Assembly (NCBI GenBank): GCA_021730945.1
Contig: JAKFYH010000046.1
Span: 1 to 64,000, forward strand
DNA length: 64,000 bases
Direction: 5' to 3'
Source of the DNA: Acidobacteriota bacterium
Lineage (GTDB): Bacteria > Acidobacteriota > Vicinamibacteria > Vicinamibacterales > UBA2999
The notes below the pieces were generated by a model, which had not been told where the DNA came from, ran no database searches, and saw nothing but the letters and a program-made list of their open reading frames with translations. This document shows positions 1 through 64,000 of this stretch, in pieces. Position numbers and translations under genes: made by a program. Position 1 is the first letter of the stretch, and the number at the start of each line of letters is the position of its first letter.

Positions 1-1641
1 GGGTGGGATTGCCGGACTCGCGGCAGTGGCCTGACCCGCCTGACCCGCCTGACTCGCCTGACCAGCCTGACCCGCCTGACCCGCCCCACCCTCGTCCGCC
101 TTGTTCTCTTCAGTCACATTCACTCCCTTGTCGGCTTCAATGCGGGGCCACAGGGCGCCCGCGTTCAGAATCTGTTTCTCACCTGACGTGCGCCAGGTCG
201 CGTCCTTGTCCAACCGGCGCTCAGACGCCGGCGCCGAGTCACCCAGACGACGGATGATTTCGGTGGCCGACGCCGGCATCACCGGCGAGAGCATCACGGC
301 GGCGATGCGCACGGCCTCGGCTGTGTCTGCCAGCACGCCGTTCAGGCGGTCGGCATTTGCCGGGTCTTTCGCCAGCGCCCACGGCTGCGTCTCGGCAATG
401 TAGTTGTTGGCCGCGCTCACCAGGCGGAAGGCGGCGGCGGCACCGTCGTGCAGTGCGTGCACATCCATCGCCGCCTTGTAGGCAGCGATGTTTTCGGCCG
501 CAACCGCGGCCAGCGGACCGCCGCCAGCCGCGCGGATCACGCCCTTCTGATACCGCTCGGTCATCGAGGCCACACGGTTCACCAGGTTGCCCAGGTTATT
601 GGCGAGGTCGGCGTTGTACTTCTCCTCGAATCGCTCCCAGGTGAAGTCACCGTCGCCGCCGTACGGGATCTCTTTGGCGAGGTAGAGCCGCAGCGGATCG
701 GGACCGAAACGATCCGCGGCATCCAGCGGATCGACGATGTTCCCCATCGTCTTGCTCATGCGCTCGCCCTTGAAGTAGACCCAGCCGTGGCCGAAGACCT
801 GTTTCGGCAACGCCACGCCGGCGCTCATGAGCATGGCCGGCCAGATCACGCAGTGGAAGCGCGTGATGTCCTTGCCAACCACATGGAGGCTGGCGGGCCA
901 CCACTGCTTGAATCGCTCCTCGTCCCAGCCATAGCCAACCGCCGCGGCGTAGTTGATCAGCGCGTCAAACCAGACATAGACCACGCTGGTGGGATCGAAC
1001 GGCACGGGAATGCCCCACGACTGCCCGGCGCGGCTCATGGAGATATCCTCGAGGCCACCCTCAACCAGCCGGAGAATCTCGTTGCGGCGGATATCGGGCT
1101 CGATGAAGCTGGGGTTCTCCTGGTAGTGCTTCAGCAGCGGCTGCTGGTACTTCGACAGGCGGAAGAACCAGTTCTTCTCCTTGATCCACTGCGGCTTGGT
1201 GTTGTGGATTGGGCAATTGCCTTCGACCAGGTCCTTCTCTTGCTTGAAGGCTTCGCAGCCCACGCAATAGAAGCCCTCGTACGAGCCCTCATAGATGTCG
1301 CCGTTGTCGAGACACGCCTGCGCCATCTTCTGAACGGCCGGAAAGTGGCGCTTCTTGTCGCTGGTGCGAATGAAGTCGTCGAACGACACGTCGAGGCGCT
1401 TCCACACGTCGCGGAAGACGCCCTCCATCTCGTCGCAGTAGGCCAGCGGGTCCTTGCCCTGTTCGGCCGCCTTGCGGAACACATTCTGCGAGTGCTCGTC
1501 ATTACCCATCAGGAAATGGGTATCGAACCCGGCCAGGCGGCGGTAGCGCGCGATGATGTCGGCGGTGACCTTCTCGTACGCCGTACCCAGATGCGGGCGG
1601 CTGTTGACGAAATCGATTGCGGTTGTCAGGTAATACTTCAT
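1..1641 (-). CDS. metG: methionyl-tRNA synthetase (3' end cut by window edge)
   Basis: This enzyme charges tRNA(Met) with methionine in the cytosol. 547 codons are visible and the C terminus lies outside the window. The ATG overlaps the larC stop by 4 bp (ATGA), so the two are translationally coupled in a radC-larC-metG operon. Seen: the HIGH-type signature NSRPHLGT near the N terminus, a zinc knuckle CVGC...CPIH near residue 126-145, and GERMSKT (KMSKS loop) near residue 290. The visible end is a low-complexity linker of AGQ units encoded by a 9-bp tandem repeat. In many MetRS such a linker leads to a C-terminal tRNA-binding domain; whether that domain exists here cannot be seen. Confidence 0.95.
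   Translation of the reverse strand, partial: MKYYLTTAIDFVNSRPHLGTAYEKVTADIIARYRRLAGFDTHFLMGNDEHSQNVFRKAAEQGKDPLAYCDEMEGVFRDVWKRLDVSFDDFIRTSDKKRHFPAVQKMAQACLDNGDIYEGSYEGFYCVGCEAFKQEKDLVEGNCPIHNTKPQWIKEKNWFFRLSKYQQPLLKHYQENPSFIEPDIRRNEILRLVEGGLEDISMSRAGQSWGIPVPFDPTSVVYVWFDALINYAAAVGYGWDEERFKQWWPASLHVVGKDITRFHCVIWPAMLMSAGVALPKQVFGHGWVYFKGERMSKTMGNIVDPLDAADRFGPDPLRLYLAKEIPYGGDGDFTWERFEEKYNADLANNLGNLVNRVASMTERYQKGVIRAAGGGPLAAVAAENIAAYKAAMDVHALHDGAAAAFRLVSAANNYIAETQPWALAKDPANADRLNGVLADTAEAVRIAAVMLSPVMPASATEIIRRLGDSAPASERRLDKDATWRTSGEKQILNAGALWPRIEADKGVNVTEENKADEGGAGQAGQAGQASQAGQAGQATAASPAIPP
31..84. repeat. 9-bp tandem repeat in metG linker
   Basis: Six consecutive 9-bp units of the form CTGACCCGC (two units vary) lie in frame in metG and encode repeated Ala-Gly-Gln on the minus strand. 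The same unit type occurs at 51727-51780. Confidence 0.9.
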
Positions 1642-2936
1642 CGCTCGAGCCATGCCTTCTGCGCCAACGCCTGAATCTCCTTAAGTGGGATGCCCCGGCC
1701 GGCGGCGAGTTTCGCCAGGTCCTCAAACTCGGGTTGCGCGTTGACGACCCGGCCGTTGCGGCTGGCCACCTTGAACCGCACCGGCCCCACCGCCGTCTCC
1801 ACCGTGACCATCTCGCGCTCGAGGCAATCGCGGGCCATCTCCTGGTAGCGCACGCCGATCGTGGTCGATTCACGGAACACCAGGTCGGTCAGCCGCTCGC
1901 GGTGCTCGGGTCGCGCGACAATCGTCATCAGCGTGCCCGGCCGGTTCTTCTTCATCTGCACCGCCGAGTAGAACACCTCGAGGGCACCGGCCGCATACAG
2001 GGCGTCCATCAGGTGCCCGAAGATCTGCGGATTCATGTCGTCGATTTCGCACTCGAGGACGACGACGTTGTGGGGCCTGGGGCCGGGGTCCTGGGTCGTG
2101 GGGCCCCCAGCCTCACCCACCAATACCCGCACCACGTTCGGCGTCTCTGTCAGTTCGCGGTCGCCGGCGCCGTACCCCACGCGAGTGACGCGCATGGGCG
2201 GCACCGGGCCGTAGGCCGAGGCGTACTCGGTCAGGATCAGCGCGCCGGTCGGGGTCAGCAACTCCGACTGGATGCCGGATGAGTAGATCGGCGCCTCCTT
2301 GAGCAGCGCCACCGTGGCCGGCGCCGGCACCGGGAAGACGCCGTGTGCCGACTTCACCATGCCGCCACCCACGTTCAAGGGCGACACCACAATGCGATCA
2401 ACGTTGAACCATTCGAGCGCGAACACCGCTCCGACGATGTCGATGATCGAGTCGAGGGCGCCAACCTCGTGGAGGTGCACCTGGTCCACCGACATGCCGT
2501 GAATGGCGGCCTCGGCTTCGGCCAGTCGCTGGAACATGGCGATTGCCTTCGCCTTGCCATGTACCGACAGGGCCGAGCGATTGATTGCCGCCTCGATCTC
2601 TTTGAGCGAGTGGTGGCCGTCGGAGCCGGCTTGATCATGTGAGTGACCTGGGGCACCGTGAGAATGGGTGTGCGGGTGGTGGTGGTGGTGGCCATGGTCG
2701 TGGGCCTCACCGGAGCTCACCGACGACTTCTGGGCGAGCGCACGCTCGTGCACGCGGAACTTGGTCGCGGTCACGCCAGTCTTGATCACGCGCTCCGCCG
2801 ACACGTCCCAGCCGTCCACCGCCAGGCTGCCGAGCGCGCGCCTCAGCTCATCCAGCGGCAGGCCGGCGTCAAGTAACGCGCCGAGAATCATGTCGCCGGC
2901 GGCGCCGGCAAAACAGTCGAAGTAAAGAATAGTCAC
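1638..2936 (-). CDS. larC: LarC, nickel-pincer cofactor (NPN) biosynthesis cyclometallase
   Basis: LarC inserts nickel into the pyridinium-dithiocarboxylate nucleotide to form the nickel-pincer cofactor used by lactate racemase and related enzymes. The 432-residue protein starts with the family signature DCFAGAAGDM. It carries a strongly His-rich insert around residues 78-105 (HDHGHHHHHPHTHSHG), which plausibly holds Ni(II). In Lactobacillus plantarum larC is read through a programmed frameshift; here one uninterrupted frame covers both halves. The GTG start overlaps the radC stop (GTGA). No larA, larB or larE is visible in the window, so the client enzyme is unknown. Confidence 0.9.
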   Translation of the reverse strand: MTILYFDCFAGAAGDMILGALLDAGLPLDELRRALGSLAVDGWDVSAERVIKTGVTATKFRVHERALAQKSSVSSGEAHDHGHHHHHPHTHSHGAPGHSHDQAGSDGHHSLKEIEAAINRSALSVHGKAKAIAMFQRLAEAEAAIHGMSVDQVHLHEVGALDSIIDIVGAVFALEWFNVDRIVVSPLNVGGGMVKSAHGVFPVPAPATVALLKEAPIYSSGIQSELLTPTGALILTEYASAYGPVPPMRVTRVGYGAGDRELTETPNVVRVLVGEAGGPTTQDPGPRPHNVVVLECEIDDMNPQIFGHLMDALYAAGALEVFYSAVQMKKNRPGTLMTIVARPEHRERLTDLVFRESTTIGVRYQEMARDCLEREMVTVETAVGPVRFKVASRNGRVVNAQPEFEDLAKLAAGRGIPLKEIQALAQKAWLER

Positions 2937-3601
2937 CGCTTGGATTCTTCCTTGAAGCTGAAGTAGTGCCCGTCGCCCAGAATGATGTGATCGCTCAACT
3001 CGATCCCGATGGCCTCGCCGGCAATCTCCAGCCGGCGGGTCAGCAGCCGATCGAACGCGCTCGGGGTCGGATCGCCGGACGGGTGGTTATGAAACACCAC
3101 CACGCTGGCCGCCGCGGCCGCCACCGCCACCCGGAAGACATCCCGGGGATGCGCCAGCGTCGCGTCGAGCGTACCGGTCGAGACCACGATCGTCCGCATC
3201 AGCCGGTGCTTCTGATCGAGCAGCATCACGCCCAGCCGTTCCACCACGCAGTCGCGGTAGCGCGGCATCAGGTAGTGGGCGGCGTCCTCGGGCGTCAGGA
3301 ATCGGGGGCGATCCGGCGTCTCCCGGATCAACGTCCGCCGGCCCAGTTCCACCGCGGCCACGACCCGGGCCGCACGCGAGGCGCCGATGCCAGGCACCCG
3401 CGCCAAGTCTTCCAACCCCAGTCGCCACAAGCCGGCCAGGCCGTCGGCGGCCGCGATCACATCGTGCGCCACGGTCAGCGCTCCCCCGGCCCGGGTTCCC
3501 GCACCGATGACCAGCGCCAGCAACTCGTTATCTCCCAGCGCGTCGACACCGGCCCGCTCCAGTTTCTCGCGCGGCCGGTCCACCACGGGCACGCGCAGCA
3601 T
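2933..3601 (-). CDS. radC: RadC-family JAB/MPN metalloprotein
   Basis: RadC (UPF0758) proteins have a helix-hairpin-helix region followed by a JAB1/MPN metal-binding domain; the cellular role is still debated. Seen: DRPREKL near the N terminus, the HhH-like VPGIGASRAARV, and the MPN motif FHNHPSGDPTPS with a downstream SDHIILG. I chose the ATG at 3601 (222 aa), which puts DRPREKL 8 residues in, as in the family. Longer readings start at 3694, which would overlap the divergent lipoprotein ATG, or further upstream inside that gene, and are unlikely. First gene of the radC-larC-metG operon. Confidence 0.88.
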   Translation of the reverse strand: MLRVPVVDRPREKLERAGVDALGDNELLALVIGAGTRAGGALTVAHDVIAAADGLAGLWRLGLEDLARVPGIGASRAARVVAAVELGRRTLIRETPDRPRFLTPEDAAHYLMPRYRDCVVERLGVMLLDQKHRLMRTIVVSTGTLDATLAHPRDVFRVAVAAAAASVVVFHNHPSGDPTPSAFDRLLTRRLEIAGEAIGIELSDHIILGDGHYFSFKEESKR

Positions 3602-3692
3602 CGATCCCGGCCCACCATGGTAGCTGATTGACGCCGGTTCTGCCGTCGCGGCGGGCCGGAGCGGTGACGCCGCTGTCGTATACTCCTCAGAC

Positions 3693-4262
3693 ATGGTTCG
3701 TTTCGCCCGCCGTCTGGCGCTGGTCATCGTCGTCCTCTTTGCCGCCTGCGCCGAACCCCCGAACAAGGAAATGAACCTCGCGCAAGGTGCGATCGAGGCC
3801 GCCCGGGCCGCCGGTGCCGAACGCTTTGCCGCTGCTGAACTCACCGCCGCCATCGACGCCCTCAAGCGCTCGAACGAGGCCGCCGCCGGCGACGACTACC
3901 GCCAGGCGCTCAGCCACGCACTCGACAGCTTCGAACGGGCACAAAATGCCGCCAAGCTCGCGGTCGAAGGCCGGGCCAACGCGCGTGGCGAAGCCGAGCG
4001 GGCCGTGACCCAGGTGGCGACCCTGCTGGCCACGGCCGAAGCCCAGCTGAAGACCGCGGCGCTGCCCGCTCGCGCGCTGAAGGCAGCACAGCAAACAATG
4101 GCGTCCGCCCGACAGTCCTTGCAAAAGGCGCGCACAGCGCTGGAGAAAGACGACTACTTGTCGGTGGGGCCGGCCCTGGAGGGTGTGGCGGCGGCGCTTC
4201 AGGCCACAATGACGCAGATGGACGCACCGGCGGCCAAGACGCCGGTCCGGCGCAAACGCTAG
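3693..4262 (+). CDS. small helical lipoprotein (DUF4398-like)
   Basis: A 189-residue protein with an N-terminal basic stretch, a hydrophobic segment and a lipobox ending FAAC near residue 19, so probably a lipoprotein at an envelope membrane. The rest is Ala-rich helix (repeated ARAAG, AIDALKRS, ALDSFERA patterns), with a basic tail RRKR. This resembles DUF4398 envelope lipoproteins; function unknown. A TATACT hexamer at 3679-3684 sits 8 nt before the ATG and there is no good Shine-Dalgarno site, suggesting a very short leader. It is divergent from radC and convergent with dapF. Confidence 0.7.
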   Translation: MVRFARRLALVIVVLFAACAEPPNKEMNLAQGAIEAARAAGAERFAAAELTAAIDALKRSNEAAAGDDYRQALSHALDSFERAQNAAKLAVEGRANARGEAERAVTQVATLLATAEAQLKTAALPARALKAAQQTMASARQSLQKARTALEKDDYLSVGPALEGVAAALQATMTQMDAPAAKTPVRRKR

Positions 4263-4330
4263 GTCGCCTGCCCGGAGATCGCGGTTTTCGCCAACTTAAT
4301 CGACCTGGTGACTGGCGGTTCCTGCGTCCC

Positions 4331-5146
4331 TCAATCGAGCGAGGGCACCCAGTGTCCGTCGAACAGGATCTCGGCCCACCCGGTCAGGAAGATTCCCTCG
4401 TCCGTCCACTCGACGCGCTGAGTCCCGCCTGGGGCGGTCACCTGGATATCGCGCTGCGCCCCGCCGTGCGCGATGGCGGCGATCGCCGCCGCGCAGGCGC
4501 CGGTACCCGATGCGTGGGTCGGGCCTACGCCACGCTCCCAGATCAGGATGCTGACGCGGTCGGGCGCGTCGATCACGGCAAACTCGACATTGGTGCCCTC
4601 GGCGAACCGGGCATGGGTGGCCAGGCCCGGACCCAGGCGGTGGAAGCGCTCGCGATCCGGCAGCGCCGTCATCAGCGCCACGCACTGCGGATTGCCAATC
4701 GCCAGCGTCGACACCGTCAACGTTTCACCGGCGACGGCAATCGACTCTTCCACCACCCGCTCGGGATGTCCGAGCGCGGCGCGAAACGTGTAGCGGCCGC
4801 CATCCTGCCCCGCCAGCGCGAGTGTCTTCAGACCGGCGTCGGTGGCCACGCGCACGTCGCGCAGGGGCACCAGTCCGGCGATCGCGCGCTGGTGCATGAC
4901 CAGCGCGGCTAGGCACCGCAGGCCGTTGCCCGACAACTCCGAGGGACTGCCATCGGCATTGACCAGCCGCATCTGTGCCGTGCCATCCGGGGCCACGGCG
5001 TAATAGATGACGCCGTCACCACCCGCGCCGGTGTGCCGCTCACACAACCGCCGCGTGAGCTGGTCCAGCCTTCGTCCGTCCACCTGCTGCGACGGGACGA
5101 ACAGGAAATCATTGCCGTAGGCATGCGCTTTGGCGAGGGTCAGCAT
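4331..5146 (-). CDS. dapF: diaminopimelate epimerase
   Basis: Converts LL- to meso-diaminopimelate for lysine and peptidoglycan synthesis. 271 residues, normal for the family. Catalytic cysteines are visible in SELSGNGLRCLA (the general motif ends at Cys) and in HASGTGACAAA; AYGNDF near the N terminus and GNPQCVAL are also typical. The ATG at 5146 (MLTLAKAHAYGNDF) overlaps the upstream stop by 1 bp (TGATG); a GTG at 5176 is possible but adds a non-family leader. Last gene of ttcA-dtd-barrel-dapF. Confidence 0.93.
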   Translation of the reverse strand: MLTLAKAHAYGNDFLFVPSQQVDGRRLDQLTRRLCERHTGAGGDGVIYYAVAPDGTAQMRLVNADGSPSELSGNGLRCLAALVMHQRAIAGLVPLRDVRVATDAGLKTLALAGQDGGRYTFRAALGHPERVVEESIAVAGETLTVSTLAIGNPQCVALMTALPDRERFHRLGPGLATHARFAEGTNVEFAVIDAPDRVSILIWERGVGPTHASGTGACAAAIAAIAHGGAQRDIQVTAPGGTQRVEWTDEGIFLTGWAEILFDGHWVPSLD

Positions 5147-5997
5147 CAGGGCACGCGGAAGGCATTGAAGACCCACGTCAGGCCGCCGCTGAATCCCACT
5201 TTGGGATCCCTCGACGTGAGCCCGAGCAACAGGCCGGCGTCGAGCCGGACGCCGCTCTTCGTGTAGCGGGCGCCAAAGCGGAGCAACCCGCGGTCCTCGG
5301 CCCCCGGCGTGGCGATCTCGGCGAAATTGGCGCGGCCGGCGAACTCGCCCACCAACTCGGCGTTGGCGCTGATGGCCCGCGCCACCGACAGGCTATAGGT
5401 CAGCAGGTCGTCCTGAGCCACGACAGCGGTCGGATTGCCCAGGATCAGCAATCCAGTGTTCGCCACCACCCGCACCGACTGTACCGTCTTGCCGAGGATC
5501 AGGCTGGTCGAGAAGTCCTGCATGTCCGTGCCCAGACCGGATTCGTTGCTGGCATTGGGCAGGCGGGTCGAAAACCGGAACGCCATCGACGGTCGACCAC
5601 TGGTCTCGCTCAGGAAGCGGATCTTGGCGCCGACCCTGATGTCCTCGACATCGCTGGTGGTGTCGCCGGTGAAGTCCAACAGCGACGCCAGCGGCGCCCC
5701 CGGCGCCCGCTCGGTGATCGCCAGCTTCTGATACAACCCGCCATCGATCTGAATCTCAGCGATCGAACTGACGCCGATACTGATACCGACCGACGGCACC
5801 GCCAGCAGGTTGCCGCGCAGTCCGGCCAGCGGCAGCGACACATCCCGTTGATGGTCGACACCAAGCTCGAGCAGGATGCGGCCGGCGCCAATGACTTCGG
5901 GGTCTTCGGTTTGCAACGGGCGCTGCTGCGCGCGGGCGGGAAGCGCGGCGGCGGCGACCGCCACCGCCAGGGCCATAGCCGTCAGGGTGCGATTCAT
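5146..5997 (-). CDS. predicted outer-membrane beta-barrel protein
   Basis: 283 residues with a clear signal peptide (hydrophobic AMALAVAVAAAALPARAQ, cleavage after AQA/AQ). The mature part alternates polar and hydrophobic residues in short segments and ends in FNAFRVP, as expected of a small barrel. No specific family recognised. The ATG at 5997 lies 4 bp after the dtd stop; an upstream in-frame start at 6048 would lie inside dtd and bury the signal peptide. Its place between dtd and dapF suggests constitutive expression, not a dedicated pathway. Confidence 0.65.
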   Translation of the reverse strand: MNRTLTAMALAVAVAAAALPARAQQRPLQTEDPEVIGAGRILLELGVDHQRDVSLPLAGLRGNLLAVPSVGISIGVSSIAEIQIDGGLYQKLAITERAPGAPLASLLDFTGDTTSDVEDIRVGAKIRFLSETSGRPSMAFRFSTRLPNASNESGLGTDMQDFSTSLILGKTVQSVRVVANTGLLILGNPTAVVAQDDLLTYSLSVARAISANAELVGEFAGRANFAEIATPGAEDRGLLRFGARYTKSGVRLDAGLLLGLTSRDPKVGFSGGLTWVFNAFRVP

Positions 5998-6001
5998 GGG
6001 A

Positions 6002-6451
6002 TCAGAACGTCTTCCTGCTATCCAGAAGAATGGTGACGGGCCCGTCATTCACCAGCGACACCTGCATCATGGCCTGGAACTCGCCGGTCTCGATGCGCAG
6101 CCCACTACCCTTCAATTCTTGCACGACCTCTTCGTAGAGCGCGCGGGCAATCTGCGGCTGGGCTGCCGAGGCAAACGACGGCCGCCGTCCATTGCGGGCG
6201 TCGCCTGACAGCGTGAACTGCGAGACGACCAGCACGCTGCCCTGCGTGTCGAGCACCGAGCGGTTCATCTTACCGTCATCATCGGCAAAAATCCGCAGGT
6301 CGCGGATCTTGGCGACCACGTACTGCCGGTCCGCCACGCCGTCGCCCTCCTCGACGCCCAACAGCACGAGCAGGCCCGGGCCGATCTCGCCGGTGACCCG
6401 CTCGCCGGCCGTGACTCGGGCCGAGGTCACGCGCTGGACGACGGCTCTCAC
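6002..6451 (-). CDS. dtd: D-aminoacyl-tRNA deacylase
   Basis: Hydrolyses D-aminoacyl-tRNAs (and Gly-tRNA(Ala)) in the cytosol, a proofreading function. 149 residues, full length. Family signatures are complete: MRAVVQRVTSARV at the start, SQFTLSGDARNGRRPSF (active-site SQFTL), and VNDGPVTILLD (the cross-subunit GP motif is NDGPVT). The GTG start overlaps the ttcA stop (GTGA). Confidence 0.96.
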   Translation of the reverse strand: MRAVVQRVTSARVTAGERVTGEIGPGLLVLLGVEEGDGVADRQYVVAKIRDLRIFADDDGKMNRSVLDTQGSVLVVSQFTLSGDARNGRRPSFASAAQPQIARALYEEVVQELKGSGLRIETGEFQAMMQVSLVNDGPVTILLDSRKTF

Positions 6452-7362
6452 GACTCCGGCGGCTTCGGGCCCAAGCCCGCGGTCTTGAGGTAGGCCGGCG
6501 GCACGACGGTCGCGGGCCGCGACAGCATGAGCGGAATCAACGGCACCTCCGCCGGGACATCGGCAAACTCCTGGAGTTCGGTCGCCAGCGTCCGGCGAAT
6601 GTCGCCGGCCGGGTTCAACCGGCGGTCGAGCAGGTGGCGCGGCATCACGTTGGCCAGCGCCTTGATCATCGAGTTCTTCACCGCCGGATGCTCGCGCTCA
6701 AGTTCCTGGATCAGCCGCTTCACGCGCTGACGCTGCAGACTGAGGTCGCCGCACGCGGGACAGCAGCAGCCGATGATCGGCAGTGATCGCTCCAGGCAAT
6801 ACGCCCGCGCCTCGGCCTCGGTGACGTAGACCAACGGGCGAATGACCACGTGCTTGCCGTTATCCGAGGTCAGGCGCGCCGGCATCGCCTTGAGCGCGCC
6901 GGCAAAGAACAGGTTCAGCAGCGCCGTCTCGACGAAGTCGTCCAGGTGATGTCCCAGGGCAATCTTGGTGGCGCCTGTCTCCCTGGCCATCCGGTACAAC
7001 ACGCCTCGGCGCAGTCGCGCGCACAGCGAACACGGCGTGTCGTCGCTGTCGAGCTTGTCATCGATGACGGCGCCGATGTTGGTGTGTTCGCTGTGGAATT
7101 GCCATCCGCGTTCCCGGCACGCCTCGCCAACCAGCTTGTGCTGAAAGCCTTCGTAGCCGGAGTCGACATTGACGGCCACAATCGAAAACGTGATCGGAGC
7201 GCGTTTCTGCAGGACGTCGAGAATCTGGATCAGCGCCCAGCTATCCTTGCCGCCCGAGAGTCCCACCATGACCCGATCGCCGTCTTCAATCAGGTTGAAG
7301 TCAGTAATCGCCTTGGTGGTCTTCTTGGCCAGGCGGGTTTCAAGCGGCGAACGGTAACTCAT
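6448..7362 (-). CDS. ttcA: tRNA 2-thiocytidine synthetase TtcA-type
   Basis: TtcA adenylates and thiolates C32 of certain tRNAs using ATP and an Fe-S cluster. 304 residues from the ATG at 7362. Seen: P-loop SGGKDS near residue 33, CSLC near residue 115, and a Cys-rich IGCCCPACGD near residue 205, the cysteines expected for cluster binding. A longer reading (from 7428) adds a Cys/Arg-rich stretch overlapping the next gene and is rejected. First gene of a four-gene operon with dtd. A related family (TtuA) cannot be fully excluded, but the MSYRSPLETRL start and spacing fit TtcA. Confidence 0.88.
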   Translation of the reverse strand: MSYRSPLETRLAKKTTKAITDFNLIEDGDRVMVGLSGGKDSWALIQILDVLQKRAPITFSIVAVNVDSGYEGFQHKLVGEACRERGWQFHSEHTNIGAVIDDKLDSDDTPCSLCARLRRGVLYRMARETGATKIALGHHLDDFVETALLNLFFAGALKAMPARLTSDNGKHVVIRPLVYVTEAEARAYCLERSLPIIGCCCPACGDLSLQRQRVKRLIQELEREHPAVKNSMIKALANVMPRHLLDRRLNPAGDIRRTLATELQEFADVPAEVPLIPLMLSRPATVVPPAYLKTAGLGPKPPES

Positions 7363-7402
7363 GGACGGTAAATGGTAACAGGAGTGGCGAGTCGGGAGTC
7401 GC

Positions 7403-8440
7403 CTACAGCAACAGCTTCTGAATCGCACCCGGCCAGGTCATGTGTTGAGCCACGGCCAGGCCGGCCGTGCCCAACCGCTCGGCGTGCGTACGGTCGTCCA
7501 TCACCCGGCGCATGGCCAGGGCCAGCGCTTCGGGGGTGGGCGCTGACACGTAGCCGCTCTCGCCGTCACGCACCAACTCCGACGGCCCGCCGCTGTCGGT
7601 GCAGGTCAGCACCGCCTTGCCGCACATGAACGCCTCGACCGTCACGAATCCGTAGTCCTCGTTGTAGGGCGGGAACACCACCGCGCGGCAATGCGCCAGA
7701 TGGTGCACCAGCCCGGCCTCGTCCAGTCGTCCGACAAACTTCACGCGATGGTCGAGTTCGAGCCGGCTGCTGAGCTTGGCCAGCGCGCCCAGTTCCGCGC
7801 CTTCACCGGCAATGACGCATTTAATACCCGCGGCGGCCGGCTCAGCCAGCGCGCGCAACACCAGGTCAAAGCGCTTGAGCGGCGACAGCCGCGACACGCC
7901 GAACAGGTAGTCGCCGTACCCGTCGTTGCGGTACTCCCGCTTGGGCGGTGGTGGATACAACACGTCGGACGGGATGCCGCCGAAACGCTGGAGGCGGGTC
8001 TGTACGGTGCCGGAAATGACAAACCGCCGTTGCAGCCGGGTGAGCAGATGGTGATCGACGCGATGCAAGATTGCCCGCCGCGCCCGTTCCTTGAGCTTGC
8101 CCTTCCACGACAACCGGGCGCTGAACTGCTCCCAGAGGTCGTAGTACTCACGCATGCGATGGTTCAACCACAGCACATGATTGGGGTGCTGGACGGCGAA
8201 GCCGGGGAACCGCAGGCTGATCACCTGATCGACCTTGCGCTCCTCGTGCGCCATCTGCACGTCGGTGAGCCAGGCGGCGAGGTAGGCGCTGCCCTGCCGG
8301 CCAAAGCGGTTCTGCGGCGTCACGATCAGCCCGGCGTGGTGGCCCTCTTCGTTCAGCGCCCGCACCAGTTCGCGCGCCATCACCAGGTGTCCGCCCTCGG
8401 CAAACGGCGGGCTCGAGGTGACCACGGCAATGGTGGCCAT
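7403..8440 (-). CDS. glycosyltransferase family 4
   Basis: A 345-residue GT-B fold glycosyltransferase, probably using a nucleotide-sugar donor at the cytoplasmic face. Seen: N-terminal Rossmann start MATIAVVTSSPPFAEGGH, donor-binding GVSRLSPLKRFDLVLRAL near residue 175, and an intact EX7E motif in NEDYGFVTVEAF near residue 262. It is the last gene of a five-gene operon (13818 to 7403); its ATG overlaps the upstream stop by 1 bp (TAATG). The C terminus is short, ending soon after the donor domain. Sugar specificity cannot be read from sequence. Confidence 0.88.
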   Translation of the reverse strand: MATIAVVTSSPPFAEGGHLVMARELVRALNEEGHHAGLIVTPQNRFGRQGSAYLAAWLTDVQMAHEERKVDQVISLRFPGFAVQHPNHVLWLNHRMREYYDLWEQFSARLSWKGKLKERARRAILHRVDHHLLTRLQRRFVISGTVQTRLQRFGGIPSDVLYPPPPKREYRNDGYGDYLFGVSRLSPLKRFDLVLRALAEPAAAGIKCVIAGEGAELGALAKLSSRLELDHRVKFVGRLDEAGLVHHLAHCRAVVFPPYNEDYGFVTVEAFMCGKAVLTCTDSGGPSELVRDGESGYVSAPTPEALALAMRRVMDDRTHAERLGTAGLAVAQHMTWPGAIQKLLL

Positions 8441-10371
8441 TAGCGCGACTCTCCGTAGGTCGGTATCAACCGGACCATGACGCCGAGGAACCGGCTGTCG
8501 TTCGCGCCGGTCTCGAACAGCGGCACGAAGCCAGAGGCCGACGCGATCGACACACTGTAGACGTAGTTGGTCGGGTAATCCGGATGGTACTTGTAGGGTA
8601 CGCCGCGCGGCATTTCGACCTCAAAGACCTGCTGCGAGCCGGCGGCCATCTCGACCACGCGCGGCCCGGTGCCGGCGTCGATGGTCACGCGATTAGGCCG
8701 CGGTCCGGTCTCGAGAATGACGGTCAGCCGGTCGATGCGCAGCGACACCGCCTCCTGGACACCGGCCGCCTGGCTCTCGGGCGCGATCGGCGCGCGAAGC
8801 AGAATATCGGCAGTCGACTCCCCCTTCACCCAGAACGCGTCGCGCTCGCGGTTGTAGATGTTGTCGTCGATGAAATACGCAAAGATCGGCGGCGTGCCAC
8901 CGAGCGGCTGCCGGGTCCGATCGGGCTGCAGGTTGATCGGCAGGTCGTTGACCATCGTCAACTCGATAGGCAGCCGCCGGAACAAGCCCGACTTGCTGTG
9001 CTCGGATGGATGCGTGGAGGCATAGAACGGATTGGCGACGATCCGCATGACAAACAGCCCGCTGATGGCCAGCGTCACTAGTCCGCCCACTGCCGTCTGC
9101 AGGGGCGGCACCAGGAACAGGAACACGCCGTAGGTCCCCAGGAAGTAGCGATTGCCCACCGGTCCGCCGCCGCCCGACCAGGTAAACGGCATGTAAAGCA
9201 GCAGCGCCACGGCCGTGCCGACACCGGCGGCCAGGGTCAGCCACTGCCACATGGCCCGATCGCGGGTGGCGGCCAGGAACAGGATGATGGCCATCAAGCC
9301 GGGAAACAGGTAGACGGCGAAACCGGTGTGGCGGCCAATCACGAAGTACGCGAGGTTGCGCCGAAACACCTCGACCAGCGCGTCGCGGGTGAACAGCACA
9401 CTCAGCGAACCGCCACCGACACTGCCCCGTCCCGCCGTGTCAAACGTCTTGGCGTCGTCCTGATATGGGAAGCCCGGCTGGAAATCGACCCCGCCACCGC
9501 GGTAGAACGTCTTGCGCTCGCCACCCTGGTAGTTCCATTCGCCGGTCACGGCGGTATTGACCGCGAACAACGCGACCACCACCAGCGCGAAGGTTGTTGC
9601 AATCCTGGCCGCTCGAGACCACTGGTTTCGAAGCAGGGCCGACAACACCAGCGGCGCGATCAACAACAGGTTGGTCGGTTTTGCGAACACGCTGACACCC
9701 AGCAGCACCGCAGCAACCAGGTCGGAACGCGGCCCGAGCAGCCACCGCGTGCGCCAAGAAGTCAACTGACTCTCGGCGATCGGGGCGGCCACTTCCTTGT
9801 AGCACCAGGCGTAGTACCCCACCAGGACGATGGCGAAGATGAAGAAGTCCGGTGCGAGCTGCACCATATAGACCGGCACGATCGAGACGAACAGGAATGC
9901 GCCGGCAAACACCAGGGCGCTCACCGGATGGCTGCGCGCGCACAAGAACGTGTAGGCGCACAGAAAGCACAGCGTCATCAGCAGCGCGTGCAGGACCAGG
10001 AAGCCGTTGGTGCCAAACAGCCAGACGAACGGCGCCGCGACCAGCGGATAGATGTACGCCTTGGCATAGAAGAGCCGGCCATCGCGCCCCCGCTTGAGAA
10101 ACAGTCCCTCGGGACCGGTTGGCACTTCCTTCCAGACCCGCGCCAAGTCGTCACGTTGGTACTCGAAATCCAGATCGGCCGCGAGGCTATGCCCGAGGGT
10201 GTAGTAGGTGGCGGCATCGCCAAAGAAACCGCCACCCGAGGCCTTCCAGAAATCAACCGACAGGGCCCAGGTCAGCAGTACGACACCGACCGCGGCGGTG
10301 CTGCTGGCACCGAGGCGCCAGGCCAGGCTCCGTCCCTGCAAACGCTTGGCAACGCTGTGGTCGAGTGTCAT
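8440..10371 (-). CDS. polytopic membrane protein, GT-C glycosyltransferase-like
   Basis: 643 residues: about ten hydrophobic segments in the first two thirds, then a soluble domain of some 180 residues, probably periplasmic. An acidic GDAATYY motif in the first external loop and the pattern RGRDGRLFYAKAY resemble GT-C enzymes that use lipid-linked sugars. The 901-aa protein at 16198-18903 has the matching motifs GDEPHY and RRGADGQIYSIHA, so the two look like distant paralogs. The operon position between two GT4 genes supports a glycan role; transferase activity is inferred. Confidence 0.7.
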   Translation of the reverse strand: MTLDHSVAKRLQGRSLAWRLGASSTAAVGVVLLTWALSVDFWKASGGGFFGDAATYYTLGHSLAADLDFEYQRDDLARVWKEVPTGPEGLFLKRGRDGRLFYAKAYIYPLVAAPFVWLFGTNGFLVLHALLMTLCFLCAYTFLCARSHPVSALVFAGAFLFVSIVPVYMVQLAPDFFIFAIVLVGYYAWCYKEVAAPIAESQLTSWRTRWLLGPRSDLVAAVLLGVSVFAKPTNLLLIAPLVLSALLRNQWSRAARIATTFALVVVALFAVNTAVTGEWNYQGGERKTFYRGGGVDFQPGFPYQDDAKTFDTAGRGSVGGGSLSVLFTRDALVEVFRRNLAYFVIGRHTGFAVYLFPGLMAIILFLAATRDRAMWQWLTLAAGVGTAVALLLYMPFTWSGGGGPVGNRYFLGTYGVFLFLVPPLQTAVGGLVTLAISGLFVMRIVANPFYASTHPSEHSKSGLFRRLPIELTMVNDLPINLQPDRTRQPLGGTPPIFAYFIDDNIYNRERDAFWVKGESTADILLRAPIAPESQAAGVQEAVSLRIDRLTVILETGPRPNRVTIDAGTGPRVVEMAAGSQQVFEVEMPRGVPYKYHPDYPTNYVYSVSIASASGFVPLFETGANDSRFLGVMVRLIPTYGESR

Positions 10372-11588
10372 CGTTCAGTCGTCAGGAAGCTCAAGTCTGC
10401 TTGCAGGATACCTGCGCGGCGGGTGGCGCGCGAGGTCTCGTGCAACAACAGGTACAGCCGCTCCATCTTGCGCACAAAGGCGGCAATGTCGTAGCGCGCG
10501 CCGGTTTCGCGCGATTTTGCCGCCAGCGACGCCGCCAGCGCGGGGTCTTCCACCAGGCGGCAAATGGCGGCGGCCAGCCGATCGGCATCGGCCTTGGGCA
10601 CGACGAGCGCATCGGCGCCATCGGTCAACACGTCCAGCAACCCGTCGGCATCGGTCGCAACCATGGGCTTCCCCATGGCCAGCGCCTCGAACATCGTGAG
10701 CGGTGTCCCTTCCCAGAGCGATGGAAACACCACCAAATCGAAGGCCGACAGCGCCGCGGCGACATCGCGCGTGAAACCGGAGAATACCAGCCGGTCACCC
10801 AACCCCAGCGCTCGCGCCTGCGCTTCGAGTTCCGGCTGCAGCTCGCCTTCGCCAACGATGAAGAAGCGCGCGTGCGGATGCCGGGCCAGCACCATCGGCG
10901 CGGCGGCGATCAGGTACTGATTGCCCTTGGAAGGCATCAACCGAGTCACGGTCCCGATCGCGATGGTGCCGGGAGCCACGCCGAGGCCCTGGCGGGCGGC
11001 GGCAATCTCATCCGCCGAACGCGGCCGCGCAAACTCGTCGAGCGGCGCGCCCAGGTAGACCACCTTCGTACGCTCCGCCGGTACCAGCCGTGCCCGGGTC
11101 GTAAACTCGCCGGTTGACGCCGACACCGCAATCGCCAGATCGGTGTACGGCGCCAGCACCTTGTCGGCGAGTTTCTGAAACCACGGTGTGTCCGTGTGAT
11201 TCGCATGCTCGTGCAAGATGGCGGGAATTCCGAGCCGCCAGGCGCACATCCGGCCAAAGGTTGTCGCGCCGTAGCCGTGCAGATGCACGATGTCCGCCTG
11301 TTTGTCGCGCAGCACTTTCAACAGCGCCGTGAAGGTGGCCGGGTCGAACTTGTGCCGCGCCATGTAGGTGACGTCGATGCCAAATTCTTCGAGCGTGTCG
11401 GCCGACAGATCCTTGCGTCGCAGACTGATTAGCGACACCTTGAAGCGCGTGGCATCGAAGCGGGGGATCATCCACGCAAACAGGCGCTTCACGCCGTGCA
11501 TGCGGGATCCCTCCCACCCGAGGTGGTCGCAGATGTGGACGACGTTGAGCCGCCGGGCACCAGCAGGCGGCGGGGTGGAGGCGTTCAT
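10368..11588 (-). CDS. glycosyltransferase family 4
   Basis: 406 residues. N-terminal LNVVHICDHLGWEGSRMHG is typical of GT4 enzymes acting on lipid-linked or exported glycans. Further in are IVHLHGYGATTFGR, the donor-domain IGTVTRLMPSKGNQYLI near residue 210, and a complete EX7E motif in WEGTPLTMFEAL near residue 295. Overlaps both neighbours by 4 bp in the operon, so its stoichiometry is likely tied to them. Donor and acceptor unknown. Confidence 0.9.
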   Translation of the reverse strand: MNASTPPPAGARRLNVVHICDHLGWEGSRMHGVKRLFAWMIPRFDATRFKVSLISLRRKDLSADTLEEFGIDVTYMARHKFDPATFTALLKVLRDKQADIVHLHGYGATTFGRMCAWRLGIPAILHEHANHTDTPWFQKLADKVLAPYTDLAIAVSASTGEFTTRARLVPAERTKVVYLGAPLDEFARPRSADEIAAARQGLGVAPGTIAIGTVTRLMPSKGNQYLIAAAPMVLARHPHARFFIVGEGELQPELEAQARALGLGDRLVFSGFTRDVAAALSAFDLVVFPSLWEGTPLTMFEALAMGKPMVATDADGLLDVLTDGADALVVPKADADRLAAAICRLVEDPALAASLAAKSRETGARYDIAAFVRKMERLYLLLHETSRATRRAGILQADLSFLTTER

Positions 11589-12577
11589 AGCAGGCCCTCG
11601 TGCCGATACCAGGCGGCCGTCTGGCGAATGCCGTCCTCGAGGTCGACCGTCGGCGAGAACCCGAGCTCGGTCCTGGCGCGTGTGGTGTCGAAGGCGCGGC
11701 TCTTGGTGTAGAAGTCCACCCGGCGCCGGAAAATCGGCGGCTCAATCCGCAGGGGCACGCAGACCATTTCGCACAGCAGACCGGCGGTCCAGAAGGGCCA
11801 GACCGGCCAATGCGTCGTCGGTGGCGCCACCCCGAGTTCTCTCGCCACCAGTCCCACCAGGTCCTCCAGTGTCGTGTAGCGGGGACCGGCAAGGATGTAG
11901 GTGCGGCCGGCAGCCGCGGGCACGGTGCCGCATAGCCGGAACCCCTCGACCAGGTCTGTCACGAACGTCAGGTGGTAGAACACCTGGCCGGCGCCGATCA
12001 TCGGGAACTTCCCCCGCGCCAGGCCGCGAAACAACTTCAGGAAGCGCAGATCACCCGGGCCGTAAATGCCGATTGGCCGCGCCACCACCACATCAAGCCC
12101 CGTGGTCCGCCCGAACTCCCGGGCCAGGGTCTCGGCCTCGAGTTTCGTTTCCTGGTAGACGTCGCCGGGATTAAACGGCGCGTCCTCGGTGGCTGGCGGA
12201 TGCGCGACATGGCCATGCACGCCACCGGTGCTGCAGTGCACCACGCGACGGGCGCCGGCCGCGCGCGCGGCCTCGAGTACGTTGCGGGTACCCTCGACGT
12301 TGATGGCACTGTACGCCGCATCGGGTTGCCCCGCTTCGCGGTAGGTGGCGGCAATGTGATACACCACCTCGACGCCCTCGCACGCGCGTCGCATCGACGC
12401 CGCATTGGTCAGGTCGCCTTCGGCGGCGCGGACACCGGCGGCGGCCAGCGGCGACCGGTCAAACCGGGCACGGCTCTTCGGCCGCACCAGGGCCCGCACG
12501 TCGTCGCCGCCACTGGCCAGCAACGAGGCCAGGTGACCGCCGGTAAAGCCGGTCGCGCCGGTGACGAGGACCCTCAC
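11585..12577 (-). CDS. NAD(P)-dependent sugar epimerase/dehydratase (extended SDR)
   Basis: 330 residues, the usual length for extended short-chain dehydrogenases acting on nucleotide sugars. Seen: cofactor motif TGATGFTGGHL near residue 6, catalytic YQETK (YxxxK) near residue 140, and ARPIGIYGPGD. It resembles hopanoid-associated HpnA-type and UDP-sugar epimerases; the substrate cannot be assigned. GTG start overlapping the upstream GT4 stop (GTGA). Likely makes or modifies a sugar donor used by the flanking glycosyltransferases. Confidence 0.85.
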   Translation of the reverse strand: MRVLVTGATGFTGGHLASLLASGGDDVRALVRPKSRARFDRSPLAAAGVRAAEGDLTNAASMRRACEGVEVVYHIAATYREAGQPDAAYSAINVEGTRNVLEAARAAGARRVVHCSTGGVHGHVAHPPATEDAPFNPGDVYQETKLEAETLAREFGRTTGLDVVVARPIGIYGPGDLRFLKLFRGLARGKFPMIGAGQVFYHLTFVTDLVEGFRLCGTVPAAAGRTYILAGPRYTTLEDLVGLVARELGVAPPTTHWPVWPFWTAGLLCEMVCVPLRIEPPIFRRRVDFYTKSRAFDTTRARTELGFSPTVDLEDGIRQTAAWYRHEGLL

Positions 12578-13818
12578 GGGCGGGCCATCTTGTGATCGAC
12601 CGATTGATGATCGACTGATTGGGTTTGAGGATTGACTGATTGCGAATTGCCCGGCGCCAGCCGCGCGTACGCCTGCGCGGTGCGCCTCACGTACGACTCG
12701 CGGCTGTACTTCTCGTGTGCCACCGCCCGGGCCGCGTCCGCCATGCGCTCGCGTTCCTTAGGTGCATTAATCAAGGCCAGGACTGCTGCCGCGAAGGGCT
12801 CCGCCTCGGGCGCTACGAGTGACGCAATCGCCGGCGTCAGCACCTGGGTATGAGTCAGCAGGTTGGTCGCCACGATCGGCCGGCCCGACCGCAAGTACGA
12901 ATAGATCTTGAGCGGCGTGTTGGTGCCCCGCACCCGCGGTGACACCAGCAGATCGGCCGCCTGCACGAATCCTGGAATCTCCCGGGCCGGCTGCTGCCCG
13001 GTGAACGTCATGACCTCCGCCGCGCCACGCGCTCGGGCCCGGTTGCGGGCCTCGTCCACCTGAGCCGGTTCGCCCCCCACCACCAACACGCGCGCATCGG
13101 GCCGGCGGGTGGCGATAATCGCGGCGGCGTCAATCAGCAGGTCGACACCTTGATACGCCTCAAACGTGCCGGTGTAGAGCGCCAATGGCGCCGCCAGGTC
13201 GATGCCCCAGGCCGCGCGAACCTCGGCCGGCGTGCGGGTCGGCGGCTCGTCCACGTCGCCGCCCATCACGTTCTCGATCAACAGCGACCGCCCGCCGGCG
13301 CCCATCTCAGTGACCGTGTCCTGCAGCTCCTGGCAGATCGTGATCACGACCTGCGACTTGTGCACCATCTGGCCTTCGGCCCAGGTGAACACTTTCCGGA
13401 GCAGCCCCGACTGGCTGTACTTGAAATTGCTCAGTTGCTGCGGCAGGCTCGAGTGCATGTCGTAGAGATGAGGGATGCCCAGCCACCGCGCCAGCCACAC
13501 GCCGACCAAACCCATCTCTTCGTGGGAGTGAATGGCGTCGTAACGTTCGGCCACCACCCGGCGCAGAATCGTCAGCAGCATCAGCCCGTCCAGCACCAGC
13601 TTGGTCGGTGACGGGCCAATCCGCACCTTGGTGACCAGGGGTGGCCGCAGCGACCGGAAGATCCGCAGATTCGGCAGCTCGACATCGCGGCCGACCGGGT
13701 ACGTGATCAAGTCGACGTGATGGCCAAGTTCGCCGAGGGTCTTGATGCGGTGGTATTCGCTGAACGGGGTCCCGCGCGGCTCGAAGAACGGCTCGGGCGC
13801 GAGCATCAGGATGCGCAC
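12574..13818 (-). CDS. glycosyltransferase family 4, degenerate EX7E
   Basis: 414 residues; the start MRILMLAPEPFFEPRGTP is typical of a GT4 subfamily. The donor domain has LYTGTFEAYQGVDLL near residue 215. In the EX7E position the sequence reads RGTNTPLKIYSYLRSGRP, so neither glutamate is present, a variant seen in this subfamily. The C terminus is a low-complexity tail encoded by short AT-rich repeats. First gene of the five-gene glycan operon. The GTG start is 5 nt after a perfect TATAAT (13824-13829, minus strand) with no Shine-Dalgarno, suggesting a leaderless mRNA. Confidence 0.87.
   Translation of the reverse strand: MRILMLAPEPFFEPRGTPFSEYHRIKTLGELGHHVDLITYPVGRDVELPNLRIFRSLRPPLVTKVRIGPSPTKLVLDGLMLLTILRRVVAERYDAIHSHEEMGLVGVWLARWLGIPHLYDMHSSLPQQLSNFKYSQSGLLRKVFTWAEGQMVHKSQVVITICQELQDTVTEMGAGGRSLLIENVMGGDVDEPPTRTPAEVRAAWGIDLAAPLALYTGTFEAYQGVDLLIDAAAIIATRRPDARVLVVGGEPAQVDEARNRARARGAAEVMTFTGQQPAREIPGFVQAADLLVSPRVRGTNTPLKIYSYLRSGRPIVATNLLTHTQVLTPAIASLVAPEAEPFAAAVLALINAPKERERMADAARAVAHEKYSRESYVRRTAQAYARLAPGNSQSVNPQTQSVDHQSVDHKMARP
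12594..12642. repeat. 13-bp degenerate repeat in GT4 tail
   Basis: Three copies of a 13-mer like GATCGACTGATTG (12594-12606, 12609-12621, 12630-12642) encode the tail motif SVDHQSVDHK and relatives. Base composition is much more AT-rich than the surrounding DNA. Confidence 0.75.
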
Positions 13819-13823
13819 GAGTC

Positions 13824-13860
13824 ATTATATCTAACTGAGCCTAATACAGTTAGGGTAGAA
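13824..13860. promoter_or_regulatory. divergent promoter pair around a palindrome
   Basis: A perfect 7-bp inverted repeat CTAACTG/CAGTTAG (13831-13837, 13847-13853) is flanked symmetrically by TATAAT on the minus strand (13829-13824) and TAGAAT on the plus strand (13855-13860), each one base from an arm. Taking TAACTG within each arm as the -35 gives exactly 17 bp spacing in both directions, although that hexamer matches the consensus poorly. Serves the GT4 operon (minus) and the flippase-like gene (plus). Confidence 0.55.
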
Positions 13861-13904
13861 TCCTCCCGGCCACTTTCATTCCGCCACGCGTCGCACTTTC
13901 AATC

Positions 13905-14837
13905 TTGGTAAAGATCCTCGTCCGCCTCGTCGTCAGCGCCGCCCTCCTGTACTTCGTGCTGCGATCGATCGACCTGGCCGCGCTCTGGGAGCGCGTGCAG
14001 GGGATGAATCCGGCATGGATGGCGCTGGCGCTCGCCTCGTTCGTGTTCATGCAGATGGTGTCGGTCTGGCGGTGGCATCGCCTGCTGCGGGCACAGCACA
14101 TCGAAGTGACGACGCGCACGCTGCGCGAGTCGATTTGGGTCAGCCTGTTCTTCAACAACTTTCTCCCGAGCAATATTGGCGGCGACGTGGTCCGCATCGC
14201 CGACACCGCCGGTCCCGCAGGGTCGAAGACGCTTGCCACCACGGTGGTGCTGGTCGACCGGGTGCTGGGCCTCACGGCGCTGATCGTGGTCGCTACCGTC
14301 GGCGCGTTCGCGGCGTCGCTGGTCGGCATTCATGTCCCGGGAGCGCGTTGGCTGTGGATCATCGCCGCGGCCGGGATTGCCACGGCCGTCCCCATCATCG
14401 CGATCCCGGCACTCACCGCCTACCTGCTGAGGCCCTTGCGCCTGCTCAAGCGGCCATGGGTCGACGAGCGCGTGCAGCGGCTCGAAGATGCCATTGTGCG
14501 CTTCCGCGCCGCGCCGTCGGCGCTGGTTGGTGCCTTCGCCGGCGCGCTCGTGGTCCAGGCGACGATGGTCGCCTTCTATCTGCTGACGGCCAAGGGCCTG
14601 GCCGTACCGTTGCCGATTCTGCTGGGAGCCGTGCTCATTCCCGTGAGCCTGGTCATGCAGATGGCGCCGCTGTCCATCAATGGGTTCGGCGTGCGCGAAG
14701 CGGTGTTCGCCTTCTTCTTCCGGCGGTTCGGACTGCCGATTGATGCCGCGGTGGCCCTGTCGCTGGTGTCCACCGGCCTGGTGATGGGCTTGTCGCTGGT
14801 CGGCGGAATGATGTTCCTGCGGCGGCGCTGGGCCTAG
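13905..14837 (+). CDS. UPF0104/lysylphosphatidylglycerol-synthase-TM-type flippase-like protein
   Basis: 310 residues with about eight membrane segments. It matches the membrane half of MprF-like proteins (UPF0104) without the aminoacyl-transfer domain. Seen: SLFFNNFLPSNIGGDVVR near residue 80, a hallmark of this family, and MAPLSINGFGVREAVF near residue 250. Such stand-alone proteins are proposed to move lipids or lipid-linked sugars; that role is inferred. A TTG at 13905 is used as start; no Shine-Dalgarno is obvious. A second paralog lies at 24606. Its stop overlaps the convergent methyltransferase end by 4 bp. Confidence 0.8.
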   Translation: MVKILVRLVVSAALLYFVLRSIDLAALWERVQGMNPAWMALALASFVFMQMVSVWRWHRLLRAQHIEVTTRTLRESIWVSLFFNNFLPSNIGGDVVRIADTAGPAGSKTLATTVVLVDRVLGLTALIVVATVGAFAASLVGIHVPGARWLWIIAAAGIATAVPIIAIPALTAYLLRPLRLLKRPWVDERVQRLEDAIVRFRAAPSALVGAFAGALVVQATMVAFYLLTAKGLAVPLPILLGAVLIPVSLVMQMAPLSINGFGVREAVFAFFFRRFGLPIDAAVALSLVSTGLVMGLSLVGGMMFLRRRWA

Positions 14838-16201
14838 CCACCGACGCGGGCGACCGCCGCGTAATCCTGAAACGTAAATAGCCGTCCGTTCAGCCGGTCC
14901 ATGTTCCGGTTGAAGGCCGACACCAGTTCCGTCATGGAATCGGTGGCGGCGTCGCCGAAATGCTCCGGCCTGGGCGTCACCCGCTGCAGCCGCGCCTCTT
15001 CGGCAATCGGCGCGCGGTAGACAATCTCCACCGGGCTGAATCCGCTGGCGTGCAGCATGTATTGCAGCGTTTCGGGATGAATCGGCCGCACGTGGCTCAG
15101 ATCGCGAATGTAGCTTTCGAAAAACGCCACCCAGCAGGCCGGGTTGATGGTCTCGAGCACCATCCGCGATCCGGGCCGGAGCTTGTAGTACGCCACCTGC
15201 AGAAACTCGGAGAGATAGGCCGGATCGAGGTGTTCGATTACCTGCACCGCGATCAACCCGCCGATCGAGCCATCGGGCAGTCCTCGCAGGAACGCCAAGG
15301 CATCGCCGGACGACGCCTGCAGTCCCTTGGCCGCGCAGGCATCGACCATCGCCGGGTTCAGGTCGAGACCGCGCGCCGAGATCCCCGACTGCCGCAACAG
15401 GTCGAGAAACTCGCCACGCCCGCAGCCGATGTCCACCACATCCGAGGAGCCCTCAAAGTACGGCACGTAGTCGGCCAGCCGCGACCGAATCTCCTCTTCG
15501 GATCCACGAAACCGATCCTCGAACCCGATGTACTTGTAACCATCGCCCGGTGCCGGTTCGGCGCTGGCGGCCGCTGCCGCTACGGCCGCCGTCGACGGGG
15601 CCGTGACGGTGGCACGATCGATTTCGCGTTTCGCCAGGATCGCCGCACGCTGCGCGACCTCGGCCACGTGGCGCAGTTCAGCCAGTTCGTCGTGGAAGGC
15701 GCGTTCCCGGGCATCGGCCAACGGCGTGAGGCGTTGCAGGAACTGGACGAGAAGCGATTCGAAGCGGACCAGCGCGTCGAAGCCTTCGCGCAAGGCCGGC
15801 AACGCCGCCGCGAGCGCGACTTGGCCCTCGCGATGGGCCGCGACGTTGCGATTCAGATGCTCGACCAGCGCGGCGTTGAACGCCATTTGCTGTTCGAAGA
15901 GCGGCGCCACCATGTGCCACGCGACGTCGGCAATGCGGCCGCGCCACCCTGGCGGCCGCGGCGGACCACCGGCCGGCAATCGCGGCCACGCGTTGTTGAT
16001 CTCCGGAAGCTTCTGTTCGTCGTAGGGCGACGGTGCCGGCGGCCATGCCGGCGACGACTGAATCGCGCGATCAAGCGCGGTCAAGGCTTCGTTGTACTGA
16101 CGATGGGCCTCGGCTCGCTCAGCGATCAGCCGGGTGACCAGCGGCTGATTCGGCTCGGTGACCATCGTCGAGAACGTAGTGTACGGATCGGAGGCTGTCA
16201 A
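14834..16201 (-). CDS. class I SAM methyltransferase with N-terminal helical region
   Basis: 455 residues. The first 215 or so are helical and Ala-rich; then FEDRFRGSEEEIRSRL introduces a Rossmann methyltransferase with motif I VVDIGCGRGEF near residue 260, followed by VIEHLDPAYL and LETINPACW. This pattern is found in surface-glycan methyltransferases related to WbdD-type chain modifiers. I chose the TTG at 16201, which overlaps the upstream stop (TTGA) like the other junctions here; an ATG at 16165 is the alternative. Cotranscribed with the GT-C-like gene. Confidence 0.8.
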   Translation of the reverse strand: MTASDPYTTFSTMVTEPNQPLVTRLIAERAEAHRQYNEALTALDRAIQSSPAWPPAPSPYDEQKLPEINNAWPRLPAGGPPRPPGWRGRIADVAWHMVAPLFEQQMAFNAALVEHLNRNVAAHREGQVALAAALPALREGFDALVRFESLLVQFLQRLTPLADARERAFHDELAELRHVAEVAQRAAILAKREIDRATVTAPSTAAVAAAAASAEPAPGDGYKYIGFEDRFRGSEEEIRSRLADYVPYFEGSSDVVDIGCGRGEFLDLLRQSGISARGLDLNPAMVDACAAKGLQASSGDALAFLRGLPDGSIGGLIAVQVIEHLDPAYLSEFLQVAYYKLRPGSRMVLETINPACWVAFFESYIRDLSHVRPIHPETLQYMLHASGFSPVEIVYRAPIAEEARLQRVTPRPEHFGDAATDSMTELVSAFNRNMDRLNGRLFTFQDYAAVARVGG

Positions 16202-18903
16202 GGCCGCGCCGCCTGCGGAATGGTGACCCATGCCGCCAGGCGGCGAACGTCATCACTGGCCGCGTCGACGGCTGAGGGGCGAAAGCCGGCGCCCGATTGC
16301 AGCGTCAGCACCCAGGGCCCTGCGGCGGGCAGCGGCGGAAGGGTCACGGACTGTTCCTGCCCTGGCTCGAGCACCAGCCGGGCCGACCAGTCGCCGGCCG
16401 ACAAGCCGATCGACGTCGCCACGGCTCCTGCCCGCACGACGATTGCCGGTACTGCATCGCTGGCGGAGGTCCGGTCGCGATCGATGACGACCACCGCCGT
16501 GCCGTTGGCTCTTGTCCAGAAGCCAGTTGGTTCAAGGTAAACCTGTTCATCGAAAGCAAACACTCTTGAGGCGCCGTAGCGCGCCGCGCGCAGGGCCTTG
16601 CGCCCAGCGGAGTTTGCCGCGCGTACCACTGAAGTTGGGCGCAGCGTCACCCGGGAAGCACCAGTCGACTCGCCACCGCCGCGAATCGTCAACGAGGCCA
16701 CGTCGACCGGCAGGCGTACGGTGGCGGCCGCCAGGCCCGGCGCCGCGGCTGCGAACGACCACTGCTCGAGTGGCGCATCGTTACGTCCAAGCACCATCGT
16801 GACGGCGCCAACTGGCGGCGGACCCGAGAGGAGCACCTCGTAGTCTCCCGCCGGCACGGCGGCGGCGCGCAACAGGGTCGGCTCACCCGCTCGCGGCGCC
16901 GATCGGTCGGTCGATCCGAAAGTGGCCAGTCGCAGGAACTCCTCACCCGACACCATCCGGAAGGGCCTGACCCGCATGTATTCCGGCTGCCACAGGTGGC
17001 GAACCGCGGTCAGCGCCGCGATCTGCGACCGGCTCGAGGTGACGACGAGGCGATCGTGACTGGCCCACACCACGGCGGTGGCGGCCATGAAGCCGGCGGC
17101 CGACAACGCCACTACCACGGTCCATCGAGTCGCCATCGACATCGCGGGCTTCCCGACTCCGGCGCGAGCAAAAGCGGCGACCAGCAGCCCCGCCGCCAAC
17201 CACACCGCTCCATCCCGCACGGCGCCGAGTGCGGCATCGCGGTGCACACTCGGAAACGCGAGCGCCAGGTCGACCGACGGCGACAACCAGCTCAGGGCGA
17301 GGTCGAAGCCGCTGCGGTCGCTGTACAGCAGACGTCCGCCCTCAACAAAGGCGCGTGGCCACACCAGCAGAAGGCTGGTGAACAGCAGAACCAGTGTGAA
17401 CGTCCGTCCCGATGCGGACTGCCGTGGCCACCACGCCGCCAGCGGCAATGCCGCAAGCGGCATGACCGACACGAGGAACCGCGCCGGCGCACTGATCCCA
17501 CCCCACCACATCGCGTAGCTGGCTGTGACCAGCACGTACGGCACGACGATGATCGCCAACTCGCCCATCAGCCGCGGGATACGACGGGCCAGAGCGAGCG
17601 ACGCCAACAGCGCGATGCCGTAGACCGGCGCAGTGGAAATCAATCCGAATTGCTGATCCCCCAGCAGGCCGGTCAGGCCGCGGCCCACGTACGCGAGCGC
17701 CGACCCGGTATCAGGGCCGTACGGTGCCGACGGATTGGGGGTGTGCCAGATCCACCAGAAGTAACCGAACCACATGGCGGCGGCAAACGCCGGCACCGTG
17801 CCCAACGCGATGAGGAGGCCACGGCGATCGGCGCGGGTCATGAAACGAGCCGCAAGGCAGAGCCCGATGGTGCCGGCAAGGATGGCAAAACGAGTGTGCA
17901 ACCAGGGCAGCAAGGACAGCCCGGCACCGACCACCCAGACACGCGCACGAGAGACAGGCTGGAGCGCCTCCAGGCGGACAAGTATTCCGACTCCGGCGAT
18001 GACGACCAGGGCCGCCGGCGCGTCAGGGTAAATCGCAAAAGCGTGGAACAGGAACGGCGAGGTCAAGAAGACGGCCGCCCACGCCGCCCACGCCCCGGCC
18101 ACGCTGGCCGAGAGCCACCACGCCGTCGTCCAGGTCAGCACCGACGCAACTACCACCAGGAGTACGACGGTCGCCACGGCCCCCGGATAGCCGGCAAGGG
18201 CAAACGCCGGCAAGACGATCGCCGAGAGGCCCGGGGCGTGAATCGAGTAGATCTGGCCGTCGGCGCCTCGTCTCATGAAGTCGGGCCGGAGCCGGCCGGC
18301 GAAATACGAGAGGTAGTCGCCGCGGTCGTGGTTGTTCTCGATCTGCAGGTCGGCGTCAGCGAGCAAGCTCTGCGTGATGACCAGATAATGCGGCTCATCG
18401 CCGCCAGGAACGACGGACCGAACTGACGCGAACACGGTGACCGCGGCGACCAGGGTCAGTCCGCCGGCCAGTCGAGGCGCCAATCGCGGATCGGTCACGA
18501 GTTGCTGGAGCCTCGGCGGAACGGCCGGCCCGGCGGCGACCACAAGCCCAACCAGTACCGCCAGCCATACGGCCGCTTCCATTGGTCCCTCCCAGATCAG
18601 GAAGACGGCTGGAATGGAGCCCGGAAGAAAAGGCAACCACAGGAGGGCGACCAAGGCGAGCGGCCACAGCCGAGCCATCGAGACTTTGGCGACCCGGGCC
18701 ACAATTGCGCTGCCGAAGGTCAGGGCCGCCAGCAGCCACCACCCCGGTAGGGCGAACGCCCGCCCCATCGTCTCTGGGTTGATGACGGCCATGGTGCCGA
18801 GCGAAACCCAGGCCGACGCCCCTGCCAGGGCAGCCAACCCCAAGGCGCCCCAGCGCACGCCGCCCGTGGCCACCGGCGGCGCGTTCTGTAATTGCGATGT
18901 CAT
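16198..18903 (-). CDS. large polytopic membrane protein, GT-C glycosyltransferase-like
   Basis: 901 residues from the ATG at 18903. The first 600 contain a dozen or more hydrophobic segments with an acidic loop GGDEPHYLVITQSLL near residue 150 and RRGADGQIYSIHA near residue 190. The last 270 are soluble and beta-rich, probably periplasmic. The motifs parallel the 643-aa protein at 8440-10371. Likely a lipid-linked sugar transferase or a membrane enzyme of glycan assembly; no family name is certain. Longer readings upstream lack hydrophobic character and enter the divergent leader. Confidence 0.7.
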   Translation of the reverse strand: MTSQLQNAPPVATGGVRWGALGLAALAGASAWVSLGTMAVINPETMGRAFALPGWWLLAALTFGSAIVARVAKVSMARLWPLALVALLWLPFLPGSIPAVFLIWEGPMEAAVWLAVLVGLVVAAGPAVPPRLQQLVTDPRLAPRLAGGLTLVAAVTVFASVRSVVPGGDEPHYLVITQSLLADADLQIENNHDRGDYLSYFAGRLRPDFMRRGADGQIYSIHAPGLSAIVLPAFALAGYPGAVATVVLLVVVASVLTWTTAWWLSASVAGAWAAWAAVFLTSPFLFHAFAIYPDAPAALVVIAGVGILVRLEALQPVSRARVWVVGAGLSLLPWLHTRFAILAGTIGLCLAARFMTRADRRGLLIALGTVPAFAAAMWFGYFWWIWHTPNPSAPYGPDTGSALAYVGRGLTGLLGDQQFGLISTAPVYGIALLASLALARRIPRLMGELAIIVVPYVLVTASYAMWWGGISAPARFLVSVMPLAALPLAAWWPRQSASGRTFTLVLLFTSLLLVWPRAFVEGGRLLYSDRSGFDLALSWLSPSVDLALAFPSVHRDAALGAVRDGAVWLAAGLLVAAFARAGVGKPAMSMATRWTVVVALSAAGFMAATAVVWASHDRLVVTSSRSQIAALTAVRHLWQPEYMRVRPFRMVSGEEFLRLATFGSTDRSAPRAGEPTLLRAAAVPAGDYEVLLSGPPPVGAVTMVLGRNDAPLEQWSFAAAAPGLAAATVRLPVDVASLTIRGGGESTGASRVTLRPTSVVRAANSAGRKALRAARYGASRVFAFDEQVYLEPTGFWTRANGTAVVVIDRDRTSASDAVPAIVVRAGAVATSIGLSAGDWSARLVLEPGQEQSVTLPPLPAAGPWVLTLQSGAGFRPSAVDAASDDVRRLAAWVTIPQAARP

Positions 18904-18960
18904 TCCTGATCGCTCACATTCTGGCGCATCTGCAGAACTGAAGGGAAAAAACGCCGATGG

Positions 18961-19059
18961 CGCTGGCTGAGCCTTTGCAAGTGAGGCGCCAGCGACCGGG
19001 CTCGCCCCGGGGCTTACGCCGTGTGCCAAATGGAGCACGCCCGAGCGGAGGTGTAAAGC
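18961..19059 (+). promoter_or_regulatory. possible structured leader of lipoprotein gene
   Basis: The 200 bp between the divergent starts contain several complementary segments on the plus strand. CGCTGGC/GCCAGCG (18961-18967 with 18988-18994) pairs perfectly. GCTTACGCC (19012-19020) can pair with GGTGTAAAGC (19050-19059) around an inner GTGTGC/GCACGC hairpin. No known riboswitch class was recognised, and GC-rich DNA forms hairpins easily, so this is tentative. Confidence 0.3.
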
Positions 19060-19103
19060 TGCCAGCGGCCCATGCCGATAAACCAGGCGGCGAGGAACAG
19101 GAA

Positions 19104-20285
19104 ATGGTGATTCTGCGAGGCGGACGGATCGTAGTGACAGCGGCAGCCCTCCTGGGCCTGGTGGCATGTGAGGCGGCCAAGAGTGCCAACCCCACGGCCC
19201 CGAGTGTCGCAGGCCCCATCCCGGGGGTGTCGATCACCGCCCCCAAGCCGCTTGAGCCGGGCACTGGGGTCACCTTGACCGCCCAGTCGACACCCGTCAC
19301 GCTGCTGATTGAGAATGCCGGTTCGTCCGGCCCGCGCGAGCTCTGGATACAAGTCGAGGTGGCGGCTGACGTCAACTTTGCCCAGGTGGTCCACCAGGCC
19401 GATCGGGTGCAGCCCGGCCCCGATGGGCGCACGGCTTACCAGCTTCCCGAGCCGCTCGGCGCGGGGTTCACATACTTTTGGCGGTCGCGTGCCGCCGACG
19501 GCGCCAACACCGGCCCCTACTCGAGCGTGGCAAGCTTCACCGTGGTCCCGCCGGTAGTCATCGATACGCCCACGCCGCTGGAGCCGACCGGAGCGCTGAG
19601 CAGCAATCGGCCAACCTTTCGCGTCCGCAATGCCACCGTCTCCGGCACTACCGGCGTCGTCTATCGGTTCCACGTATCGACGACCGCCGACATGACCGCG
19701 ACCACGGCGCTGGTGACGGCGACGCCGGGGTCCGATGGACACACGACGATGTCGCTCGGTGAGTTGCCGTACAACACCACGTTTTACTGGCGCGTGCATG
19801 GAACCGACGGCGGCGTGCAATCGGCGCCCTCGGGAGTGGTCAGCTTCCGCACACCAGCTCCGCCGGTGGTCGTGACGCCGTCGCCAACCCCACCCAGTGC
19901 CGCGGGGCCGATTGGCGGCGCGCGTACCATTTCTGCGCAAGAGGCGATGCAGATCATCAAGGGGGTTCACGACGCCGAAGGCTGGAACCTGGGTGGCAGT
20001 TCGTCGCGTGACACGCGGATCAACTTCATCAAGCGCGCGGTGGCGGTGGTGCACTTCGGTCACTCGCAGTACAACCGCAGTGGCCCGGATTCGAACTGGT
20101 GCATCAAGGACGCCGGCGATGGCCGTCCGATTTCCGACGATGTGATCGTGCGCTGCAACACCCGCGACGCCTACGACCTGATCGTCGGCGCCGGCGGCAA
20201 CGGCTATGCCTGGCACGTGGATCCGATTGGCATCCTGCCGGGCAACCAGAACGTCTACCCGCCGCCCCGCTCGTCACTGCCATAG
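19104..20285 (+). CDS. lipoprotein with two beta-sandwich repeats and a novel C-terminal domain (A)
   Basis: 393 residues. The lipobox LLGLVAC near residue 18 marks a lipoprotein. Two fibronectin/Ig-like repeats follow (each ending in a TTFYWRVHG or FTYFWRSRA strand), then a Pro/Thr linker (PSPTPPSAAGP). Residues 271-393 form a compact domain shared with the lipoprotein at 22919: RDTRINFI, GPDSNWCIKDAGDGRP, SDDVIVRCNTR, GAGGNGY, QNVYPP. Two cysteines are invariant. The function of this domain is unknown to me. The ATG at 19104 is preceded by GAGGAACAGG. It sits among GT-C and glycan genes. Confidence 0.8.
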   Translation: MVILRGGRIVVTAAALLGLVACEAAKSANPTAPSVAGPIPGVSITAPKPLEPGTGVTLTAQSTPVTLLIENAGSSGPRELWIQVEVAADVNFAQVVHQADRVQPGPDGRTAYQLPEPLGAGFTYFWRSRAADGANTGPYSSVASFTVVPPVVIDTPTPLEPTGALSSNRPTFRVRNATVSGTTGVVYRFHVSTTADMTATTALVTATPGSDGHTTMSLGELPYNTTFYWRVHGTDGGVQSAPSGVVSFRTPAPPVVVTPSPTPPSAAGPIGGARTISAQEAMQIIKGVHDAEGWNLGGSSSRDTRINFIKRAVAVVHFGHSQYNRSGPDSNWCIKDAGDGRPISDDVIVRCNTRDAYDLIVGAGGNGYAWHVDPIGILPGNQNVYPPPRSSLP

Positions 20286-20324
20286 CCATCGGCGCCACGG
20301 CACTTTTTGATAAAGTACCGTGAC

Positions 20325-21911
20325 GTGACCATTTCCGACCGCGAACTCAAGCGACCACCGTCGCTCGACTTCGCGGTCGTCGCCATCACCCTCCTGGCCG
20401 TCGCCTTCCGCCTCTACCGCATCGACTTCCCCATGGTCGATGGGCACAGCTGGCGCCAGATCACCAACGCTGACATCGCGAGGCATTTCGCCGAAGGCTC
20501 GCTCAACCTGTTCGTGCCCCGCGTGTCGTGGGGCGGCCTTAACGGCGTGGTCGGCATGGAGTTCCCCCTCCTGCAGTACATCACCGGTCTGCTGTGGATA
20601 GTGACGACGGAGTTGCACTGGGTGGCGCGCCTGGTGTCGCTGGCCTTCTCGGTGGCCGGTGTGGTGGCCATCTACCACCTGGGAACGCGGCTCTACGGCC
20701 GTCCGGCCGGCCGCGCTGCGGCGTTTCTGCTGGCCGTGTCGCCGAGTGCCGTGTACTTCGGGCGCAGCCTCCTGTCAGACACGCCGATGATGACCTTCAT
20801 GATTGGCGCGGTGCTGGCGTGGGATCGCTACTTCGATCGTCCGACGCCCACCCGTGCTGGTGTGGCCACGCTGCTGACCATGCTGGGTGCGCTGGTGAAG
20901 TTGCCGGCGATTCTCGTCGCCGCACCGATCGTCGGCCTGGCGTGGTCGCGCCGGCGCTGGGCGGGCGTTTTTGATCGGACCCTGCTGGCTGCCGGCCTCG
21001 TGAGCCTGGCCGGCGTGGTGGCGTGGTACTTCTATGCCGATCGGATCTACCTCGAGACCGGCCTGACGCAAGCGGTCTTCCGGCCGTCAGGCACGTACCC
21101 GCAGACTCTCGCCCCCGGTGCCATCTACGCCTCGGTTTCTCATTTCGCGACCTTCGACCGGTTGAGCAGCATCGAATTCTGGCGCGAGATCCTGGTGCGG
21201 TTCTGGCTCCTGCACCTGACGCCGCTTGGGGTCCTGGCCGCGGCCCTGGCGATCCCGGCGCTGTGGCGCTCCGGCGCGGGCGCCGTCGTCGGCCTGTGGC
21301 TGCTGGGAGGCGCGGCGCTGCTGGTCGTCTCGGCCGAAGGGCAATACCAGCACGAGTTTCATCAGCTACCGTTCCTGCCGCCGCTCTTCCTGGCGTTCGG
21401 TGTCGGCGCGGCGCGGGCGTTCGACGGGACGTACCTGACGGGACTGCTCAAAGTCCGCTACGCCCCAGCGATCGCCGCGGCTGGCCTGGTGGCGGTGGCG
21501 GTGGCGTCGTTTCTGACATCGGGGGTGCGGCCCAATCTCTATCGCGTGACTCGCGAGTACGCTCCGGCCGACCTGTTCATCCATTTTGGCAACGCGATCC
21601 AGGCCCGGGTGCCGCCCGATGCCCTCATCGTCACCGTGGACTACCAGCGAGGCGGCGCCAACTCGCCCATGCTGCTCTTCTTTGCTCGACGGCAGGGCTG
21701 GAGCTTCGATGACTATTCCATCTCGCCTGTCGTGATCGAGAACCTGCGTGCCCATCATGGCGCGCAGTTTTTTGCCACGGTCATCCGCCATGACCTCGAA
21801 CGTCAGCGGGTGGCGGTGATGGACTATTTGGCGCAGTTCGAAACGGTGCCGACACCGCCGGAGGCCGACCAACTATTGCTGGTCGACCTGCGGCGGCGCC
21901 GACAAGATTAG
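20325..21911 (+). CDS. GT-C (family 39-type) glycosyltransferase
   Basis: 528 residues with about ten membrane segments. The first external loop carries VDGHSWRQITNADIARHF, similar to the acidic loop of PMT/ArnT-like enzymes that use polyprenyl-phosphate sugars. PSAVYFGRSLLSDTPMMTF near residue 150 is also typical. The C terminus is a soluble periplasmic segment. I favour the GTG at 20325; a TTG at 20307 is in frame. Follows lipoprotein A by 39 bp on the same strand and converges with a barrel gene 22 bp away. Confidence 0.8.
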   Translation: MTISDRELKRPPSLDFAVVAITLLAVAFRLYRIDFPMVDGHSWRQITNADIARHFAEGSLNLFVPRVSWGGLNGVVGMEFPLLQYITGLLWIVTTELHWVARLVSLAFSVAGVVAIYHLGTRLYGRPAGRAAAFLLAVSPSAVYFGRSLLSDTPMMTFMIGAVLAWDRYFDRPTPTRAGVATLLTMLGALVKLPAILVAAPIVGLAWSRRRWAGVFDRTLLAAGLVSLAGVVAWYFYADRIYLETGLTQAVFRPSGTYPQTLAPGAIYASVSHFATFDRLSSIEFWREILVRFWLLHLTPLGVLAAALAIPALWRSGAGAVVGLWLLGGAALLVVSAEGQYQHEFHQLPFLPPLFLAFGVGAARAFDGTYLTGLLKVRYAPAIAAAGLVAVAVASFLTSGVRPNLYRVTREYAPADLFIHFGNAIQARVPPDALIVTVDYQRGGANSPMLLFFARRQGWSFDDYSISPVVIENLRAHHGAQFFATVIRHDLERQRVAVMDYLAQFETVPTPPEADQLLLVDLRRRRQD

Positions 21912-21933
21912 GGCCGGACGGCCCGGCGGCAGG

Positions 21934-22689
21934 CTAGAAGCGGATGCGGGCGCCGAAGCCGAACTGCAAGCCACCGATCGTGGTGTCCACGTCGCTGACC
22001 AGCAGGCGGACGTTGCTCTTGGCGCTGGTGTAACGGATAAACCCGCCGGCACCCAGGCGAATGCTGTCGTTCTGCCAGAGCATGTAAGTGGCATCGGCGG
22101 CCACGTTGAAGCCGGTGGCGCTGCGCTTCTGGGTTACCACCGCCGGCGCTACGACCACTTCCGTGAAGGTCCCGCCCCGCTCGGCAATCACCACGTCGCT
22201 GACGACATCCTGCTGCAGGCGGAAGAACGAGGGCCCGCCTGAAACCAGCACGTCGATCTTGGTTGTGACCGGAATGATCCAGCCCAGGCTGATGTGGGTG
22301 GCGTTCTCCTTGCGGTACAAGCCGCTGGCCTTGGCGTCGAAGGTCCGCGAGCGGTTGAAGAACACCGGGTGCGGGACCGTGCCGGTCAGGATCGACTCGG
22401 AGGTATTGGTTTCCTGGTGATAGCTCAACCCGACTGTGAAGTTCTTCACGACGCGGTAGTCGATTCCGCCGCCAAACAGGCTGCCTGATGTCCACGAAGC
22501 CGCCGCGTTGGTCGTGGCCGGCTCGTCATACAACGTGTACTGCTTGGAATCGGCAGACTCAGTCGATCCGGATTCCACGCCAAATCCGATATTCAGGTAG
22601 ACGCGGTCGGCAGGCGTGCCCTGCGCGAAAGCCGCGTGCGACCCACCAACTAACACGCCCAACACCAATCCCGCTACGAGTTTTCGCAT
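21934..22689 (-). CDS. outer-membrane beta-barrel protein
   Basis: 251 residues with a signal peptide (LVAGLVLGVLVGGSHAAFAQ) and a C-terminal GFGARIRF that ends in Phe, the usual barrel-assembly signal. Alternating strands (VYLNIGFGVESG, FTVGLSYHQETN, IDVLVSGGPSFF) fit an eight-stranded OmpA/OmpW-size barrel. Substrate unknown. ATG at 22689; an in-frame GTG lies 9 bp upstream. Divergent from lipoprotein B, with 229 bp between the starts. Confidence 0.78.
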   Translation of the reverse strand: MRKLVAGLVLGVLVGGSHAAFAQGTPADRVYLNIGFGVESGSTESADSKQYTLYDEPATTNAAASWTSGSLFGGGIDYRVVKNFTVGLSYHQETNTSESILTGTVPHPVFFNRSRTFDAKASGLYRKENATHISLGWIIPVTTKIDVLVSGGPSFFRLQQDVVSDVVIAERGGTFTEVVVAPAVVTQKRSATGFNVAADATYMLWQNDSIRLGAGGFIRYTSAKSNVRLLVSDVDTTIGGLQFGFGARIRF

Positions 22690-22828
22690 CGTGTCCACTG
22701 CTCCGAATCAAGGGGTCCCAAGGAAACCCAAACGACTAATCCTAGCACGGTGCAAGACTGTAAATGCCAGCTAAATTCTACAAAACAGGGATGTTCTGGC
22801 AGTTGAGCTTAGGGATTTGACCAACCTT

Positions 22829-22837
22829 TGCTATACT
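22829..22837 (+). promoter_or_regulatory. extended -10 promoter of lipoprotein B
   Basis: TGCTATACT at 22829-22837 is a TGn-extended -10 element. The -35 at 17 bp spacing (TTAGGG) is weak. It would give a leader of about 75 nt ending in an AGGAG ribosome site before the ATG at 22919. Confidence 0.5.
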
Positions 22838-22918
22838 GTCGCCCGTAACTCTACCGAGGCACCACCTCCCAGCGGCGATGCGCTAGGTGTCTTTGTCAGG
22901 GTGAGGAGAATCGAATTG

Positions 22919-23797
22919 ATGAAGTCCGCGTCCTGGGTCGCCCTCACGGCGGCTCTTGTTTTCGGTGTGTCCTGCTCCGGCACGCCCATGTCCCCGACCT
23001 CGCCCTCGGCTACGACCGGCGGCACGTTGTCTGCCGGCCCGGATGGAGCCACTATCAAGGTGACCCCTCCCGGCCTCGTGTCCCCGTATGACAGCGAGCG
23101 GATTGAAGGCCGACGGCCGACGTTTGTCTGGACCAATTCCACCGGCATCCACACGTCGGTCGGCTTCTTCTACGAGCTGGAAGTCGTCGACTTCAGCGAT
23201 CAGTTACTGTACGCGCGAACCCTGGGCGAGAGCCTGGGTAGCGGCTCGCACGCGATGGAGATCGACCTCGCGTATGACACGCCGTACGCGTGGCGCATTC
23301 GCGCCGGCCTCGAGGCCGAGCGTGGCCCCTGGTCGGTGTGGGGCATCTTCCGCACCGCCAACGCCCCGGTCGTCGTCGCTACGCCTACGCCCACGCCCAC
23401 CGGCGGCACCATTGGCCCCGCACGAACGATGAGCTTCGAAGAGGTCTACCAGACCATTCTCAGCATTCACAATGGTGGGCGATTCAATCTCGGCGGTAAC
23501 TCGACCCGCGACTATCGGGTGAACTTCATCTTCGGCGCCGTGGCGGCCGTGGCCTACGGGCACGCGCGCTGGAACCCGGCAGGCCCCGATTCGAATTGGT
23601 GTGTCAAGGATGCCGGCGGTGGCCGGCCGCCATCAGATGACGTCGTCGTTCGCTGCAATACGCGGGAAGCGTGGGACTTGATCAGTGGCGCCGGCGGCAA
23701 TGGGTATGGCTTTCACCGCGACTACCTGGGCATCCTGCCCAATTCGCAGAACGTCTATCCTCCGGGACGCGGCGCCCTCGCGTTCATCCCGAACTGA
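22919..23797 (+). CDS. lipoprotein with one beta-sandwich repeat and the shared C-terminal domain (B)
   Basis: 292 residues. Lipobox region VFGVSCSG near residue 19, one Ig-like repeat (FFYELEVVDFSD ... YAWRIRAG), a TPTPTPTGG linker, then residues 166-292 closely matching the C-terminal domain of the lipoprotein at 19104. By hand about 76 of 119 aligned positions are identical: RDYRVNFI, GPDSNWCVKDAGGGRPPSDD, VVVRCNTR, GAGGNGY, QNVYPP. The N-terminal parts are far less similar. Start chosen at the ATG after GTGAGGAGAATCGAATTG. Followed by an intrinsic terminator. Confidence 0.82.
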   Translation: MKSASWVALTAALVFGVSCSGTPMSPTSPSATTGGTLSAGPDGATIKVTPPGLVSPYDSERIEGRRPTFVWTNSTGIHTSVGFFYELEVVDFSDQLLYARTLGESLGSGSHAMEIDLAYDTPYAWRIRAGLEAERGPWSVWGIFRTANAPVVVATPTPTPTGGTIGPARTMSFEEVYQTILSIHNGGRFNLGGNSTRDYRVNFIFGAVAAVAYGHARWNPAGPDSNWCVKDAGGGRPPSDDVVVRCNTREAWDLISGAGGNGYGFHRDYLGILPNSQNVYPPGRGALAFIPN

Positions 23798-23822
23798 GGC
23801 ACGACGCGGTCAACGCTGTGCG

Positions 23823-23856
23823 GGGGTGAGGGCCATAGGGCCGTCACCCCTCTTTC
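23823..23856 (+). terminator. intrinsic terminator after lipoprotein B
   Basis: Perfect arms GGGGTGA (23823-23829) and TCACCCC (23844-23850), with an inner GGCC/GGCC helix, followed by TCTTTC. It abuts the next ATG. Confidence 0.7.
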
Positions 23857-24600
23857 ATGTACACTCAAATTTGCGTGGCTGAGCCGTCCACCTTCTACAA
23901 GTCGTTTTCAGAAAAGAAGCTGACCACCTATGGCAGCTCGCGGCGCGGCCGCATTGAGCAGCACCGGCTGGCATTGCTTCATCGTTTCCGGCCAGCGCCG
24001 GGCCAGATGGTCGAGGTCGGCCCCGGCCACGGGACGCTCGCCGAACAAGCCGTCGAAGCCGGATGGCAGTACACCGCCATCGAGGCCAGTCCCATCCTGA
24101 TCGAGGTGCTGCGAGCCAAGGGCCTGACCGTCATCGAGTCGTGGGCCCCGCCCATTCCGGTGCCCGACGCCAGCACCGACGTGGTGTACGCCGATCAGGT
24201 GCTCGAACACATGAGCGGCATCGACGCGGCCCGCTCGTTCACCGCCGAGGCGCTGCGGGCGCTCCGGCCAGGCGGCGTGCTGTTCGTGGTGGTGCCCGAC
24301 TATCTCAAGGAACGCACGTTCTTCTGGGACGTCGACTACACGCATAACTTCGTGACCACCGAACGGCGGGTCAGGCAGTTGTTCAACGACGGCGGTTTTG
24401 AGATCCAGCATGTGGAGCGCGGTATCGGCATGGCCACCGGGCTGGCTCGCGATGCCCTGGCCGCCGGTGCGCTGCTGGTCAACCTGCCGGGCCTGGACGC
24501 GCTGTCGCGCTACACCGGCACCGTCGACCTGCTTTTCAGAGTGCGCAAGAACCTGTTTGAGACGCTCACCTTCGTAGCCAGGAAACCGTCCGCCGGGTAG
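23857..24600 (+). CDS. class I SAM methyltransferase
   Basis: 247 residues. Motif I is VEVGPGHGTLAEQA near residue 52; then TAIEASP (acidic residue for ribose), DVVYADQVLEHM and LRPGGVLFVVVPDY. The KSFSEKKLTTYGSSRRGRIE start is common in glycan-locus methyltransferases, but the substrate is not assignable. The ATG is directly after the terminator T-tract with no Shine-Dalgarno; a GTG at 23875 is a plausible alternative. Followed 5 bp later by the flippase-like gene. Confidence 0.82.
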   Translation: MYTQICVAEPSTFYKSFSEKKLTTYGSSRRGRIEQHRLALLHRFRPAPGQMVEVGPGHGTLAEQAVEAGWQYTAIEASPILIEVLRAKGLTVIESWAPPIPVPDASTDVVYADQVLEHMSGIDAARSFTAEALRALRPGGVLFVVVPDYLKERTFFWDVDYTHNFVTTERRVRQLFNDGGFEIQHVERGIGMATGLARDALAAGALLVNLPGLDALSRYTGTVDLLFRVRKNLFETLTFVARKPSAG

Positions 24601-24605
24601 CCGCA

Positions 24606-25556
24606 GTGCTGGACTTTTCCGGCCGCGCCTTGCGGTCCACGCCCGTGCGGGTTGCGATTACGGTCGCGATCCTTTGGTACCTGGCCGCCCGAATCGATAT
24701 GACGGCCTCGGCGCAGGCGATGGCCAGCATCAGGCAGTCGTACCTGGGCATGGTGCTGGTGTTGGTCGGCGTCGACCGCTGCATCATGATCCTCCGCTGG
24801 GTGCTGCTCCTGCGCGCCAGTGGCATTGCAATTACCGTGACCGAAGCCAGTCGCCTCTTCCTGGTCAGTTCGTTCGTCGGCAGCTTCCTGCCAGCCGGCA
24901 TCGGCGGCGACGCGGCACGGGCGTACGGCCTGGCCCGCGATACCACGTCCGGCAGCGAGGCGCTGGCCTCGGTGGCCGTCGATCGCTTGCTGGGGGTGTT
25001 ATCGCTGGTGGTCATGGGGGCGGTCGGCCTGGCTGTCTGGTCGTCTCAATCGGGCGCCGATTGGCGTGTCGCGATCGCTGTCGCCACCGCCGGTGGCGTC
25101 TGCGTCGGGGCCTTCTGGGCCAGCGACGTGGTCCGCTTCGTCGTGCCGGACCACCGCCACGGGCGGTCGGTCACTCGCCGCGTCCTGAAGCTGGGCGACG
25201 CCGTCAGCCGCTATCGCAACCGCCGCGGCGTCCTCGTGCACGTCATGGCGTGGTCACTCGCCGTGCAGATGCTGCGGATCTCGCAGGCATACTTGCTCGG
25301 CATCGGTCTCGGGCTCACCGTGCCGTTCAGCTACTTCCTGCTGTTCATGCCGGTGGCGCTGCTGCTGCTCCTGCTGCCCATCTCGATCAGCGGGTTCGGG
25401 CTGCCCCAGGGCGGCATTGTCTGGATGTTGCGGCCGGCCGGCGTGCCCGATGCCTCGTCTTTTGCCCTGGCCACCCTGATCCTGCTGACCGGCCTGGCCG
25501 GCAACCTGCCTGGCCTGTGGCTATGGCTCCGCGCCCGCGGGCCCCGCCCCGCCTGA
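24606..25556 (+). CDS. UPF0104/lysylphosphatidylglycerol-synthase-TM-type flippase-like protein
   Basis: 316 residues, about eight membrane segments, paralog of the protein at 13905. Family hallmarks: LFLVSSFVGSFLPAGIGGDA near residue 85 and LLPISISGFGLPQGGIVW near residue 260. GTG start 5 bp after the methyltransferase stop, so likely cotranscribed. A role in moving a lipid-linked intermediate is inferred from the family and the glycan context. The end is Arg-rich and cytoplasmic. Confidence 0.8.
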   Translation: MLDFSGRALRSTPVRVAITVAILWYLAARIDMTASAQAMASIRQSYLGMVLVLVGVDRCIMILRWVLLLRASGIAITVTEASRLFLVSSFVGSFLPAGIGGDAARAYGLARDTTSGSEALASVAVDRLLGVLSLVVMGAVGLAVWSSQSGADWRVAIAVATAGGVCVGAFWASDVVRFVVPDHRHGRSVTRRVLKLGDAVSRYRNRRGVLVHVMAWSLAVQMLRISQAYLLGIGLGLTVPFSYFLLFMPVALLLLLLPISISGFGLPQGGIVWMLRPAGVPDASSFALATLILLTGLAGNLPGLWLWLRARGPRPA

Positions 25557-25611
25557 GCCGGAAAAGGTTGTCGCAGAGGCAACAGAAATCCTGTAGAATC
25601 TTGTACTTAGC

Positions 25612-26790
25612 ATGGCTCAGGTCTACGCTGCCAAGTATCTCGCCAAAGCGGCCATGAGCGCCCCCCGCGACCTGGTTCGCGCGGCGGTCGCCAAGTACAC
25701 GCCGCTGCACCCCACGGTGTTCATCTTCCATTGCACGTTCGTGTGCGACGCCCGCTGCGAGATGTGCAGCAACTGGACGCGCGGCAATCGCAAAGAGGAC
25801 ATGACCCTCGAGCAGATCGAGGCCGCGTTCAGTTCGCCGTTGTGGAAGGAAATCGAAAACGCGTCCTTGTCGGGCGGCGAACCGACCACCCGCAACGACA
25901 TGGTCGACATCTGCCGGGTGATGATCGACAAGTTCCCGAAACTGCGCAAGCTGACGCTCAACACCACCGGCATCACCCATCATCGGGCCATTCCGATGCT
26001 GACCAAGGTGGTGCAGATGTGCAACGAGCGCAACGTGATCTTCTCCATGCGGGTGTCGATCGACGGCGTCAACGAGATGCACGGCTCGGTGCGTAACGTC
26101 CGCAACGCGTTCGAGAAGGCCGGCAAGACCATTGCCGCCATGCAGGAACTGCAGAAGACCTACCGGTTCAACTTCGGCATCTCCTCCACTATCTTTTCGA
26201 AGAACCTCGACGACGCCGACAACATCCTGGCGTGGGCCAAGAAAGAGAAGCTCGACATCGTCTTCAACATGGTGCGGTTCACCGACGCCATGCTGGGCAA
26301 CAGCGAGCTCGAAGCCGGCATGAAGCCGATGGGCGCCGAAGAGCAGACGATGCGCAAGTTCTTCCTCGACCGGGTGCGGCAGGATCCGCTCCTGGACGGA
26401 CAGAACTACATCTACATGCACTACGCGGACATGATCGCCAACGGCTATCACCGCACCGCGCCCTGCCCGTTCCAGACCCAGGGCGTGATGTTGAACCCCA
26501 ACGGCGATCTGTTCTTTTGCGAGAACAGCGAGATCATGGGGAATGTGACGCAGGAAGACGCCGCAGCCATCTACTTCCGTGAGTCCTCCCAGGCGCACCG
26601 TCGCGACATCCGCGATCACAAGTGCCCGACCTGCCTCAGCCCCTGCCAGATGAATGTCGCCGCCATCAAGCAGGTCGTGCCCTACGCGCGCTTCCTGGTG
26701 CGCGCCTCGTTGGAGAAGCGGCGCCACGGCGCCACGCCACCATCGGCGCCGCCGGCCATCGACGCCGCCCGCCCATCCGCGCCGCTGTAG
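25612..26790 (+). CDS. radical SAM protein with SPASM-like C-terminal cysteines
   Basis: 392 residues. The radical SAM cluster motif CDARCEMC (CX3CX2C) lies at residues 45-52 after a short helical N terminus. SLSGGEPT is the SAM-binding GGE motif. The C terminus has further cysteines, CPFQTQG, FFCEN and CPTCLSPC, consistent with auxiliary Fe-S clusters. Related enzymes modify peptides, lipids or sugars; the substrate here is unknown. A TAGAAT hexamer 12 nt before the ATG may be the -10. It lies in the glycan region next to MBOAT/SGNH genes. Confidence 0.85.
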   Translation: MAQVYAAKYLAKAAMSAPRDLVRAAVAKYTPLHPTVFIFHCTFVCDARCEMCSNWTRGNRKEDMTLEQIEAAFSSPLWKEIENASLSGGEPTTRNDMVDICRVMIDKFPKLRKLTLNTTGITHHRAIPMLTKVVQMCNERNVIFSMRVSIDGVNEMHGSVRNVRNAFEKAGKTIAAMQELQKTYRFNFGISSTIFSKNLDDADNILAWAKKEKLDIVFNMVRFTDAMLGNSELEAGMKPMGAEEQTMRKFFLDRVRQDPLLDGQNYIYMHYADMIANGYHRTAPCPFQTQGVMLNPNGDLFFCENSEIMGNVTQEDAAAIYFRESSQAHRRDIRDHKCPTCLSPCQMNVAAIKQVVPYARFLVRASLEKRRHGATPPSAPPAIDAARPSAPL

Positions 26791-26840
26791 CCGGTCACCC
26801 GCGGAGTAACCACCGCTCCTCGCGTTGCGCCGGGCGGCGC

Positions 26841-28262
26841 TCAGAATTGAAAGTAGATGAAGTCGCTGGTGCCGGCGTACAGCGTGATGATGCCGTAAAC
26901 CATGACGGCGGCCAGCGCCGCTCGCGCGGACGGCGCCAACGGCCTGACCACACCCCGCTGCTCGGCCCAGGCCCAGGCATGCTGGAGAGCGATCGGCACC
27001 AGGAAGAGCGCGCCAACCCAGGACCAGCTATCGAGCATGTCGAAGTCCATGACGGCGATGTTGGCCAGGAAAGCCGTGGCGTTCTCAAACGATGAGCTAC
27101 GGAAGAAGACCCACGCGACCAGCACGACGGCCTGCGTGACGAAGAACCACGCCAACCGCACGGCCGGGAAACGCCCGGCGCCACGGGCATCCTGCAATCC
27201 CAAGGCCCGCTCGACCGCCAGCGCCACGCCGTGGATGGCCCCCCACACGATGTAGGTGTAGGCCGCCCCGTGCCACAGTCCGCCGAGCACCATCACGACC
27301 AGCAGGTTGCCGTAGGTGCGCAGCCGCCCGCGGCGGTTGCCGCCAAGCGGCACATACAGGTAGTCGCGCAGCCAACTGGACAGCGTGATGTGCCATCGCT
27401 CCCAGAATTCCTTCAGCGACCCAGCCACGTACGGGGCGTTGAAGTTGATCGGCAAGCGGTAGCCAAGCAGGTAGGCTGCGCCGCGCGCGATACTTGAATA
27501 CCCCGCGAAGTCCGCGAAGATCTGGCCCGCGAACATCGCCACCAGCCAGAGCGAGAACGCCGCCGTGGCGCGCTCGCCGTACCCGGCATCCCAGTGTTCG
27601 TTGACGTAGACTGCCAGGTTGTCGGCGCACACCATCTTCAGGAAGAAGCCGACGATGATTAGCCACATGCCTTCGTAGAAGACCTTCAGGCGCAAGCGCC
27701 GCGGCCGCGTCATCTGCGGCAGGAAATCCACCGCCCGGACAATGGGGCCGGCCACCAACTGCGGGAAGAAGATGATGTAGAGAAAGAACCGCGTGAAGCT
27801 GCCGAGCGGCGCCAGCCGGCCGCGATAGACGTCGATGGTGTACGACATCGACTGGAAAGTGTAGAAGCTGATGCCCATGGGCAGGATCAATGACACGGGC
27901 GCCATCGTCATCTCCACACCCATGGCCATGGCGGCCCGCGCCAGCGCATCGTTCAGCAGGTTCGCGTACTTGAAGAATCCCAGCAGGCCAAGGTTGACGG
28001 CCAGCGAGATGCCCAGAATCCATCGGCGCCGGGCGACCGCCGCCGGTGGCATGCGGCCCAGGGCCAGCGCGGCCGCGTAGTCGACCCCCGCGCTCAGCAG
28101 CAGGATGAAGATGTAGGCGGGCACGTGCCACGCGTAGAAGACGACGCTCGCGGCCAGCAGGACGGCGACGTAGGCCGGCTCCACCTTGCGGCGGCCGATC
28201 GTCAGTCGGGCGACCATGACCAGCAGAAACAGGGCGGCAAAGGCCCACGACACGAAGCTCAC
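26841..28262 (-). CDS. MBOAT family O-acyltransferase (AlgI/PatA-like)
   Basis: 473 residues, about eleven membrane segments. MBOAT hallmarks: FYTFQSMSYTIDVYRG near residue 140, LKEFWERWHITLSSWLRDYLY near residue 285, and the catalytic His in LGGLWHGAAYTYIVWGAIHG near residue 325. Such proteins carry acetyl groups across the membrane for polysaccharide or peptidoglycan O-acetylation. The GTG start overlaps the SGNH partner stop (GTGA), and this pairing defines an MBOAT/SGNH system. Confidence 0.92.
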   Translation of the reverse strand: MSFVSWAFAALFLLVMVARLTIGRRKVEPAYVAVLLAASVVFYAWHVPAYIFILLLSAGVDYAAALALGRMPPAAVARRRWILGISLAVNLGLLGFFKYANLLNDALARAAMAMGVEMTMAPVSLILPMGISFYTFQSMSYTIDVYRGRLAPLGSFTRFFLYIIFFPQLVAGPIVRAVDFLPQMTRPRRLRLKVFYEGMWLIIVGFFLKMVCADNLAVYVNEHWDAGYGERATAAFSLWLVAMFAGQIFADFAGYSSIARGAAYLLGYRLPINFNAPYVAGSLKEFWERWHITLSSWLRDYLYVPLGGNRRGRLRTYGNLLVVMVLGGLWHGAAYTYIVWGAIHGVALAVERALGLQDARGAGRFPAVRLAWFFVTQAVVLVAWVFFRSSSFENATAFLANIAVMDFDMLDSWSWVGALFLVPIALQHAWAWAEQRGVVRPLAPSARAALAAVMVYGIITLYAGTSDFIYFQF

Positions 28263-29230
28263 CGAGGCACCACCGGCAGGTAGGGCGTGAGATCCTCGAC
28301 CAGGCGGCGGCTCCAGAACACCGCGCTCGCCTCGCTCAGGTGACTGCCGTCGTGCGAGGTCAGTCCAGTGACGTTCATCCCGATCACCGGCACCCCCAGC
28401 ATCGCGCCGATGGCCACCGGGTTGCCGCCGGCGCCCTCAGGCGTGGGCACGTAGGTCACCGCCATCCGGCTGCCACGGGCATCGAGTTCGGCCTTGAAGG
28501 CGCGCGCGGCGTCGCCAATGCGCGGCCCCACGGGTTCGACCTGATAAACGGCGCTGGCCGCCGCCATCTGGGCTTCAGGCCACGGCGATACCGCCCAGAC
28601 CCCGGTGCGGCGCGACCGATAGGCGATAAATTCATTGCCGAACGGAAACCCCGGCCGTCCGTAGAGATCAATCCAGTTGGGAATGACACGGTGCAGAAAG
28701 CGCCGCGCCTCGTGCCCGGCCTCCCCTTCCCAAATGCGCTTGCGCGCTCCAAACAGCGAGTCCCGTCGGGTGCGCAGGGCCCCAGGGCTGAGCGGCCGCG
28801 CAAAGAAGCCGTCAACGTTGACCACCACCAGCCGTGGCCGAAGGTCGTGCTTTCGGATCAGTTCGAGCGCCCAGGTATCGCCCTCGCGGTAACCGAAGCC
28901 GAACGCATAGTAGGTCACGCCGTGCGCGGCGGCCCAGGGCTCGAGGACGCGGTTGCGGATGGCGAACATCATGCGCGAGGTGCCCACGAACAGGATGTCG
29001 GCGCGCTTCAGATTGGTCAGGGCCTCGGCATCGGTGCCGTGGTACAGCACGTCATGATCCAGGTGGCCGCCGCGATCGTGGGCCAGATAGTACGAGGAAT
29101 CCGGGGGGCGCTGGGCGTGGGAGATGTTGCCCGTCTTACCCGCGAAACCCGGCATCATGAGCCAGGCGAAGTAGGTCAGCCCGACCAGAGTGGCGAAAAC
29201 GGATCCAAATACATACGTCGGCCGCAACAT
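28259..29230 (-). CDS. SGNH-like partner of MBOAT acyltransferase
   Basis: 323 residues with one N-terminal membrane anchor (YVFGSVFATLVGLTYFAWLM) and an extracytoplasmic domain. ADILFVGTSRMMF carries the block I Ser, and HDGSHLSE near the end supplies the Asp/His of the SGNH triad. Proteins of this layout take the acyl group from the MBOAT channel and place it on a glycan. Which glycan is unknown. The start codon lies inside a hairpin (29221-29246). Confidence 0.78.
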   Translation of the reverse strand: MLRPTYVFGSVFATLVGLTYFAWLMMPGFAGKTGNISHAQRPPDSSYYLAHDRGGHLDHDVLYHGTDAEALTNLKRADILFVGTSRMMFAIRNRVLEPWAAAHGVTYYAFGFGYREGDTWALELIRKHDLRPRLVVVNVDGFFARPLSPGALRTRRDSLFGARKRIWEGEAGHEARRFLHRVIPNWIDLYGRPGFPFGNEFIAYRSRRTGVWAVSPWPEAQMAAASAVYQVEPVGPRIGDAARAFKAELDARGSRMAVTYVPTPEGAGGNPVAIGAMLGVPVIGMNVTGLTSHDGSHLSEASAVFWSRRLVEDLTPYLPVVPR

Positions 29231-29246
29231 TTTTCATGTTAGCGGC
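29221..29246 (-). promoter_or_regulatory. hairpin covering the SGNH start codon
   Basis: The two ends GCCGC(T)AACAT and ATGTTGCGGC are complementary over 10 bp with one bulged T around a GAAAA loop. The AUG of the SGNH gene (29230-29228) is in the 3' arm. Confidence 0.5.
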
Positions 29247-29272
29247 AAAGGTGCGCCCGCGCGTGACATTTC

Positions 29273-30256
29273 TCAGGGCACTTCCAGGTCCGCCCGGATG
29301 GAGGCGAAAATGGTCTCGGCCACCTTGCGATAACCGTCAATGCTCAGGTGGCGGCCGTCCGCACTGTTGTAGCGGTTGGCATCGTCAGCCATCGCGGCGT
29401 AGACGTCTATGAAGCCTGCCCCTTCGCCGCGGGCCGTGGCCCGCAACTGCTCGTTGAAGCGCACGATCGTGATGTTACCGATGCCGCGGTTGACGCCCAC
29501 CGGCGGAGGGGTCAACGCCACCAGATACACGCGGGCGCCGCGAAAGCGGGCGTCCTTGGCCATGTCGGTGATGGCGGCAATCGCCGGCCCGATACCAGCC
29601 TCGCCCGCCGTGGACAAGTCGTTGTAGCCGTCCATAATCAGCACGACTTCCGGGCGATGGGCGTTGATCACACTTTGGGCGCGGCCCACGCCGTCCACGG
29701 CCTTTTCTCCGCCCTTGCCCTCGTTGCGGACCGTGATGGTCTGTGAGCTATAGCGAGCCGACAACAACTGGCCCAGGACGGTTGGATACGCTTCATTCGG
29801 AACGTCGCGGAGCAAGTACGGCGGAGTGCCGGACGGGTTGTCGGTCGCCACCACGCCGACGGTGATGCTGTCGCCAAACGCCAGGAAATGGGTCTTCGAC
29901 AGCAACGGAATGCGCGAGACGACGATGGGAAATGCGCACGACCCCGACTGGTTCAAGGCATCGGTTGCCGTGCACCGCACCGAGGTCGCGCCAATGCCAA
30001 AGAGCCCTCCAGACGGCGGGTCGCAGGCTACAGTGACCGGGGCTTGTCCCCCTTCGGCCGCGGGGGTGTCGAAGGACACCGTCACTCCCGAACCCGTCGT
30101 GGACCGCGCGATCGGCGCCGGGCAGCCGACCGTCGGCGGAGCGGGCGTGACGACGACTGGCGGGGGCGGGGCGGGCGGCGGCGGAGTGGGCGCCGTGGGT
30201 GCTGCCGACTGGCACCCACTCAGCAGAACGGCGAACACGACCACGCACAATCTCAT
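29273..30256 (-). CDS. GDSL/SGNH hydrolase lipoprotein with HYR-like repeat
   Basis: 327 residues. Lipobox AVLLSGC near residue 15, then a Pro-rich spacer and a hyalin-repeat-type (HYR) beta domain ending in GSCAFPIVV. The SGNH hydrolase follows: FLAFGDSITVG (nucleophile Ser), GKGGEK, MDGYNDL, and SADGRHLSIDGY (Asp/His). A surface esterase, perhaps removing acyl groups that the neighbouring MBOAT/SGNH pair adds; that link is inferred. The ATG at 30256 overlaps the methyltransferase stop (ATGA); readings further upstream lie inside that gene. Confidence 0.85.
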   Translation of the reverse strand: MRLCVVVFAVLLSGCQSAAPTAPTPPPPAPPPPVVVTPAPPTVGCPAPIARSTTGSGVTVSFDTPAAEGGQAPVTVACDPPSGGLFGIGATSVRCTATDALNQSGSCAFPIVVSRIPLLSKTHFLAFGDSITVGVVATDNPSGTPPYLLRDVPNEAYPTVLGQLLSARYSSQTITVRNEGKGGEKAVDGVGRAQSVINAHRPEVVLIMDGYNDLSTAGEAGIGPAIAAITDMAKDARFRGARVYLVALTPPPVGVNRGIGNITIVRFNEQLRATARGEGAGFIDVYAAMADDANRYNSADGRHLSIDGYRKVAETIFASIRADLEVP

Positions 30257-31017
30257 AGCGCTTGCTTCCGGCAGAACGCCATCAGGTGCCAGCCGAGTGG
30301 CCTGACCCAGGCCCGCGGCAAGGCATTGAAGGTGCCGACAAACAACGTGTTGAAGGCCAGGCCCTTCCAGCCGCCGTGCAGACGTGACTTCACCGGGAAG
30401 CGTTCGGGCACGATGCGCACCTCGGCAAACGGCGCGAGCAGCCGGGTGAACTCGCCGATCGAATACTTGACCAGCACCGGCGCGTCCTCGTGTTCGAGCG
30501 GCACCTTCATCACTTTCGACAAGGCATTCAGCCACGACACGCGGTTATAGACCATGAAGATGCCGGTGCCGCCCGGCTTGAGTACGCGGTGACACTCCCG
30601 AATCAACTGCGCGGCGTCCGCCGTGTACTGCACCACCCCGTGGCCGTAGACCACGTCGAACGACCCGTCCGGGAAGGGCAGGCGTTCGCCGTTGGCAACC
30701 CGAAGCTCATCCGCAGTCAATCCGTGCAGCGCAAAATTCTTCTGTGCAAGGTCGATCGCGGTCTGCGCCAGGTCGACTCCGGTCACGCGGGCGCCGCCGG
30801 CGGCAAACCGCGCCAGATCGGTGCCGATTCCGCAGCCTACTTCGAGCAGCCGCTGCCCCCGGTAGCCGGCGAAGTCCACCAGCTGAGGCAAGTAGCGCAA
30901 CTTGTCGTAGCGGTACTCCTCGAGATCGTCGAAGAACGCCAGGGTGCCGACCGGCTGGTCGGTCATCTCCAGGTCATGGATGCGATGGTTCCAGTAGTCT
31001 TGTATCTCGTCGATCAC
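30253..31017 (-). CDS. class I SAM methyltransferase (UbiE/Coq5-like fold)
   Basis: 254 residues from the GTG at 31017. Motif I LLEVGCGIGTDLARFA near residue 55, then VTGVDLAQTAID, FDVVYGHGVVQY and LKPGGTGIFMVYN. The N-terminal IQDYWNHRIHD is found in many envelope-associated methyltransferases. An upstream reading to 31113 would overlap the divergent GlpD-like gene. A TACGAT hexamer sits 8 nt before the GTG with no Shine-Dalgarno. Coupled to the GDSL lipoprotein by a 4-bp overlap. Confidence 0.82.
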   Translation of the reverse strand: MIDEIQDYWNHRIHDLEMTDQPVGTLAFFDDLEEYRYDKLRYLPQLVDFAGYRGQRLLEVGCGIGTDLARFAAGGARVTGVDLAQTAIDLAQKNFALHGLTADELRVANGERLPFPDGSFDVVYGHGVVQYTADAAQLIRECHRVLKPGGTGIFMVYNRVSWLNALSKVMKVPLEHEDAPVLVKYSIGEFTRLLAPFAEVRIVPERFPVKSRLHGGWKGLAFNTLFVGTFNALPRAWVRPLGWHLMAFCRKQAL

Positions 31018-31078
31018 GGCTTGGTATCGTACAATATCGCCTCTTGATGCGACAGGCCTTGAGCGAGCGACACCGGGA

Positions 31079-32719
31079 ATGACGCGCGATCTCCGCCGGC
31101 TGGCGGATACCAAGTTTGACGTCGTCGTGGTTGGCGCCGGTTTTTACGGCGTCACGACCGCGTGGGATGCGGCCCAGCGCGGGCTGTCGGTCGCCATCAT
31201 CGACCAGGGCGACTTCGGCGCCGCCACCTCGTTTAACAACCTCAAGACCCTGCACGGCGGCTTGCGGTCGCTGCTCTCGCTCAACTTCAGGCAGATGCGC
31301 CTGTTCATTCGCGAGCGGCGGGCGCTGGCCCGGATCCTTCCCCACCTGGTCCGGCCGCTGCCCTTTGTGATTCCCACCTCCCGGACGCTGAAGCGCAATT
31401 CGCTGGTCATGCGGCTGGGACTCGCCGTCAACGACGCGGTGGCCCGCGACCGCAACGAGGGCCTGGCCGACCCGGGCACGCACCTGCCCGACAGCCAGAT
31501 CCTGTCGAAGGAAGAGACGCTGCGGCTCAACCCGATCATCGCGCCCGAGGGCGTGACCGGGGGGGCCATGTGGTACGACTACCAGATGCTGAGCACCGAC
31601 CGCGTAACGCTGTCGTTCCTGCTCTCGGCGGTCGACGCCGGCGCGACCGCCGCCAACTACGTCAAGGCCAACCGCTTCATCCGTGAAGGCGACCGCGTGG
31701 CCGGCGTGCGCGCCGAGGATGGGTTGACCGGCGACACCTTTGATGTGCGCGGCTCGGTCGTCGTCAACTGTGCCGGGCCCTGGGCCGCGTCGCTGCTCAC
31801 TGACCTGCCCCACGCGGCGCAGGGTGGGCCGCCGCCGCGGCTGTCGCGCGCCATGAACCTCGTCACCCGCAAGGTCGTCGGGTCGCACGCGTGCGGCAGC
31901 ATGGCCGGGGGACGATACCTGCTGATCGTGCCGTGGCGTGATGTCTCGATGGTGGGCACCAGTCACGACGCCTACGACGGCTCACCCGACCAGCTCAAGG
32001 TGTCCCGGTGGGACCTCGAGGCGTTCCTGAAGGACGCCCGTGAGGCGTTCCCTCACGCGGGCCTGACGACCGCCGACGTCCGGCTCATCCACCGCGGCCT
32101 GCTGCCCACCGTCTCGGGCGACGGTCACCAGGTTCGCCTGCTGAAGGAGAGCCAGGTCGTCGACCACGGCCGGCATGGGCTGGCGGGGCTGGTGTCGGTC
32201 TTCGGCGTACGCTATACCACGGCGCGCTACACCGCCGAATTGGCGGTGGACGCCGTCTTTCGGTCGATGGGGCACGCCACCCCGCCCCCCTGCCGGACCG
32301 CCGAGACGCCGTTGCTCGGCGGCAGCATGCACCACGTCGACAACTTCCTGAAGGCGGTGTTGCTGCGGGATATCGACGGCATCAGCAACGGCACGCTGCG
32401 CCGGATCGCGACCACCTATGGCACCGGCTACGACCGGGTGCTCCAGATGGCCCGCGACGTGCCAGCCCTGGCCCGCCCGCTCGGGCGGTCATGCGACGTG
32501 CTGGGCGCGGAAATCCTCTATGCCGCCCGGCGGGAAATGGCCCTTAAACTCACCGACGCCCTCATCCGCCGCACCGAGGCCGGAGCGGCCGGCCACCCGG
32601 GGAGCGACGCCCTCGAACGGGCCGGGGCCATCATGGCGCGCGCGCTCGGATGGGACGAGTGGCGCCAGCGTAACGAGGTGGCCGAGGTCGAGGCGTTCTA
32701 CCGCCTGCCCAGGGACTAG
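31079..32719 (+). CDS. FAD-dependent glycerol-3-phosphate dehydrogenase-like oxidoreductase
   Basis: 546 residues. The FAD motif DVVVVGAGFYGVTTAWDAAQRG near residue 14 and TSFNNLKTLHGGLRSL match GlpD, with GRYLLIVPWRDVSMVGTSHD and the C-terminal cap domain GAEILYAARREMALKLTDAL. Classical GlpD feeds electrons to quinones while oxidising glycerol-3-phosphate. No glpK or glpF is visible, and the gene lies between a methyltransferase and a SWIB gene in the glycan region, so the substrate could differ. Confidence 0.82.
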   Translation: MTRDLRRLADTKFDVVVVGAGFYGVTTAWDAAQRGLSVAIIDQGDFGAATSFNNLKTLHGGLRSLLSLNFRQMRLFIRERRALARILPHLVRPLPFVIPTSRTLKRNSLVMRLGLAVNDAVARDRNEGLADPGTHLPDSQILSKEETLRLNPIIAPEGVTGGAMWYDYQMLSTDRVTLSFLLSAVDAGATAANYVKANRFIREGDRVAGVRAEDGLTGDTFDVRGSVVVNCAGPWAASLLTDLPHAAQGGPPPRLSRAMNLVTRKVVGSHACGSMAGGRYLLIVPWRDVSMVGTSHDAYDGSPDQLKVSRWDLEAFLKDAREAFPHAGLTTADVRLIHRGLLPTVSGDGHQVRLLKESQVVDHGRHGLAGLVSVFGVRYTTARYTAELAVDAVFRSMGHATPPPCRTAETPLLGGSMHHVDNFLKAVLLRDIDGISNGTLRRIATTYGTGYDRVLQMARDVPALARPLGRSCDVLGAEILYAARREMALKLTDALIRRTEAGAAGHPGSDALERAGAIMARALGWDEWRQRNEVAEVEAFYRLPRD

Positions 32720-32816
32720 GAGGGAGCGGACGTACTTTTCATAGGGAAAAAGTGCGAACTTATAGTAACCTCCCCTCTGCAACGCTGTCGTTGAGCGGTT
32801 GCCAATAGGAGAACAG

Positions 32817-33110
32817 ATGGCCAAGACTGCGAAGAAGAAAGCCGCGAAGAAGCCGGCTCGTAAGGCAAACGCCGCCTTCATGAAGCCCGTCACGCCGAGC
32901 GCCGCTCTGGCGGAAGTTGTCGGCAGCAAGCCGATCCCGCGTACCGAGGTCACCAAGAAGCTCTGGGCCTACATCAAGAAGAACGGCCTCCAGGACGCCA
33001 AGAACAAGCGCATGATCAAGGCGGACGCCAACCTGAAGCCGGTCTTCGGTGGCAAGGCCACGGTCAACATGTTCGAAATGACCAAGCTGGTCAGCAAGCA
33101 CCTGAAGTAA
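32817..33110 (+). CDS. SWIB-domain protein with lysine-rich N terminus
   Basis: 97 residues. The first 20 are Lys/Ala-rich (AKTAKKKAAKKPARKA), resembling histone-H1-like tails; the rest is a SWIB/MDM2-type domain (IPRTEVTKKLWAYIKKNGLQ, NLKPVFGGKATVNMFEMTK). Bacterial SWIB proteins occur alone or fused to topoisomerases and may act on chromatin; the role is unproven. Strong Shine-Dalgarno AGGAG 7 nt before the ATG. A TATAGT at 32761 is a likely -10 with a leader of about 50 nt. Confidence 0.9.
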   Translation: MAKTAKKKAAKKPARKANAAFMKPVTPSAALAEVVGSKPIPRTEVTKKLWAYIKKNGLQDAKNKRMIKADANLKPVFGGKATVNMFEMTKLVSKHLK

Positions 33111-33156
33111 ACCACTGGCATTGCGCCACGAGCGCAGTGAGGGTTTGGTGATCATG

Positions 33157-33189
33157 GGCGCACGGGTCAACCGTGCGCCTTTTCTTTTG
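33157..33189 (+). terminator. intrinsic terminator after SWIB gene
   Basis: Perfect 9-bp arms GGCGCACGG (33157-33165) and CCGTGCGCC (33171-33179), loop GTCAA, then a T-rich tract TTTTCTTTTG. Confidence 0.92.
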
Positions 33190-33252
33190 TCCGCAGACCG
33201 GCCACCGAGACCACAGCGGCCTTCTTCTCTGGGCCCTGGGTGTCCTCAGTGG

Positions 33253-35139
33253 CTAGCTCAGATGCGCGGTGGCCCAGCGCTCGAACACCATCAACGGGAA
33301 CAAGGTGTGGGCATGGTTCTCGCGGCCGCTGGTATGCGCATCCATCAAGGCGGTCACTTCGGCGGGATCAAACAGTCCCCGGCGCGCGACCCGGTCGGCC
33401 GACAGCAAGTCGCGCATCAGCGGCTGCAATTCGCGGCGCAGCCAGTTCTTCATCGGAATGCTGAAGCCTTCCTTGCGCCGCGACAGGATGCGATCGGGCA
33501 GCAGCCCGGTCATCGCCTGCTTGAGCACCCACTTGCGCTCGCCATTGCGAATCTTCAAATGACCCGGCATTGAAAAGGCCAGCTCCATCAAGTCGCCATC
33601 CAGAAACGGTGCGCGCGTCTCGAGCGACGTCGCCATGCTCATGCGATCGACCTTCACGAGAATGTCGTCGGCCAGGTAGAGGCTGAGGTCGGCGTACAGC
33701 TGGCGATTGAGCACATCGTCGCCACTGAAGCGGGTCAAAGCGGCGCGGACGGGAGCGTAGACGTCGGTGGCCCGCAAGGCGTCGCGCAGGCCACCGCGAT
33801 ACAGACGAGCCTTGTCACGCGCCGCCAGGTAGACCATCCAGCGGTAGTGACCCAGATCGGCAGGGGCCATGGTCGCACCGGCGGTGAAGCGCTTGATCTT
33901 GTTCACCAGGCCCTTCTTCTTCCCGGTCGGCGGCAACACCGCCGCGACGCCCGCCAGCGCCGGCAGCAGCGCCTCGCCCATCCAGCCGAGTCGAGCCGCC
34001 AGGATCTGCGCCTGGTAAGCGTCGTAGCCGCCAAACAGCTCGTCGCCGCCGTCCCCCGACAGCACCACCTTGACGTGCTCGCGCGCCAGTTCAGAAACGC
34101 TGAAGGTCGGAAACATCGAGACATCGGCGAACGGCTCGTCCAGGTGGACCACCAGGCGCTCGAACAGGTCACTGAGATCCGGCGAGACGTTGCGCTCACG
34201 GTGATGGGTTTGGAACAGCCCCGCCACCTCTCGCGCGTAAGGCAACTCGTTATAGGTCCCGTCGCTGAAACCAATGCTGAAGCTGTTCACCGGTTGCGAA
34301 CTGGCGCCGCTCATCAAGGCGACAATCGCGCTGGAATCAATGCCGCCGGACAAGAACGCCCCGAGCGGGACGTCGGCCATCAACTGGCTGACCACCGCCT
34401 TGCGCAGCGCCTCGCGCACGGCCTCGGCCGCCTCACCGTCGTCCCAGGCCCGCACAGGCACATCGGCGGCATCCCAGTAGCGGTGGACCGACACTTCTCC
34501 CGCGCGGTAGCGCAGATAGTGCGCCGGCGGAATCTTGTGCACGCCCTTGATCATCGTGCCCGGCGCCAGCACGTACTCGTAGGTCAGAAACTGGTCCAGC
34601 GACTCCGGATCGAGTTCGCGCGAGACCTCGGGCCGCACGAGGAGCGCCTTGACCTCCGACGCCAGCAACAGGCCCCTCGGGGTCAGGGTCCAGTAGAGCG
34701 GCTTCTCGCCGGCACGGTCGCGCGCGGCAATCAGGGTCTGGGTCCGGCCGTCCCACAGAGCCAGCGCGAACATGCCGCGCAGCCTGGCCAGGAACTCCTC
34801 GCCCCATTGCTCGTAGGCGTGAACCAGCACCTCGATGTCGGACTGACGTGAGTGGAAGGTGTGGCCGAGCCCCTCGAGCTCGTCGCGCAAGGCCTGGAAG
34901 TTGTAAATCTCGCCGTTGGCGACGATCTTGATGTCGCCGCTCTCGTTCAGAATCGGCTGCTGCCCCGTGGCCAGGTCGACGATGGCAAGCCTTCGCATGC
35001 CCAGGCCGACACCATTCAACGTAATGCTGCCCTCTTCGTCGGGACCACGATGGTGCAGTTGCCGAACCATCTGCTGCAGTTCATCGGCGCCGACCGGGCG
35101 GCTCAGATCACGATCGACGATGCCGACGATGCCGCACAT
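33253..35139 (-). CDS. asnB: asparagine synthase (glutamine-hydrolysing)
   Basis: 628 residues. MCGIVGIVDRD puts the catalytic Cys at position 2 after Met removal, so the ATG at 35139 is certain; longer readings are artefacts of the overlapping acetyltransferase frame. Glutaminase residues include LHHRGPDEEG and VANGEIYN; the synthetase P-loop is LSGGIDSSAI, followed by VVLSGDGGDELFGGYDAY and SLETRAPFLD. In surface-glycan loci AsnB paralogs amidate uronic acids or other carboxylates; general asparagine supply is the alternative. Downstream of the acetyltransferase by 2 bp. Confidence 0.93.
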   Translation of the reverse strand: MCGIVGIVDRDLSRPVGADELQQMVRQLHHRGPDEEGSITLNGVGLGMRRLAIVDLATGQQPILNESGDIKIVANGEIYNFQALRDELEGLGHTFHSRQSDIEVLVHAYEQWGEEFLARLRGMFALALWDGRTQTLIAARDRAGEKPLYWTLTPRGLLLASEVKALLVRPEVSRELDPESLDQFLTYEYVLAPGTMIKGVHKIPPAHYLRYRAGEVSVHRYWDAADVPVRAWDDGEAAEAVREALRKAVVSQLMADVPLGAFLSGGIDSSAIVALMSGASSQPVNSFSIGFSDGTYNELPYAREVAGLFQTHHRERNVSPDLSDLFERLVVHLDEPFADVSMFPTFSVSELAREHVKVVLSGDGGDELFGGYDAYQAQILAARLGWMGEALLPALAGVAAVLPPTGKKKGLVNKIKRFTAGATMAPADLGHYRWMVYLAARDKARLYRGGLRDALRATDVYAPVRAALTRFSGDDVLNRQLYADLSLYLADDILVKVDRMSMATSLETRAPFLDGDLMELAFSMPGHLKIRNGERKWVLKQAMTGLLPDRILSRRKEGFSIPMKNWLRRELQPLMRDLLSADRVARRGLFDPAEVTALMDAHTSGRENHAHTLFPLMVFERWATAHLS

Positions 35140-35141
35140 GG

Positions 35142-35939
35142 CTAGCTCTGATCTTTCGGGTCCCGGCTCCCGGCTCCCTGATCCCGCCGATCCCGGACCA
35201 CCTTCGCGGGAATCCCGGTCGCGATAGCGAACTCCGGCACCTCGCCGACCACCACCGCGCCGGCGCCGATGATGGCATCGCGACCGATCACCGAACCGTC
35301 GGTCACCACCACATGGGTCCCGAGCCACACGGCGTCGCCGACCTCGATGCCTCGGGCAGTGCGGCCCTGCTGCAGCACCGGGATATCGGTGCGGTCGTAG
35401 AGATGATCGCCGCCCACCAGGTAGGTGTAGGCCGCCATCAGGATGTCCTTGCCGACATGCACCCGCGAGGCCGAAAAGATCTCGCAGTTGAAACCGATGT
35501 TCGCGCGGTCGCCGATGACGATGTCGCCGTTCTTGCAGCTGAGAATGGTGTTGCGGCCGATGAACACGCCGCTGCCGATCCGGATCCCCTGGTTGTCGGT
35601 GCCCTTGGCGTCGAGGCAGCACAATTCGTCGATGACCACGTTGTCACCGATGTGAATCTTATGGGGATGGCGCAACGTCACGCTGACGCCGAAGACGACG
35701 TTCTTGCCGACCGAGCCAAGGACCAGCGGATACAGCCTGGAGCGCAACAGCAAGCCAATCGCGCCAGGCACCCAGCTGGCCAGCACGGTGGCCACTTCGT
35801 ACTTGATCAAGGCCCATAGCCCGGGCCGGCCGACGAACAGCTCGCGATACTTGTCGGCCTTCGAGCGGCCCTCGTTGAACAACTCCGACTGGATCACGGT
35901 GATCCGGGGATCATGCTCACGCGGGTGGCGGGCCGCCAT
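35142..35939 (-). CDS. left-handed beta-helix acyltransferase
   Basis: 265 residues with hexapeptide repeats from about residue 90 onward (IHIGDNVVIDELCCL, IRIGSGVFIGRNTIL, IVIGDRANIGFNCEI, VIGRDAIIGAGAVV). These form the left-handed beta helix of LbetaH acyltransferases, commonly O-acetyltransferases for capsule or colanic-acid sugars. The C terminus GAGSRDPKDQS is low complexity. Start overlaps the GT2 stop by 1 bp (TGATG). Part of the GT2-acetyltransferase-AsnB operon. Confidence 0.85.
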   Translation of the reverse strand: MAARHPREHDPRITVIQSELFNEGRSKADKYRELFVGRPGLWALIKYEVATVLASWVPGAIGLLLRSRLYPLVLGSVGKNVVFGVSVTLRHPHKIHIGDNVVIDELCCLDAKGTDNQGIRIGSGVFIGRNTILSCKNGDIVIGDRANIGFNCEIFSASRVHVGKDILMAAYTYLVGGDHLYDRTDIPVLQQGRTARGIEVGDAVWLGTHVVVTDGSVIGRDAIIGAGAVVVGEVPEFAIATGIPAKVVRDRRDQGAGSRDPKDQS

Positions 35940-36910
35940 CAGCGCGCGACCGCGGCGAGGTCAGGCGATTCGCGTACCTCGCGAATCACGTAGGTGGGCT
36001 TGTTCTGCGACTCGTAGTAGGTGCGCGCCATCACCTCGGCCAGCAAGCCAAAGGTGACCAACTGCACGCCGATGAACACCATCATCACGCCCAGCAGCAG
36101 AAGCGGCCGGTCGGCGATGCCCTGGTGCAGGAACAACCGAACGTAGGCCAGCCAGCCGGTGATGAGCGTGCCGAGTCCGCCGGCGATCAGGCCGATGAGG
36201 CCGAAGATCTGCAGCGGTCGCGTCGAATAGTCGAGCAGGAACTTGACGGTCGCCAGGTCGAGCACCACGCGGATGGTCCGTGACAGCCCGTACTTCGTCA
36301 CGCCGGCCTGGCGAGCGCGATGGTTCACTTCCATTTCGGCGATCTTGACGCCGATCTGGCTGGCAATGGCCGGCAGGAACCGGTGCATCTCGCCGTACAA
36401 CCGCAGCGGCTTGATCACCTCGGAGCGAAACACCTTGAGCGAACAACCATAGTCGTGCAGCGGCACGCCAGTCGCCCACGAAATCAGCTTGTTCGCCAGC
36501 ACCGACGGCACCCGGCGGGTAATGAACTTGTCTTTCCGGTCCTTGCGCCAGCCGCAGACGATGTCGTGGCCCTGGTCGATGAGGTCGACCATGGCGGGAA
36601 TGTCGCGCGGGTCGTTCTGCAGATCGCCGTCGGAGGTCACCACCAACCGCCCGCGCGCGTGCGCGATGCCGGCGGCAAAGGCCGCGGTTTGCCCGAAGTT
36701 GCGCCGAAAACGAATCACACGCAGCCGCGGGTCACGGGCCTGCAAGGCCGCCAACTGCTCAAATGAGTCATCAGTGCTGCCATCGTCGACGATCAGCAGT
36801 TCGTAGGCACGGCCGTAATCGCCCAGCGTCTTGGTCAGCTCCTCATAGAGGGGCTTGATGTTGGGCGACTCGTTGTGGACGGGGATGACGATCGAAAGCT
36901 CAGGGATCAT
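35939..36910 (-). CDS. glycosyltransferase family 2, DPM1/GtrB/ArnC-like
   Basis: 323 residues from the ATG at 36910. GT-A core LSIVIPVHNESPNIKPLYEE, LLIVDDGSTDDS, and the metal-binding SDGDLQNDP near residue 90. Two membrane segments close the protein (IFGLIGLIAGGLGTLITGWL; LLLLGVMMVFIGVQ). This architecture makes polyprenyl-phosphate-linked sugars, which GT-C enzymes such as the divergent neighbour use as donors. A perfect TATAAT (36926-36931, minus strand) lies 15 nt before the ATG. Confidence 0.92.
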   Translation of the reverse strand: MIPELSIVIPVHNESPNIKPLYEELTKTLGDYGRAYELLIVDDGSTDDSFEQLAALQARDPRLRVIRFRRNFGQTAAFAAGIAHARGRLVVTSDGDLQNDPRDIPAMVDLIDQGHDIVCGWRKDRKDKFITRRVPSVLANKLISWATGVPLHDYGCSLKVFRSEVIKPLRLYGEMHRFLPAIASQIGVKIAEMEVNHRARQAGVTKYGLSRTIRVVLDLATVKFLLDYSTRPLQIFGLIGLIAGGLGTLITGWLAYVRLFLHQGIADRPLLLLGVMMVFIGVQLVTFGLLAEVMARTYYESQNKPTYVIREVRESPDLAAVAR

Positions 36911-36925
36911 TGAGCGGGACAGGGC

Positions 36926-36933
36926 ATTATATA
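36926..36933. promoter_or_regulatory. overlapping divergent -10 elements
   Basis: ATTATATA reads TATAAT on the minus strand (toward the GT2 gene) and TATATA on the plus strand (toward the GT-C gene). The starts are 15 and 8 nt away. No clear -35 is present on either side. Confidence 0.5.
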
Positions 36934-36941
36934 GCGAAGCC

Positions 36942-38465
36942 GTGCCCTCTTTCGATCCCCTTTCGCGTGCGCTCGGTGCGGCAGCCGCCCTGCTGGGCAC
37001 GATGGCGGCGGCAATCTACTGGAAAGCGGGCCTGTCGCTCAGCCATTACGACGCCAAGGCCCACCTCGTCGTGGCCCGGCGCATCCTCGACAGCCTGACG
37101 CCAAGCTGGGAGCAGATTGGCGCGGTTTGGCTGCCTCTGCCCCATGTTCTGAACGCCCTCCCGGTCCAGGTGGATTGGTTCTACCAGACCGGGGCCTCGG
37201 CCATCCTGCTCTCCATCGTCTCGTTCGCCGTGACCGTAGCCTGCCTTTCGGCCCTGGTGCTGCGGGTGACCGGTTCACCCTGGGGCGCAGCGCTGGCCGC
37301 GGCGCTTTTTGCCGCCAATCCCAACGTGCTCTATCTCCAGAGCACGCCGATGACCGAGCCGCTGCTTTTCGCCCTGTCGAGCCTGCTGGTGCTGCAGTTG
37401 GCGCAATGGGCGATGTCGGATGCGGGGCCGATCGCTCGCGCCACGGGCTGGACCATCGTGGCGGCCTGCCTGACCCGGTACGAAGCGTGGCCGATTGTCG
37501 GCACCGCCATGGTGTTGGCCGCCTGGGTGAAGTGGCGCCTGGGAACGCCGGCGTCGGGGGTCATGCGACAGATGGTCCGGCTGGCCCGCTATCCGGCCGG
37601 CGCGGTGCTGTTCTTCATGGCCATGAGCTATGCCAGCATCGGCGAGTGGTTCGTCACTGGTGGCTTCTACGTGCCGGACCCGAGCCTCGAGGGACAGCCA
37701 CTGGTGGTGGCTCGCGCCATTCTGTCCGGAGTGGCCGATCTTGGCGGCACGCGGCTGGTCCTCGCGGCCGCCGTGTCGGCCGCCGTGCTGCTGATCGCGG
37801 CCGTGGCCGTTGTTCCCGCCATGACTTCTGACCTCCTGAACTCCCGTCGAGTTCACCCGGCGGCGCTCGTGATGCCACTGGCGCTGCTGGCCTCGGCGGC
37901 GCTCCCCTTCTACGCCTTCGTGTCGGGCCACCCGTTTCGTATTCGCTACGAAGTGCCGCTGCTGCTGGGGTGTGCCGCCGTGATCGGGGCCGGCGTCGGG
38001 TTGGCCCGGAGGCGTGGGGCGCCGCTCGCCCTGATCATTCTCACCGCGGTCATCTGGCAAGTCCGCCCGTTCGACCGCAGCGCACCCATGATCGTCGAAG
38101 CCCAACTGGACCGCCAGAACGGCATCGGACGACAGGCAGTGACGGCCTGCCTGCGCGAGGGCTACGACGGCACGACCATCATGGCCAGCATGGGCGCCCT
38201 TGCCCACTACATGCAGGAACTTTCACTGGCCGGGTTTGACCTCGCGGACTTCCTCCATGAAGGCAGCGGCCCGACCTGGCAGGCGGCTTACGCCTACGGG
38301 CCGGTCGCTTTTACCGGCTGGGTGCTGGTGGAAGAGGCGGCCGAAGGCGGCGACATGCTGCAGCACAAGGCGCGGGCATGGCCGGACTTTCTTCAGGGCT
38401 TTGAACGGGTCTGCGCGGGAGGCAACGTTGCGCTCTACCGGAGGATTGCCAGGACCTCGTCGTGA
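36942..38465 (+). CDS. GT-C-type polytopic glycosyltransferase-like protein
   Basis: 507 residues, about ten membrane segments, with the acidic loop SHYDAKAHLVVARRILD near residue 32 and PSWEQIGAVWLPLPHVL. These are positioned as in GT39/GT83-like enzymes that take sugar from polyprenyl phosphate. The divergent GT2 gene would make such a donor. The GTG at 36942 is 8 nt after a TATATA hexamer; an earlier in-frame start overlaps the GT2 gene. The last 31 bp overlap the convergent IMPase gene. Confidence 0.75.
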   Translation: MPSFDPLSRALGAAAALLGTMAAAIYWKAGLSLSHYDAKAHLVVARRILDSLTPSWEQIGAVWLPLPHVLNALPVQVDWFYQTGASAILLSIVSFAVTVACLSALVLRVTGSPWGAALAAALFAANPNVLYLQSTPMTEPLLFALSSLLVLQLAQWAMSDAGPIARATGWTIVAACLTRYEAWPIVGTAMVLAAWVKWRLGTPASGVMRQMVRLARYPAGAVLFFMAMSYASIGEWFVTGGFYVPDPSLEGQPLVVARAILSGVADLGGTRLVLAAAVSAAVLLIAAVAVVPAMTSDLLNSRRVHPAALVMPLALLASAALPFYAFVSGHPFRIRYEVPLLLGCAAVIGAGVGLARRRGAPLALIILTAVIWQVRPFDRSAPMIVEAQLDRQNGIGRQAVTACLREGYDGTTIMASMGALAHYMQELSLAGFDLADFLHEGSGPTWQAAYAYGPVAFTGWVLVEEAAEGGDMLQHKARAWPDFLQGFERVCAGGNVALYRRIARTSS

Positions 38466-39214
38466 ATCACGCCGTTGGTGGCCAGGATGTCCCCGTTGTC
38501 GGGCACCCAGGCTCCGCCGTCCATGGCGGTCACCCGCCCGCCGGCTTCCTCGAGAATCAGCGCGGCCGCTCGCGTGTCCCAGGGCTTCAGGCTGGCCTCC
38601 CAGAACCCGTCCATGCGCCCGGCGGCCACCCAGCAGATATCGATCGCCGCCGATCCCAGGCGCCGGACGGCCCGCGCGTGCTTCAGCACCTGGCCAAACA
38701 CCCGGAGGAACTCGTCTGGGCTTTGCTGCACATGGTAGGGAAAGCCGGTGACCAGCATGGAATCGAGCACCGTGGCGTTGGCCGACACCTGGAGCGGCCG
38801 GCCGTTCAGGCGGGCGCCCGCGCCGGCCTCCGCGGTGAAGAGCTCCTTGCGATTGGGATCGTAAACCGCGGCCACGGCGGCGGCGCCGTCAATCTCCAGG
38901 GCCAGCGAGGCACAGAAGATCGGCACGCCGTGCGCAAAGTTGGTGGTGCCGTCGAGTGGATCGAACACCCAGCGGTGGCGCGCGCCGGTCGGCGCGGTCG
39001 TGAACTCCTCGGCCAGCACGTCGTGGCCGGGAAAGCGTTGGGCCACCATGGCGCGGAACATCCGCTCGACTTCCACGTCGACTTCGGTCACCAGGTCGAT
39101 GGCCCCCTTCTTGTCGACGCGGATGCCCGTGCCGAACTTGGCCATCTGCAGGTCGCCGGCACGAATCACGGCCTCGATGGCCGTGGCAAGGAATTCGGGA
39201 GGGAGTGGGGCCAC
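38435..39214 (-). CDS. suhB: inositol-monophosphatase family phosphatase
   Basis: 259 residues from the GTG at 39214. Metal-binding motifs are complete: DLVTEVDVEVE, LAEEF, the signature DPLDGTTNF near residue 75, and WDTRAAALILEEAGG near residue 200 (motif B). Members dephosphorylate inositol phosphates, sugar phosphates or 3'-phosphoadenosine compounds, and SuhB also acts in rRNA transcription; which applies here is open. A longer TTG start (39253) would overlap the upstream gene by 17 bp. Confidence 0.88.
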   Translation of the reverse strand: MAPLPPEFLATAIEAVIRAGDLQMAKFGTGIRVDKKGAIDLVTEVDVEVERMFRAMVAQRFPGHDVLAEEFTTAPTGARHRWVFDPLDGTTNFAHGVPIFCASLALEIDGAAAVAAVYDPNRKELFTAEAGAGARLNGRPLQVSANATVLDSMLVTGFPYHVQQSPDEFLRVFGQVLKHARAVRRLGSAAIDICWVAAGRMDGFWEASLKPWDTRAAALILEEAGGRVTAMDGGAWVPDNGDILATNGVIHDEVLAILR

Positions 39215-39236
39215 GAATCGGTGACTGATCGGCGGC

Positions 39237-39674
39237 CTAGCTGGCCTTGGCAATCTTCTTGACCATTCGGATTTCCATGCCGCCGGGCACCTTCTTGAGC
39301 ACCGTTTCGTCCATGAAATTCCGGATCAGGAAGATGCCGCGGCCGCTGGACTTGAGGATGTTCTCGGGTGCGAGCGGGTCGGCGACTTCCTCGGGCACGA
39401 AGCCGTCGCCCTGGTCCTCGATCCGAATCACCAACTCCTCGGCGCCGGTCGCGGGCACCGGACTGAACTCGACGATCACGCGCTTGCTGCGATCGTTCTT
39501 GTTGCCATGTTTGATGGCATTGACCACCGACTCGCGTACCGCCACGCTCACCCAGTGCAACTGGTCTTCGTCGAGACCGGCCATCGTGCCGACATGGTCG
39601 CTGACGACCTGCACGAAGTCGAGCATGTCGAACGCACTGTTGAACTCGAGACGGACCGTGTGCGGCGGGATCAT
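39237..39674 (-). CDS. anti-sigma-factor-type serine kinase (RsbW/SpoIIAB-like HATPase)
   Basis: 145 residues, a stand-alone GHKL ATP-binding domain. N box ESVVNAIKHGNK near residue 50, G1 box EDQGDGF near residue 90, and G2 box SSGRGIFLIRNFMD near residue 115. Such proteins bind a sigma factor or an anti-anti-sigma partner in partner-switching circuits; no partner is encoded nearby. The ATG at 39674 is chosen; a GTG 18 bp upstream is possible. Confidence 0.85.
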   Translation of the reverse strand: MIPPHTVRLEFNSAFDMLDFVQVVSDHVGTMAGLDEDQLHWVSVAVRESVVNAIKHGNKNDRSKRVIVEFSPVPATGAEELVIRIEDQGDGFVPEEVADPLAPENILKSSGRGIFLIRNFMDETVLKKVPGGMEIRMVKKIAKAS

Positions 39675-39773
39675 CGAATGAGCGGGCTCCACAGGAGTTC
39701 AGGAGGACAGCAGTCCGCGTGGCGCGTCATTCGCAGGCCTCTAAGTAGCATAGCGCTTCGCAGCCGGTCAAGT

Positions 39774-39782
39774 TGCTATAGT
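39774..39782 (+). promoter_or_regulatory. extended -10 promoter of aroA (leaderless candidate)
   Basis: TGCTATAGT is a TGn-extended -10. Only 5 nt (TGAAC) separate it from the ATG at 39788, so transcription would begin at the start codon. Confidence 0.6.
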
Positions 39783-39787
39783 TGAAC

Positions 39788-41101
39788 ATGATGCGAGTGG
39801 CCGACCGAATTACCGTATCCCCCACCCATGCCGTCACCGGTACGTTGCGCGTTCCCGGGGACAAGTCCATTTCGCACCGTTACGCCTTACTGGCGGCGAT
39901 TGCCGAAGGGCCGTCATCGATCGCCAACTATGCACCAGGGGCCGACTGCGCATCGACGCTCGCCTGCCTGGCCGCCCTCGGGGCTATCGTCTCACGAACC
40001 CCGGCTCCCCACGAGGGCGATCCGCCGGTCGTCACCATCCAGGGCCGCGGGCTGCACGGGCTCCAGGCCCCGCCCGGTCCGCTCGACTGCGGCAACTCCG
40101 GCAGCACCATGCGGATGCTGGGCGGGGTCATCGCCGCTCATCCCTTCGCCTCGACGCTGATCGGCGATGCCTCCCTGTCGCGCCGCCCAATGCGGCGAAT
40201 CATCGGCCCCCTGACGCAAATGGGCGCCACGGTCACGGCCGGTCCCGGTGATCGGCCGCCCGTGGTCATCCAGGGTGGCCCGCTTATCGGCATTAATTTC
40301 ACGCCGGACACCCCGAGCGCCCAGGTCAAGTCGGCGGTCCTGCTGGCCGGCCTCCAGGCAAGGGGCGACACCCGCGTGGTCGAACCAGCGTCTACCCGGG
40401 ATCATACGGAGCGGGCGCTGGCCGCGTTCGGGGCGACCGTGATGATCGACGGGCGCGCCATCACCCTGCGGGGCGGCCAGCCACTCACGGGACGCGGGCT
40501 GCGCGTCCCGGGCGATTTATCATCGGCCGCCTTCCTGGCGGTGGCGGCCTCGGCACTGACCGGTTCGGACGTCACCATCACCGACGTCGGCCTGAACCCC
40601 AGCCGGGCCGGGCTGCTCGACCTGTTGCGGCGGTTCGGCGCCGAGGTCGAAGCGACGATCGAACAGCAGTGGAATGGCGAGCCGGTCGGGCGGCTGCGCG
40701 TCCGCCACGGCGTCATGCGCGACCTGGTCATTACGCCCGGCGAAGTGCCGGAAGTCATCGATGAACTGCCGGTATTGGCGACCCTCGGCACATTTGGCGG
40801 CAGTGTCACGGTGTCGGGCGCCGGCGAGCTGCGCGTCAAGGAAAGCGATCGCATCGCGGAGCTGGTGGCCGGACTGCGGGCCATGGGCGCCGATGCCGAC
40901 GAGCGGCCCGATGGCTTTCAAGTCCGCGCGGGGACTCGCCTGCGCGGCGGGACCGTCCACGCCAACCACGACCATCGCCTGGCCATGGCCTTCGCGGTGG
41001 CTGCGCTCGGGGCGGCCGGCCCCACGGTGATCGAAGGCGCCGACGCGGTCGCGGTCTCATACCCTGGCTTTTTCGAGGATCTGGAGAGGCTGGCGCGTTG
41101 A
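39788..41101 (+). CDS. aroA: 3-phosphoshikimate 1-carboxyvinyltransferase (EPSP synthase)
   Basis: Joins shikimate-3-phosphate and PEP in aromatic amino-acid synthesis. 437 residues. Signatures: VPGDKSISHRYALLA near residue 25, LDCGNSGSTMRML near residue 100, RRPMRRIIGPL, and RVKESDRIAELVAGLRAMGA near the C terminus. ATGs at 39788 and 39791 are both possible. Overlaps aroK by 4 bp. Confidence 0.97.
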   Translation: MMRVADRITVSPTHAVTGTLRVPGDKSISHRYALLAAIAEGPSSIANYAPGADCASTLACLAALGAIVSRTPAPHEGDPPVVTIQGRGLHGLQAPPGPLDCGNSGSTMRMLGGVIAAHPFASTLIGDASLSRRPMRRIIGPLTQMGATVTAGPGDRPPVVIQGGPLIGINFTPDTPSAQVKSAVLLAGLQARGDTRVVEPASTRDHTERALAAFGATVMIDGRAITLRGGQPLTGRGLRVPGDLSSAAFLAVAASALTGSDVTITDVGLNPSRAGLLDLLRRFGAEVEATIEQQWNGEPVGRLRVRHGVMRDLVITPGEVPEVIDELPVLATLGTFGGSVTVSGAGELRVKESDRIAELVAGLRAMGADADERPDGFQVRAGTRLRGGTVHANHDHRLAMAFAVAALGAAGPTVIEGADAVAVSYPGFFEDLERLAR

Positions 41102-41598
41102 AGGCCGACAAGGTTTATCTGGTCGGCTTCATGGGGGCCGGCAAGACCACCGCCGCCGGCGCCCTGGCCAAACGGCTCGACTGGAAGACTGAGGACATCG
41201 ACGCCTGCATTGAACGCGTCGAGCGGCGCGACATTCCCACCATTTTCCGGCAGGACGGCGAGCCCTACTTCCGGGCCCGCGAGCGCGAGGTGCTGATCAG
41301 CCTGTTGCCAGAGCGCGGCATGGTGGTGGCCTCCGGCGGCGGGACGTTTGCCTCCCTCGCCAACCGTGAACTGATGCTCAAGGACGGCGCTGTGGTGTGG
41401 CTGGACGCCCCGTTGGCCACGGTGCTGTCGCGGATTCCGCTCGACGGCCGGCGGCCGCTGGCGGCCGATCGAATGGAGATGGAACGGCTCTATAATCAAC
41501 GCCTCGCGGCTTACCGCCAGGCGCATTTCCGGGTGGACGCAGGACGAGGCTCCGTTGAGGGACTCGTCGATCACATCGTCGATTGGCTAAAAACCTAA
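41098..41598 (+). CDS. aroK: shikimate kinase
   Basis: Phosphorylates shikimate, the step before AroA. 166 residues. P-loop GFMGAGKTT near residue 10, shikimate-binding region FRAREREVL, ASGGGTF near residue 80, and lid RRPLAADRM. The TTG start overlaps the aroA stop (TTGA). The final codon region overlaps the phosphoesterase ATG by 1 bp (TAATG), giving a coupled three-gene operon. Confidence 0.95.
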   Translation: MKADKVYLVGFMGAGKTTAAGALAKRLDWKTEDIDACIERVERRDIPTIFRQDGEPYFRAREREVLISLLPERGMVVASGGGTFASLANRELMLKDGAVVWLDAPLATVLSRIPLDGRRPLAADRMEMERLYNQRLAAYRQAHFRVDAGRGSVEGLVDHIVDWLKT

Positions 41599-42341
41599 TG
41601 CGCTACCTGGTTATCAGCGACATCCATGCGAATCTCGAAGCCTATGACACCGTCATGGCCGCCGCCGCCCCGCTCAACTACGAGCGGGTGCTGGTGCTGG
41701 GCGACCTGGTGGGGTACGGCGCCGATCCGAATGCGGTCTGCGACCGCGTTCGCGCCCTGGCGCCCGAGGCGCTGATTCGCGGCAACCACGACAAGGTGGG
41801 ATCGGGCGTCGAGAGCCCGGAGGGGTTCAACGCCGTGGCCCGCAGCGCCATCCGGTGGACCTACGATGCCCTGACGCCGGCCAACCGTGAATGGCTCGCG
41901 GCACTGCCGGCCGGCCCGCTGATCGTGGACGAGTTCATCGAAATCTGCCATGGCACGCCCTTCGATGAGGACGCCTACGTGTTCGACGACCTGGACGCCC
42001 TGCGCGCGATGCACGCCGCGCGCCGCCCGTTGTGCCTGTTCGGCCACACCCATGTGCAGGTCGGCCACTACTTGTCGCGCGATCAGTTTGGCTTGTCGAC
42101 CGCCGACGAGCAGCGGCCGCTCACCATCAGCCTGGATGAGGCCAACCGGTATTTGATCAATCCTGGCTCGGTCGGCCAGCCGCGCGACGGCGATCCGCGC
42201 GCGGGGTTCGCGATCGTCGACACCGCGACCCGCGAAGTGACGATTCACCGCGTCGAGTACCCGGTGGCGCAGGCTCAGGCGCGCATTCTGGCCGAGGGAT
42301 TACCGGAGGTTCTGGCGCAGCGCCTGGCGCTTGGACGATAG
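41598..42341 (+). CDS. calcineurin-like metallophosphoesterase
   Basis: 247 residues. All dinuclear metal motifs are present: ISDIHANLEA near the N terminus, LGDLVGYGADP, IRGNHDKVG, and FGHTHVQVGHY near residue 150, plus NPGSVGQPRDGDPRAGF typical of YfcE/MJ0936-type phosphodiesterases. Substrate unknown. Coupled to aroK by TAATG. The stop codon lies in the loop/arm of a hairpin (42324-42347) that separates it from the convergent ccm operon. Confidence 0.9.
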   Translation: MRYLVISDIHANLEAYDTVMAAAAPLNYERVLVLGDLVGYGADPNAVCDRVRALAPEALIRGNHDKVGSGVESPEGFNAVARSAIRWTYDALTPANREWLAALPAGPLIVDEFIEICHGTPFDEDAYVFDDLDALRAMHAARRPLCLFGHTHVQVGHYLSRDQFGLSTADEQRPLTISLDEANRYLINPGSVGQPRDGDPRAGFAIVDTATREVTIHRVEYPVAQAQARILAEGLPEVLAQRLALGR

Positions 42342-42347
42342 CGCCAG
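42324..42347. terminator. hairpin between convergent operons
   Basis: Perfect 7-bp arms CTGGCGC (42324-42330) and GCGCCAG (42341-42347) around a 10-nt loop. No T-tract on either strand, so termination is only possible. Confidence 0.35.
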
Positions 42348-42357
42348 CCGTCCGGTC

Positions 42358-42519
42358 CTAGGTGGTCTTGCGCTTCGCGCGTTCTTCCCGCTTGCGGTTC
42401 TCCGACGCCAGGGCGTCTTGCGCGGCGCGAGAACCGAGAATCCAGCCGATCACCACGCCGACAATCAGCACGCCGGGAATGAAGATCAAGTGCGACGCGG
42501 ACGGGATGCCGAGGTCCAT
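42358..42519 (-). CDS. small single-pass membrane protein at the end of the ccm operon
   Basis: 53 residues: MDLGIPSASH, one hydrophobic segment (LIFIPGVLIVGVVIGWILG), then a charged, basic tail ENRKREERAKRK. It begins directly after the ccmD stop with no gap, so it is translated with the ccm genes. It resembles no component I can name; a CcmD-like tether or a subunit of the heme exporter is a guess. Fully open from ATG to TAG. Confidence 0.65.
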   Translation of the reverse strand: MDLGIPSASHLIFIPGVLIVGVVIGWILGSRAAQDALASENRKREERAKRKTT

Positions 42520-42777
42520 CTACTTGCTCCGCGACTCCAGCTCGGCCAGCTCGGACTCGACTTTTTGCAGACGGCGGCCGATCGACCAGGCATAGCCGAG
42601 GACGCCGACCCAGATGAATCCGTAGGCGGTTGCGATCAACGGCAGGGCGGGAATCTGCTCGCCGGGCACGGTCTCGTCGACCGGGACAAAGTCACCCGAC
42701 GGCTGCTGTGCCGCGGCGACTGCCGCCAAGGGCACCACCGTGAGGCAGATACTCAGAAACAAGCTGCGAAGTCGCAT
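42520..42777 (-). CDS. ccmD: CcmD-like heme exporter subunit
   Basis: 85 residues from the ATG at 42777, which overlaps the ccmC stop by 1 bp. An N-terminal signal-like segment (LFLSICLTVVPLAAVAAAQ) precedes the region FVPVDE; then a membrane helix (IATAYGFIWVGVLGYAWSI) with the conserved Tyr and Trp pattern of CcmD, and a charged helix GRRLQKVESELAELESR. CcmD holds CcmABC together with holo-CcmE. Longer than the E. coli form because of the N-terminal extension. Confidence 0.75.
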   Translation of the reverse strand: MRLRSLFLSICLTVVPLAAVAAAQQPSGDFVPVDETVPGEQIPALPLIATAYGFIWVGVLGYAWSIGRRLQKVESELAELESRSK

Positions 42778-43436
42778 CACGATTCGTCCTCGAGGAGATA
42801 CAACGCTTCGACCCGGACGCGCTGGTGCTCCAGCCGCGTCCGCATCCGTAACAAGACGATGAACAACAGCGTGAATGCGGTCACGCAGTACCACAGCGGA
42901 ATGCCCATCTCGACCGGCAAGGTCGGGACCACCGAGGTCAGCGGGTGGAACGTGCGCCAGTAATTCACCGACACGTAGATGAACGGCACGTTGGCCATGC
43001 CAAATAGCGCCATGCCGGCGCCCAGCTTGTCCGAGCCCGGACCGCCGTACTTACGGAGCAGCAGGTAGGCGACAAAGATCATGAACAGCATCAGGCTGGA
43101 GGTCAGGCGCGCGTCCCAGACCCACCAGACGCCCCAGGCCTTGCGCGCCCACAGCGGACCGCTGACCAGCGTAAAGGCGCCGAACAGGACGGCCAGTTCG
43201 CCCGCCGCCAGGGCCCAGCCATCCGCCGACGGCCGCTTCAGGAACAGGAAGCGCGCGCTGGCGATGCCCGAGGTGATGGCCGCCACCATGAACATCCACG
43301 CCGACGGCATGTGGAAGAAGTAGATCTTGTACACCAGGCCCATGGTGGCCTCGTTGGGCGCGGCGTTAATCATCCACGGTGCCAGGGCGAACATTCCGGC
43401 CGCAAGGCCCAGCATTACCTGAGTTGATCGCGTCAT
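42777..43436 (-). CDS. ccmC: heme exporter/handling protein CcmC
   Basis: 219 residues, six membrane helices. The heme-binding WWD motif WGVWWVWDARLTS is near residue 105 and His residues flank it (FHMPSAWMF; WRTFHPL). CcmC loads heme onto CcmE. Starts 1 bp after the ccmB stop and overlaps ccmD. Confidence 0.95.
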   Translation of the reverse strand: MTRSTQVMLGLAAGMFALAPWMINAAPNEATMGLVYKIYFFHMPSAWMFMVAAITSGIASARFLFLKRPSADGWALAAGELAVLFGAFTLVSGPLWARKAWGVWWVWDARLTSSLMLFMIFVAYLLLRKYGGPGSDKLGAGMALFGMANVPFIYVSVNYWRTFHPLTSVVPTLPVEMGIPLWYCVTAFTLLFIVLLRMRTRLEHQRVRVEALYLLEDES

Positions 43437-43437
43437 T

Positions 43438-44124
43438 TCAATCCGTCATCACGGGGTCGAACGTCCACAGCGCAAGCGTGACGAACACCACGTCGAAGAA
43501 CCCGAGCAGGCCAATCCAGAACATCGCCACCGCCAAGTCCGGCGTCGGCTGAAACAGCGCCGCCGTCCCGCGAACTCCCGCAATCATGACCGGAACGGTC
43601 ATGGGATACAACATGATGGGCAGCAGCACGTCGCGGCTCCGGGCCCGCACCAGCATGGCGGCGAACAGGGTGCCGACAGCGGTGAATCCCAGCGTCCCAC
43701 CGGCCAGCAAGGCAATCAGGTAGCCGCTGTTCACGAATATCGGCGCGGCAAACAGCAGGCCCACCAGCGGCACCAGCACCGCTTCCACCAGCGCCAGCAG
43801 CAACAGGATGCCGGCCAGCTTGCCCACGTAGAGGGCCGGGCGGTCCGCCGGCGCCAGCAGCAAGGCCCGCAAGGTGTCGTTGTGGCGTTCGCGCTCGAAG
43901 GTCCGGCCCAGGGCCAGCGTCCCTGAAAAGGCAATGGCGACCCACAGGATCGCCGCGGCGACATCGTTCAGCGGCCGGCCGTCCACCACCAGGCCGAAGG
44001 AAAACATCAGCACGACGGTGACCGCGAAGAAGAGAGTCGTCGACAGAATTTCCAGGCTGCGGACTTCAACGGTCAGGTCTTTCCTGACCACGATCCACGC
44101 CACCCGAAAGAAGGCTCGCATCAT
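43438..44124 (-). CDS. ccmB: heme exporter subunit CcmB
   Basis: 228 residues, six membrane segments; the ABC permease partner of CcmA that releases holo-CcmE from CcmC. Family-like regions: VRKDLTVEVRSLEIL, LGRTFERERHNDTLRALLLAP, and GTLGFTAVGTLFAAML. The ATG overlaps the ccmA stop (ATGA). Confidence 0.92.
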   Translation of the reverse strand: MMRAFFRVAWIVVRKDLTVEVRSLEILSTTLFFAVTVVLMFSFGLVVDGRPLNDVAAAILWVAIAFSGTLALGRTFERERHNDTLRALLLAPADRPALYVGKLAGILLLLALVEAVLVPLVGLLFAAPIFVNSGYLIALLAGGTLGFTAVGTLFAAMLVRARSRDVLLPIMLYPMTVPVMIAGVRGTAALFQPTPDLAVAMFWIGLLGFFDVVFVTLALWTFDPVMTD

Positions 44125-44825
44125 CGCGTCATCGCCTCGCGGTAGCGTTGGCGAAGGCCGGTGCCCGGAGCGGGTTCGCCCACCTGCCGGCCGTTCTGCA
44201 GGAACACGGCCTGCGACAACACGCCGTCAACGATATCGAGATCGTGGGTCGCGAGTATGACGATGGCACCCGAGGCCTGGCATTCGCGCAGGCGGTTGAC
44301 CAGCGTCTCGGTGGAGGCCTGATCCAGGCCGGTGAACGGCTCGTCGAGCAGCAGCAGGCGCGGTCCGTGCAGCAGGGCCCGCTCGAGCGCCACCCGCTGA
44401 CGCATGCCGCGCGAGAAGCCCGAGACGAAGTCGTTGGCCCGCTCCGCAAGCCCCGCGCGCGTCAACGCTGCTTCGGCACGGGCGACCGCCTGATCGAGGC
44501 CGTAGAGCTGACCGAAGAACACCAGGTTTTCACGGGCGGTCAGTTCGGGATACAGGAAGAGATCGTGGCCGAGCATGCCAATGCGGCCGCGAATGTCGGC
44601 GCCTGCTTCCGTCGCCGTGCGAGCGCCGTACTCGACCCGCCCGCGCGAGGGGCTGAGCAGCGTCGCCAGGATGTTCAACAGCGTCGATTTGCCGGCGCCA
44701 TTGGGTCCGAGCAGGCCGATGATGTCGCCGGCGCCGCCCGTGAACGTCACCTGCGACAACGCCTTGCGCCGGCCGTAGTGGCGCGACACGTCCACGACCG
44801 CAATCCGGTCGAAGTCGCTACTCAC
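44121..44825 (-). CDS. ccmA: heme exporter ATP-binding protein CcmA
   Basis: 234 residues. Walker A GLLGPNGAGKSTLL near residue 38, ABC signature SGFSRGMRQRVALERALL near residue 138, Walker B LLLLDEPFTGLD, and H-loop ATHDLDIV. Its operon position directly before ccmB makes the assignment firm. The GTG start overlaps the upstream stop (GTGA). Confidence 0.93.
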   Translation of the reverse strand: MSSDFDRIAVVDVSRHYGRRKALSQVTFTGGAGDIIGLLGPNGAGKSTLLNILATLLSPSRGRVEYGARTATEAGADIRGRIGMLGHDLFLYPELTARENLVFFGQLYGLDQAVARAEAALTRAGLAERANDFVSGFSRGMRQRVALERALLHGPRLLLLDEPFTGLDQASTETLVNRLRECQASGAIVILATHDLDIVDGVLSQAVFLQNGRQVGEPAPGTGLRQRYREAMTR

Positions 44826-46075
44826 CTAGTCGTGACCTGGTCACCAGGGCGCGGTCCCAGATCGAGCGCCGCCATGACCTTCTCAAGATCGGACTTGAGC
44901 CGTTCCAGCCGCGCCTGCTCGGCAGCCCCCAGCGGCTTCTGCCGGCGGGCGCGCTCGAGTGAGACCACGTCGGCCAGCAGCCGCTCGCGCCGGCTTTCAA
45001 GCCTCGCATCGGCCGAGGCTCTCGCCGCCGCCGGCGACAGCGCCATCCAGATCCCGACGCCAAACACCAACGCCGCCGCGGCCAGGGCGACATCACGCGG
45101 CCACTGGCTGTGCGCCGGCATCCCGGACAGGTTCAAGACCAGTGTGTCACCAGCGTTGAGGCGGCCGCCCGTGCCCATGATAAACACCTGGCCGTCGGAG
45201 TTCATCTCGCGCGTGTCGGTCAGTTGGGGTGAGGACAACTGCATGCCGTCCATCTTCTCGGCCGCGACGAACAGCTCGCCAAGCGCCACCGGCCACTTCT
45301 GCTGCACGGTGGTCGCCGCCCCGGCCTGAGGCAGCGAGAAGCCCAGTTGCGCCGACGTCTTGCCGGGCGCGAACGGACCGGTGATCGTCAGCATGTCGCC
45401 ACGGACCGACGCCGTTGGCGACGAACCTTGCAGCATTGACACCCCGGAAGCGCCGGTAGGCAGCTCCATGAGAATGGGTCCGCCAATATCGATCGGGGTT
45501 CGCGCGTTGTTCACGACTTCCAGCAGGTAGAACACCGTGAGCGTGTCGTTCTGGAACTCGAAGATGATGCGCGACTCGGGGCCGAACTCCACGACGCCAG
45601 GACGGGCCGGTTCGCTGGCCGCCGTGGCGGCCGCGGCCTTCTCGGCTTCCGCCACCCGCTGCAAGCCGGCAATCAGCGCGACCCGCACGCCACCCCGCGC
45701 CGGCACGGAAAACTCCTGCGAGGTCAACAGCTCGCCATCGACGGTCGCCGATGCCTGCACCAGGGTGCCGGCCGCGAGCCCCTCAAACTGGGCGCGGCCC
45801 TGGGCGTCAGTGGTGGCCGTCCGCGAGCTGCCGCCGACCCGAAGGGCGACCGCCTGCCCTTCCACGTTATTGCCCATCCGCTCGCGCAGCACCCGCACGG
45901 TGATGGTGGCATCAGCCAATTCGGGCGCCGGCAGCGGCGCCCCGGCCATGGCGCCGGGATCGGGCGTGGCGATCTGCGCGTGCGATGTCGGCGCGCAGAA
46001 GAAAGCTACCAGCAGCGCCACCAGAAGGGACGTTCGGAGGGCGGTGGCTTTAGCCGCGGCCGAGAGGCAGATCAC
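44822..46075 (-). CDS. exported membrane-anchored protein in the ccm operon, unknown function
   Basis: 417 residues from the GTG at 46075 (GTGA overlap with the zinc-ribbon gene); a GTG at 46090 is the alternative. Signal peptide (LLVALLVAFFCAPTSHAQ), then a Cna-B/carboxypeptidase-regulatory-like domain (ITVRVLRERMGNNVEGQAVAL, TTDAQGRAQFEGLAAGT). A beta-rich middle part follows, then one membrane helix near residue 340 and a C-terminal coiled coil (RRERLLADVVSLERAR). It is tied to the zinc-ribbon gene and ccmA by overlaps, which suggests a role in cytochrome maturation or its coupling to the envelope. No known family member recognised. Confidence 0.65.
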   Translation of the reverse strand: MICLSAAAKATALRTSLLVALLVAFFCAPTSHAQIATPDPGAMAGAPLPAPELADATITVRVLRERMGNNVEGQAVALRVGGSSRTATTDAQGRAQFEGLAAGTLVQASATVDGELLTSQEFSVPARGGVRVALIAGLQRVAEAEKAAAATAASEPARPGVVEFGPESRIIFEFQNDTLTVFYLLEVVNNARTPIDIGGPILMELPTGASGVSMLQGSSPTASVRGDMLTITGPFAPGKTSAQLGFSLPQAGAATTVQQKWPVALGELFVAAEKMDGMQLSSPQLTDTREMNSDGQVFIMGTGGRLNAGDTLVLNLSGMPAHSQWPRDVALAAAALVFGVGIWMALSPAAARASADARLESRRERLLADVVSLERARRQKPLGAAEQARLERLKSDLEKVMAALDLGPRPGDQVTTR

Positions 46076-46179
46076 AATCTCGCTCCGCACGATTTACAGA
46101 AACGGGCATCGGGATCGTTCTCGGTACCACACTCGCACGTCGTGTCATCGCGACGGCTAAAGCCATCGCCCTCCGAACG
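46031..46179. repeat. 26-bp imperfect inverted repeat across a gene junction
   Basis: Arms at 46031-46056 and 46154-46179 are reverse complements over 26 bp with one mismatch, separated by 97 bp. One arm lies in the signal-peptide coding region of the 417-aa gene, the other near the 3' end of the zinc-ribbon gene. The core contains GGCTTTAGCC, itself partly palindromic, as in REP-type elements. Confidence 0.9.
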
Positions 46180-46710
46180 TACGCCGTCGTTGCCCGAACG
46201 GGCGAGGCGCTTCGCCACTTCCTGCTCGATCAGCTCCCGATAGCCGCCACCGGCGTCCAGCTGTTGCATCAATCCGAGCGCGCGCTGCCGCAAGCGGCCG
46301 GCCATTTCGTCGAAGTCGGCCTGCGACATCTTGCGCATCGCGAAATCAAACTCCAACTCCTTGATCGACCGCAGCACCAGCGCCTTCTCGCGCTCGAGCG
46401 CCACCCGGGTACGGCCGCCAATCGTGATCGGCGCGTCGATATCGGGCGACACCAGGGGCGAAAGAATCCGGTAGGCACCGAGCCCGACGAAGCTCACCGA
46501 CACCACCGTCAGGCTTAGCGTGATGATGTTGGCGGGCGACTGCCCGGTCGCCACCACCACCGTCGCGGTGGCCGCCAGCATGCCACCCAGCAGGAAAAAC
46601 TGCCAGGGTTGCAGGTACGGCTCCTCGAGCGCACCGGGAGCGTCGACTGACAACTTCCGTTCGGGTGACATGGGCTTGCCGGCCGAGGCATTCGCGGAGG
46701 TCGACGCCAT
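46072..46710 (-). CDS. membrane protein with C-terminal zinc ribbon in the ccm operon
   Basis: 212 residues. Two membrane helices (WQFFLLGGMLAATATVVVAT; IITLSLTVVSVSFVGLGAYR) near residues 37-85, then a cytoplasmic helical region (RTRVALEREKALVLRSIKEL, MSQADFDEMAGRLRQRALGL). The end is a zinc ribbon CECGTENDPDARFCKSCGARL in which two CxC/CxxC pairs are visible. It overlaps ccmF by 1 bp. It may sense or shuttle metal or redox state; unproven. Confidence 0.7.
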   Translation of the reverse strand: MASTSANASAGKPMSPERKLSVDAPGALEEPYLQPWQFFLLGGMLAATATVVVATGQSPANIITLSLTVVSVSFVGLGAYRILSPLVSPDIDAPITIGGRTRVALEREKALVLRSIKELEFDFAMRKMSQADFDEMAGRLRQRALGLMQQLDAGGGYRELIEQEVAKRLARSGNDGVRSEGDGFSRRDDTTCECGTENDPDARFCKSCGARL

Positions 46711-49187
46711 TAATCGAGATCGCGCAATTCGTCGTTCAGGCGCGCGGCCATTTCAGGATCTTCGATGCCGGCGGGCATGCCCGCGATCGCACCGCGGCGC
46801 GACGACCAGCGCATGGCCAGGAAGGCCGCCATCAGGAAGCCGCCGACGCCGACGACGACCGGCATCGCCCACACTACGCGACCGGATCCGCTATTGGGCG
46901 GCTCGCTCAGAATCTGATTGCCCCCGAAGGTATCGACGTAGAACTTGAGAATCTCACTCTCGTTCTTGCCTTCCTTGAGCATCACGTCAATCTTGGCCCG
47001 CTCGACGGCACAGTGCCCACACGAGCATTGCCCGACCGGCAGCTTCGAACAGCCGCCGCACCAGCAGGCCAGCTTGTGCGCGACTTCCCGTGCCTCCGGC
47101 GAAGTAACGGTTTCCAGACGGGGATCCTGCCCCGTCTCGACGTGCTGTGCATACGCCAGCCCGGTCGGCAGCAGCAGGCTCAACACCAGCAGCGACGCCG
47201 TCATCGCCGCGCCGGCCGGCATCGACGCCACCGCGAAGCCCATCGCCGTCTCGGGCAGCAGCGCGATCCCGGTGCCGATGGCCAGGACGCCGAACCCGAA
47301 CCACACCCAGTTCACGAGCGGGTTGATGTGCACTTCGACGCTGGCCGTTTGCTCTTCAATTTCAAACGCCGGCATCACGACATAGAGATCTTCGGCGAAC
47401 ATGCGCCGAATCGCGACCTCGGTCGTGGGCTCTTCCTCGTGCTTGCGGAAGTACCACTTGGCCGGCTTCATCTGCTCGATCACCGCGCCACTCTTGTCCT
47501 TCACGGTGATGTGGCCCGTCACCATCTGCTTCTGGCCATCGTCGGTGACCCGAATCGCGTCGAGATGGAGCGTGTAATCGCCGACCACCGCCTCCTCGCC
47601 CGGCTTCAGCAGCAGTTGCACATCGCGGCTGAACCCCTCGCCGGCAAAGCCGAGGAAGATCAGCACCATGCCGACGTGGACGATGTAGCCGCCGTAGCGG
47701 CGCTTGTTGCGCGAGACGAGGCCGACCATGGCGGTCAGCAGGTCAGTGCCGGTCATGCCGCGGCGGACGTTCGAGCCGCGGATGAACTCCTGGATCAGCG
47801 TGCCCATGACGTAAGCGCTCAACGCGAAGCACAGGCCCGAGCCCCACACGCGCACGCCCATCGCGACCACCACCCCGCCGACGACCAGGCCACTCAGGAT
47901 CGGCCACATGAACTGATCCTTCAGGTTCATGATCGTGGACTTGCGCCACGCCAGCAGCGGCCCGGTGCCGGTCAGCACCAGCAGGATGAGGCCGATCGGC
48001 ACCATCCAGCGATTGAAGAACGGCGGCCCGACCGTGAGGCGCTCGCCGTTGATGGCCTCGGTAATGGTGGGAAACATGGTCGCGAACAGAACGAACATGG
48101 CTGAGAACAGCAGGACCCAGTTGTTCGCCAGGAATGCTGCTTCCTTTGACATCCACGAGTCCAGCTCGTGGCGTGCCTTGAGCATCGGTAGCCGGTAAAT
48201 CACCCAGCCGAAACTGAACACCAGGGTGAAGATCATGAAAGCCGCGAAGTAGCGCGCCAGCTCCGGATCTTCGCCGAAGGCGTGAATTGACTGCACTACG
48301 CCCGAGCGGGTCAGGAAGGTGCCGACGATGGTCAGCAGGAACGTGATGATGACCAGCGAGACGTTCCAGACCCGCAGCATGCCGCGGCGCTCCTGGACCA
48401 TCACCGAATGCAGGAACGCGGTGGCCGTGAACCACGGCAGCATGCCGGCGTTCTCGACCGGATCCCAGCCCCAATAGCCACCCCAGCCGAGTTCCTCGTA
48501 GGCCCAAATCATGCCCAGCGTGAGGCCCAGCGACAGGAAGAACCACGAGAACATCGTCCAGCGGCGCACCGCCCGCAACCAGGAATCATCGAGATGGCCG
48601 GTGATGAGGGCCGCCATGCCGAACGCGAACGGAATGGTCAGGCCGACAAAACCCAGGTACATGGTCGGCGGATGAATCGCCATGTAGAAGTTCTGCAAGA
48701 GCGGGTTCAATCCGCGGCCGTCGGTCGGCGACTCGGTGAGGTAGGTCGCAAACGGGTTGTTGTGGATGATCATCAGGAAGAGAAAGAACATCTCCACCGA
48801 CGCGATCACCGCGACGACGTACGGAATCAGTTCGCGATGCCGATCGCGGTTCACCTTGACCGCAACCGAGCCAAACAGCGACAGCAGGAAGACCCAGAAC
48901 ATCACCGAGCCGTCCAGCCCGCCCCAATAAGAGGTGATCTTGTAGAAGATCGGCTGGACACTGTCGGAATAGCGCTGGACGTAGCGGATGGAATAGTCGC
49001 CGGCGATAAAGGCGTAGATGATGATGCCCGACGCCACGGTCATCAGCGCCGCCACCGTGTAGAACGCGGCGACACCACTTTCAATGAGGCGGGTGCTCCG
49101 CCGGCGGGCCCCGGCGACGGAAGCCGCGACCGCGTAGGCCGCGATCACAAACGTGAGCAGCAGAATCAGGGCGCCGAGGGAAGCCAT
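46710..49187 (-). CDS. ccmF: CcmF heme lyase fused to a CcmH domain
   Basis: 825 residues. Residues 1 to about 650 are CcmF: many membrane helices, HPPTMYLGFVG, the WWD heme-binding motif GWGGYWGWDPVENAGMLPW near residue 235, and RRYGGYIVHVGMVLIFLGFAG. After a further hydrophobic segment, residues 690-770 match CcmH/NrfF (LACWCGGCSKLPVGQCSCGHC ahead of LKEGKNESEILKFYVDTFGG), then a last membrane helix. CcmH reduces apocytochrome CXXCH and works with CcmF in heme ligation, so the fusion joins both activities. Confidence 0.92.
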   Translation of the reverse strand: MASLGALILLLTFVIAAYAVAASVAGARRRSTRLIESGVAAFYTVAALMTVASGIIIYAFIAGDYSIRYVQRYSDSVQPIFYKITSYWGGLDGSVMFWVFLLSLFGSVAVKVNRDRHRELIPYVVAVIASVEMFFLFLMIIHNNPFATYLTESPTDGRGLNPLLQNFYMAIHPPTMYLGFVGLTIPFAFGMAALITGHLDDSWLRAVRRWTMFSWFFLSLGLTLGMIWAYEELGWGGYWGWDPVENAGMLPWFTATAFLHSVMVQERRGMLRVWNVSLVIITFLLTIVGTFLTRSGVVQSIHAFGEDPELARYFAAFMIFTLVFSFGWVIYRLPMLKARHELDSWMSKEAAFLANNWVLLFSAMFVLFATMFPTITEAINGERLTVGPPFFNRWMVPIGLILLVLTGTGPLLAWRKSTIMNLKDQFMWPILSGLVVGGVVVAMGVRVWGSGLCFALSAYVMGTLIQEFIRGSNVRRGMTGTDLLTAMVGLVSRNKRRYGGYIVHVGMVLIFLGFAGEGFSRDVQLLLKPGEEAVVGDYTLHLDAIRVTDDGQKQMVTGHITVKDKSGAVIEQMKPAKWYFRKHEEEPTTEVAIRRMFAEDLYVVMPAFEIEEQTASVEVHINPLVNWVWFGFGVLAIGTGIALLPETAMGFAVASMPAGAAMTASLLVLSLLLPTGLAYAQHVETGQDPRLETVTSPEAREVAHKLACWCGGCSKLPVGQCSCGHCAVERAKIDVMLKEGKNESEILKFYVDTFGGNQILSEPPNSGSGRVVWAMPVVVGVGGFLMAAFLAMRWSSRRGAIAGMPAGIEDPEMAARLNDELRDLD

Positions 49188-49196
49188 GCCGGCTCC

Positions 49197-49622
49197 TTAG
49201 TACTTACCAGCCGGCGCGGTCGCGCCTACTGGCTTGGCTTCATACTTCGAGGGGCACTTCGCCATCACGCCATTAGGCTGTGTCTTGAACCCCTCGGGCG
49301 TCAGGATGCCTTTCAGCACGACTTCCGAGTCGCTCTTGAACGTGTCGGGGACGACACCGGTGTAGCTGGCGTCCACCACGTGACCGTTGCTCTGGACCTT
49401 GAAGATGTAGTCCAGGCTGTTGGGGCGCTTCTTGATCGAGTCCGGCACGACGAAGCCGTGCATCTGCAGCTTCTTGCCGTACCACGGCTCGGGCTGCGCC
49501 ATCACTTCATCGACGTGTTTGTAGTACTCAGTGCCTTCGGCCATCGTCGTGTAGAGAAGGCCGCCGAACGTCATGGCAAGCACCAAACTCGTGAGACCAA
49601 TCTTGACCGCTTTGTACTTCAT
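49197..49622 (-). CDS. ccmE: CcmE heme chaperone, CXXXY type
   Basis: 141 residues with one N-terminal membrane anchor (VKIGLTSLVLAMTFGGLLY) and the OB-fold core (YGKKLQMHGFV, YIFKVQSNGHVVDASYTG, FKSDSEVVLKGIL). The covalent heme site, a His in E. coli (HxxxY), reads MAKCPSKYE here, i.e. CXXXY with Cys replacing His. This variant is known from archaea and some bacteria. Nine bp before ccmF. Confidence 0.9.
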   Translation of the reverse strand: MKYKAVKIGLTSLVLAMTFGGLLYTTMAEGTEYYKHVDEVMAQPEPWYGKKLQMHGFVVPDSIKKRPNSLDYIFKVQSNGHVVDASYTGVVPDTFKSDSEVVLKGILTPEGFKTQPNGVMAKCPSKYEAKPVGATAPAGKY

Positions 49623-49624
49623 AA

Positions 49625-50197
49625 TTAACGACTTAGCCGAAGTGGCTTCTCCGCTCTCAGGATACTACTGACCACCGCCACGGGCAACCCCACCACGTTG
49701 GCGTACGAGCCCTCAATTCTGGGGATGAAGCGGGAGGCCAGGCCCTGGATGGCGTACGCCCCGGCCCGGTCGACGGGTTCCCCGCTGGCGACGTACCAGG
49801 AGATGTCTTCGTCTGTCATCGGATCGAACCAGACCCGCGTGCGCTCCACAGCCGAGTCGACTCGGCCGGCTCGGACCAGGGCGACGCCCGTGAACACCTC
49901 GTGGACCCGCCCGCGTAACCGCCGAAGCATGGCCGTGGCCTCGGCCGCGTCGGCGGGCTTGCCGAGGATCAGCCCGTCAATGACGACGGTGGTGTCGGCA
50001 CCAAGGACACTGGCATCGGGCCGCAGCGCCAGCACGGCGCGAGCCTTCTCGATGGCGAGCCGTTCCACGTACGCTTCCGGCGCCTCGCCGGGATGCGGTG
50101 TTTCGTCGACGTCGGCGGCCAGGACCTCGAAGGCGATGCCAGCCGCCACCAGCAGTTCGGCGCGCCGCGGCGAGCGGCTCGCGAGAATCAGGGTCAT
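49625..50197 (-). CDS. maf: Maf-like nucleotide pyrophosphatase
   Basis: 190 residues. [16 protein letters not shown] is the Maf start; [15 protein letters not shown] and the C-terminal [25 protein letters not shown] complete the family pattern. Maf proteins hydrolyse non-canonical or m5-type nucleoside triphosphates. ATG overlaps the FG-GAP gene stop (ATGA) and the gene ends 2 bp before ccmE, so it is carried in the ccm operon. Confidence 0.93.
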
Positions 50198-51381
50198 TTC
50201 GCCGGCAGGTTCTCGTACCACTTCAGGCTGGAACCTCCCGTGCAGGCGATGTCCGTGCGCTTGTCGCCGTTGAAGTCCGCGGCCACGCAGCCGCTGCCGG
50301 GCATGGCATTGTCCTCGAGCACCGTCTTCGTCCACTCGCCGTTGCCCGACATGCGATACACGCGGACGCCGTTCGGCTTGCCGCGGAAGCCCGCGATCAG
50401 TTCGTCGACGCCGTCACCATCGAGGTCCGCCGAGATCAACGCGTGGCCGTAGTTCAGGCCGGTGTCGATCACCGTGCGGTTCGACCAGGTGTCGCCTTTG
50501 CCGGTGTAGACCACCACCTCGTTGTTCCGGTACGGCTGGGCGTTGCCGTGGAAGGGCTCCATCGTGGCGAGCACCCGGCCCCCCTTGTTTCGCACCGCCG
50601 CGACTTCGCCGGCGCCGTTCCACGGCCACTCCTCGGGGTTGCCGGCCACCAGTCGCGTGCGCGTCCACTGGCCGCCGCCGTAGCGATGCAGGTGCACGCC
50701 GAGAAAGCTCGCCGTGAGCAGCGCCTCCCGTCCCTTGCCGTCCCAGTCCACAGCCAGGATACCGTGCATCACGCCGTCTTCCGCGTCGGTGATGGTCTGG
50801 CGCTTCCAGTCGGTGGGATTGTAGGCATAGACGATGTTCTTGTCTTTGTAGTCCGGCATCCCCGCATTGACGCCCGCGAGCGGTGCGTTGATCAGCCACT
50901 TGCGGCCATTGCCCTCGACGTCGGCGAATCGCAGGCGGTGCGAGGCCGGGGTGCGATCGATCTCTTTCCCCGTCCACGGCTCGATCACATCAGGCCCGTG
51001 CGTGTAAACCGTCACGATGCCGGTGCTCTTTGCGGGCACGGTCGCGAAGCCGGTCGCGATCGCGATCTCCGGAATGCCGTCCTGGTCGGTGTCGGCCGCA
51101 GCAGCGTTGATCAATCCGGTAATTCCCGACGCAATCACGTGGCGCGCCCACGACGGATTCTCGAACCAGATCAACTGTTGGGTGCCGCCCGCGACGGCGA
51201 TCAAATCGACGCGGCCGTCCTTGTTGATGTCGGCGGCGTCGACTGCATACGCACCGCGGAGATCGGTTGCCACCTCGTGCGGCACCAGGGTCCACGGCGC
51301 CGACGCCTGGCCGCTGACGTGCGCCAGACTGACCGACACGACTCCCACTGCTCCAAGCCAACCGGCCACAGTCATGCGCAT
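50194..51381 (-). CDS. secreted FG-GAP/VCBS repeat protein
   Basis: 395 residues from the ATG at 51381 (GGAG 6 nt upstream). Signal peptide ([20 protein letters not shown]). Repeats with calcium-binding-like loops [28 protein letters not shown] and DFNGDKRTD predict a beta-propeller. Extracellular or periplasmic; ligand unknown. Longer upstream readings run through the thiolase region and are artefacts. First gene of the long ccm transcript; divergent from the DciA-like gene. Confidence 0.85.
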
Positions 51382-51423
51382 ATACGCTCCAGGGGTAAGG
51401 GCGGGCTTCCGGCCGCCCGGCGA

Positions 51424-51717
51424 ATGATATTCTTGAGCCGCGTGATTCAGGTGAACAAAGTGATGCCTGCCGTCCTGGCGGAAGTCATTCGCAAGGGGCC
51501 GCTGTGCGACGAGAAGGTGACCCTGGCCTGGCGCCTGGCCGTGGGGCCGGCGATTGCCAAGGCGACGACCGTCCGGCTGGTTGCCGACGGCACCTTGCAC
51601 ATCAAGACCGAGAGTCAGGCCTGGATCGACGCCGTGCGCAAGTCGACTTCGCTGATTCAGATCCGGATGGGCGACCTGCTGGGCGAGAAGCTCGTGAAGC
51701 GGCTCGAATTCCGCTAG
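51424..51717 (+). CDS. DUF721/DciA-like protein
   Basis: 97 residues with the DUF721 core MPAVLAEVIRKGPLCDEKVT, AWRLAVGPAIAKATTVRL, and LHIKTESQAWIDAVRK. DciA proteins load the replicative helicase in bacteria lacking DnaC/DnaI. Shorter than E. coli-type DciA but typical of the domain alone. ATG at 51424 or, 18 bp further, GTG at 51441 (TATTCT lies 8 nt before it, so a leaderless start is possible). Confidence 0.8.
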   Translation: MIFLSRVIQVNKVMPAVLAEVIRKGPLCDEKVTLAWRLAVGPAIAKATTVRLVADGTLHIKTESQAWIDAVRKSTSLIQIRMGDLLGEKLVKRLEFR

Positions 51718-51726
51718 CCGGATTCC

Positions 51727-51780
51727 CCGACCAGCCTGACCCGCCCTACCAGCCCCACCCGCCCGACCAGCCTGACCCGC
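51727..51780. repeat. 9-bp tandem repeat between DciA-like gene and thiolase
   Basis: Six 9-bp units (consensus CYNACCMGC) in 54 bp of non-coding DNA. The 17-mer from GACCAGCCTGACCCGCC is shared with the metG linker at positions 60-76. Confidence 0.85.
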
Positions 51781-51804
51781 CCGATATGGCAAGATAGTCT
51801 CATC

Positions 51805-52986
51805 ATGCGAAGCGCCTTCATCGTCAGTGCAGCACGTATTGCGACCGGCAAATTCCTCGGCACGCTGAAAGACTTCACTGCCCCGCAGCTCGGTGCGATG
51901 GTCGTTCGCGAGGCCGTGTCCCGCGCGGGGATCGACCCTGCGATCGTGGACGAATGCATCATGGGCAACGTCGTCTCGGGCGGCGTCGGCCAGGCGCCAG
52001 CTCGACAGGCGGCGCTCAACGGCGGCCTCGCCGACCATGTGGCCGCGCTGACTATTAATAAGGTGTGCGGCTCCGGCCTCAAGGCCGTGATGCTGGCCCA
52101 GCAGGGCATCCAGACCGGCGACATCGACATCGCGGTGGCCGGCGGCATGGAGTCGATGAGCAACTGTCCGTACATCATCCCCAAGGTCCGCGAAGGGCTG
52201 CGGATGGGCAACGGCCAGGTGGTTGACCTGATGATCCACGATGGCCTGTGGTGCCCGTTCGAGAACTGGCACATGGGCAACGCCGGCGAAACCGTGGCCG
52301 ATCTCCACAGGGTGAGCCGCGACCAACAGGACCAATACTCCGCCGAAAGCCACCAGAAGGCAGCGGCCGCGGCGGCCGCCGGCAAGTTCGCGCAGGAGAT
52401 CCTGCCGGTGTCGATCCCCCAGAAGAAGGGCGACCCGGTGATGTTCGCCGTGGACGAGTCGGTGCGGGCCGACACCACGGCCGAGATCCTGCGCAAGCTG
52501 AAGCCGGCCTTCAAGAAGGATGGCTCGGTCACGGCAGGCAACGCGCCGCCGGTCAACGACGGCGCCGCCGCCCTGGTGGTCATGGGTGACGACAAGGTTG
52601 CCTCGCTCGGCCTCACGCCGCTGGCGCGGATCGTGGCCCAGGCCACAAGCGGGCTGGCGCCGAAGATGTTGCTGATGACGCCGGTGGAAGCGACACGCAA
52701 AGTGGTGAAGAAGGCGGGATGGTCGATCGCGGACATTGACCTGATGGAATTGAACGAGGCCTTTGCCGTGCAGGCGGTCGCCGTCATGCAGGAACTGGGC
52801 ATCGACCCGGCCAAGGTGAACGTCAACGGCGGCGCCGTCGCCCTGGGCCATCCCATCGGGGCATCGGGCGCGCGCATTCTGACCACCCTGATCTACGCCC
52901 TCAAGGACCGTGGACTCAAGCGGGGGGTGGCGACGCTCTGCCTGGGCGGCGGGAACGGCGTCGCACTCGCCATCGAAGTGCTGTAA
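51805..52986 (+). CDS. acetyl-CoA C-acetyltransferase (thiolase)
   Basis: 393 residues, a normal biosynthetic/degradative thiolase. Nucleophile Cys in [15 protein letters not shown] near residue 88, [19 protein letters not shown] near residue 345, and the terminal Cys in [11 protein letters not shown]. Reversible condensation of two acetyl-CoA or cleavage of acetoacetyl-CoA. A GATAGT hexamer is 6 nt before the ATG. The last 71 bp overlap the convergent DUF457 gene. Confidence 0.95.
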
Positions 52987-53458
52987 GCGCCGCGAAGGGT
53001 GGGCCGAGGATCAAGACCTCCTTGATCACGGCCCAGCCATTGTGGCTGACGAAGTTCGGCAGCCAATAGCGCCGCGAGATGGCCTCGAAGACGAAGGCAT
53101 CGGCAAAGTAGTAGCTGGAGGTCAACGGCCACAGGGCCATGACGCCCAGTGGCGGCGTGTCGTCCGACCCCAGCCAATCGAAGAGCACATGAGTGGACCA
53201 CGCCAGGGCCACGGTCACGGCCAGCGCGGGATGGCGACCGCGCGTGACGGCGAGGGTCACGAGGCCGGCGACGATCGCGGCACCCAGGCTGTGGGTTTCC
53301 ATGTTGTGCCGGCCCCATAAGAAATCCAGGTCGGGCGCTATCGCGGCACACGCGACGATGGCTAAGGTGCCAGCAGGGCTAAGGGTGCCTGGGGAGCGGG
53401 GGCTCATCGCCAACCCGACAATCAGGCCCCCAAGTGCATGTCCGACCGGGCTGGGCAT
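52916..53458 (-). CDS. membrane-bound metal-dependent hydrolase (DUF457/YdjM-like)
   Basis: 180 residues from the ATG at 53458. [15 protein letters not shown] carries the first conserved His; [19 protein letters not shown] and [19 protein letters not shown] supply the Asp/His metal residues. Four membrane segments. YdjM-like proteins occur widely; the reaction is not established. Its 3' end runs antisense through the last 71 bp of the thiolase gene; the Arg-rich tail is encoded there. Confidence 0.82.
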
Positions 53459-53605
53459 CACCTCACCGTACGAGGTTTTGGCGATACAGGTCAAACCTCC
53501 GCGTCGCAAGACCTGCGATCCGGCCAGAAAACAGGCGAAAGTGGTCGTTTCCCCTAAAGTGTTGAAAATGAACCTGAAGCGGCTGGCAGGTGCACGGATT
53601 TACGC

Positions 53606-53634
53606 TTGACTTTCGCTTGGCGCGTTTCTAGGAT
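53606..53634 (+). promoter_or_regulatory. sigma-70-type promoter of recA
   Basis: TTGACT (53606-53611), 17-bp spacer, TAGGAT (53629-53634). Leader of about 23 nt to the recA ATG. No LexA-type inverted repeat was recognised around it. Confidence 0.8.
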
Positions 53635-53663
53635 CAGTCCTGTCCGGAAAGGACCACATTCAC

Positions 53664-54698
53664 ATGGCATTAGACGAACGACAGGAACGAATCAAGGCGC
53701 TCGACATCGCGGTCGGCCAAATCGAAAAGCAGTTCGGCAAGGGCTCCATCATGCGGCTCGGCCAGAACAAGGCCGTGGCCCCGGTCGACTTCATCTCGAC
53801 CGGCGCCCTCAGCATCGACTATGCGCTGGGTATTGGCGGCGTCCCGCGCGGACGCGTCATCGAAATTTTCGGGCCGGAATCGTCCGGCAAGACCACGCTG
53901 GCCCTGCAGGTGATTGCCGAAGCCCAGAAGACGGGAGGCCTGGCCGCCTTTGTCGATGCCGAACACGCGCTCGACGCGGCCTATGCCAAGAAGCTGGGCG
54001 TCGACATCGATAATCTGCTGGTGTCCCAGCCCGATAATGGTGAACAGGCCCTCGAAATCGTCGAGGTCCTGATCCGTTCCAACAGTGTCGACGTCTGCGT
54101 CGTCGACTCGGTGGCGGCCCTGGTGCCCAAGGCCGAAATCGAAGGCGACATGGGCGAAGCCCAGATGGGCCTGCAGGCACGCCTGATGTCGCAGGCCCTG
54201 CGCAAGCTGACCGGCGCGGTATCCAAGTCGAAGACCTCGTTGATTTTCATCAACCAGTTGCGCGAGAAGATCGGCGTCATGTTCGGCAATCCCGAAACCA
54301 CGACCGGCGGCCGGGCCCTCAAGTTCTACTCGTCGGTCCGCATCGACATCCGCCGGATCGGCGCCATCAAGGACGGCGAGGCGGTCGTGGGCGGACGCAC
54401 GCGGGTCAAGATCGTCAAGAACAAGATGGCGGCGCCCTTCCGCGAAGCGGAGTTCGACATCATGTACGGCGAGGGCGTCTCGCGCGAAGGCGACCTCATC
54501 GACATCGCGGTCGAGCACAAGATCATCGAGAAGAGCGGCGCCTGGTTTGCCTACGGCGGCGAACGTCTCGGCCAGGGCCGCGAGAACGTCAAGAACTACC
54601 TCAAGGAACACATCGAGCTGCGCACAGCGATCGAGGAAAAAGTGCGCAAGGCGCTCGGCATGTCGCGCGAACCAGAGCCGGCAGCCGTCGGAGCCTGA
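53664..54698 (+). CDS. recA: RecA recombinase
   Basis: 344 residues. Walker [14 protein letters not shown] near residue 71, [23 protein letters not shown], the L2 region [30 protein letters not shown] (continuing) and the C-terminal domain ending [11 protein letters not shown]. Catalyses strand exchange and LexA cleavage. Ribosome site GGAAAGGACC upstream of the ATG. Confidence 0.98.
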
Positions 54699-54716
54699 CC
54701 CGTGAACCAGCGCGTG

Positions 54717-54740
54717 GAGGCAACCCCTTAGGGTTGCCTC
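54717..54740 (+). terminator. hairpin after recA
   Basis: Perfect 10-bp arms GAGGCAACCC and GGGTTGCCTC with a CTTA loop, 18 bp after the recA stop. No T-tract follows, so it may end or attenuate transcription into the PAP2 gene. Confidence 0.6.
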
Positions 54741-54746
54741 GAATCC

Positions 54747-55271
54747 GTGGGTTTCGACACCGCGCTCTTCCACGACGTCATCCGGCTGCGGCAACCGTGG
54801 CTGGATGACGTCATGGTCCTGGCCAGTGCATTGGCCGGGGGCGGATTCGTCTGGATCGTGCTGGCGCTGATCGTCTCGGTGCTGCCCCGTTATCGGGCCG
54901 ATGCCTGGCGCTTGTTGCTCGCCGTCGGCTTCTCGTTTCTGCTCACCGACGTGGTGCTGAAGCCGTGGCTCGAGCGGCCGAGGCCGTTCGACGCCGATCC
55001 AACGGTGTCGGTGATCGTCGGAAGGCCCGTCACCTCATCCATGCCATCTGGCCACACCACCCAGGCCGTCGCCGCGGCCGTGGCCGGTGCGCGCCTGCTG
55101 CCGGGCCTGGGATGGGCGCTGTGGCCCTTCGCCGGGGTGGTGGCCTTGTCACGGATCTACGTCGGCGTCCATTGGCCGACCGATGTCGTGGCCGGCGCCA
55201 TCATCGGCTTGGCGTGCGGATGGTTGGTCGTGGGAGGCCGATTACCGGCCCGGCCTTACTTGGATCGTTGA
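54747..55271 (+). CDS. PAP2-family membrane phosphatase
   Basis: 174 residues, about five membrane helices. Motifs of the vanadium-peroxidase/PAP2 fold are complete: KPWLERPRP near residue 75, SSMPSGHTTQ near residue 100, and SRIYVGVHWPTDVVAG near residue 140. Likely dephosphorylates phosphatidic acid or undecaprenyl pyrophosphate. GTG start 6 bp after the recA hairpin; expression may rely on readthrough. Confidence 0.9.
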   Translation: MGFDTALFHDVIRLRQPWLDDVMVLASALAGGGFVWIVLALIVSVLPRYRADAWRLLLAVGFSFLLTDVVLKPWLERPRPFDADPTVSVIVGRPVTSSMPSGHTTQAVAAAVAGARLLPGLGWALWPFAGVVALSRIYVGVHWPTDVVAGAIIGLACGWLVVGGRLPARPYLDR

Positions 55272-55311
55272 GGCCGGTGCCAACCGAAGCTCGTGGTTTG
55301 CGAGCAATGGT

Positions 55312-55387
55312 TGGTGGCCAGGGAGGGAATTGAACCCCCGACACCACAATTTTCAGTCGTGTGCTCTACCAACTGAGCTACCTGGCC
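55312..55387 (-). tRNA. tRNA-Phe (GAA), CCA encoded
   Basis: 76 nt on the minus strand: acceptor GGCCAGG pairing with CCTGGCC, D-loop GCTCAGTTGGTAGAGC, anticodon loop CTGAAAA with anticodon GAA, T-loop GTTCAATTC, and a genomic CCA end. All arms pair. Confidence 0.97.
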
Positions 55388-55402
55388 TCTGGAGAGACAC
55401 CG

Positions 55403-55430
55403 ATTATAGCGCGGCCTTTGTTTTTTCCAA
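55403..55430 (-). promoter_or_regulatory. tRNA-Phe promoter
   Basis: On the minus strand TTGGAA (55430-55425), 16-bp spacer, TATAAT (55408-55403), about 15 nt before the mature tRNA 5' end. Confidence 0.75.
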
Positions 55431-55438
55431 AGAGACAC

Positions 55439-55930
55439 TCAGATCGTGGACCGCTTGACCGCGGTCAGCGGCACGTCCCGCCACATCCACACCGTCGGCG
55501 TGGCCGACCGCACCTCGCCGATTTCCGCTTCGATCCCTCTCCAGACCTCGCGCAGGGGGACCCAGGCGACGGTCCCTGGCGGCTTGGCCTTGAGCGCCGG
55601 ATGCAGGCTCCCCCGCAGTCCGAAGATGGCGAGGGAAACCGGCGCCGCGGACTTGAAGGCCATGACGATCTCGTTGCGCAGGTACGTCAACACGACCCTT
55701 GTGACCCACGACGAGACGCCCTGGCGATCGAGCTCGATCGCCAGCCGCATGATCGCCAAATCCAAAACGCCGAACAGCCTGGTCTGGCCGCGCTGGCGTT
55801 GCTGCAACTCGGTGCCGAGCTGGCACTGGACCAATAGATGACGAACGCGCCGCGCCGTACAGCGCCGCCCCGTCAATCGGCTGACGGCCTTCGCGGCTTC
55901 GACCGCAGTCATGAGCTTGAGTCCGGCCAT
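55439..55930 (-). CDS. MerR-like HTH protein, unknown function
   Basis: 163 residues. The N terminus AVEAAKAVSRLTGRRCTARRVRHLLV resembles a winged-helix/MerR reading head, followed by LFGVLDLAIMRLAIELDRQG (the MerR-type second wing and helix). The second half (LFGLRGSLHPAL, WVPLREVWRGIEAEI) is not recognised. ATG at 55930. Its promoter contains a 5-bp dyad between -35 and -10, suggesting self-regulation. It ends just upstream of tRNA-Phe. Confidence 0.55.
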   Translation of the reverse strand: MAGLKLMTAVEAAKAVSRLTGRRCTARRVRHLLVQCQLGTELQQRQRGQTRLFGVLDLAIMRLAIELDRQGVSSWVTRVVLTYLRNEIVMAFKSAAPVSLAIFGLRGSLHPALKAKPPGTVAWVPLREVWRGIEAEIGEVRSATPTVWMWRDVPLTAVKRSTI

Positions 55931-55955
55931 GGAGGGAAATGCTTACGCCTGCATA

Positions 55956-55984
55956 GTGTTATACGAACACCTAATGTTTGTCAA
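55956..55984 (-). promoter_or_regulatory. promoter and operator-like dyad of the MerR-like gene
   Basis: Minus strand: perfect TTGACA (55984-55979), then TATAAC (55963-55958) with a 15-bp gap. A dyad GTGTT-ATACG-AACAC (55956-55970) overlaps the -10. Confidence 0.55.
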
Positions 55985-55997
55985 TCGCAAGGAAGCC

Positions 55998-56042
55998 AAA
56001 AAGAGAGGCCTCCGATGAGTGCATTGCACCCACGGGAGGCCT
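55998..56042 (-). terminator. intrinsic terminator after the aminotransferase gene
   Basis: Minus strand: arms AGGCCTCC and GGAGGCCT (56042-56035, 56013-56006) with an inner GTGC/GCAC helix, followed by CTCTTTTTGG. It begins 20 bp after the stop codon. Confidence 0.88.
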
Positions 56043-56061
56043 TGGCGTGCCGATCGACTGC

Positions 56062-57381
56062 CTACTGAGCGGCCGTCGTCATGTAGCGCGACGCGTTTTC
56101 CGACACGTGCCGGATGCTGTCGAGCAGGTGATCAACCTCGCTTGGCAGGTTGTAAATGTGTGTAGCGGCCCGGCACGCATTCAAATTTCCGGTTGTCATC
56201 GTACGGATATAGATCCGGTCGCGCGACAGGATGGCCTGCTGGACATTGGCCATCGGAATGTCGCGCACGCTGAACAGCGTGAGGCCGGCCGCGAAGAGCG
56301 GGTCTTCCGACGTCCACATCTTCACGCCCGGAATGGCCTTCAGGCCGGTGCGGAACCGGGTGCTCAGTGCCCGGACTCGCGCCTCGATGTTCGGCTTGCC
56401 GATCGCCTTCTGCATCTCCACGGCCGCCGTCATGCCCAGCACCGACGGCACGTCGCGCTGACCAAACGCTTCATACTTCTTCGCGCCGTCCTTCGGGTCA
56501 CCGGGCGGCCCCATCAGCGGCCAGACCCGGTCCTGGATGTCGCGCCTGATGTAGCACACGCCGGTGCCGGTGCCGCACATCAGCCACTTCTGCCCCGCCG
56601 CGGCGTAGTGGTCGACGTTCATGGCCTTCATGTCGAGGTCCATCATGCCGAGCGGATGGGCACCATCCACCGAAATCAACAGGCCGCGCCGATGGGCGAG
56701 GTCGGCCAGTTCCTTGATCGGGGTGATCAGGCCCGTTACATAGGTCATATGACTGACCATGATGAACCTCGTGCGTGGCGTGATGGCCTTCTCGTAGAGA
56801 CCGACGATCTGGTCCACGCTCTGGGGCGGCGACGGGATCTCGATGACCACCGGCTTGATGCCAATGCGCTTGGCCAGGGTGGTGATGCACCCGATGCCAC
56901 CGCCGTGCTCGTGGTTGCAGTACACCACCTCGTCTCCGGCCTTCAGGTCGAGGCCGTGGGTGAAGATGTTCATGCCTTCCGTCGTGCTGCGAGTCAGGGC
57001 AATCTCGCCGGCCTCGGCGCCCATGAAGCCGGCCACCAGGGCACGCACCTCGTCCACCTCCTCGCGGCGGTAGTTATTGGACGGGTTCTCGGCAATCTCA
57101 CGAAAGACGCGCTCATTGGCCTCGAGCACGACCCGCGGCACCGGACCTTCGGTCCCGTTGTTCATGAAGGTCATGCCATCGAGAATGTTGAACTGGCTGC
57201 GGACCCGCCACCAGTACGCTTCGTCCAGCGGCCCGGACGGCTTGAGGTGGGCAATCGACAGCGTAGGGGCAATAACCTGCCCCCCCTCCCACGCCCCCAG
57301 CGAAGCGCCGGACCGGGCAAGCGCCCCGGTGGCCAACACCCCGCCCGACACTCCACGTATGAACCCGCGACGAGAGATCAC
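56062..57381 (-). CDS. Tat-exported class V aminotransferase-fold PLP enzyme
   Basis: 439 residues. Twin-arginine signal SRRGFIRGVSGGVLATGALA at the start, unusual for a PLP enzyme because the cofactor must be loaded before export. The fold matches isopenicillin-N-epimerase/cysteine-desulfurase relatives: TRSTTEGMNIF, VVYCNHEHGGG, ISVDGAHPLGMMDLDM (Asp for PLP), and the Schiff-base Lys in AAAGQKWLMCGTGTG near residue 270. Substrate unknown. It starts 30 bp after the DUF5916 gene and is followed by a strong terminator. Confidence 0.88.
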   Translation of the reverse strand: MISRRGFIRGVSGGVLATGALARSGASLGAWEGGQVIAPTLSIAHLKPSGPLDEAYWWRVRSQFNILDGMTFMNNGTEGPVPRVVLEANERVFREIAENPSNNYRREEVDEVRALVAGFMGAEAGEIALTRSTTEGMNIFTHGLDLKAGDEVVYCNHEHGGGIGCITTLAKRIGIKPVVIEIPSPPQSVDQIVGLYEKAITPRTRFIMVSHMTYVTGLITPIKELADLAHRRGLLISVDGAHPLGMMDLDMKAMNVDHYAAAGQKWLMCGTGTGVCYIRRDIQDRVWPLMGPPGDPKDGAKKYEAFGQRDVPSVLGMTAAVEMQKAIGKPNIEARVRALSTRFRTGLKAIPGVKMWTSEDPLFAAGLTLFSVRDIPMANVQQAILSRDRIYIRTMTTGNLNACRAATHIYNLPSEVDHLLDSIRHVSENASRYMTTAAQ

Positions 57382-57410
57382 GGCAGCCTCCCTTCCAAGT
57401 GCTCAGGTGC

Positions 57411-59705
57411 TTAGAAGTCGATGAGACGGGTGTACTTCACGACAAACGAACGGCCGAGTGTTTCGGCCACGGTCGAACTCAGCAGGTCACGCCGGTCGTT
57501 GAACACCACGAACAGTCCGGTGCCGCTCCGATCCAGCATGGCGAATCGAACATTGGACGAGAACTGGCCCGTCTGACCGTTGTATTGCAGTAGCGCCGAC
57601 ACGTTGGCCAGGGTGGTGAACGAGTAATTCGCCTTGATTGGCACCAGGTTGTTCACAAACGATCCATACGGCAGGTCAATCGCCTGCCGGGTCCACCCCA
57701 CGCTCGCGGTTGCCTTGGGAGTGATGCGGTAGTCGCTGCTGAACTCGACCGACTTGAAGTCGCCGTCATAGTAGTGGCCGACGCGGGCCCGGATCGTGCC
57801 GGTAACGCGCGCGCTGGGATTGTGGAAGTACTCGAGCGCGTGCTGCCACCAGTCGTACTGGCCGGCCGGAATCACGACCCGCTTGCCATCACGGTTATAG
57901 ACCTGAAAGGGCGACAGCGGATTGTCCTTGGCATAGTCCGAGAACCAGCCGAAACGCCCGCCCTGCTTGGGCTGGATTTCGAACGGATGGATGTGCCAGG
58001 CCTCGCTCTGCAGGTTGCCGTCGAAGTCGTAGTACGAGTTGTACGAGATGTGCGGCGCGACCCGGCGAATCCAGGTGATCTTTTTGGGCTGAGGCTGGAA
58101 GAACGCCCGAAACTCCGGCCGCCGGTAGCCGCGGCGTGGCAGGAAGCCGACTTCGGGATTAAAGGTCTTGCCAACCTGTGAATAGCCGCCGGAGATCTGC
58201 CACAAGTTGTTGGTGAAATTATAGAACGCGCGGCCGGCGTAGTCGCTGCCCAGGGCAGACGAGGCGCCGCCTGAATCGGTGCGGGCCAGGAACCCGGACA
58301 GCCGCTGGCTCGACGACAACTGGATGTTGGCGTCGAGGCCGTAGGCGCGGTTGTAGTCGTCGGCGGGCGCGTGGCTGCCGGTCCCCTGGCGGTTCACGAA
58401 GATGGCGCCGTAGCTCGACCGGCCGACCTCGCGCTGCATGCGCAGCACGCTGAAGTTGCTGGCCTGCCCCACCACCTGGGTACCGGCCGCGTTCTCGGCT
58501 TCATCAGTCTGGATGTTGAGGACGCCGACATTCCAGCCGCCGACCTTGCCGCTCAGCCGGGCGCCCGCCATGATGTCGATCGGCACGCCGGCCGACGACA
58601 GGCCGATCCGGCGCGAGAAGAACAGGTCGATGTTCTGGGGGTTGCCAAACTGGAACGTCGAGGCGTTCTCCAGGAAGAACGGCCGCTTTTCCGGAAAGAA
58701 CAAGTCAAAGCGGGTCAGATTGACCTGTTCTTCATCGGCTTCGACCTGCGCAAAATCCGTATTCACCGTCGCATCGAAGGTCAAATTCGGACGGATGCCC
58801 CACTTGAAATCCAGTCCGACGTTGGCCTTGCGGTCCACCTGACTGCCGGTCGTCCGGGTGTAGTCCTTGTTCACCGATCCGAGCGCGTACGGGATGAGCT
58901 TGATGTCGCGCCGGGCGGGCAATTCCAGCCCCGTCATCTTGGCGGCCATTGACACCCGGTAGATGTCGAAGCCACGCGGGATCGGCGCCAGGTAGACCTG
59001 TTCGTTCTTGTGGCGGATGTTCCGCATCACGTTGAAGCCCCAGGTCTGGTCGGAACCGGTCTGGTAGCGCAGCGTCTTGAGCGGGATGGCGATTTCAGCT
59101 TCCCACCCGCGCTCGGTGATCTGGCTCTTCACGGTCCAGTCGCCGTCCCAATTGGGATTGAAGGCACTAATCCCGCCGCGCTGGGTGCCGGCCCCGCCGC
59201 CGCCGCCCACCGACACGCCGCTGCTCTGCCCCTCGCGCGCCACCTGACCGTCGTACTCGATGCCCAGGGGATTGGTGCCGAACACAAACGCGTTCTGGTT
59301 GTCGTTGAAGGTATCAAGCGCGATGACCACCGAGTCGGTCTCGCTCAGGGACGCATCCCGCCGTGCCTGCGACACGATAATCTTCGAGGGGTCACGGTCG
59401 AACGCAATCACGCTGATATACAGGTTGCCCTTGCCGACGATGACCCGGACTTCGGTCTTTTCGCTGGCCGGCGCGCCCTCGATCGGGTCCTGTTGCGTAA
59501 AGTTGCTGTACGGCTGTACGGTCTGCCAGACGGCCTCGGTGACCCGCCCGTCGATGACCGGCGCGTCGGCCGAATCGGCGAGCTTCCCGACCGTAAAGGT
59601 GGGGCTGGCGGTCTGTTGGGCGAATGCAGGGGACGCGACCAGGATAAGGCTGAGCACGGCGACAACATGCAGGCAGCATGGGTAACGGTTTATAGGTCTA
59701 TGCAT
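57411..59705 (-). CDS. CBM9-like plus DUF5916 outer-membrane protein
   Basis: 764 residues. Signal peptide (VVAVLSLILVASPAFAQQ), then a carbohydrate-binding family-9-like domain to about residue 220 (APVIDGRVTEAVWQTVQPYS, RGWEAEIAIPLKTLRY). The rest is the DUF5916 barrel, with DFAQVEADEEQVNLTRFDLF and FPEKRPFFLENASTF as signatures and a final FVVKYTRLIDF. The protein is probably a surface-exposed barrel; ligand unknown. Abundant in Acidobacteriota and Bacteroidota. Divergent from the repeat protein. Confidence 0.88.
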   Translation of the reverse strand: MHRPINRYPCCLHVVAVLSLILVASPAFAQQTASPTFTVGKLADSADAPVIDGRVTEAVWQTVQPYSNFTQQDPIEGAPASEKTEVRVIVGKGNLYISVIAFDRDPSKIIVSQARRDASLSETDSVVIALDTFNDNQNAFVFGTNPLGIEYDGQVAREGQSSGVSVGGGGGAGTQRGGISAFNPNWDGDWTVKSQITERGWEAEIAIPLKTLRYQTGSDQTWGFNVMRNIRHKNEQVYLAPIPRGFDIYRVSMAAKMTGLELPARRDIKLIPYALGSVNKDYTRTTGSQVDRKANVGLDFKWGIRPNLTFDATVNTDFAQVEADEEQVNLTRFDLFFPEKRPFFLENASTFQFGNPQNIDLFFSRRIGLSSAGVPIDIMAGARLSGKVGGWNVGVLNIQTDEAENAAGTQVVGQASNFSVLRMQREVGRSSYGAIFVNRQGTGSHAPADDYNRAYGLDANIQLSSSQRLSGFLARTDSGGASSALGSDYAGRAFYNFTNNLWQISGGYSQVGKTFNPEVGFLPRRGYRRPEFRAFFQPQPKKITWIRRVAPHISYNSYYDFDGNLQSEAWHIHPFEIQPKQGGRFGWFSDYAKDNPLSPFQVYNRDGKRVVIPAGQYDWWQHALEYFHNPSARVTGTIRARVGHYYDGDFKSVEFSSDYRITPKATASVGWTRQAIDLPYGSFVNNLVPIKANYSFTTLANVSALLQYNGQTGQFSSNVRFAMLDRSGTGLFVVFNDRRDLLSSTVAETLGRSFVVKYTRLIDF

Positions 59706-59784
59706 CTTGATTTATGGGTGGTGGAATGACGAAAACGGATGCAGTGTACGCGATGGCCCAACGGCTGACAATGGGGACACGGCG

Positions 59785-61779
59785 ATGAATCCATCGATCA
59801 GGTCGGCGCTGCTTGTATTTGTTTGTCTCAGTGCGGCCACCGTCGCGACCGCTCAGGCACCGCCGGAACTCTCGAAAGCTCAGCGGTCACTGCTGCAAAG
59901 CGTCGTGCTGGCCGTTGATGCGGCCGCCGCACAACCCGACACGCCGGATCTCGACTGGCCTGTCCACGTGATGCGAGCTTCGGACGGCTCGCACTACGTC
60001 GCGTTCTCAGTCGCGCCGCCCGCACCCCACCAGCTGCCAGCCGGCCCGGTGGTGCTTTACCTGCGGCTGGCCACAGCGGCCACCGGCGTGACGACCCAGA
60101 CGGAACGGTCGGCGATTCGCGACTGGCTGGTCGGCCGGCGCGTCGATCCGCGTCTGCTGCCCGGACGCGGCATCGCCGTCGGTGAGATGCCGGCGTTCGG
60201 CGCCGGCGCCATTGCCGTCCGCGGCTCGACGCCTTCGTCGGGCTCGACCGACCTCAAGCTCATGGAAATGGAGCGCGAACGCGCCCGTCAGAACAAGGAG
60301 GATCGCGACCGGGTGCGCCGAGCGGAACTGGAAGGCCAGGCCATGGGACTGCGCGAGACCCTGCCCTTCGAAGACTTCGACTTGGCGTCGGCCTCAACCG
60401 CGGGCAACGGCGACCGCATCATCAGCCGCGCGTTCACCGCCGGCCCCGGCGACTACCACCTCTTCGTGGCATGGGCCGACCCGGCCGCCAAACCCGCTCG
60501 CATCCAGGTGTTCCGGCGCTCGCTCAATCTGCCGGCCGCGACCACCACCGAGCTGACCATCAGCAGCGTGATCGTCGCCGACAGCGTCTCGGTCCGCGAC
60601 GTCCCCTACTCGCCCGCGGAACAGGCCGCCCATCCCTACACGATTGGCCCAACCGAGATCATCCCCGCGCGTGATGTCAGCTTCACGCCAGCCGAACGGC
60701 TCGCCGTTGCCTTTCAGATCATCAATGCACGGCCCGGCGCGACCGGCAAGCCGGACGTCACGGTCGCGTTCCGCATTGTCCGCATCGAGGGCGAACGCGA
60801 AACCCTGGTGGCCTCGCTGACACCCCAGTCCTACAGTGACACGTCGATGCCGGCTGACTTCGACCTTCGCCTGGGGCACCCGTTGTTCGCGGCCGTCGCC
60901 GCGCCGCTCACCACGGTGCCGCGTGGCGACTACCGGCTCAGGATCCTGGTCACCGATCGGCTGGCCGGGACCTCGCGATCCGCCGACGCCGCGTTCTCGA
61001 TCGTCGGCACGCCGCTGACCCTGCTGGCCGAAGCGCCACTGCTGGGACTGCCGTTCCGGCGAGACGAGATCCTCGAGCCGGCGTTTCTCCAGGCCGCGCT
61101 CACCTTGCTGGCGCCGGCTGCGCCATCGCCGCCCCTCCAGCGCGCGCTTGAGGCGGCGGCGGCAGGGCGATTCATTGAACTGATGGTGGAGGAAACGGTG
61201 CCGGCGGCGGAACAAGCCGTCAGGTCGGCGCTCGCCGGCCTTGCGCTCTACGCCGTCGGTGACACCTCAGCCGCCGTCACCTTGCAACGGGCCCTGCAGA
61301 TGGGCGCCAACGCTGCGCCCGTCCAACTGTGGATCGGAGCCGCGCGGGCGGGCCAGGCGCGCGACACCGAAGCCATTGCCGCGTGGCGGTCGGCCCTGGA
61401 CGCAGGACTGGCTCCGTCGCTGGTCGCGCCGTTATTGGTGAACGCGCATCTACGTCGCGGCGAGGGCGCCCGCGCCGCCGATCTGGTGGCGGCGCATTCC
61501 ACCGGTGGCCCCACCGGCCCGGCGTGGTCCCGCACGGTGGCCGCCACGCGGATCGCGATCGGCGACTATCCCGGCGCACTGGCAGTGCTCTCACCTCGGC
61601 TGGCCGAGGCGCCCGACGATGGCGACGCGCAGTGGCTGATGCTGCACAGCCTCTACGGCAGCCTGGTCAAGGGCGCCAGTCGCGACCAGCGTCTGCTGTT
61701 CGCCACGGCCGTCCGCAACTATCGCGGCCCGCACCAGGCGCTGGCTGCCGAATGGCTCAAGACGATCGGCGAGCCGTAG
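59785..61779 (+). CDS. secreted protein with C-terminal TPR-like helices
   Basis: 664 residues from the ATG at 59785 (GGGGA upstream). Signal peptide (LLVFVCLSAATVATAQA). The middle is beta-rich (YHLFVAWADPAAKPARIQVF; VTVAFRIVRIEGE). From about residue 450 it becomes Ala-rich helical hairpins (ALQMGANAAPVQLWIGAARA, AIAAWRSALDAGL) typical of TPR. A conserved theme in Acidobacteriota secretomes, often near VWFA proteins as here; function unknown. Convergent with the VWFA gene, 10 bp apart. Confidence 0.78.
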   Translation: MNPSIRSALLVFVCLSAATVATAQAPPELSKAQRSLLQSVVLAVDAAAAQPDTPDLDWPVHVMRASDGSHYVAFSVAPPAPHQLPAGPVVLYLRLATAATGVTTQTERSAIRDWLVGRRVDPRLLPGRGIAVGEMPAFGAGAIAVRGSTPSSGSTDLKLMEMERERARQNKEDRDRVRRAELEGQAMGLRETLPFEDFDLASASTAGNGDRIISRAFTAGPGDYHLFVAWADPAAKPARIQVFRRSLNLPAATTTELTISSVIVADSVSVRDVPYSPAEQAAHPYTIGPTEIIPARDVSFTPAERLAVAFQIINARPGATGKPDVTVAFRIVRIEGERETLVASLTPQSYSDTSMPADFDLRLGHPLFAAVAAPLTTVPRGDYRLRILVTDRLAGTSRSADAAFSIVGTPLTLLAEAPLLGLPFRRDEILEPAFLQAALTLLAPAAPSPPLQRALEAAAAGRFIELMVEETVPAAEQAVRSALAGLALYAVGDTSAAVTLQRALQMGANAAPVQLWIGAARAGQARDTEAIAAWRSALDAGLAPSLVAPLLVNAHLRRGEGARAADLVAAHSTGGPTGPAWSRTVAATRIAIGDYPGALAVLSPRLAEAPDDGDAQWLMLHSLYGSLVKGASRDQRLLFATAVRNYRGPHQALAAEWLKTIGEP

Positions 61780-61789
61780 CTGTCCGCCG

Positions 61790-63106
61790 CTAGTTCTTCT
61801 TCGGCTTGACTGGCGGCTGCACCGGCTGGACCGGCGTGCCCGGGGTCTTCAACGAGTAGGCCCGGCGCGACGCCACGGTCACATCCGGGCGCGACACGGT
61901 CACTTCGAGCTGGCGCATTCGCTTGGCCTGGTCGGCGTTGGTCGAGTAGAAACCAAGGACGTAGTAGTCGCTGGTTTCCGCATCGATGCGCTTGAAGGCG
62001 GTCTCAAAGTCGTTGTCGTTGACCACGGCAAAGCCATTGGTCTCCTCGGCGAGGTAGCGAAGCGACGACTGGGTCTTTTGCAGGAAAGTGCGCCACTCGC
62101 TCTGGTCGATGTACTGCCCGGCATCGACTACACCGGCCAGGCCTCGCGGGTCGACCGTAAAGATCGTGGCATTCGCGCGATTCGCCGACAGGGTCAACTC
62201 GCGCATGTAGTTGTGCAGGTCGATGTCGGCGGACATGGCGCCCAGCTTGTAATACGGGTTCTCCGTGTCCTGCATGAAACGGGTGGGCTCGGCGAAGCGG
62301 CCGCCCTGAATGCGATCGCTCGAATTGCGCCCGTCCGCGAACGGATCGAAATCGTAGCCCGTGCTGATGTAGATCACGGCCTTGCGGCGGTTGCGCACTT
62401 CGTCCAGCGACGCCACCATGTTGTACATGGTCTGGAACGCGGCCTGCGCGCGATAGCGAACGTCGCCCGGCCCCTTCGAAGTGTCAAGCATCTTGAAAAT
62501 CTCAGCCGCCGTCGGCTGCGTGCCGCGCACCTTTGACGCCGCGGCCGCAATCGCCTTGCGATCGGTGGTCGGCGGCACTTCGATGTACGACGGTCCGCTT
62601 GAGACCATGCCGACCAGGTCACCTTCGTGCATCAGCGTGGTGGCCAGTTGAGTGATCAAGCGCTTGACGTGGGGCGAGTACTCGGGCTCGAAGTGCAGGT
62701 CGTCGACGAAGATGATCAGCACGCGCCCAGACCCCTGCTCCGCCGCGCGGCTTCGTTGCGGCAGCACCAGGCCTTCCGGCGCGGAGGCCGCCGCGGAGGG
62801 TTGCAGGAGGTTAAAGACCCGCCCGCCGTGAACCAAGGTGAACGATGCGACCTGTTGCGGCTGGCCGTCTTCGTTGATCTGAAACTCGTCCTTGGTCAGG
62901 TCGGCGATAAACCGCCCGCGGGCATCGCGGGGGATCACGTCGGTCGTCACCAGTGTCACACCGGATCGAAAGGTGGGTTGCGCCGCCGGCGGCGCCTGCG
63001 CATCCAGCGCGACTATAAGCGCCAGCGGCACCAGCCCGAGCGTCAGCCGGCGCATCACGTCCCGCCCCCGCCACCGGCCTCGGCCGGCACCCACTCCATC
63101 ACTCAT
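61790..63106 (-). CDS. VWFA-domain secreted protein, Acidobacterial type
   Basis: 438 residues if started at the ATG at 63106, which sits 6 nt after a TATACT; the ATG at 63055 would place the signal peptide (LTLGLVPLALIVALDAQ) at the very N terminus. The N-terminal beta domain has DARGRFIADLTKDEFQINEDG, and the VWA domain has VLIIFVDDLHFEPEY (DxxxxS-like MIDAS is partly degenerate) and KAVIYISTGYDFDP. This matches the VWFA-related Acidobacterial domain family. Pro/Lys-rich C terminus. Role unknown. Confidence 0.85.
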   Translation of the reverse strand: MSDGVGAGRGRWRGRDVMRRLTLGLVPLALIVALDAQAPPAAQPTFRSGVTLVTTDVIPRDARGRFIADLTKDEFQINEDGQPQQVASFTLVHGGRVFNLLQPSAAASAPEGLVLPQRSRAAEQGSGRVLIIFVDDLHFEPEYSPHVKRLITQLATTLMHEGDLVGMVSSGPSYIEVPPTTDRKAIAAAASKVRGTQPTAAEIFKMLDTSKGPGDVRYRAQAAFQTMYNMVASLDEVRNRRKAVIYISTGYDFDPFADGRNSSDRIQGGRFAEPTRFMQDTENPYYKLGAMSADIDLHNYMRELTLSANRANATIFTVDPRGLAGVVDAGQYIDQSEWRTFLQKTQSSLRYLAEETNGFAVVNDNDFETAFKRIDAETSDYYVLGFYSTNADQAKRMRQLEVTVSRPDVTVASRRAYSLKTPGTPVQPVQPPVKPKKN

Positions 63107-63112
63107 CCCGAC

Positions 63113-63120
63113 AGTATAAT
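63113..63120. promoter_or_regulatory. shared divergent -10 core (both genes leaderless)
   Basis: AGTATAAT reads TATAAT on the plus strand (63115-63120), 5 nt before the ATG at 63126, and TATACT on the minus strand (63118-63113), 6 nt before the ATG at 63106. Confidence 0.65.
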
Positions 63121-63125
63121 GGCGC

Positions 63126-64000
63126 ATGCATTTCACCCGACGACAGGTTCTTGGCTCACTCGCGGCCACCGGCGCCGCCGCCCTGGTCGACCCCGGGCCG
63201 GTCCTGGCGAAACTGGCCGCCGATGTGCCGTGCACCACCGCGGGTCCTGCCGGCGAACTGCTGGGCACCTTGCCGCTCTTCCGCGACCGCTCCCAAGTGC
63301 AGGCGTTCGGCGTGAAGTACGGCGGGGCCGGGCTGGATGCCCGGATGGTCACGGACCTGTCCCTTCTCGAACCCGGCAAGCTCATCACGGCCAACGACCT
63401 GGCGTATATCCGGACCGAGATTCCGGCGGCCGCCGCCGCGCATACCGGCCCGTGGACACTGGCCACCAGCGGCCTGCTGGCCAAGGACGGCGAGCTCAAC
63501 CTCGACGTCATCGCCAGGCAGTCGAAAGGCATGGGCCCGCACCTGTTCGAATGCTCGGGCAACGCCAACCCGTCGAACTTCGGGCTCATGAGCGTGGCCG
63601 AATGGGACGGCATACCGCTGGCCGGCATCGTGGCCGGCCTCAAGCCGACAAAGGAGGCCACCGGCGTGCTGGTCAGTGGCTTCGATCATATCGGCCAGGT
63701 CTCCCAGCGCTCGATCGTTGGCGCCAGCTGGGTCTTCCCGCTTGCGTCGCTCGACAAGCTCGGCGCGTGCCTCGCCGTCCGCATGAACGGCGAGCCGGTG
63801 CCCGCCGATCACGGCAAGCCCGTGCGTCTGGTGGTGCCCGGCTGGTACGGCTGCACGTGGATCAAGTGGGTCAACGAGATTCGGCTGGTCGGACCTGACG
63901 AGCCGGCCACCACCCAGATGGTCGAGTTCGCCAACCGCACGCATCAGGCCGAGCCTTACAAGCTGGCCAAGGATTACACACCGGCCGACATTCAGACGGC
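63126..64000 (+). CDS. Tat-exported molybdopterin-dependent (sulfite-oxidase-like) protein, 3' end cut
   Basis: At least 291 codons, open to the window edge. Twin-arginine signal FTRRQVLGSLAATGAAAL. The Moco-binding Cys is in HLFECSGNANPSNFG near residue 145, with VPGWYGCTWIKWVNEIRLV near residue 240, as in the sulfite oxidase/MsrP-like family. Periplasmic. Possibly oxidises sulfite or related compounds; a C-terminal domain may follow outside the window. Confidence 0.88.
   Translation, partial: MHFTRRQVLGSLAATGAAALVDPGPVLAKLAADVPCTTAGPAGELLGTLPLFRDRSQVQAFGVKYGGAGLDARMVTDLSLLEPGKLITANDLAYIRTEIPAAAAAHTGPWTLATSGLLAKDGELNLDVIARQSKGMGPHLFECSGNANPSNFGLMSVAEWDGIPLAGIVAGLKPTKEATGVLVSGFDHIGQVSQRSIVGASWVFPLASLDKLGACLAVRMNGEPVPADHGKPVRLVVPGWYGCTWIKWVNEIRLVGPDEPATTQMVEFANRTHQAEPYKLAKDYTPADIQT

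Follow-up and report, generated by a model that had tools for sequence, protein, structure and literature searches.

CwpV of Clostridioides difficile combines a conserved, surface-anchored N-terminal part with a C-terminal part that occurs in five types and carries the antiphage activity; as far as the cited account goes, it belongs to a Gram-positive cell wall, contains repeats and is expressed phase-variably (PMC4737114). Ltp of phage TP-J34 is described, in the sections of the report drawn upon here, as a superinfection-exclusion lipoprotein encoded in the lysogeny region (PMC3952083). The SitA proteins of myxobacteria, in the portion of the source consulted, are polymorphic lipoprotein toxins with nuclease tips and accompanying immunity proteins (PMC8546572). 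The two Acidobacteriota lipoproteins analysed here, A and B, share with CwpV a conserved anchored N-terminal part and exchangeable C-terminal types. Both features of CwpV- or Ltp-like proteins, a surface anchor (lipobox-like, by eye) and a variable outer part (nine types), are found in them, the surface location being predicted. We infer an antiphage activity for the Acidobacteriota heads by functional parallel, not from sequence comparison.

The window, by which we mean the whole stretch of 64,000 nucleotides that was analysed, contains the following features, in which T1 denotes the type of C-terminal head borne by A and B.

10368..13818, minus strand: GT4, NAD epimerase and GT4 of the conserved cluster (all by synteny, the epimerase and the second GT4 also by Pfam)
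13905..14837, plus strand: membrane protein of the LPG_synthase_TM family
19104..20285, plus strand: lipoprotein A, an open reading frame with a lipobox-like signal (by eye), an Ig-like stalk and a T1 head
19170..19913, plus strand: stalk of A, kept across the order
19914..20282, plus strand: T1 head of A (residues 271-393)
20097..20102, plus strand: W62-C63 of the A head, C63 being one half of the proposed disulfide
20154..20156, plus strand: C81 of the A head, its partner in the proposed disulfide
20307..21911, plus strand: GT-C type glycosyltransferase (PMT_2), which stands between A and B in some genomes only
21934..22698, minus strand: small beta-barrel outer-membrane protein (OMP_b-brl), found in every one of the 22 in-cluster stalk-A loci
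22919..23797, plus strand: lipoprotein B, with a lipobox-like signal, a shorter Ig-like stalk and a T1 head, within the open reading frame 22817-23797
23414..23794, plus strand: T1 head of B
23857..26790, plus strand: methyltransferase, LPG_synthase_TM protein and radical SAM/SPASM protein of the conserved cluster

The T1 heads of A and B are 62% identical (76 of 122 residues; BLASTP of 19914-20282 against 23414-23794, E 9e-57 for the single pair), which bears out the C-terminal domain that a sequence-only reading had proposed for the two proteins; its motifs and coordinates were found as given there. The same reading had described the Ig-like N-terminal parts as poorly alike, and in the window's genome the best local matches between them indeed have E values of 0.008 and 0.039. 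The lipobox-like signals are LVAC in A and GVSC in B (by eye), and the stalk of A gives a PhoD_N-like Ig match below the Pfam cut-off. Within the window's own genome the T1 head is matched in two places only, A and B (E≤0.001). The domain had been called unnamed and stays so in the collections searched: it has no match in Pfam, and nothing credible in NCBIfam (a sole match, to a 33-residue model, E 0.03), PHROG (best E 0.058) or, by profile search, among PDB sequences (best E 0.75). The NCBIfam and PHROG matches (E 0.03 or worse) and a beta-glucosidase identity suggested by the PDB search (E 0.75) were taken as chance. No Pfam family was found for those head types that were scanned.

Stalk A is matched in 98 of 162 genomes of the order (E≤0.001), some of these matches being partial or weak, and outside the order, in a sample of 376, it gives weak matches only (E about 1e-9 or worse). 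The T1 head is present in 12 of the 162; the count was 13 before removal of one false match, in genome G033 (L014, L043), where the protein looks like one of NHL-type repeats and lacks the motifs. The C-terminal module had been proposed as the constrained part, a view that we abandon because the stalk is spread so much more widely across genomes than the head. The head is instead the part that changes. One of nine head types is borne by 65 of the 70 stalk orthologs read, T2 being the commonest alternative to T1, and the stalk tree requires the head type to have changed at least 22 times, against 39.5 for shuffled labels. Since head labels are thus still clustered on the tree, exchange is not rapid; if only well supported branches are counted, T2 still needs at least six changes and T1 at least four. 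Within the window's genus, stalk identity is 67% across different heads versus 69% within the same head. In T1/T2 pairs (n=3) the identity per 30-column window drops near the linker, from 60-93% to 16-45%, whereas same-head pairs (n=3) have no such drop there. By these comparisons, the head is the exchanged part, the stalk and locus are kept across the order, and replacement takes place near the linker. T1 heads are 46-76% identical to the window's head whether they stand on A, on B or alone, and in the T1 tree those at A and B are intermixed: a single A-head clade is rejected (p-AU 0.017), while a single B-head clade is not rejected (p-AU 0.067).

The glycan-locus context attributed to the head is supported, with 18 of the 20 bacterial T1 copies in a glycan-type cluster and 22 of the 24 stalk-A loci examined in the same cluster. 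Between genomes of the window's genus that differ in head, the identity of the flanking glycosyltransferase and epimerase genes is 83-85%; from this comparison the rows of the two LPG_synthase_TM proteins were left out as unreliable, a paralog being scored as best match wherever the gene itself is missing. T1 genomes carry the same head type whether or not the GT-C gene lies between A and B. Also within the genus, the outer-membrane protein and stalk B differ more between head types than within T1 genomes, so that exchange of a larger block may account for some of the pattern. Identity to the window's outer-membrane protein is 70-85% in the genus's two other T1 genomes and 50-53% in the five that carry T2; T1 genomes from other genera reach only 35-40%. 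On account of this last value, the outer-membrane protein was rejected as a co-varying partner of the head, and its differences are read as block exchange or descent. In the survey of T2 loci the T2 frame was read in 11 of 13 loci (L165 yielded no frame and L178 an incorrect one), and T2 heads were found also to cap other secreted Ig-type proteins outside the locus.

Residues C63 and C81 occur in all 20 bacterial T1 rows. Both are present in all 21 exported T1 copies, and neither occurs in the three phage copies that lack a signal peptide (L037, L050 and L052). As the two are kept together and lost together, they probably form a disulfide, and the earlier suggestion of such a bond gains support. 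Eleven polar or charged residues are invariant across 24 T1 rows, among which no Cys or His is invariant; of the histidines H50 alone is nearly so, with Asp in its place in one row of the 24. The AlphaFold model of the T1 head is confident (pLDDT 95). Foldseek with this model gave no usable match in the PDB (best E 2.2, mostly antibodies). With VIA, the best matches over the head domain for two models were to the papain-like domain of the fungal lectins MOA and PSL1a (Z 3.6-4.3, rmsd 3.7-4.7 Å over 88-98 residues). Rows for menin, TGase and vasohibin in the structure comparison hint only weakly at an arrangement like that of papain or transglutaminase.

T1 heads were found in four viral contigs and T2 heads in two, all from uncultured phages, and in all six contigs they lie outside any glycan-type locus. 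In L139, one of the two T2 contigs, the head follows an SU10-type adaptor gene and a 1344-residue protein; the protein that it terminates looks tail-fibre-like in its N-terminal half (by eye) and is preceded by tail-type genes. In L140 the T2 head is carried by a probable lipoprotein (lipobox imperfect, by eye) adjoining an integrase (phrog_1, E 1.3e-21), an arrangement that resembles Ltp as the cited sections describe it, although the host group and the head are different and the Acidobacteriota host copies are chromosomal and conserved in place. This is the one case of a phage-encoded lipoprotein form in a lysogeny region, and none was seen for T1. Three of the phage T1 proteins lack a signal peptide; not being lipoproteins, they cannot act likewise at the surface of a lysogen. 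In BFVD, the uncultured Caudovirales protein A0A6J5MLQ7 matches the window's head closely (Foldseek E 3.5e-14, TM 0.88, 43% identity) and is 90% identical to the L050 phage protein; A0A6J5QSJ9, also from an uncultured Caudovirales, is remote (E 5.7e-3, TM 0.57, 15% identity). Both are uncharacterised proteins, and the literature search returned no publication on A0A6J5MLQ7. Among isolate phages (INPHARED) the window's T1 head has no match at E≤1, the L037 head a single match at E 0.9 that was disregarded, and the T2, T4 and T6 heads none at E≤0.1. A pattern scan of viral contigs revealed no T3 or T4, and no T1 was found on plasmids.

Could the head types be one family diverging fast in place, with no exchange at all? 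A W..K.GG / S.D-like pattern is common to T1-T7 by eye, and hhalign joins T1 with T3 (E 0.013) and T2 with T3 (E 0.0032), both single pairs with shallow profiles. Among T1-T4, however, E falls below 0.05 in two of six such pairs and four are not significant, and T1 heads hold their 46-76% identity while close stalks of the same genus bear T1 or T2, an interleaving that already strains divergence in place; we consider it very improbable. That the head is an enzyme, for instance a hydrolase with a papain-like scaffold that attacks a surface polymer or protein, is unlikely, though less so. It would accommodate the best VIA match of both models and the many invariant polar residues, but the catalytic dyad of MOA, Cys215/His257 (PMC8244254), is missing from the T1 head, since neither a Cys nor a His is invariant in the 24 rows. 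Moreover, a Z near 4 can reflect a common arrangement, and Foldseek brought up no counterpart in the PDB.

A polymorphic toxin of the SitA kind, in which a conserved N-terminal escort carries an exchangeable toxic C-terminal domain next to an immunity gene, would share the lipoprotein architecture of A and B. In the window, however, no room is left for an immunity gene behind either head (21 bases from A to the GT-C gene, 59 from B to the methyltransferase), a difference from SitA as far as the cited portion describes it (PMC8546572); the gene maps of other loci (ORFs of at least 80 aa) contain no head-linked partner, and the head types scanned have no toxin family match, so that we give this reading very little credence. 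A glycan-binding or anchoring head deserves more weight and is still somewhat improbable in our judgement. Such a head would tether or help to assemble the locus's surface polymer, and the related head of phages would bind the same polymer as a receptor. The cluster context, the tail-fibre-like protein of L139 and the 11 invariant residues, as for a binding site, are consistent with it; the neighbouring GT4 and epimerase, equally alike across genomes with different heads, the indifference of head type to the GT-C gene, and the T2 heads on secreted proteins away from the locus argue against it. Because the flanking genes are so alike across heads, and because six phage contigs bear T1 or T2 outside a glycan locus, a phage-related role appears at least as likely as glycan handling or anchoring.

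The explanation that we tentatively prefer is an exchangeable recognition head on conserved, predicted surface lipoproteins, with phage-driven turnover and a role like that of a host-encoded exclusion factor. A and B would each consist of a lipid anchor and an Ig-like stalk presenting a compact C-terminal head, and the head would bind something outside the cell, either a phage particle or a surface glycan. Phages may drive the turnover of heads, against which the host lipoprotein would act like an exclusion factor, and may themselves deploy related heads, either on virion proteins or, in the lysogenic state, on a lipoprotein of their own. The tips shared by hosts and uncultured phages hint at a phage-host arms race. 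Counting against this explanation, T1 or T2 is seen in only six phage contigs, with T1, T2, T4 and T6 absent from the isolate phages searched, and the place of the genes in an outer-surface glycan locus fits glycan binding equally.

Among the titles listed by a literature search on this system none was relevant; a wider absence from print is not claimed. How Acidobacteriota encounter phages at their surface is, to our knowledge, poorly understood. A and B may belong to an order-wide, host-encoded phage-exclusion locus, a broader proposal that we regard as doubtful: surface lipoproteins would carry interchangeable, unnamed head cassettes that move between hosts and phages and are used on virion proteins and a prophage lipoprotein, all within a cluster making the surface glycan that phages meet first. 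The fixed locus, the conserved stalk and the natural head chimeras amount to ready-made swap experiments. Because two head types are common to hosts and phages, one head-ligand pair could explain both sides.

Lipoproteins A and B of the window each consist of an Ig-like stalk and a C-terminal head of the type designated T1.
19104-20285: lipoprotein A, with a head of 123 residues
22919-23797: lipoprotein B, with a head of 127 residues

Aligned over 122 positions, the two heads agree at 76 (E 9e-57, a single pair), and within the window's genome only these two lipoproteins match T1 at E<=0.001, which bears out the shared domain proposed from the sequence alone. The HMM comparison with Pfam suggested at that stage was run, and no credible match to T1 was returned from Pfam and NCBIfam (four sequences scanned) or from PHROGs (two sequences); a 20-row T1 profile searched against PDB sequences gave a best E of 0.75. 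The domain is real and is without a name in the Pfam, NCBIfam, PHROGs and PDB-sequence libraries searched. The AlphaFold model calculated from the 20-row alignment is confident and compact (pLDDT 95.1, pTM 0.89), with two helices followed by strands.

T1 is present in 12 of the 162 genomes of the order, with 20 domains in total; the automatic count was 13, from which G033 was removed as a false match. In an even sample of the phylum it was found in 3 of 396 genomes, all from the window's family and including the window's genome, and the 12 loci recovered from GTDB contigs by a pattern scan all have titles naming Acidobacteria, Acidobacteriota or Vicinamibacteraceae. Eighteen of the 20 bacterial copies lie inside one glycosyltransferase-containing cluster, 8 on stalk A and 10 on stalk B, and to this extent the proposed link to surface-glycan genes holds; it does not extend to a copy on stalk B outside the cluster (L062) or to one placed between a signal peptide and FN3-like repeats (L018/L058).

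The order of the cluster, read across the order by synteny with Pfam assignments made on the window genes, is GT4, NAD epimerase, GT4, LPG_synthase_TM protein, lipoprotein A, GT-C (in some), a beta-barrel OMP on the opposite strand, lipoprotein B, methyltransferase, LPG_synthase_TM protein and radical SAM; in many cases a methyltransferase, an FAD oxidoreductase and an asparagine-synthase-like gene come next. Among 24 fetched stalk-A loci (9 for T1 genomes and 15 hand-picked from the stalk list), 22 are within the cluster, each with the OMP gene, and the remaining two (L149 and L155) are outside. The maps were drawn with a home-made gene caller that ignores ORFs of <80 aa. An MBOAT gene, an adjoining gene without a Pfam match and an SGNH-like gene (by eye) occupy window positions 26841-30535, outside the order-wide conserved cluster.

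Stalk A alone (residues 1-270) has matches, some partial, in 98 of the 162 order genomes; outside the order, matches in the phylum sample (376 genomes) are weak only, with a best E of 1.2e-9. Heads were typed from the ends of 70 stalk orthologues, comprising 30 loci returned and 40 from further down the ranking, one per genome. Five were untypable, being cut short, frameshifted or headless, and the others were assigned to types T1-T9 by our own motif-based grouping.

Heads on 65 typed stalk orthologues (non-random sample of loci)
T1: 8
T2: 21
T3: 10
T4: 9
T5: 1
T6: 1
T7: 2
T8: 2
T9 (beta-rich): 11

By eye, T1-T7 have in common a helix, a W..K.GG-like strand and an S.D-like strand. Comparison of T1-T4 with hhalign supports two of the six pairs (T2-T3, E 0.0032; T1-T3, E 0.013), the other four ranging from E 0.077 to 0.57. 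Of the 396 phylum-sample genomes, 16 have T2, including one that does not belong to the order; T2 also tips other secreted Ig- or FN3-type proteins and is at or near the C-terminal end in 11 of 13 loci read. T9, a head of roughly 150 residues seen at L100, L107, L108, L110, L113, L114, L121, L122, L127, L135 and L136, is apparently unrelated to T1-T8, and a single example had no match in Pfam. Two adjacent stalk-A copies are found at L143 (G008:C7, about 9482-11571, plus strand), with a T2 head seen on the second only, and at L094/L161 (G066:C208) stalk A and a T2 head are in different frames, through frameshift or assembly error.

The C-terminal module had been taken as the constrained part of these proteins, and the comparison reverses this: stalk A is far more widespread than T1 (98 versus 12 order genomes), and the stalk tree requires at least 22 head-type changes, where the least possible is 8. 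That tree was made by a quick method and 21 of its 62 inner branches are under 80; when only its well supported branches are counted, at least six changes are still required for T2 and at least four for T1. Shuffled head labels gave a mean of 39.5 changes, with none of 200 shuffles as low as 22, indicating that inheritance also accounts for part of the head distribution. Stalks of the window's genus, compared over 3 T1 and 5 T2 genomes, average 69% identity within either type and 67% across the two; for the GT4 and epimerase genes the identity across head types is 83-85%. Read in 30-column windows, three T1/T2 pairs keep 60-93% identity along the stalk and drop to 16-45% past it, versus 50-93% over the full length of three same-head pairs. 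We conclude from these comparisons that the C-terminal head is almost certainly an exchanged cassette on a conserved stalk. Some exchanges may have moved a larger block than the head, since within the genus the OMP (76% versus 55%) and stalk B (64% versus 51%) are more alike among T1 genomes than between head types.

The heads of lipoprotein B vary too, being T1 or T2 and in several loci none of T1-T4. Copies from A and B are intermingled in a tree of 24 T1 heads, in which a single clade is rejected for A heads (p-AU 0.017) and not rejected for B heads (p-AU 0.067). One lipoprotein B, at L061 (G078:C247, 3325-4692, minus strand), bears T1 and T2 in tandem on a single stalk.

Pattern scans of viral contigs identified T1 in four (L036, L037, L050 and L052) and T2 in two (L139 and L140). 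In all four T1 proteins the domain is followed by a proline-rich and helical part, and that of L036 begins with a signal peptide, which the other three lack. BFVD independently contains a T1 protein of an uncultured Caudovirales phage (A0A6J5MLQ7). A phrog_3108 gene lies nearby in L036 and a DUF5675 gene in L050; L037 was assigned to phage from gene content by eye, its scanned genes having no strong PHROG match. Adjoining the T1 gene of L050, positions 6309-7991 encode a protein of 560 residues, parts of which resemble ParB and, weakly, an ADP-ribosyltransferase. In L139, T2 ends a 228-residue protein with an N-terminal half that is tail-fibre-like by eye; the gene is immediately preceded by those for a 1344-residue protein and an SU10-type adaptor (Pfam E 3.7e-11; phrog_399 E 5.2e-7). 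The T2 head of L140 closes a probable lipoprotein of 187 residues, its lipobox imperfect as read by eye, and an integrase is encoded nearby (phrog_1, E 1.3e-21). The isolate phages searched contained no T1, T2, T4 or T6, a match at E 0.9 being disregarded.

Both cysteines of T1 are found in L036 and in every one of the 20 bacterial rows, proteins that all have export signals, whereas L037, L050 and L052 lack both cysteines and any export signal. Signal peptides and lipoboxes were identified by eye. The pair thus tracks the export signal, as predicted for a disulfide formed outside the cytoplasm, and is in line with the disulfide envisaged in the sequence-only reading. Across the 24 T1 rows 21 columns are invariant, including, in window head numbering, S30, R32, N54, D59, K65, R71, D75, D76, R84, D88 and Q112.

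No Cys or His is invariant in these rows, so that a papain-type dyad is absent, which argues against the head as an enzyme and makes this explanation less likely. The best VIA matches over T1, for both models, are to the papain-like domain of MOA and PSL1a (Z 3.6-4.3), the MOA domain having a catalytic dyad (PMC8244254); a Z near 4 can reflect no more than a widespread arrangement. A SitA-like toxin is unlikely because, in the window, just 21 and 59 bases separate the genes of A and B from the gene that comes next. The main rival is that the heads serve in glycan binding alone, which we regard as rather doubtful. A recognition head driven by phages is our tentative preference, at odds somewhat short of even.

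Judged from sequence, the comparisons establish a display architecture, a conserved locus, exchange near the linker and heads shared between the bacteria and phages. For the preferred reading of a phage-driven recognition head, the stalk lipoproteins would display the head as a predicted binding module, with turnover that is presumably phage-driven. By analogy, such lipoproteins may act like CwpV, which has five C-terminal types, all protective against siphophages through a block of DNA entry (PMC4737114), and like Ltp, a lipoprotein that phages encode in the lysogeny module and that prevents the injection of DNA (PMC3952083).
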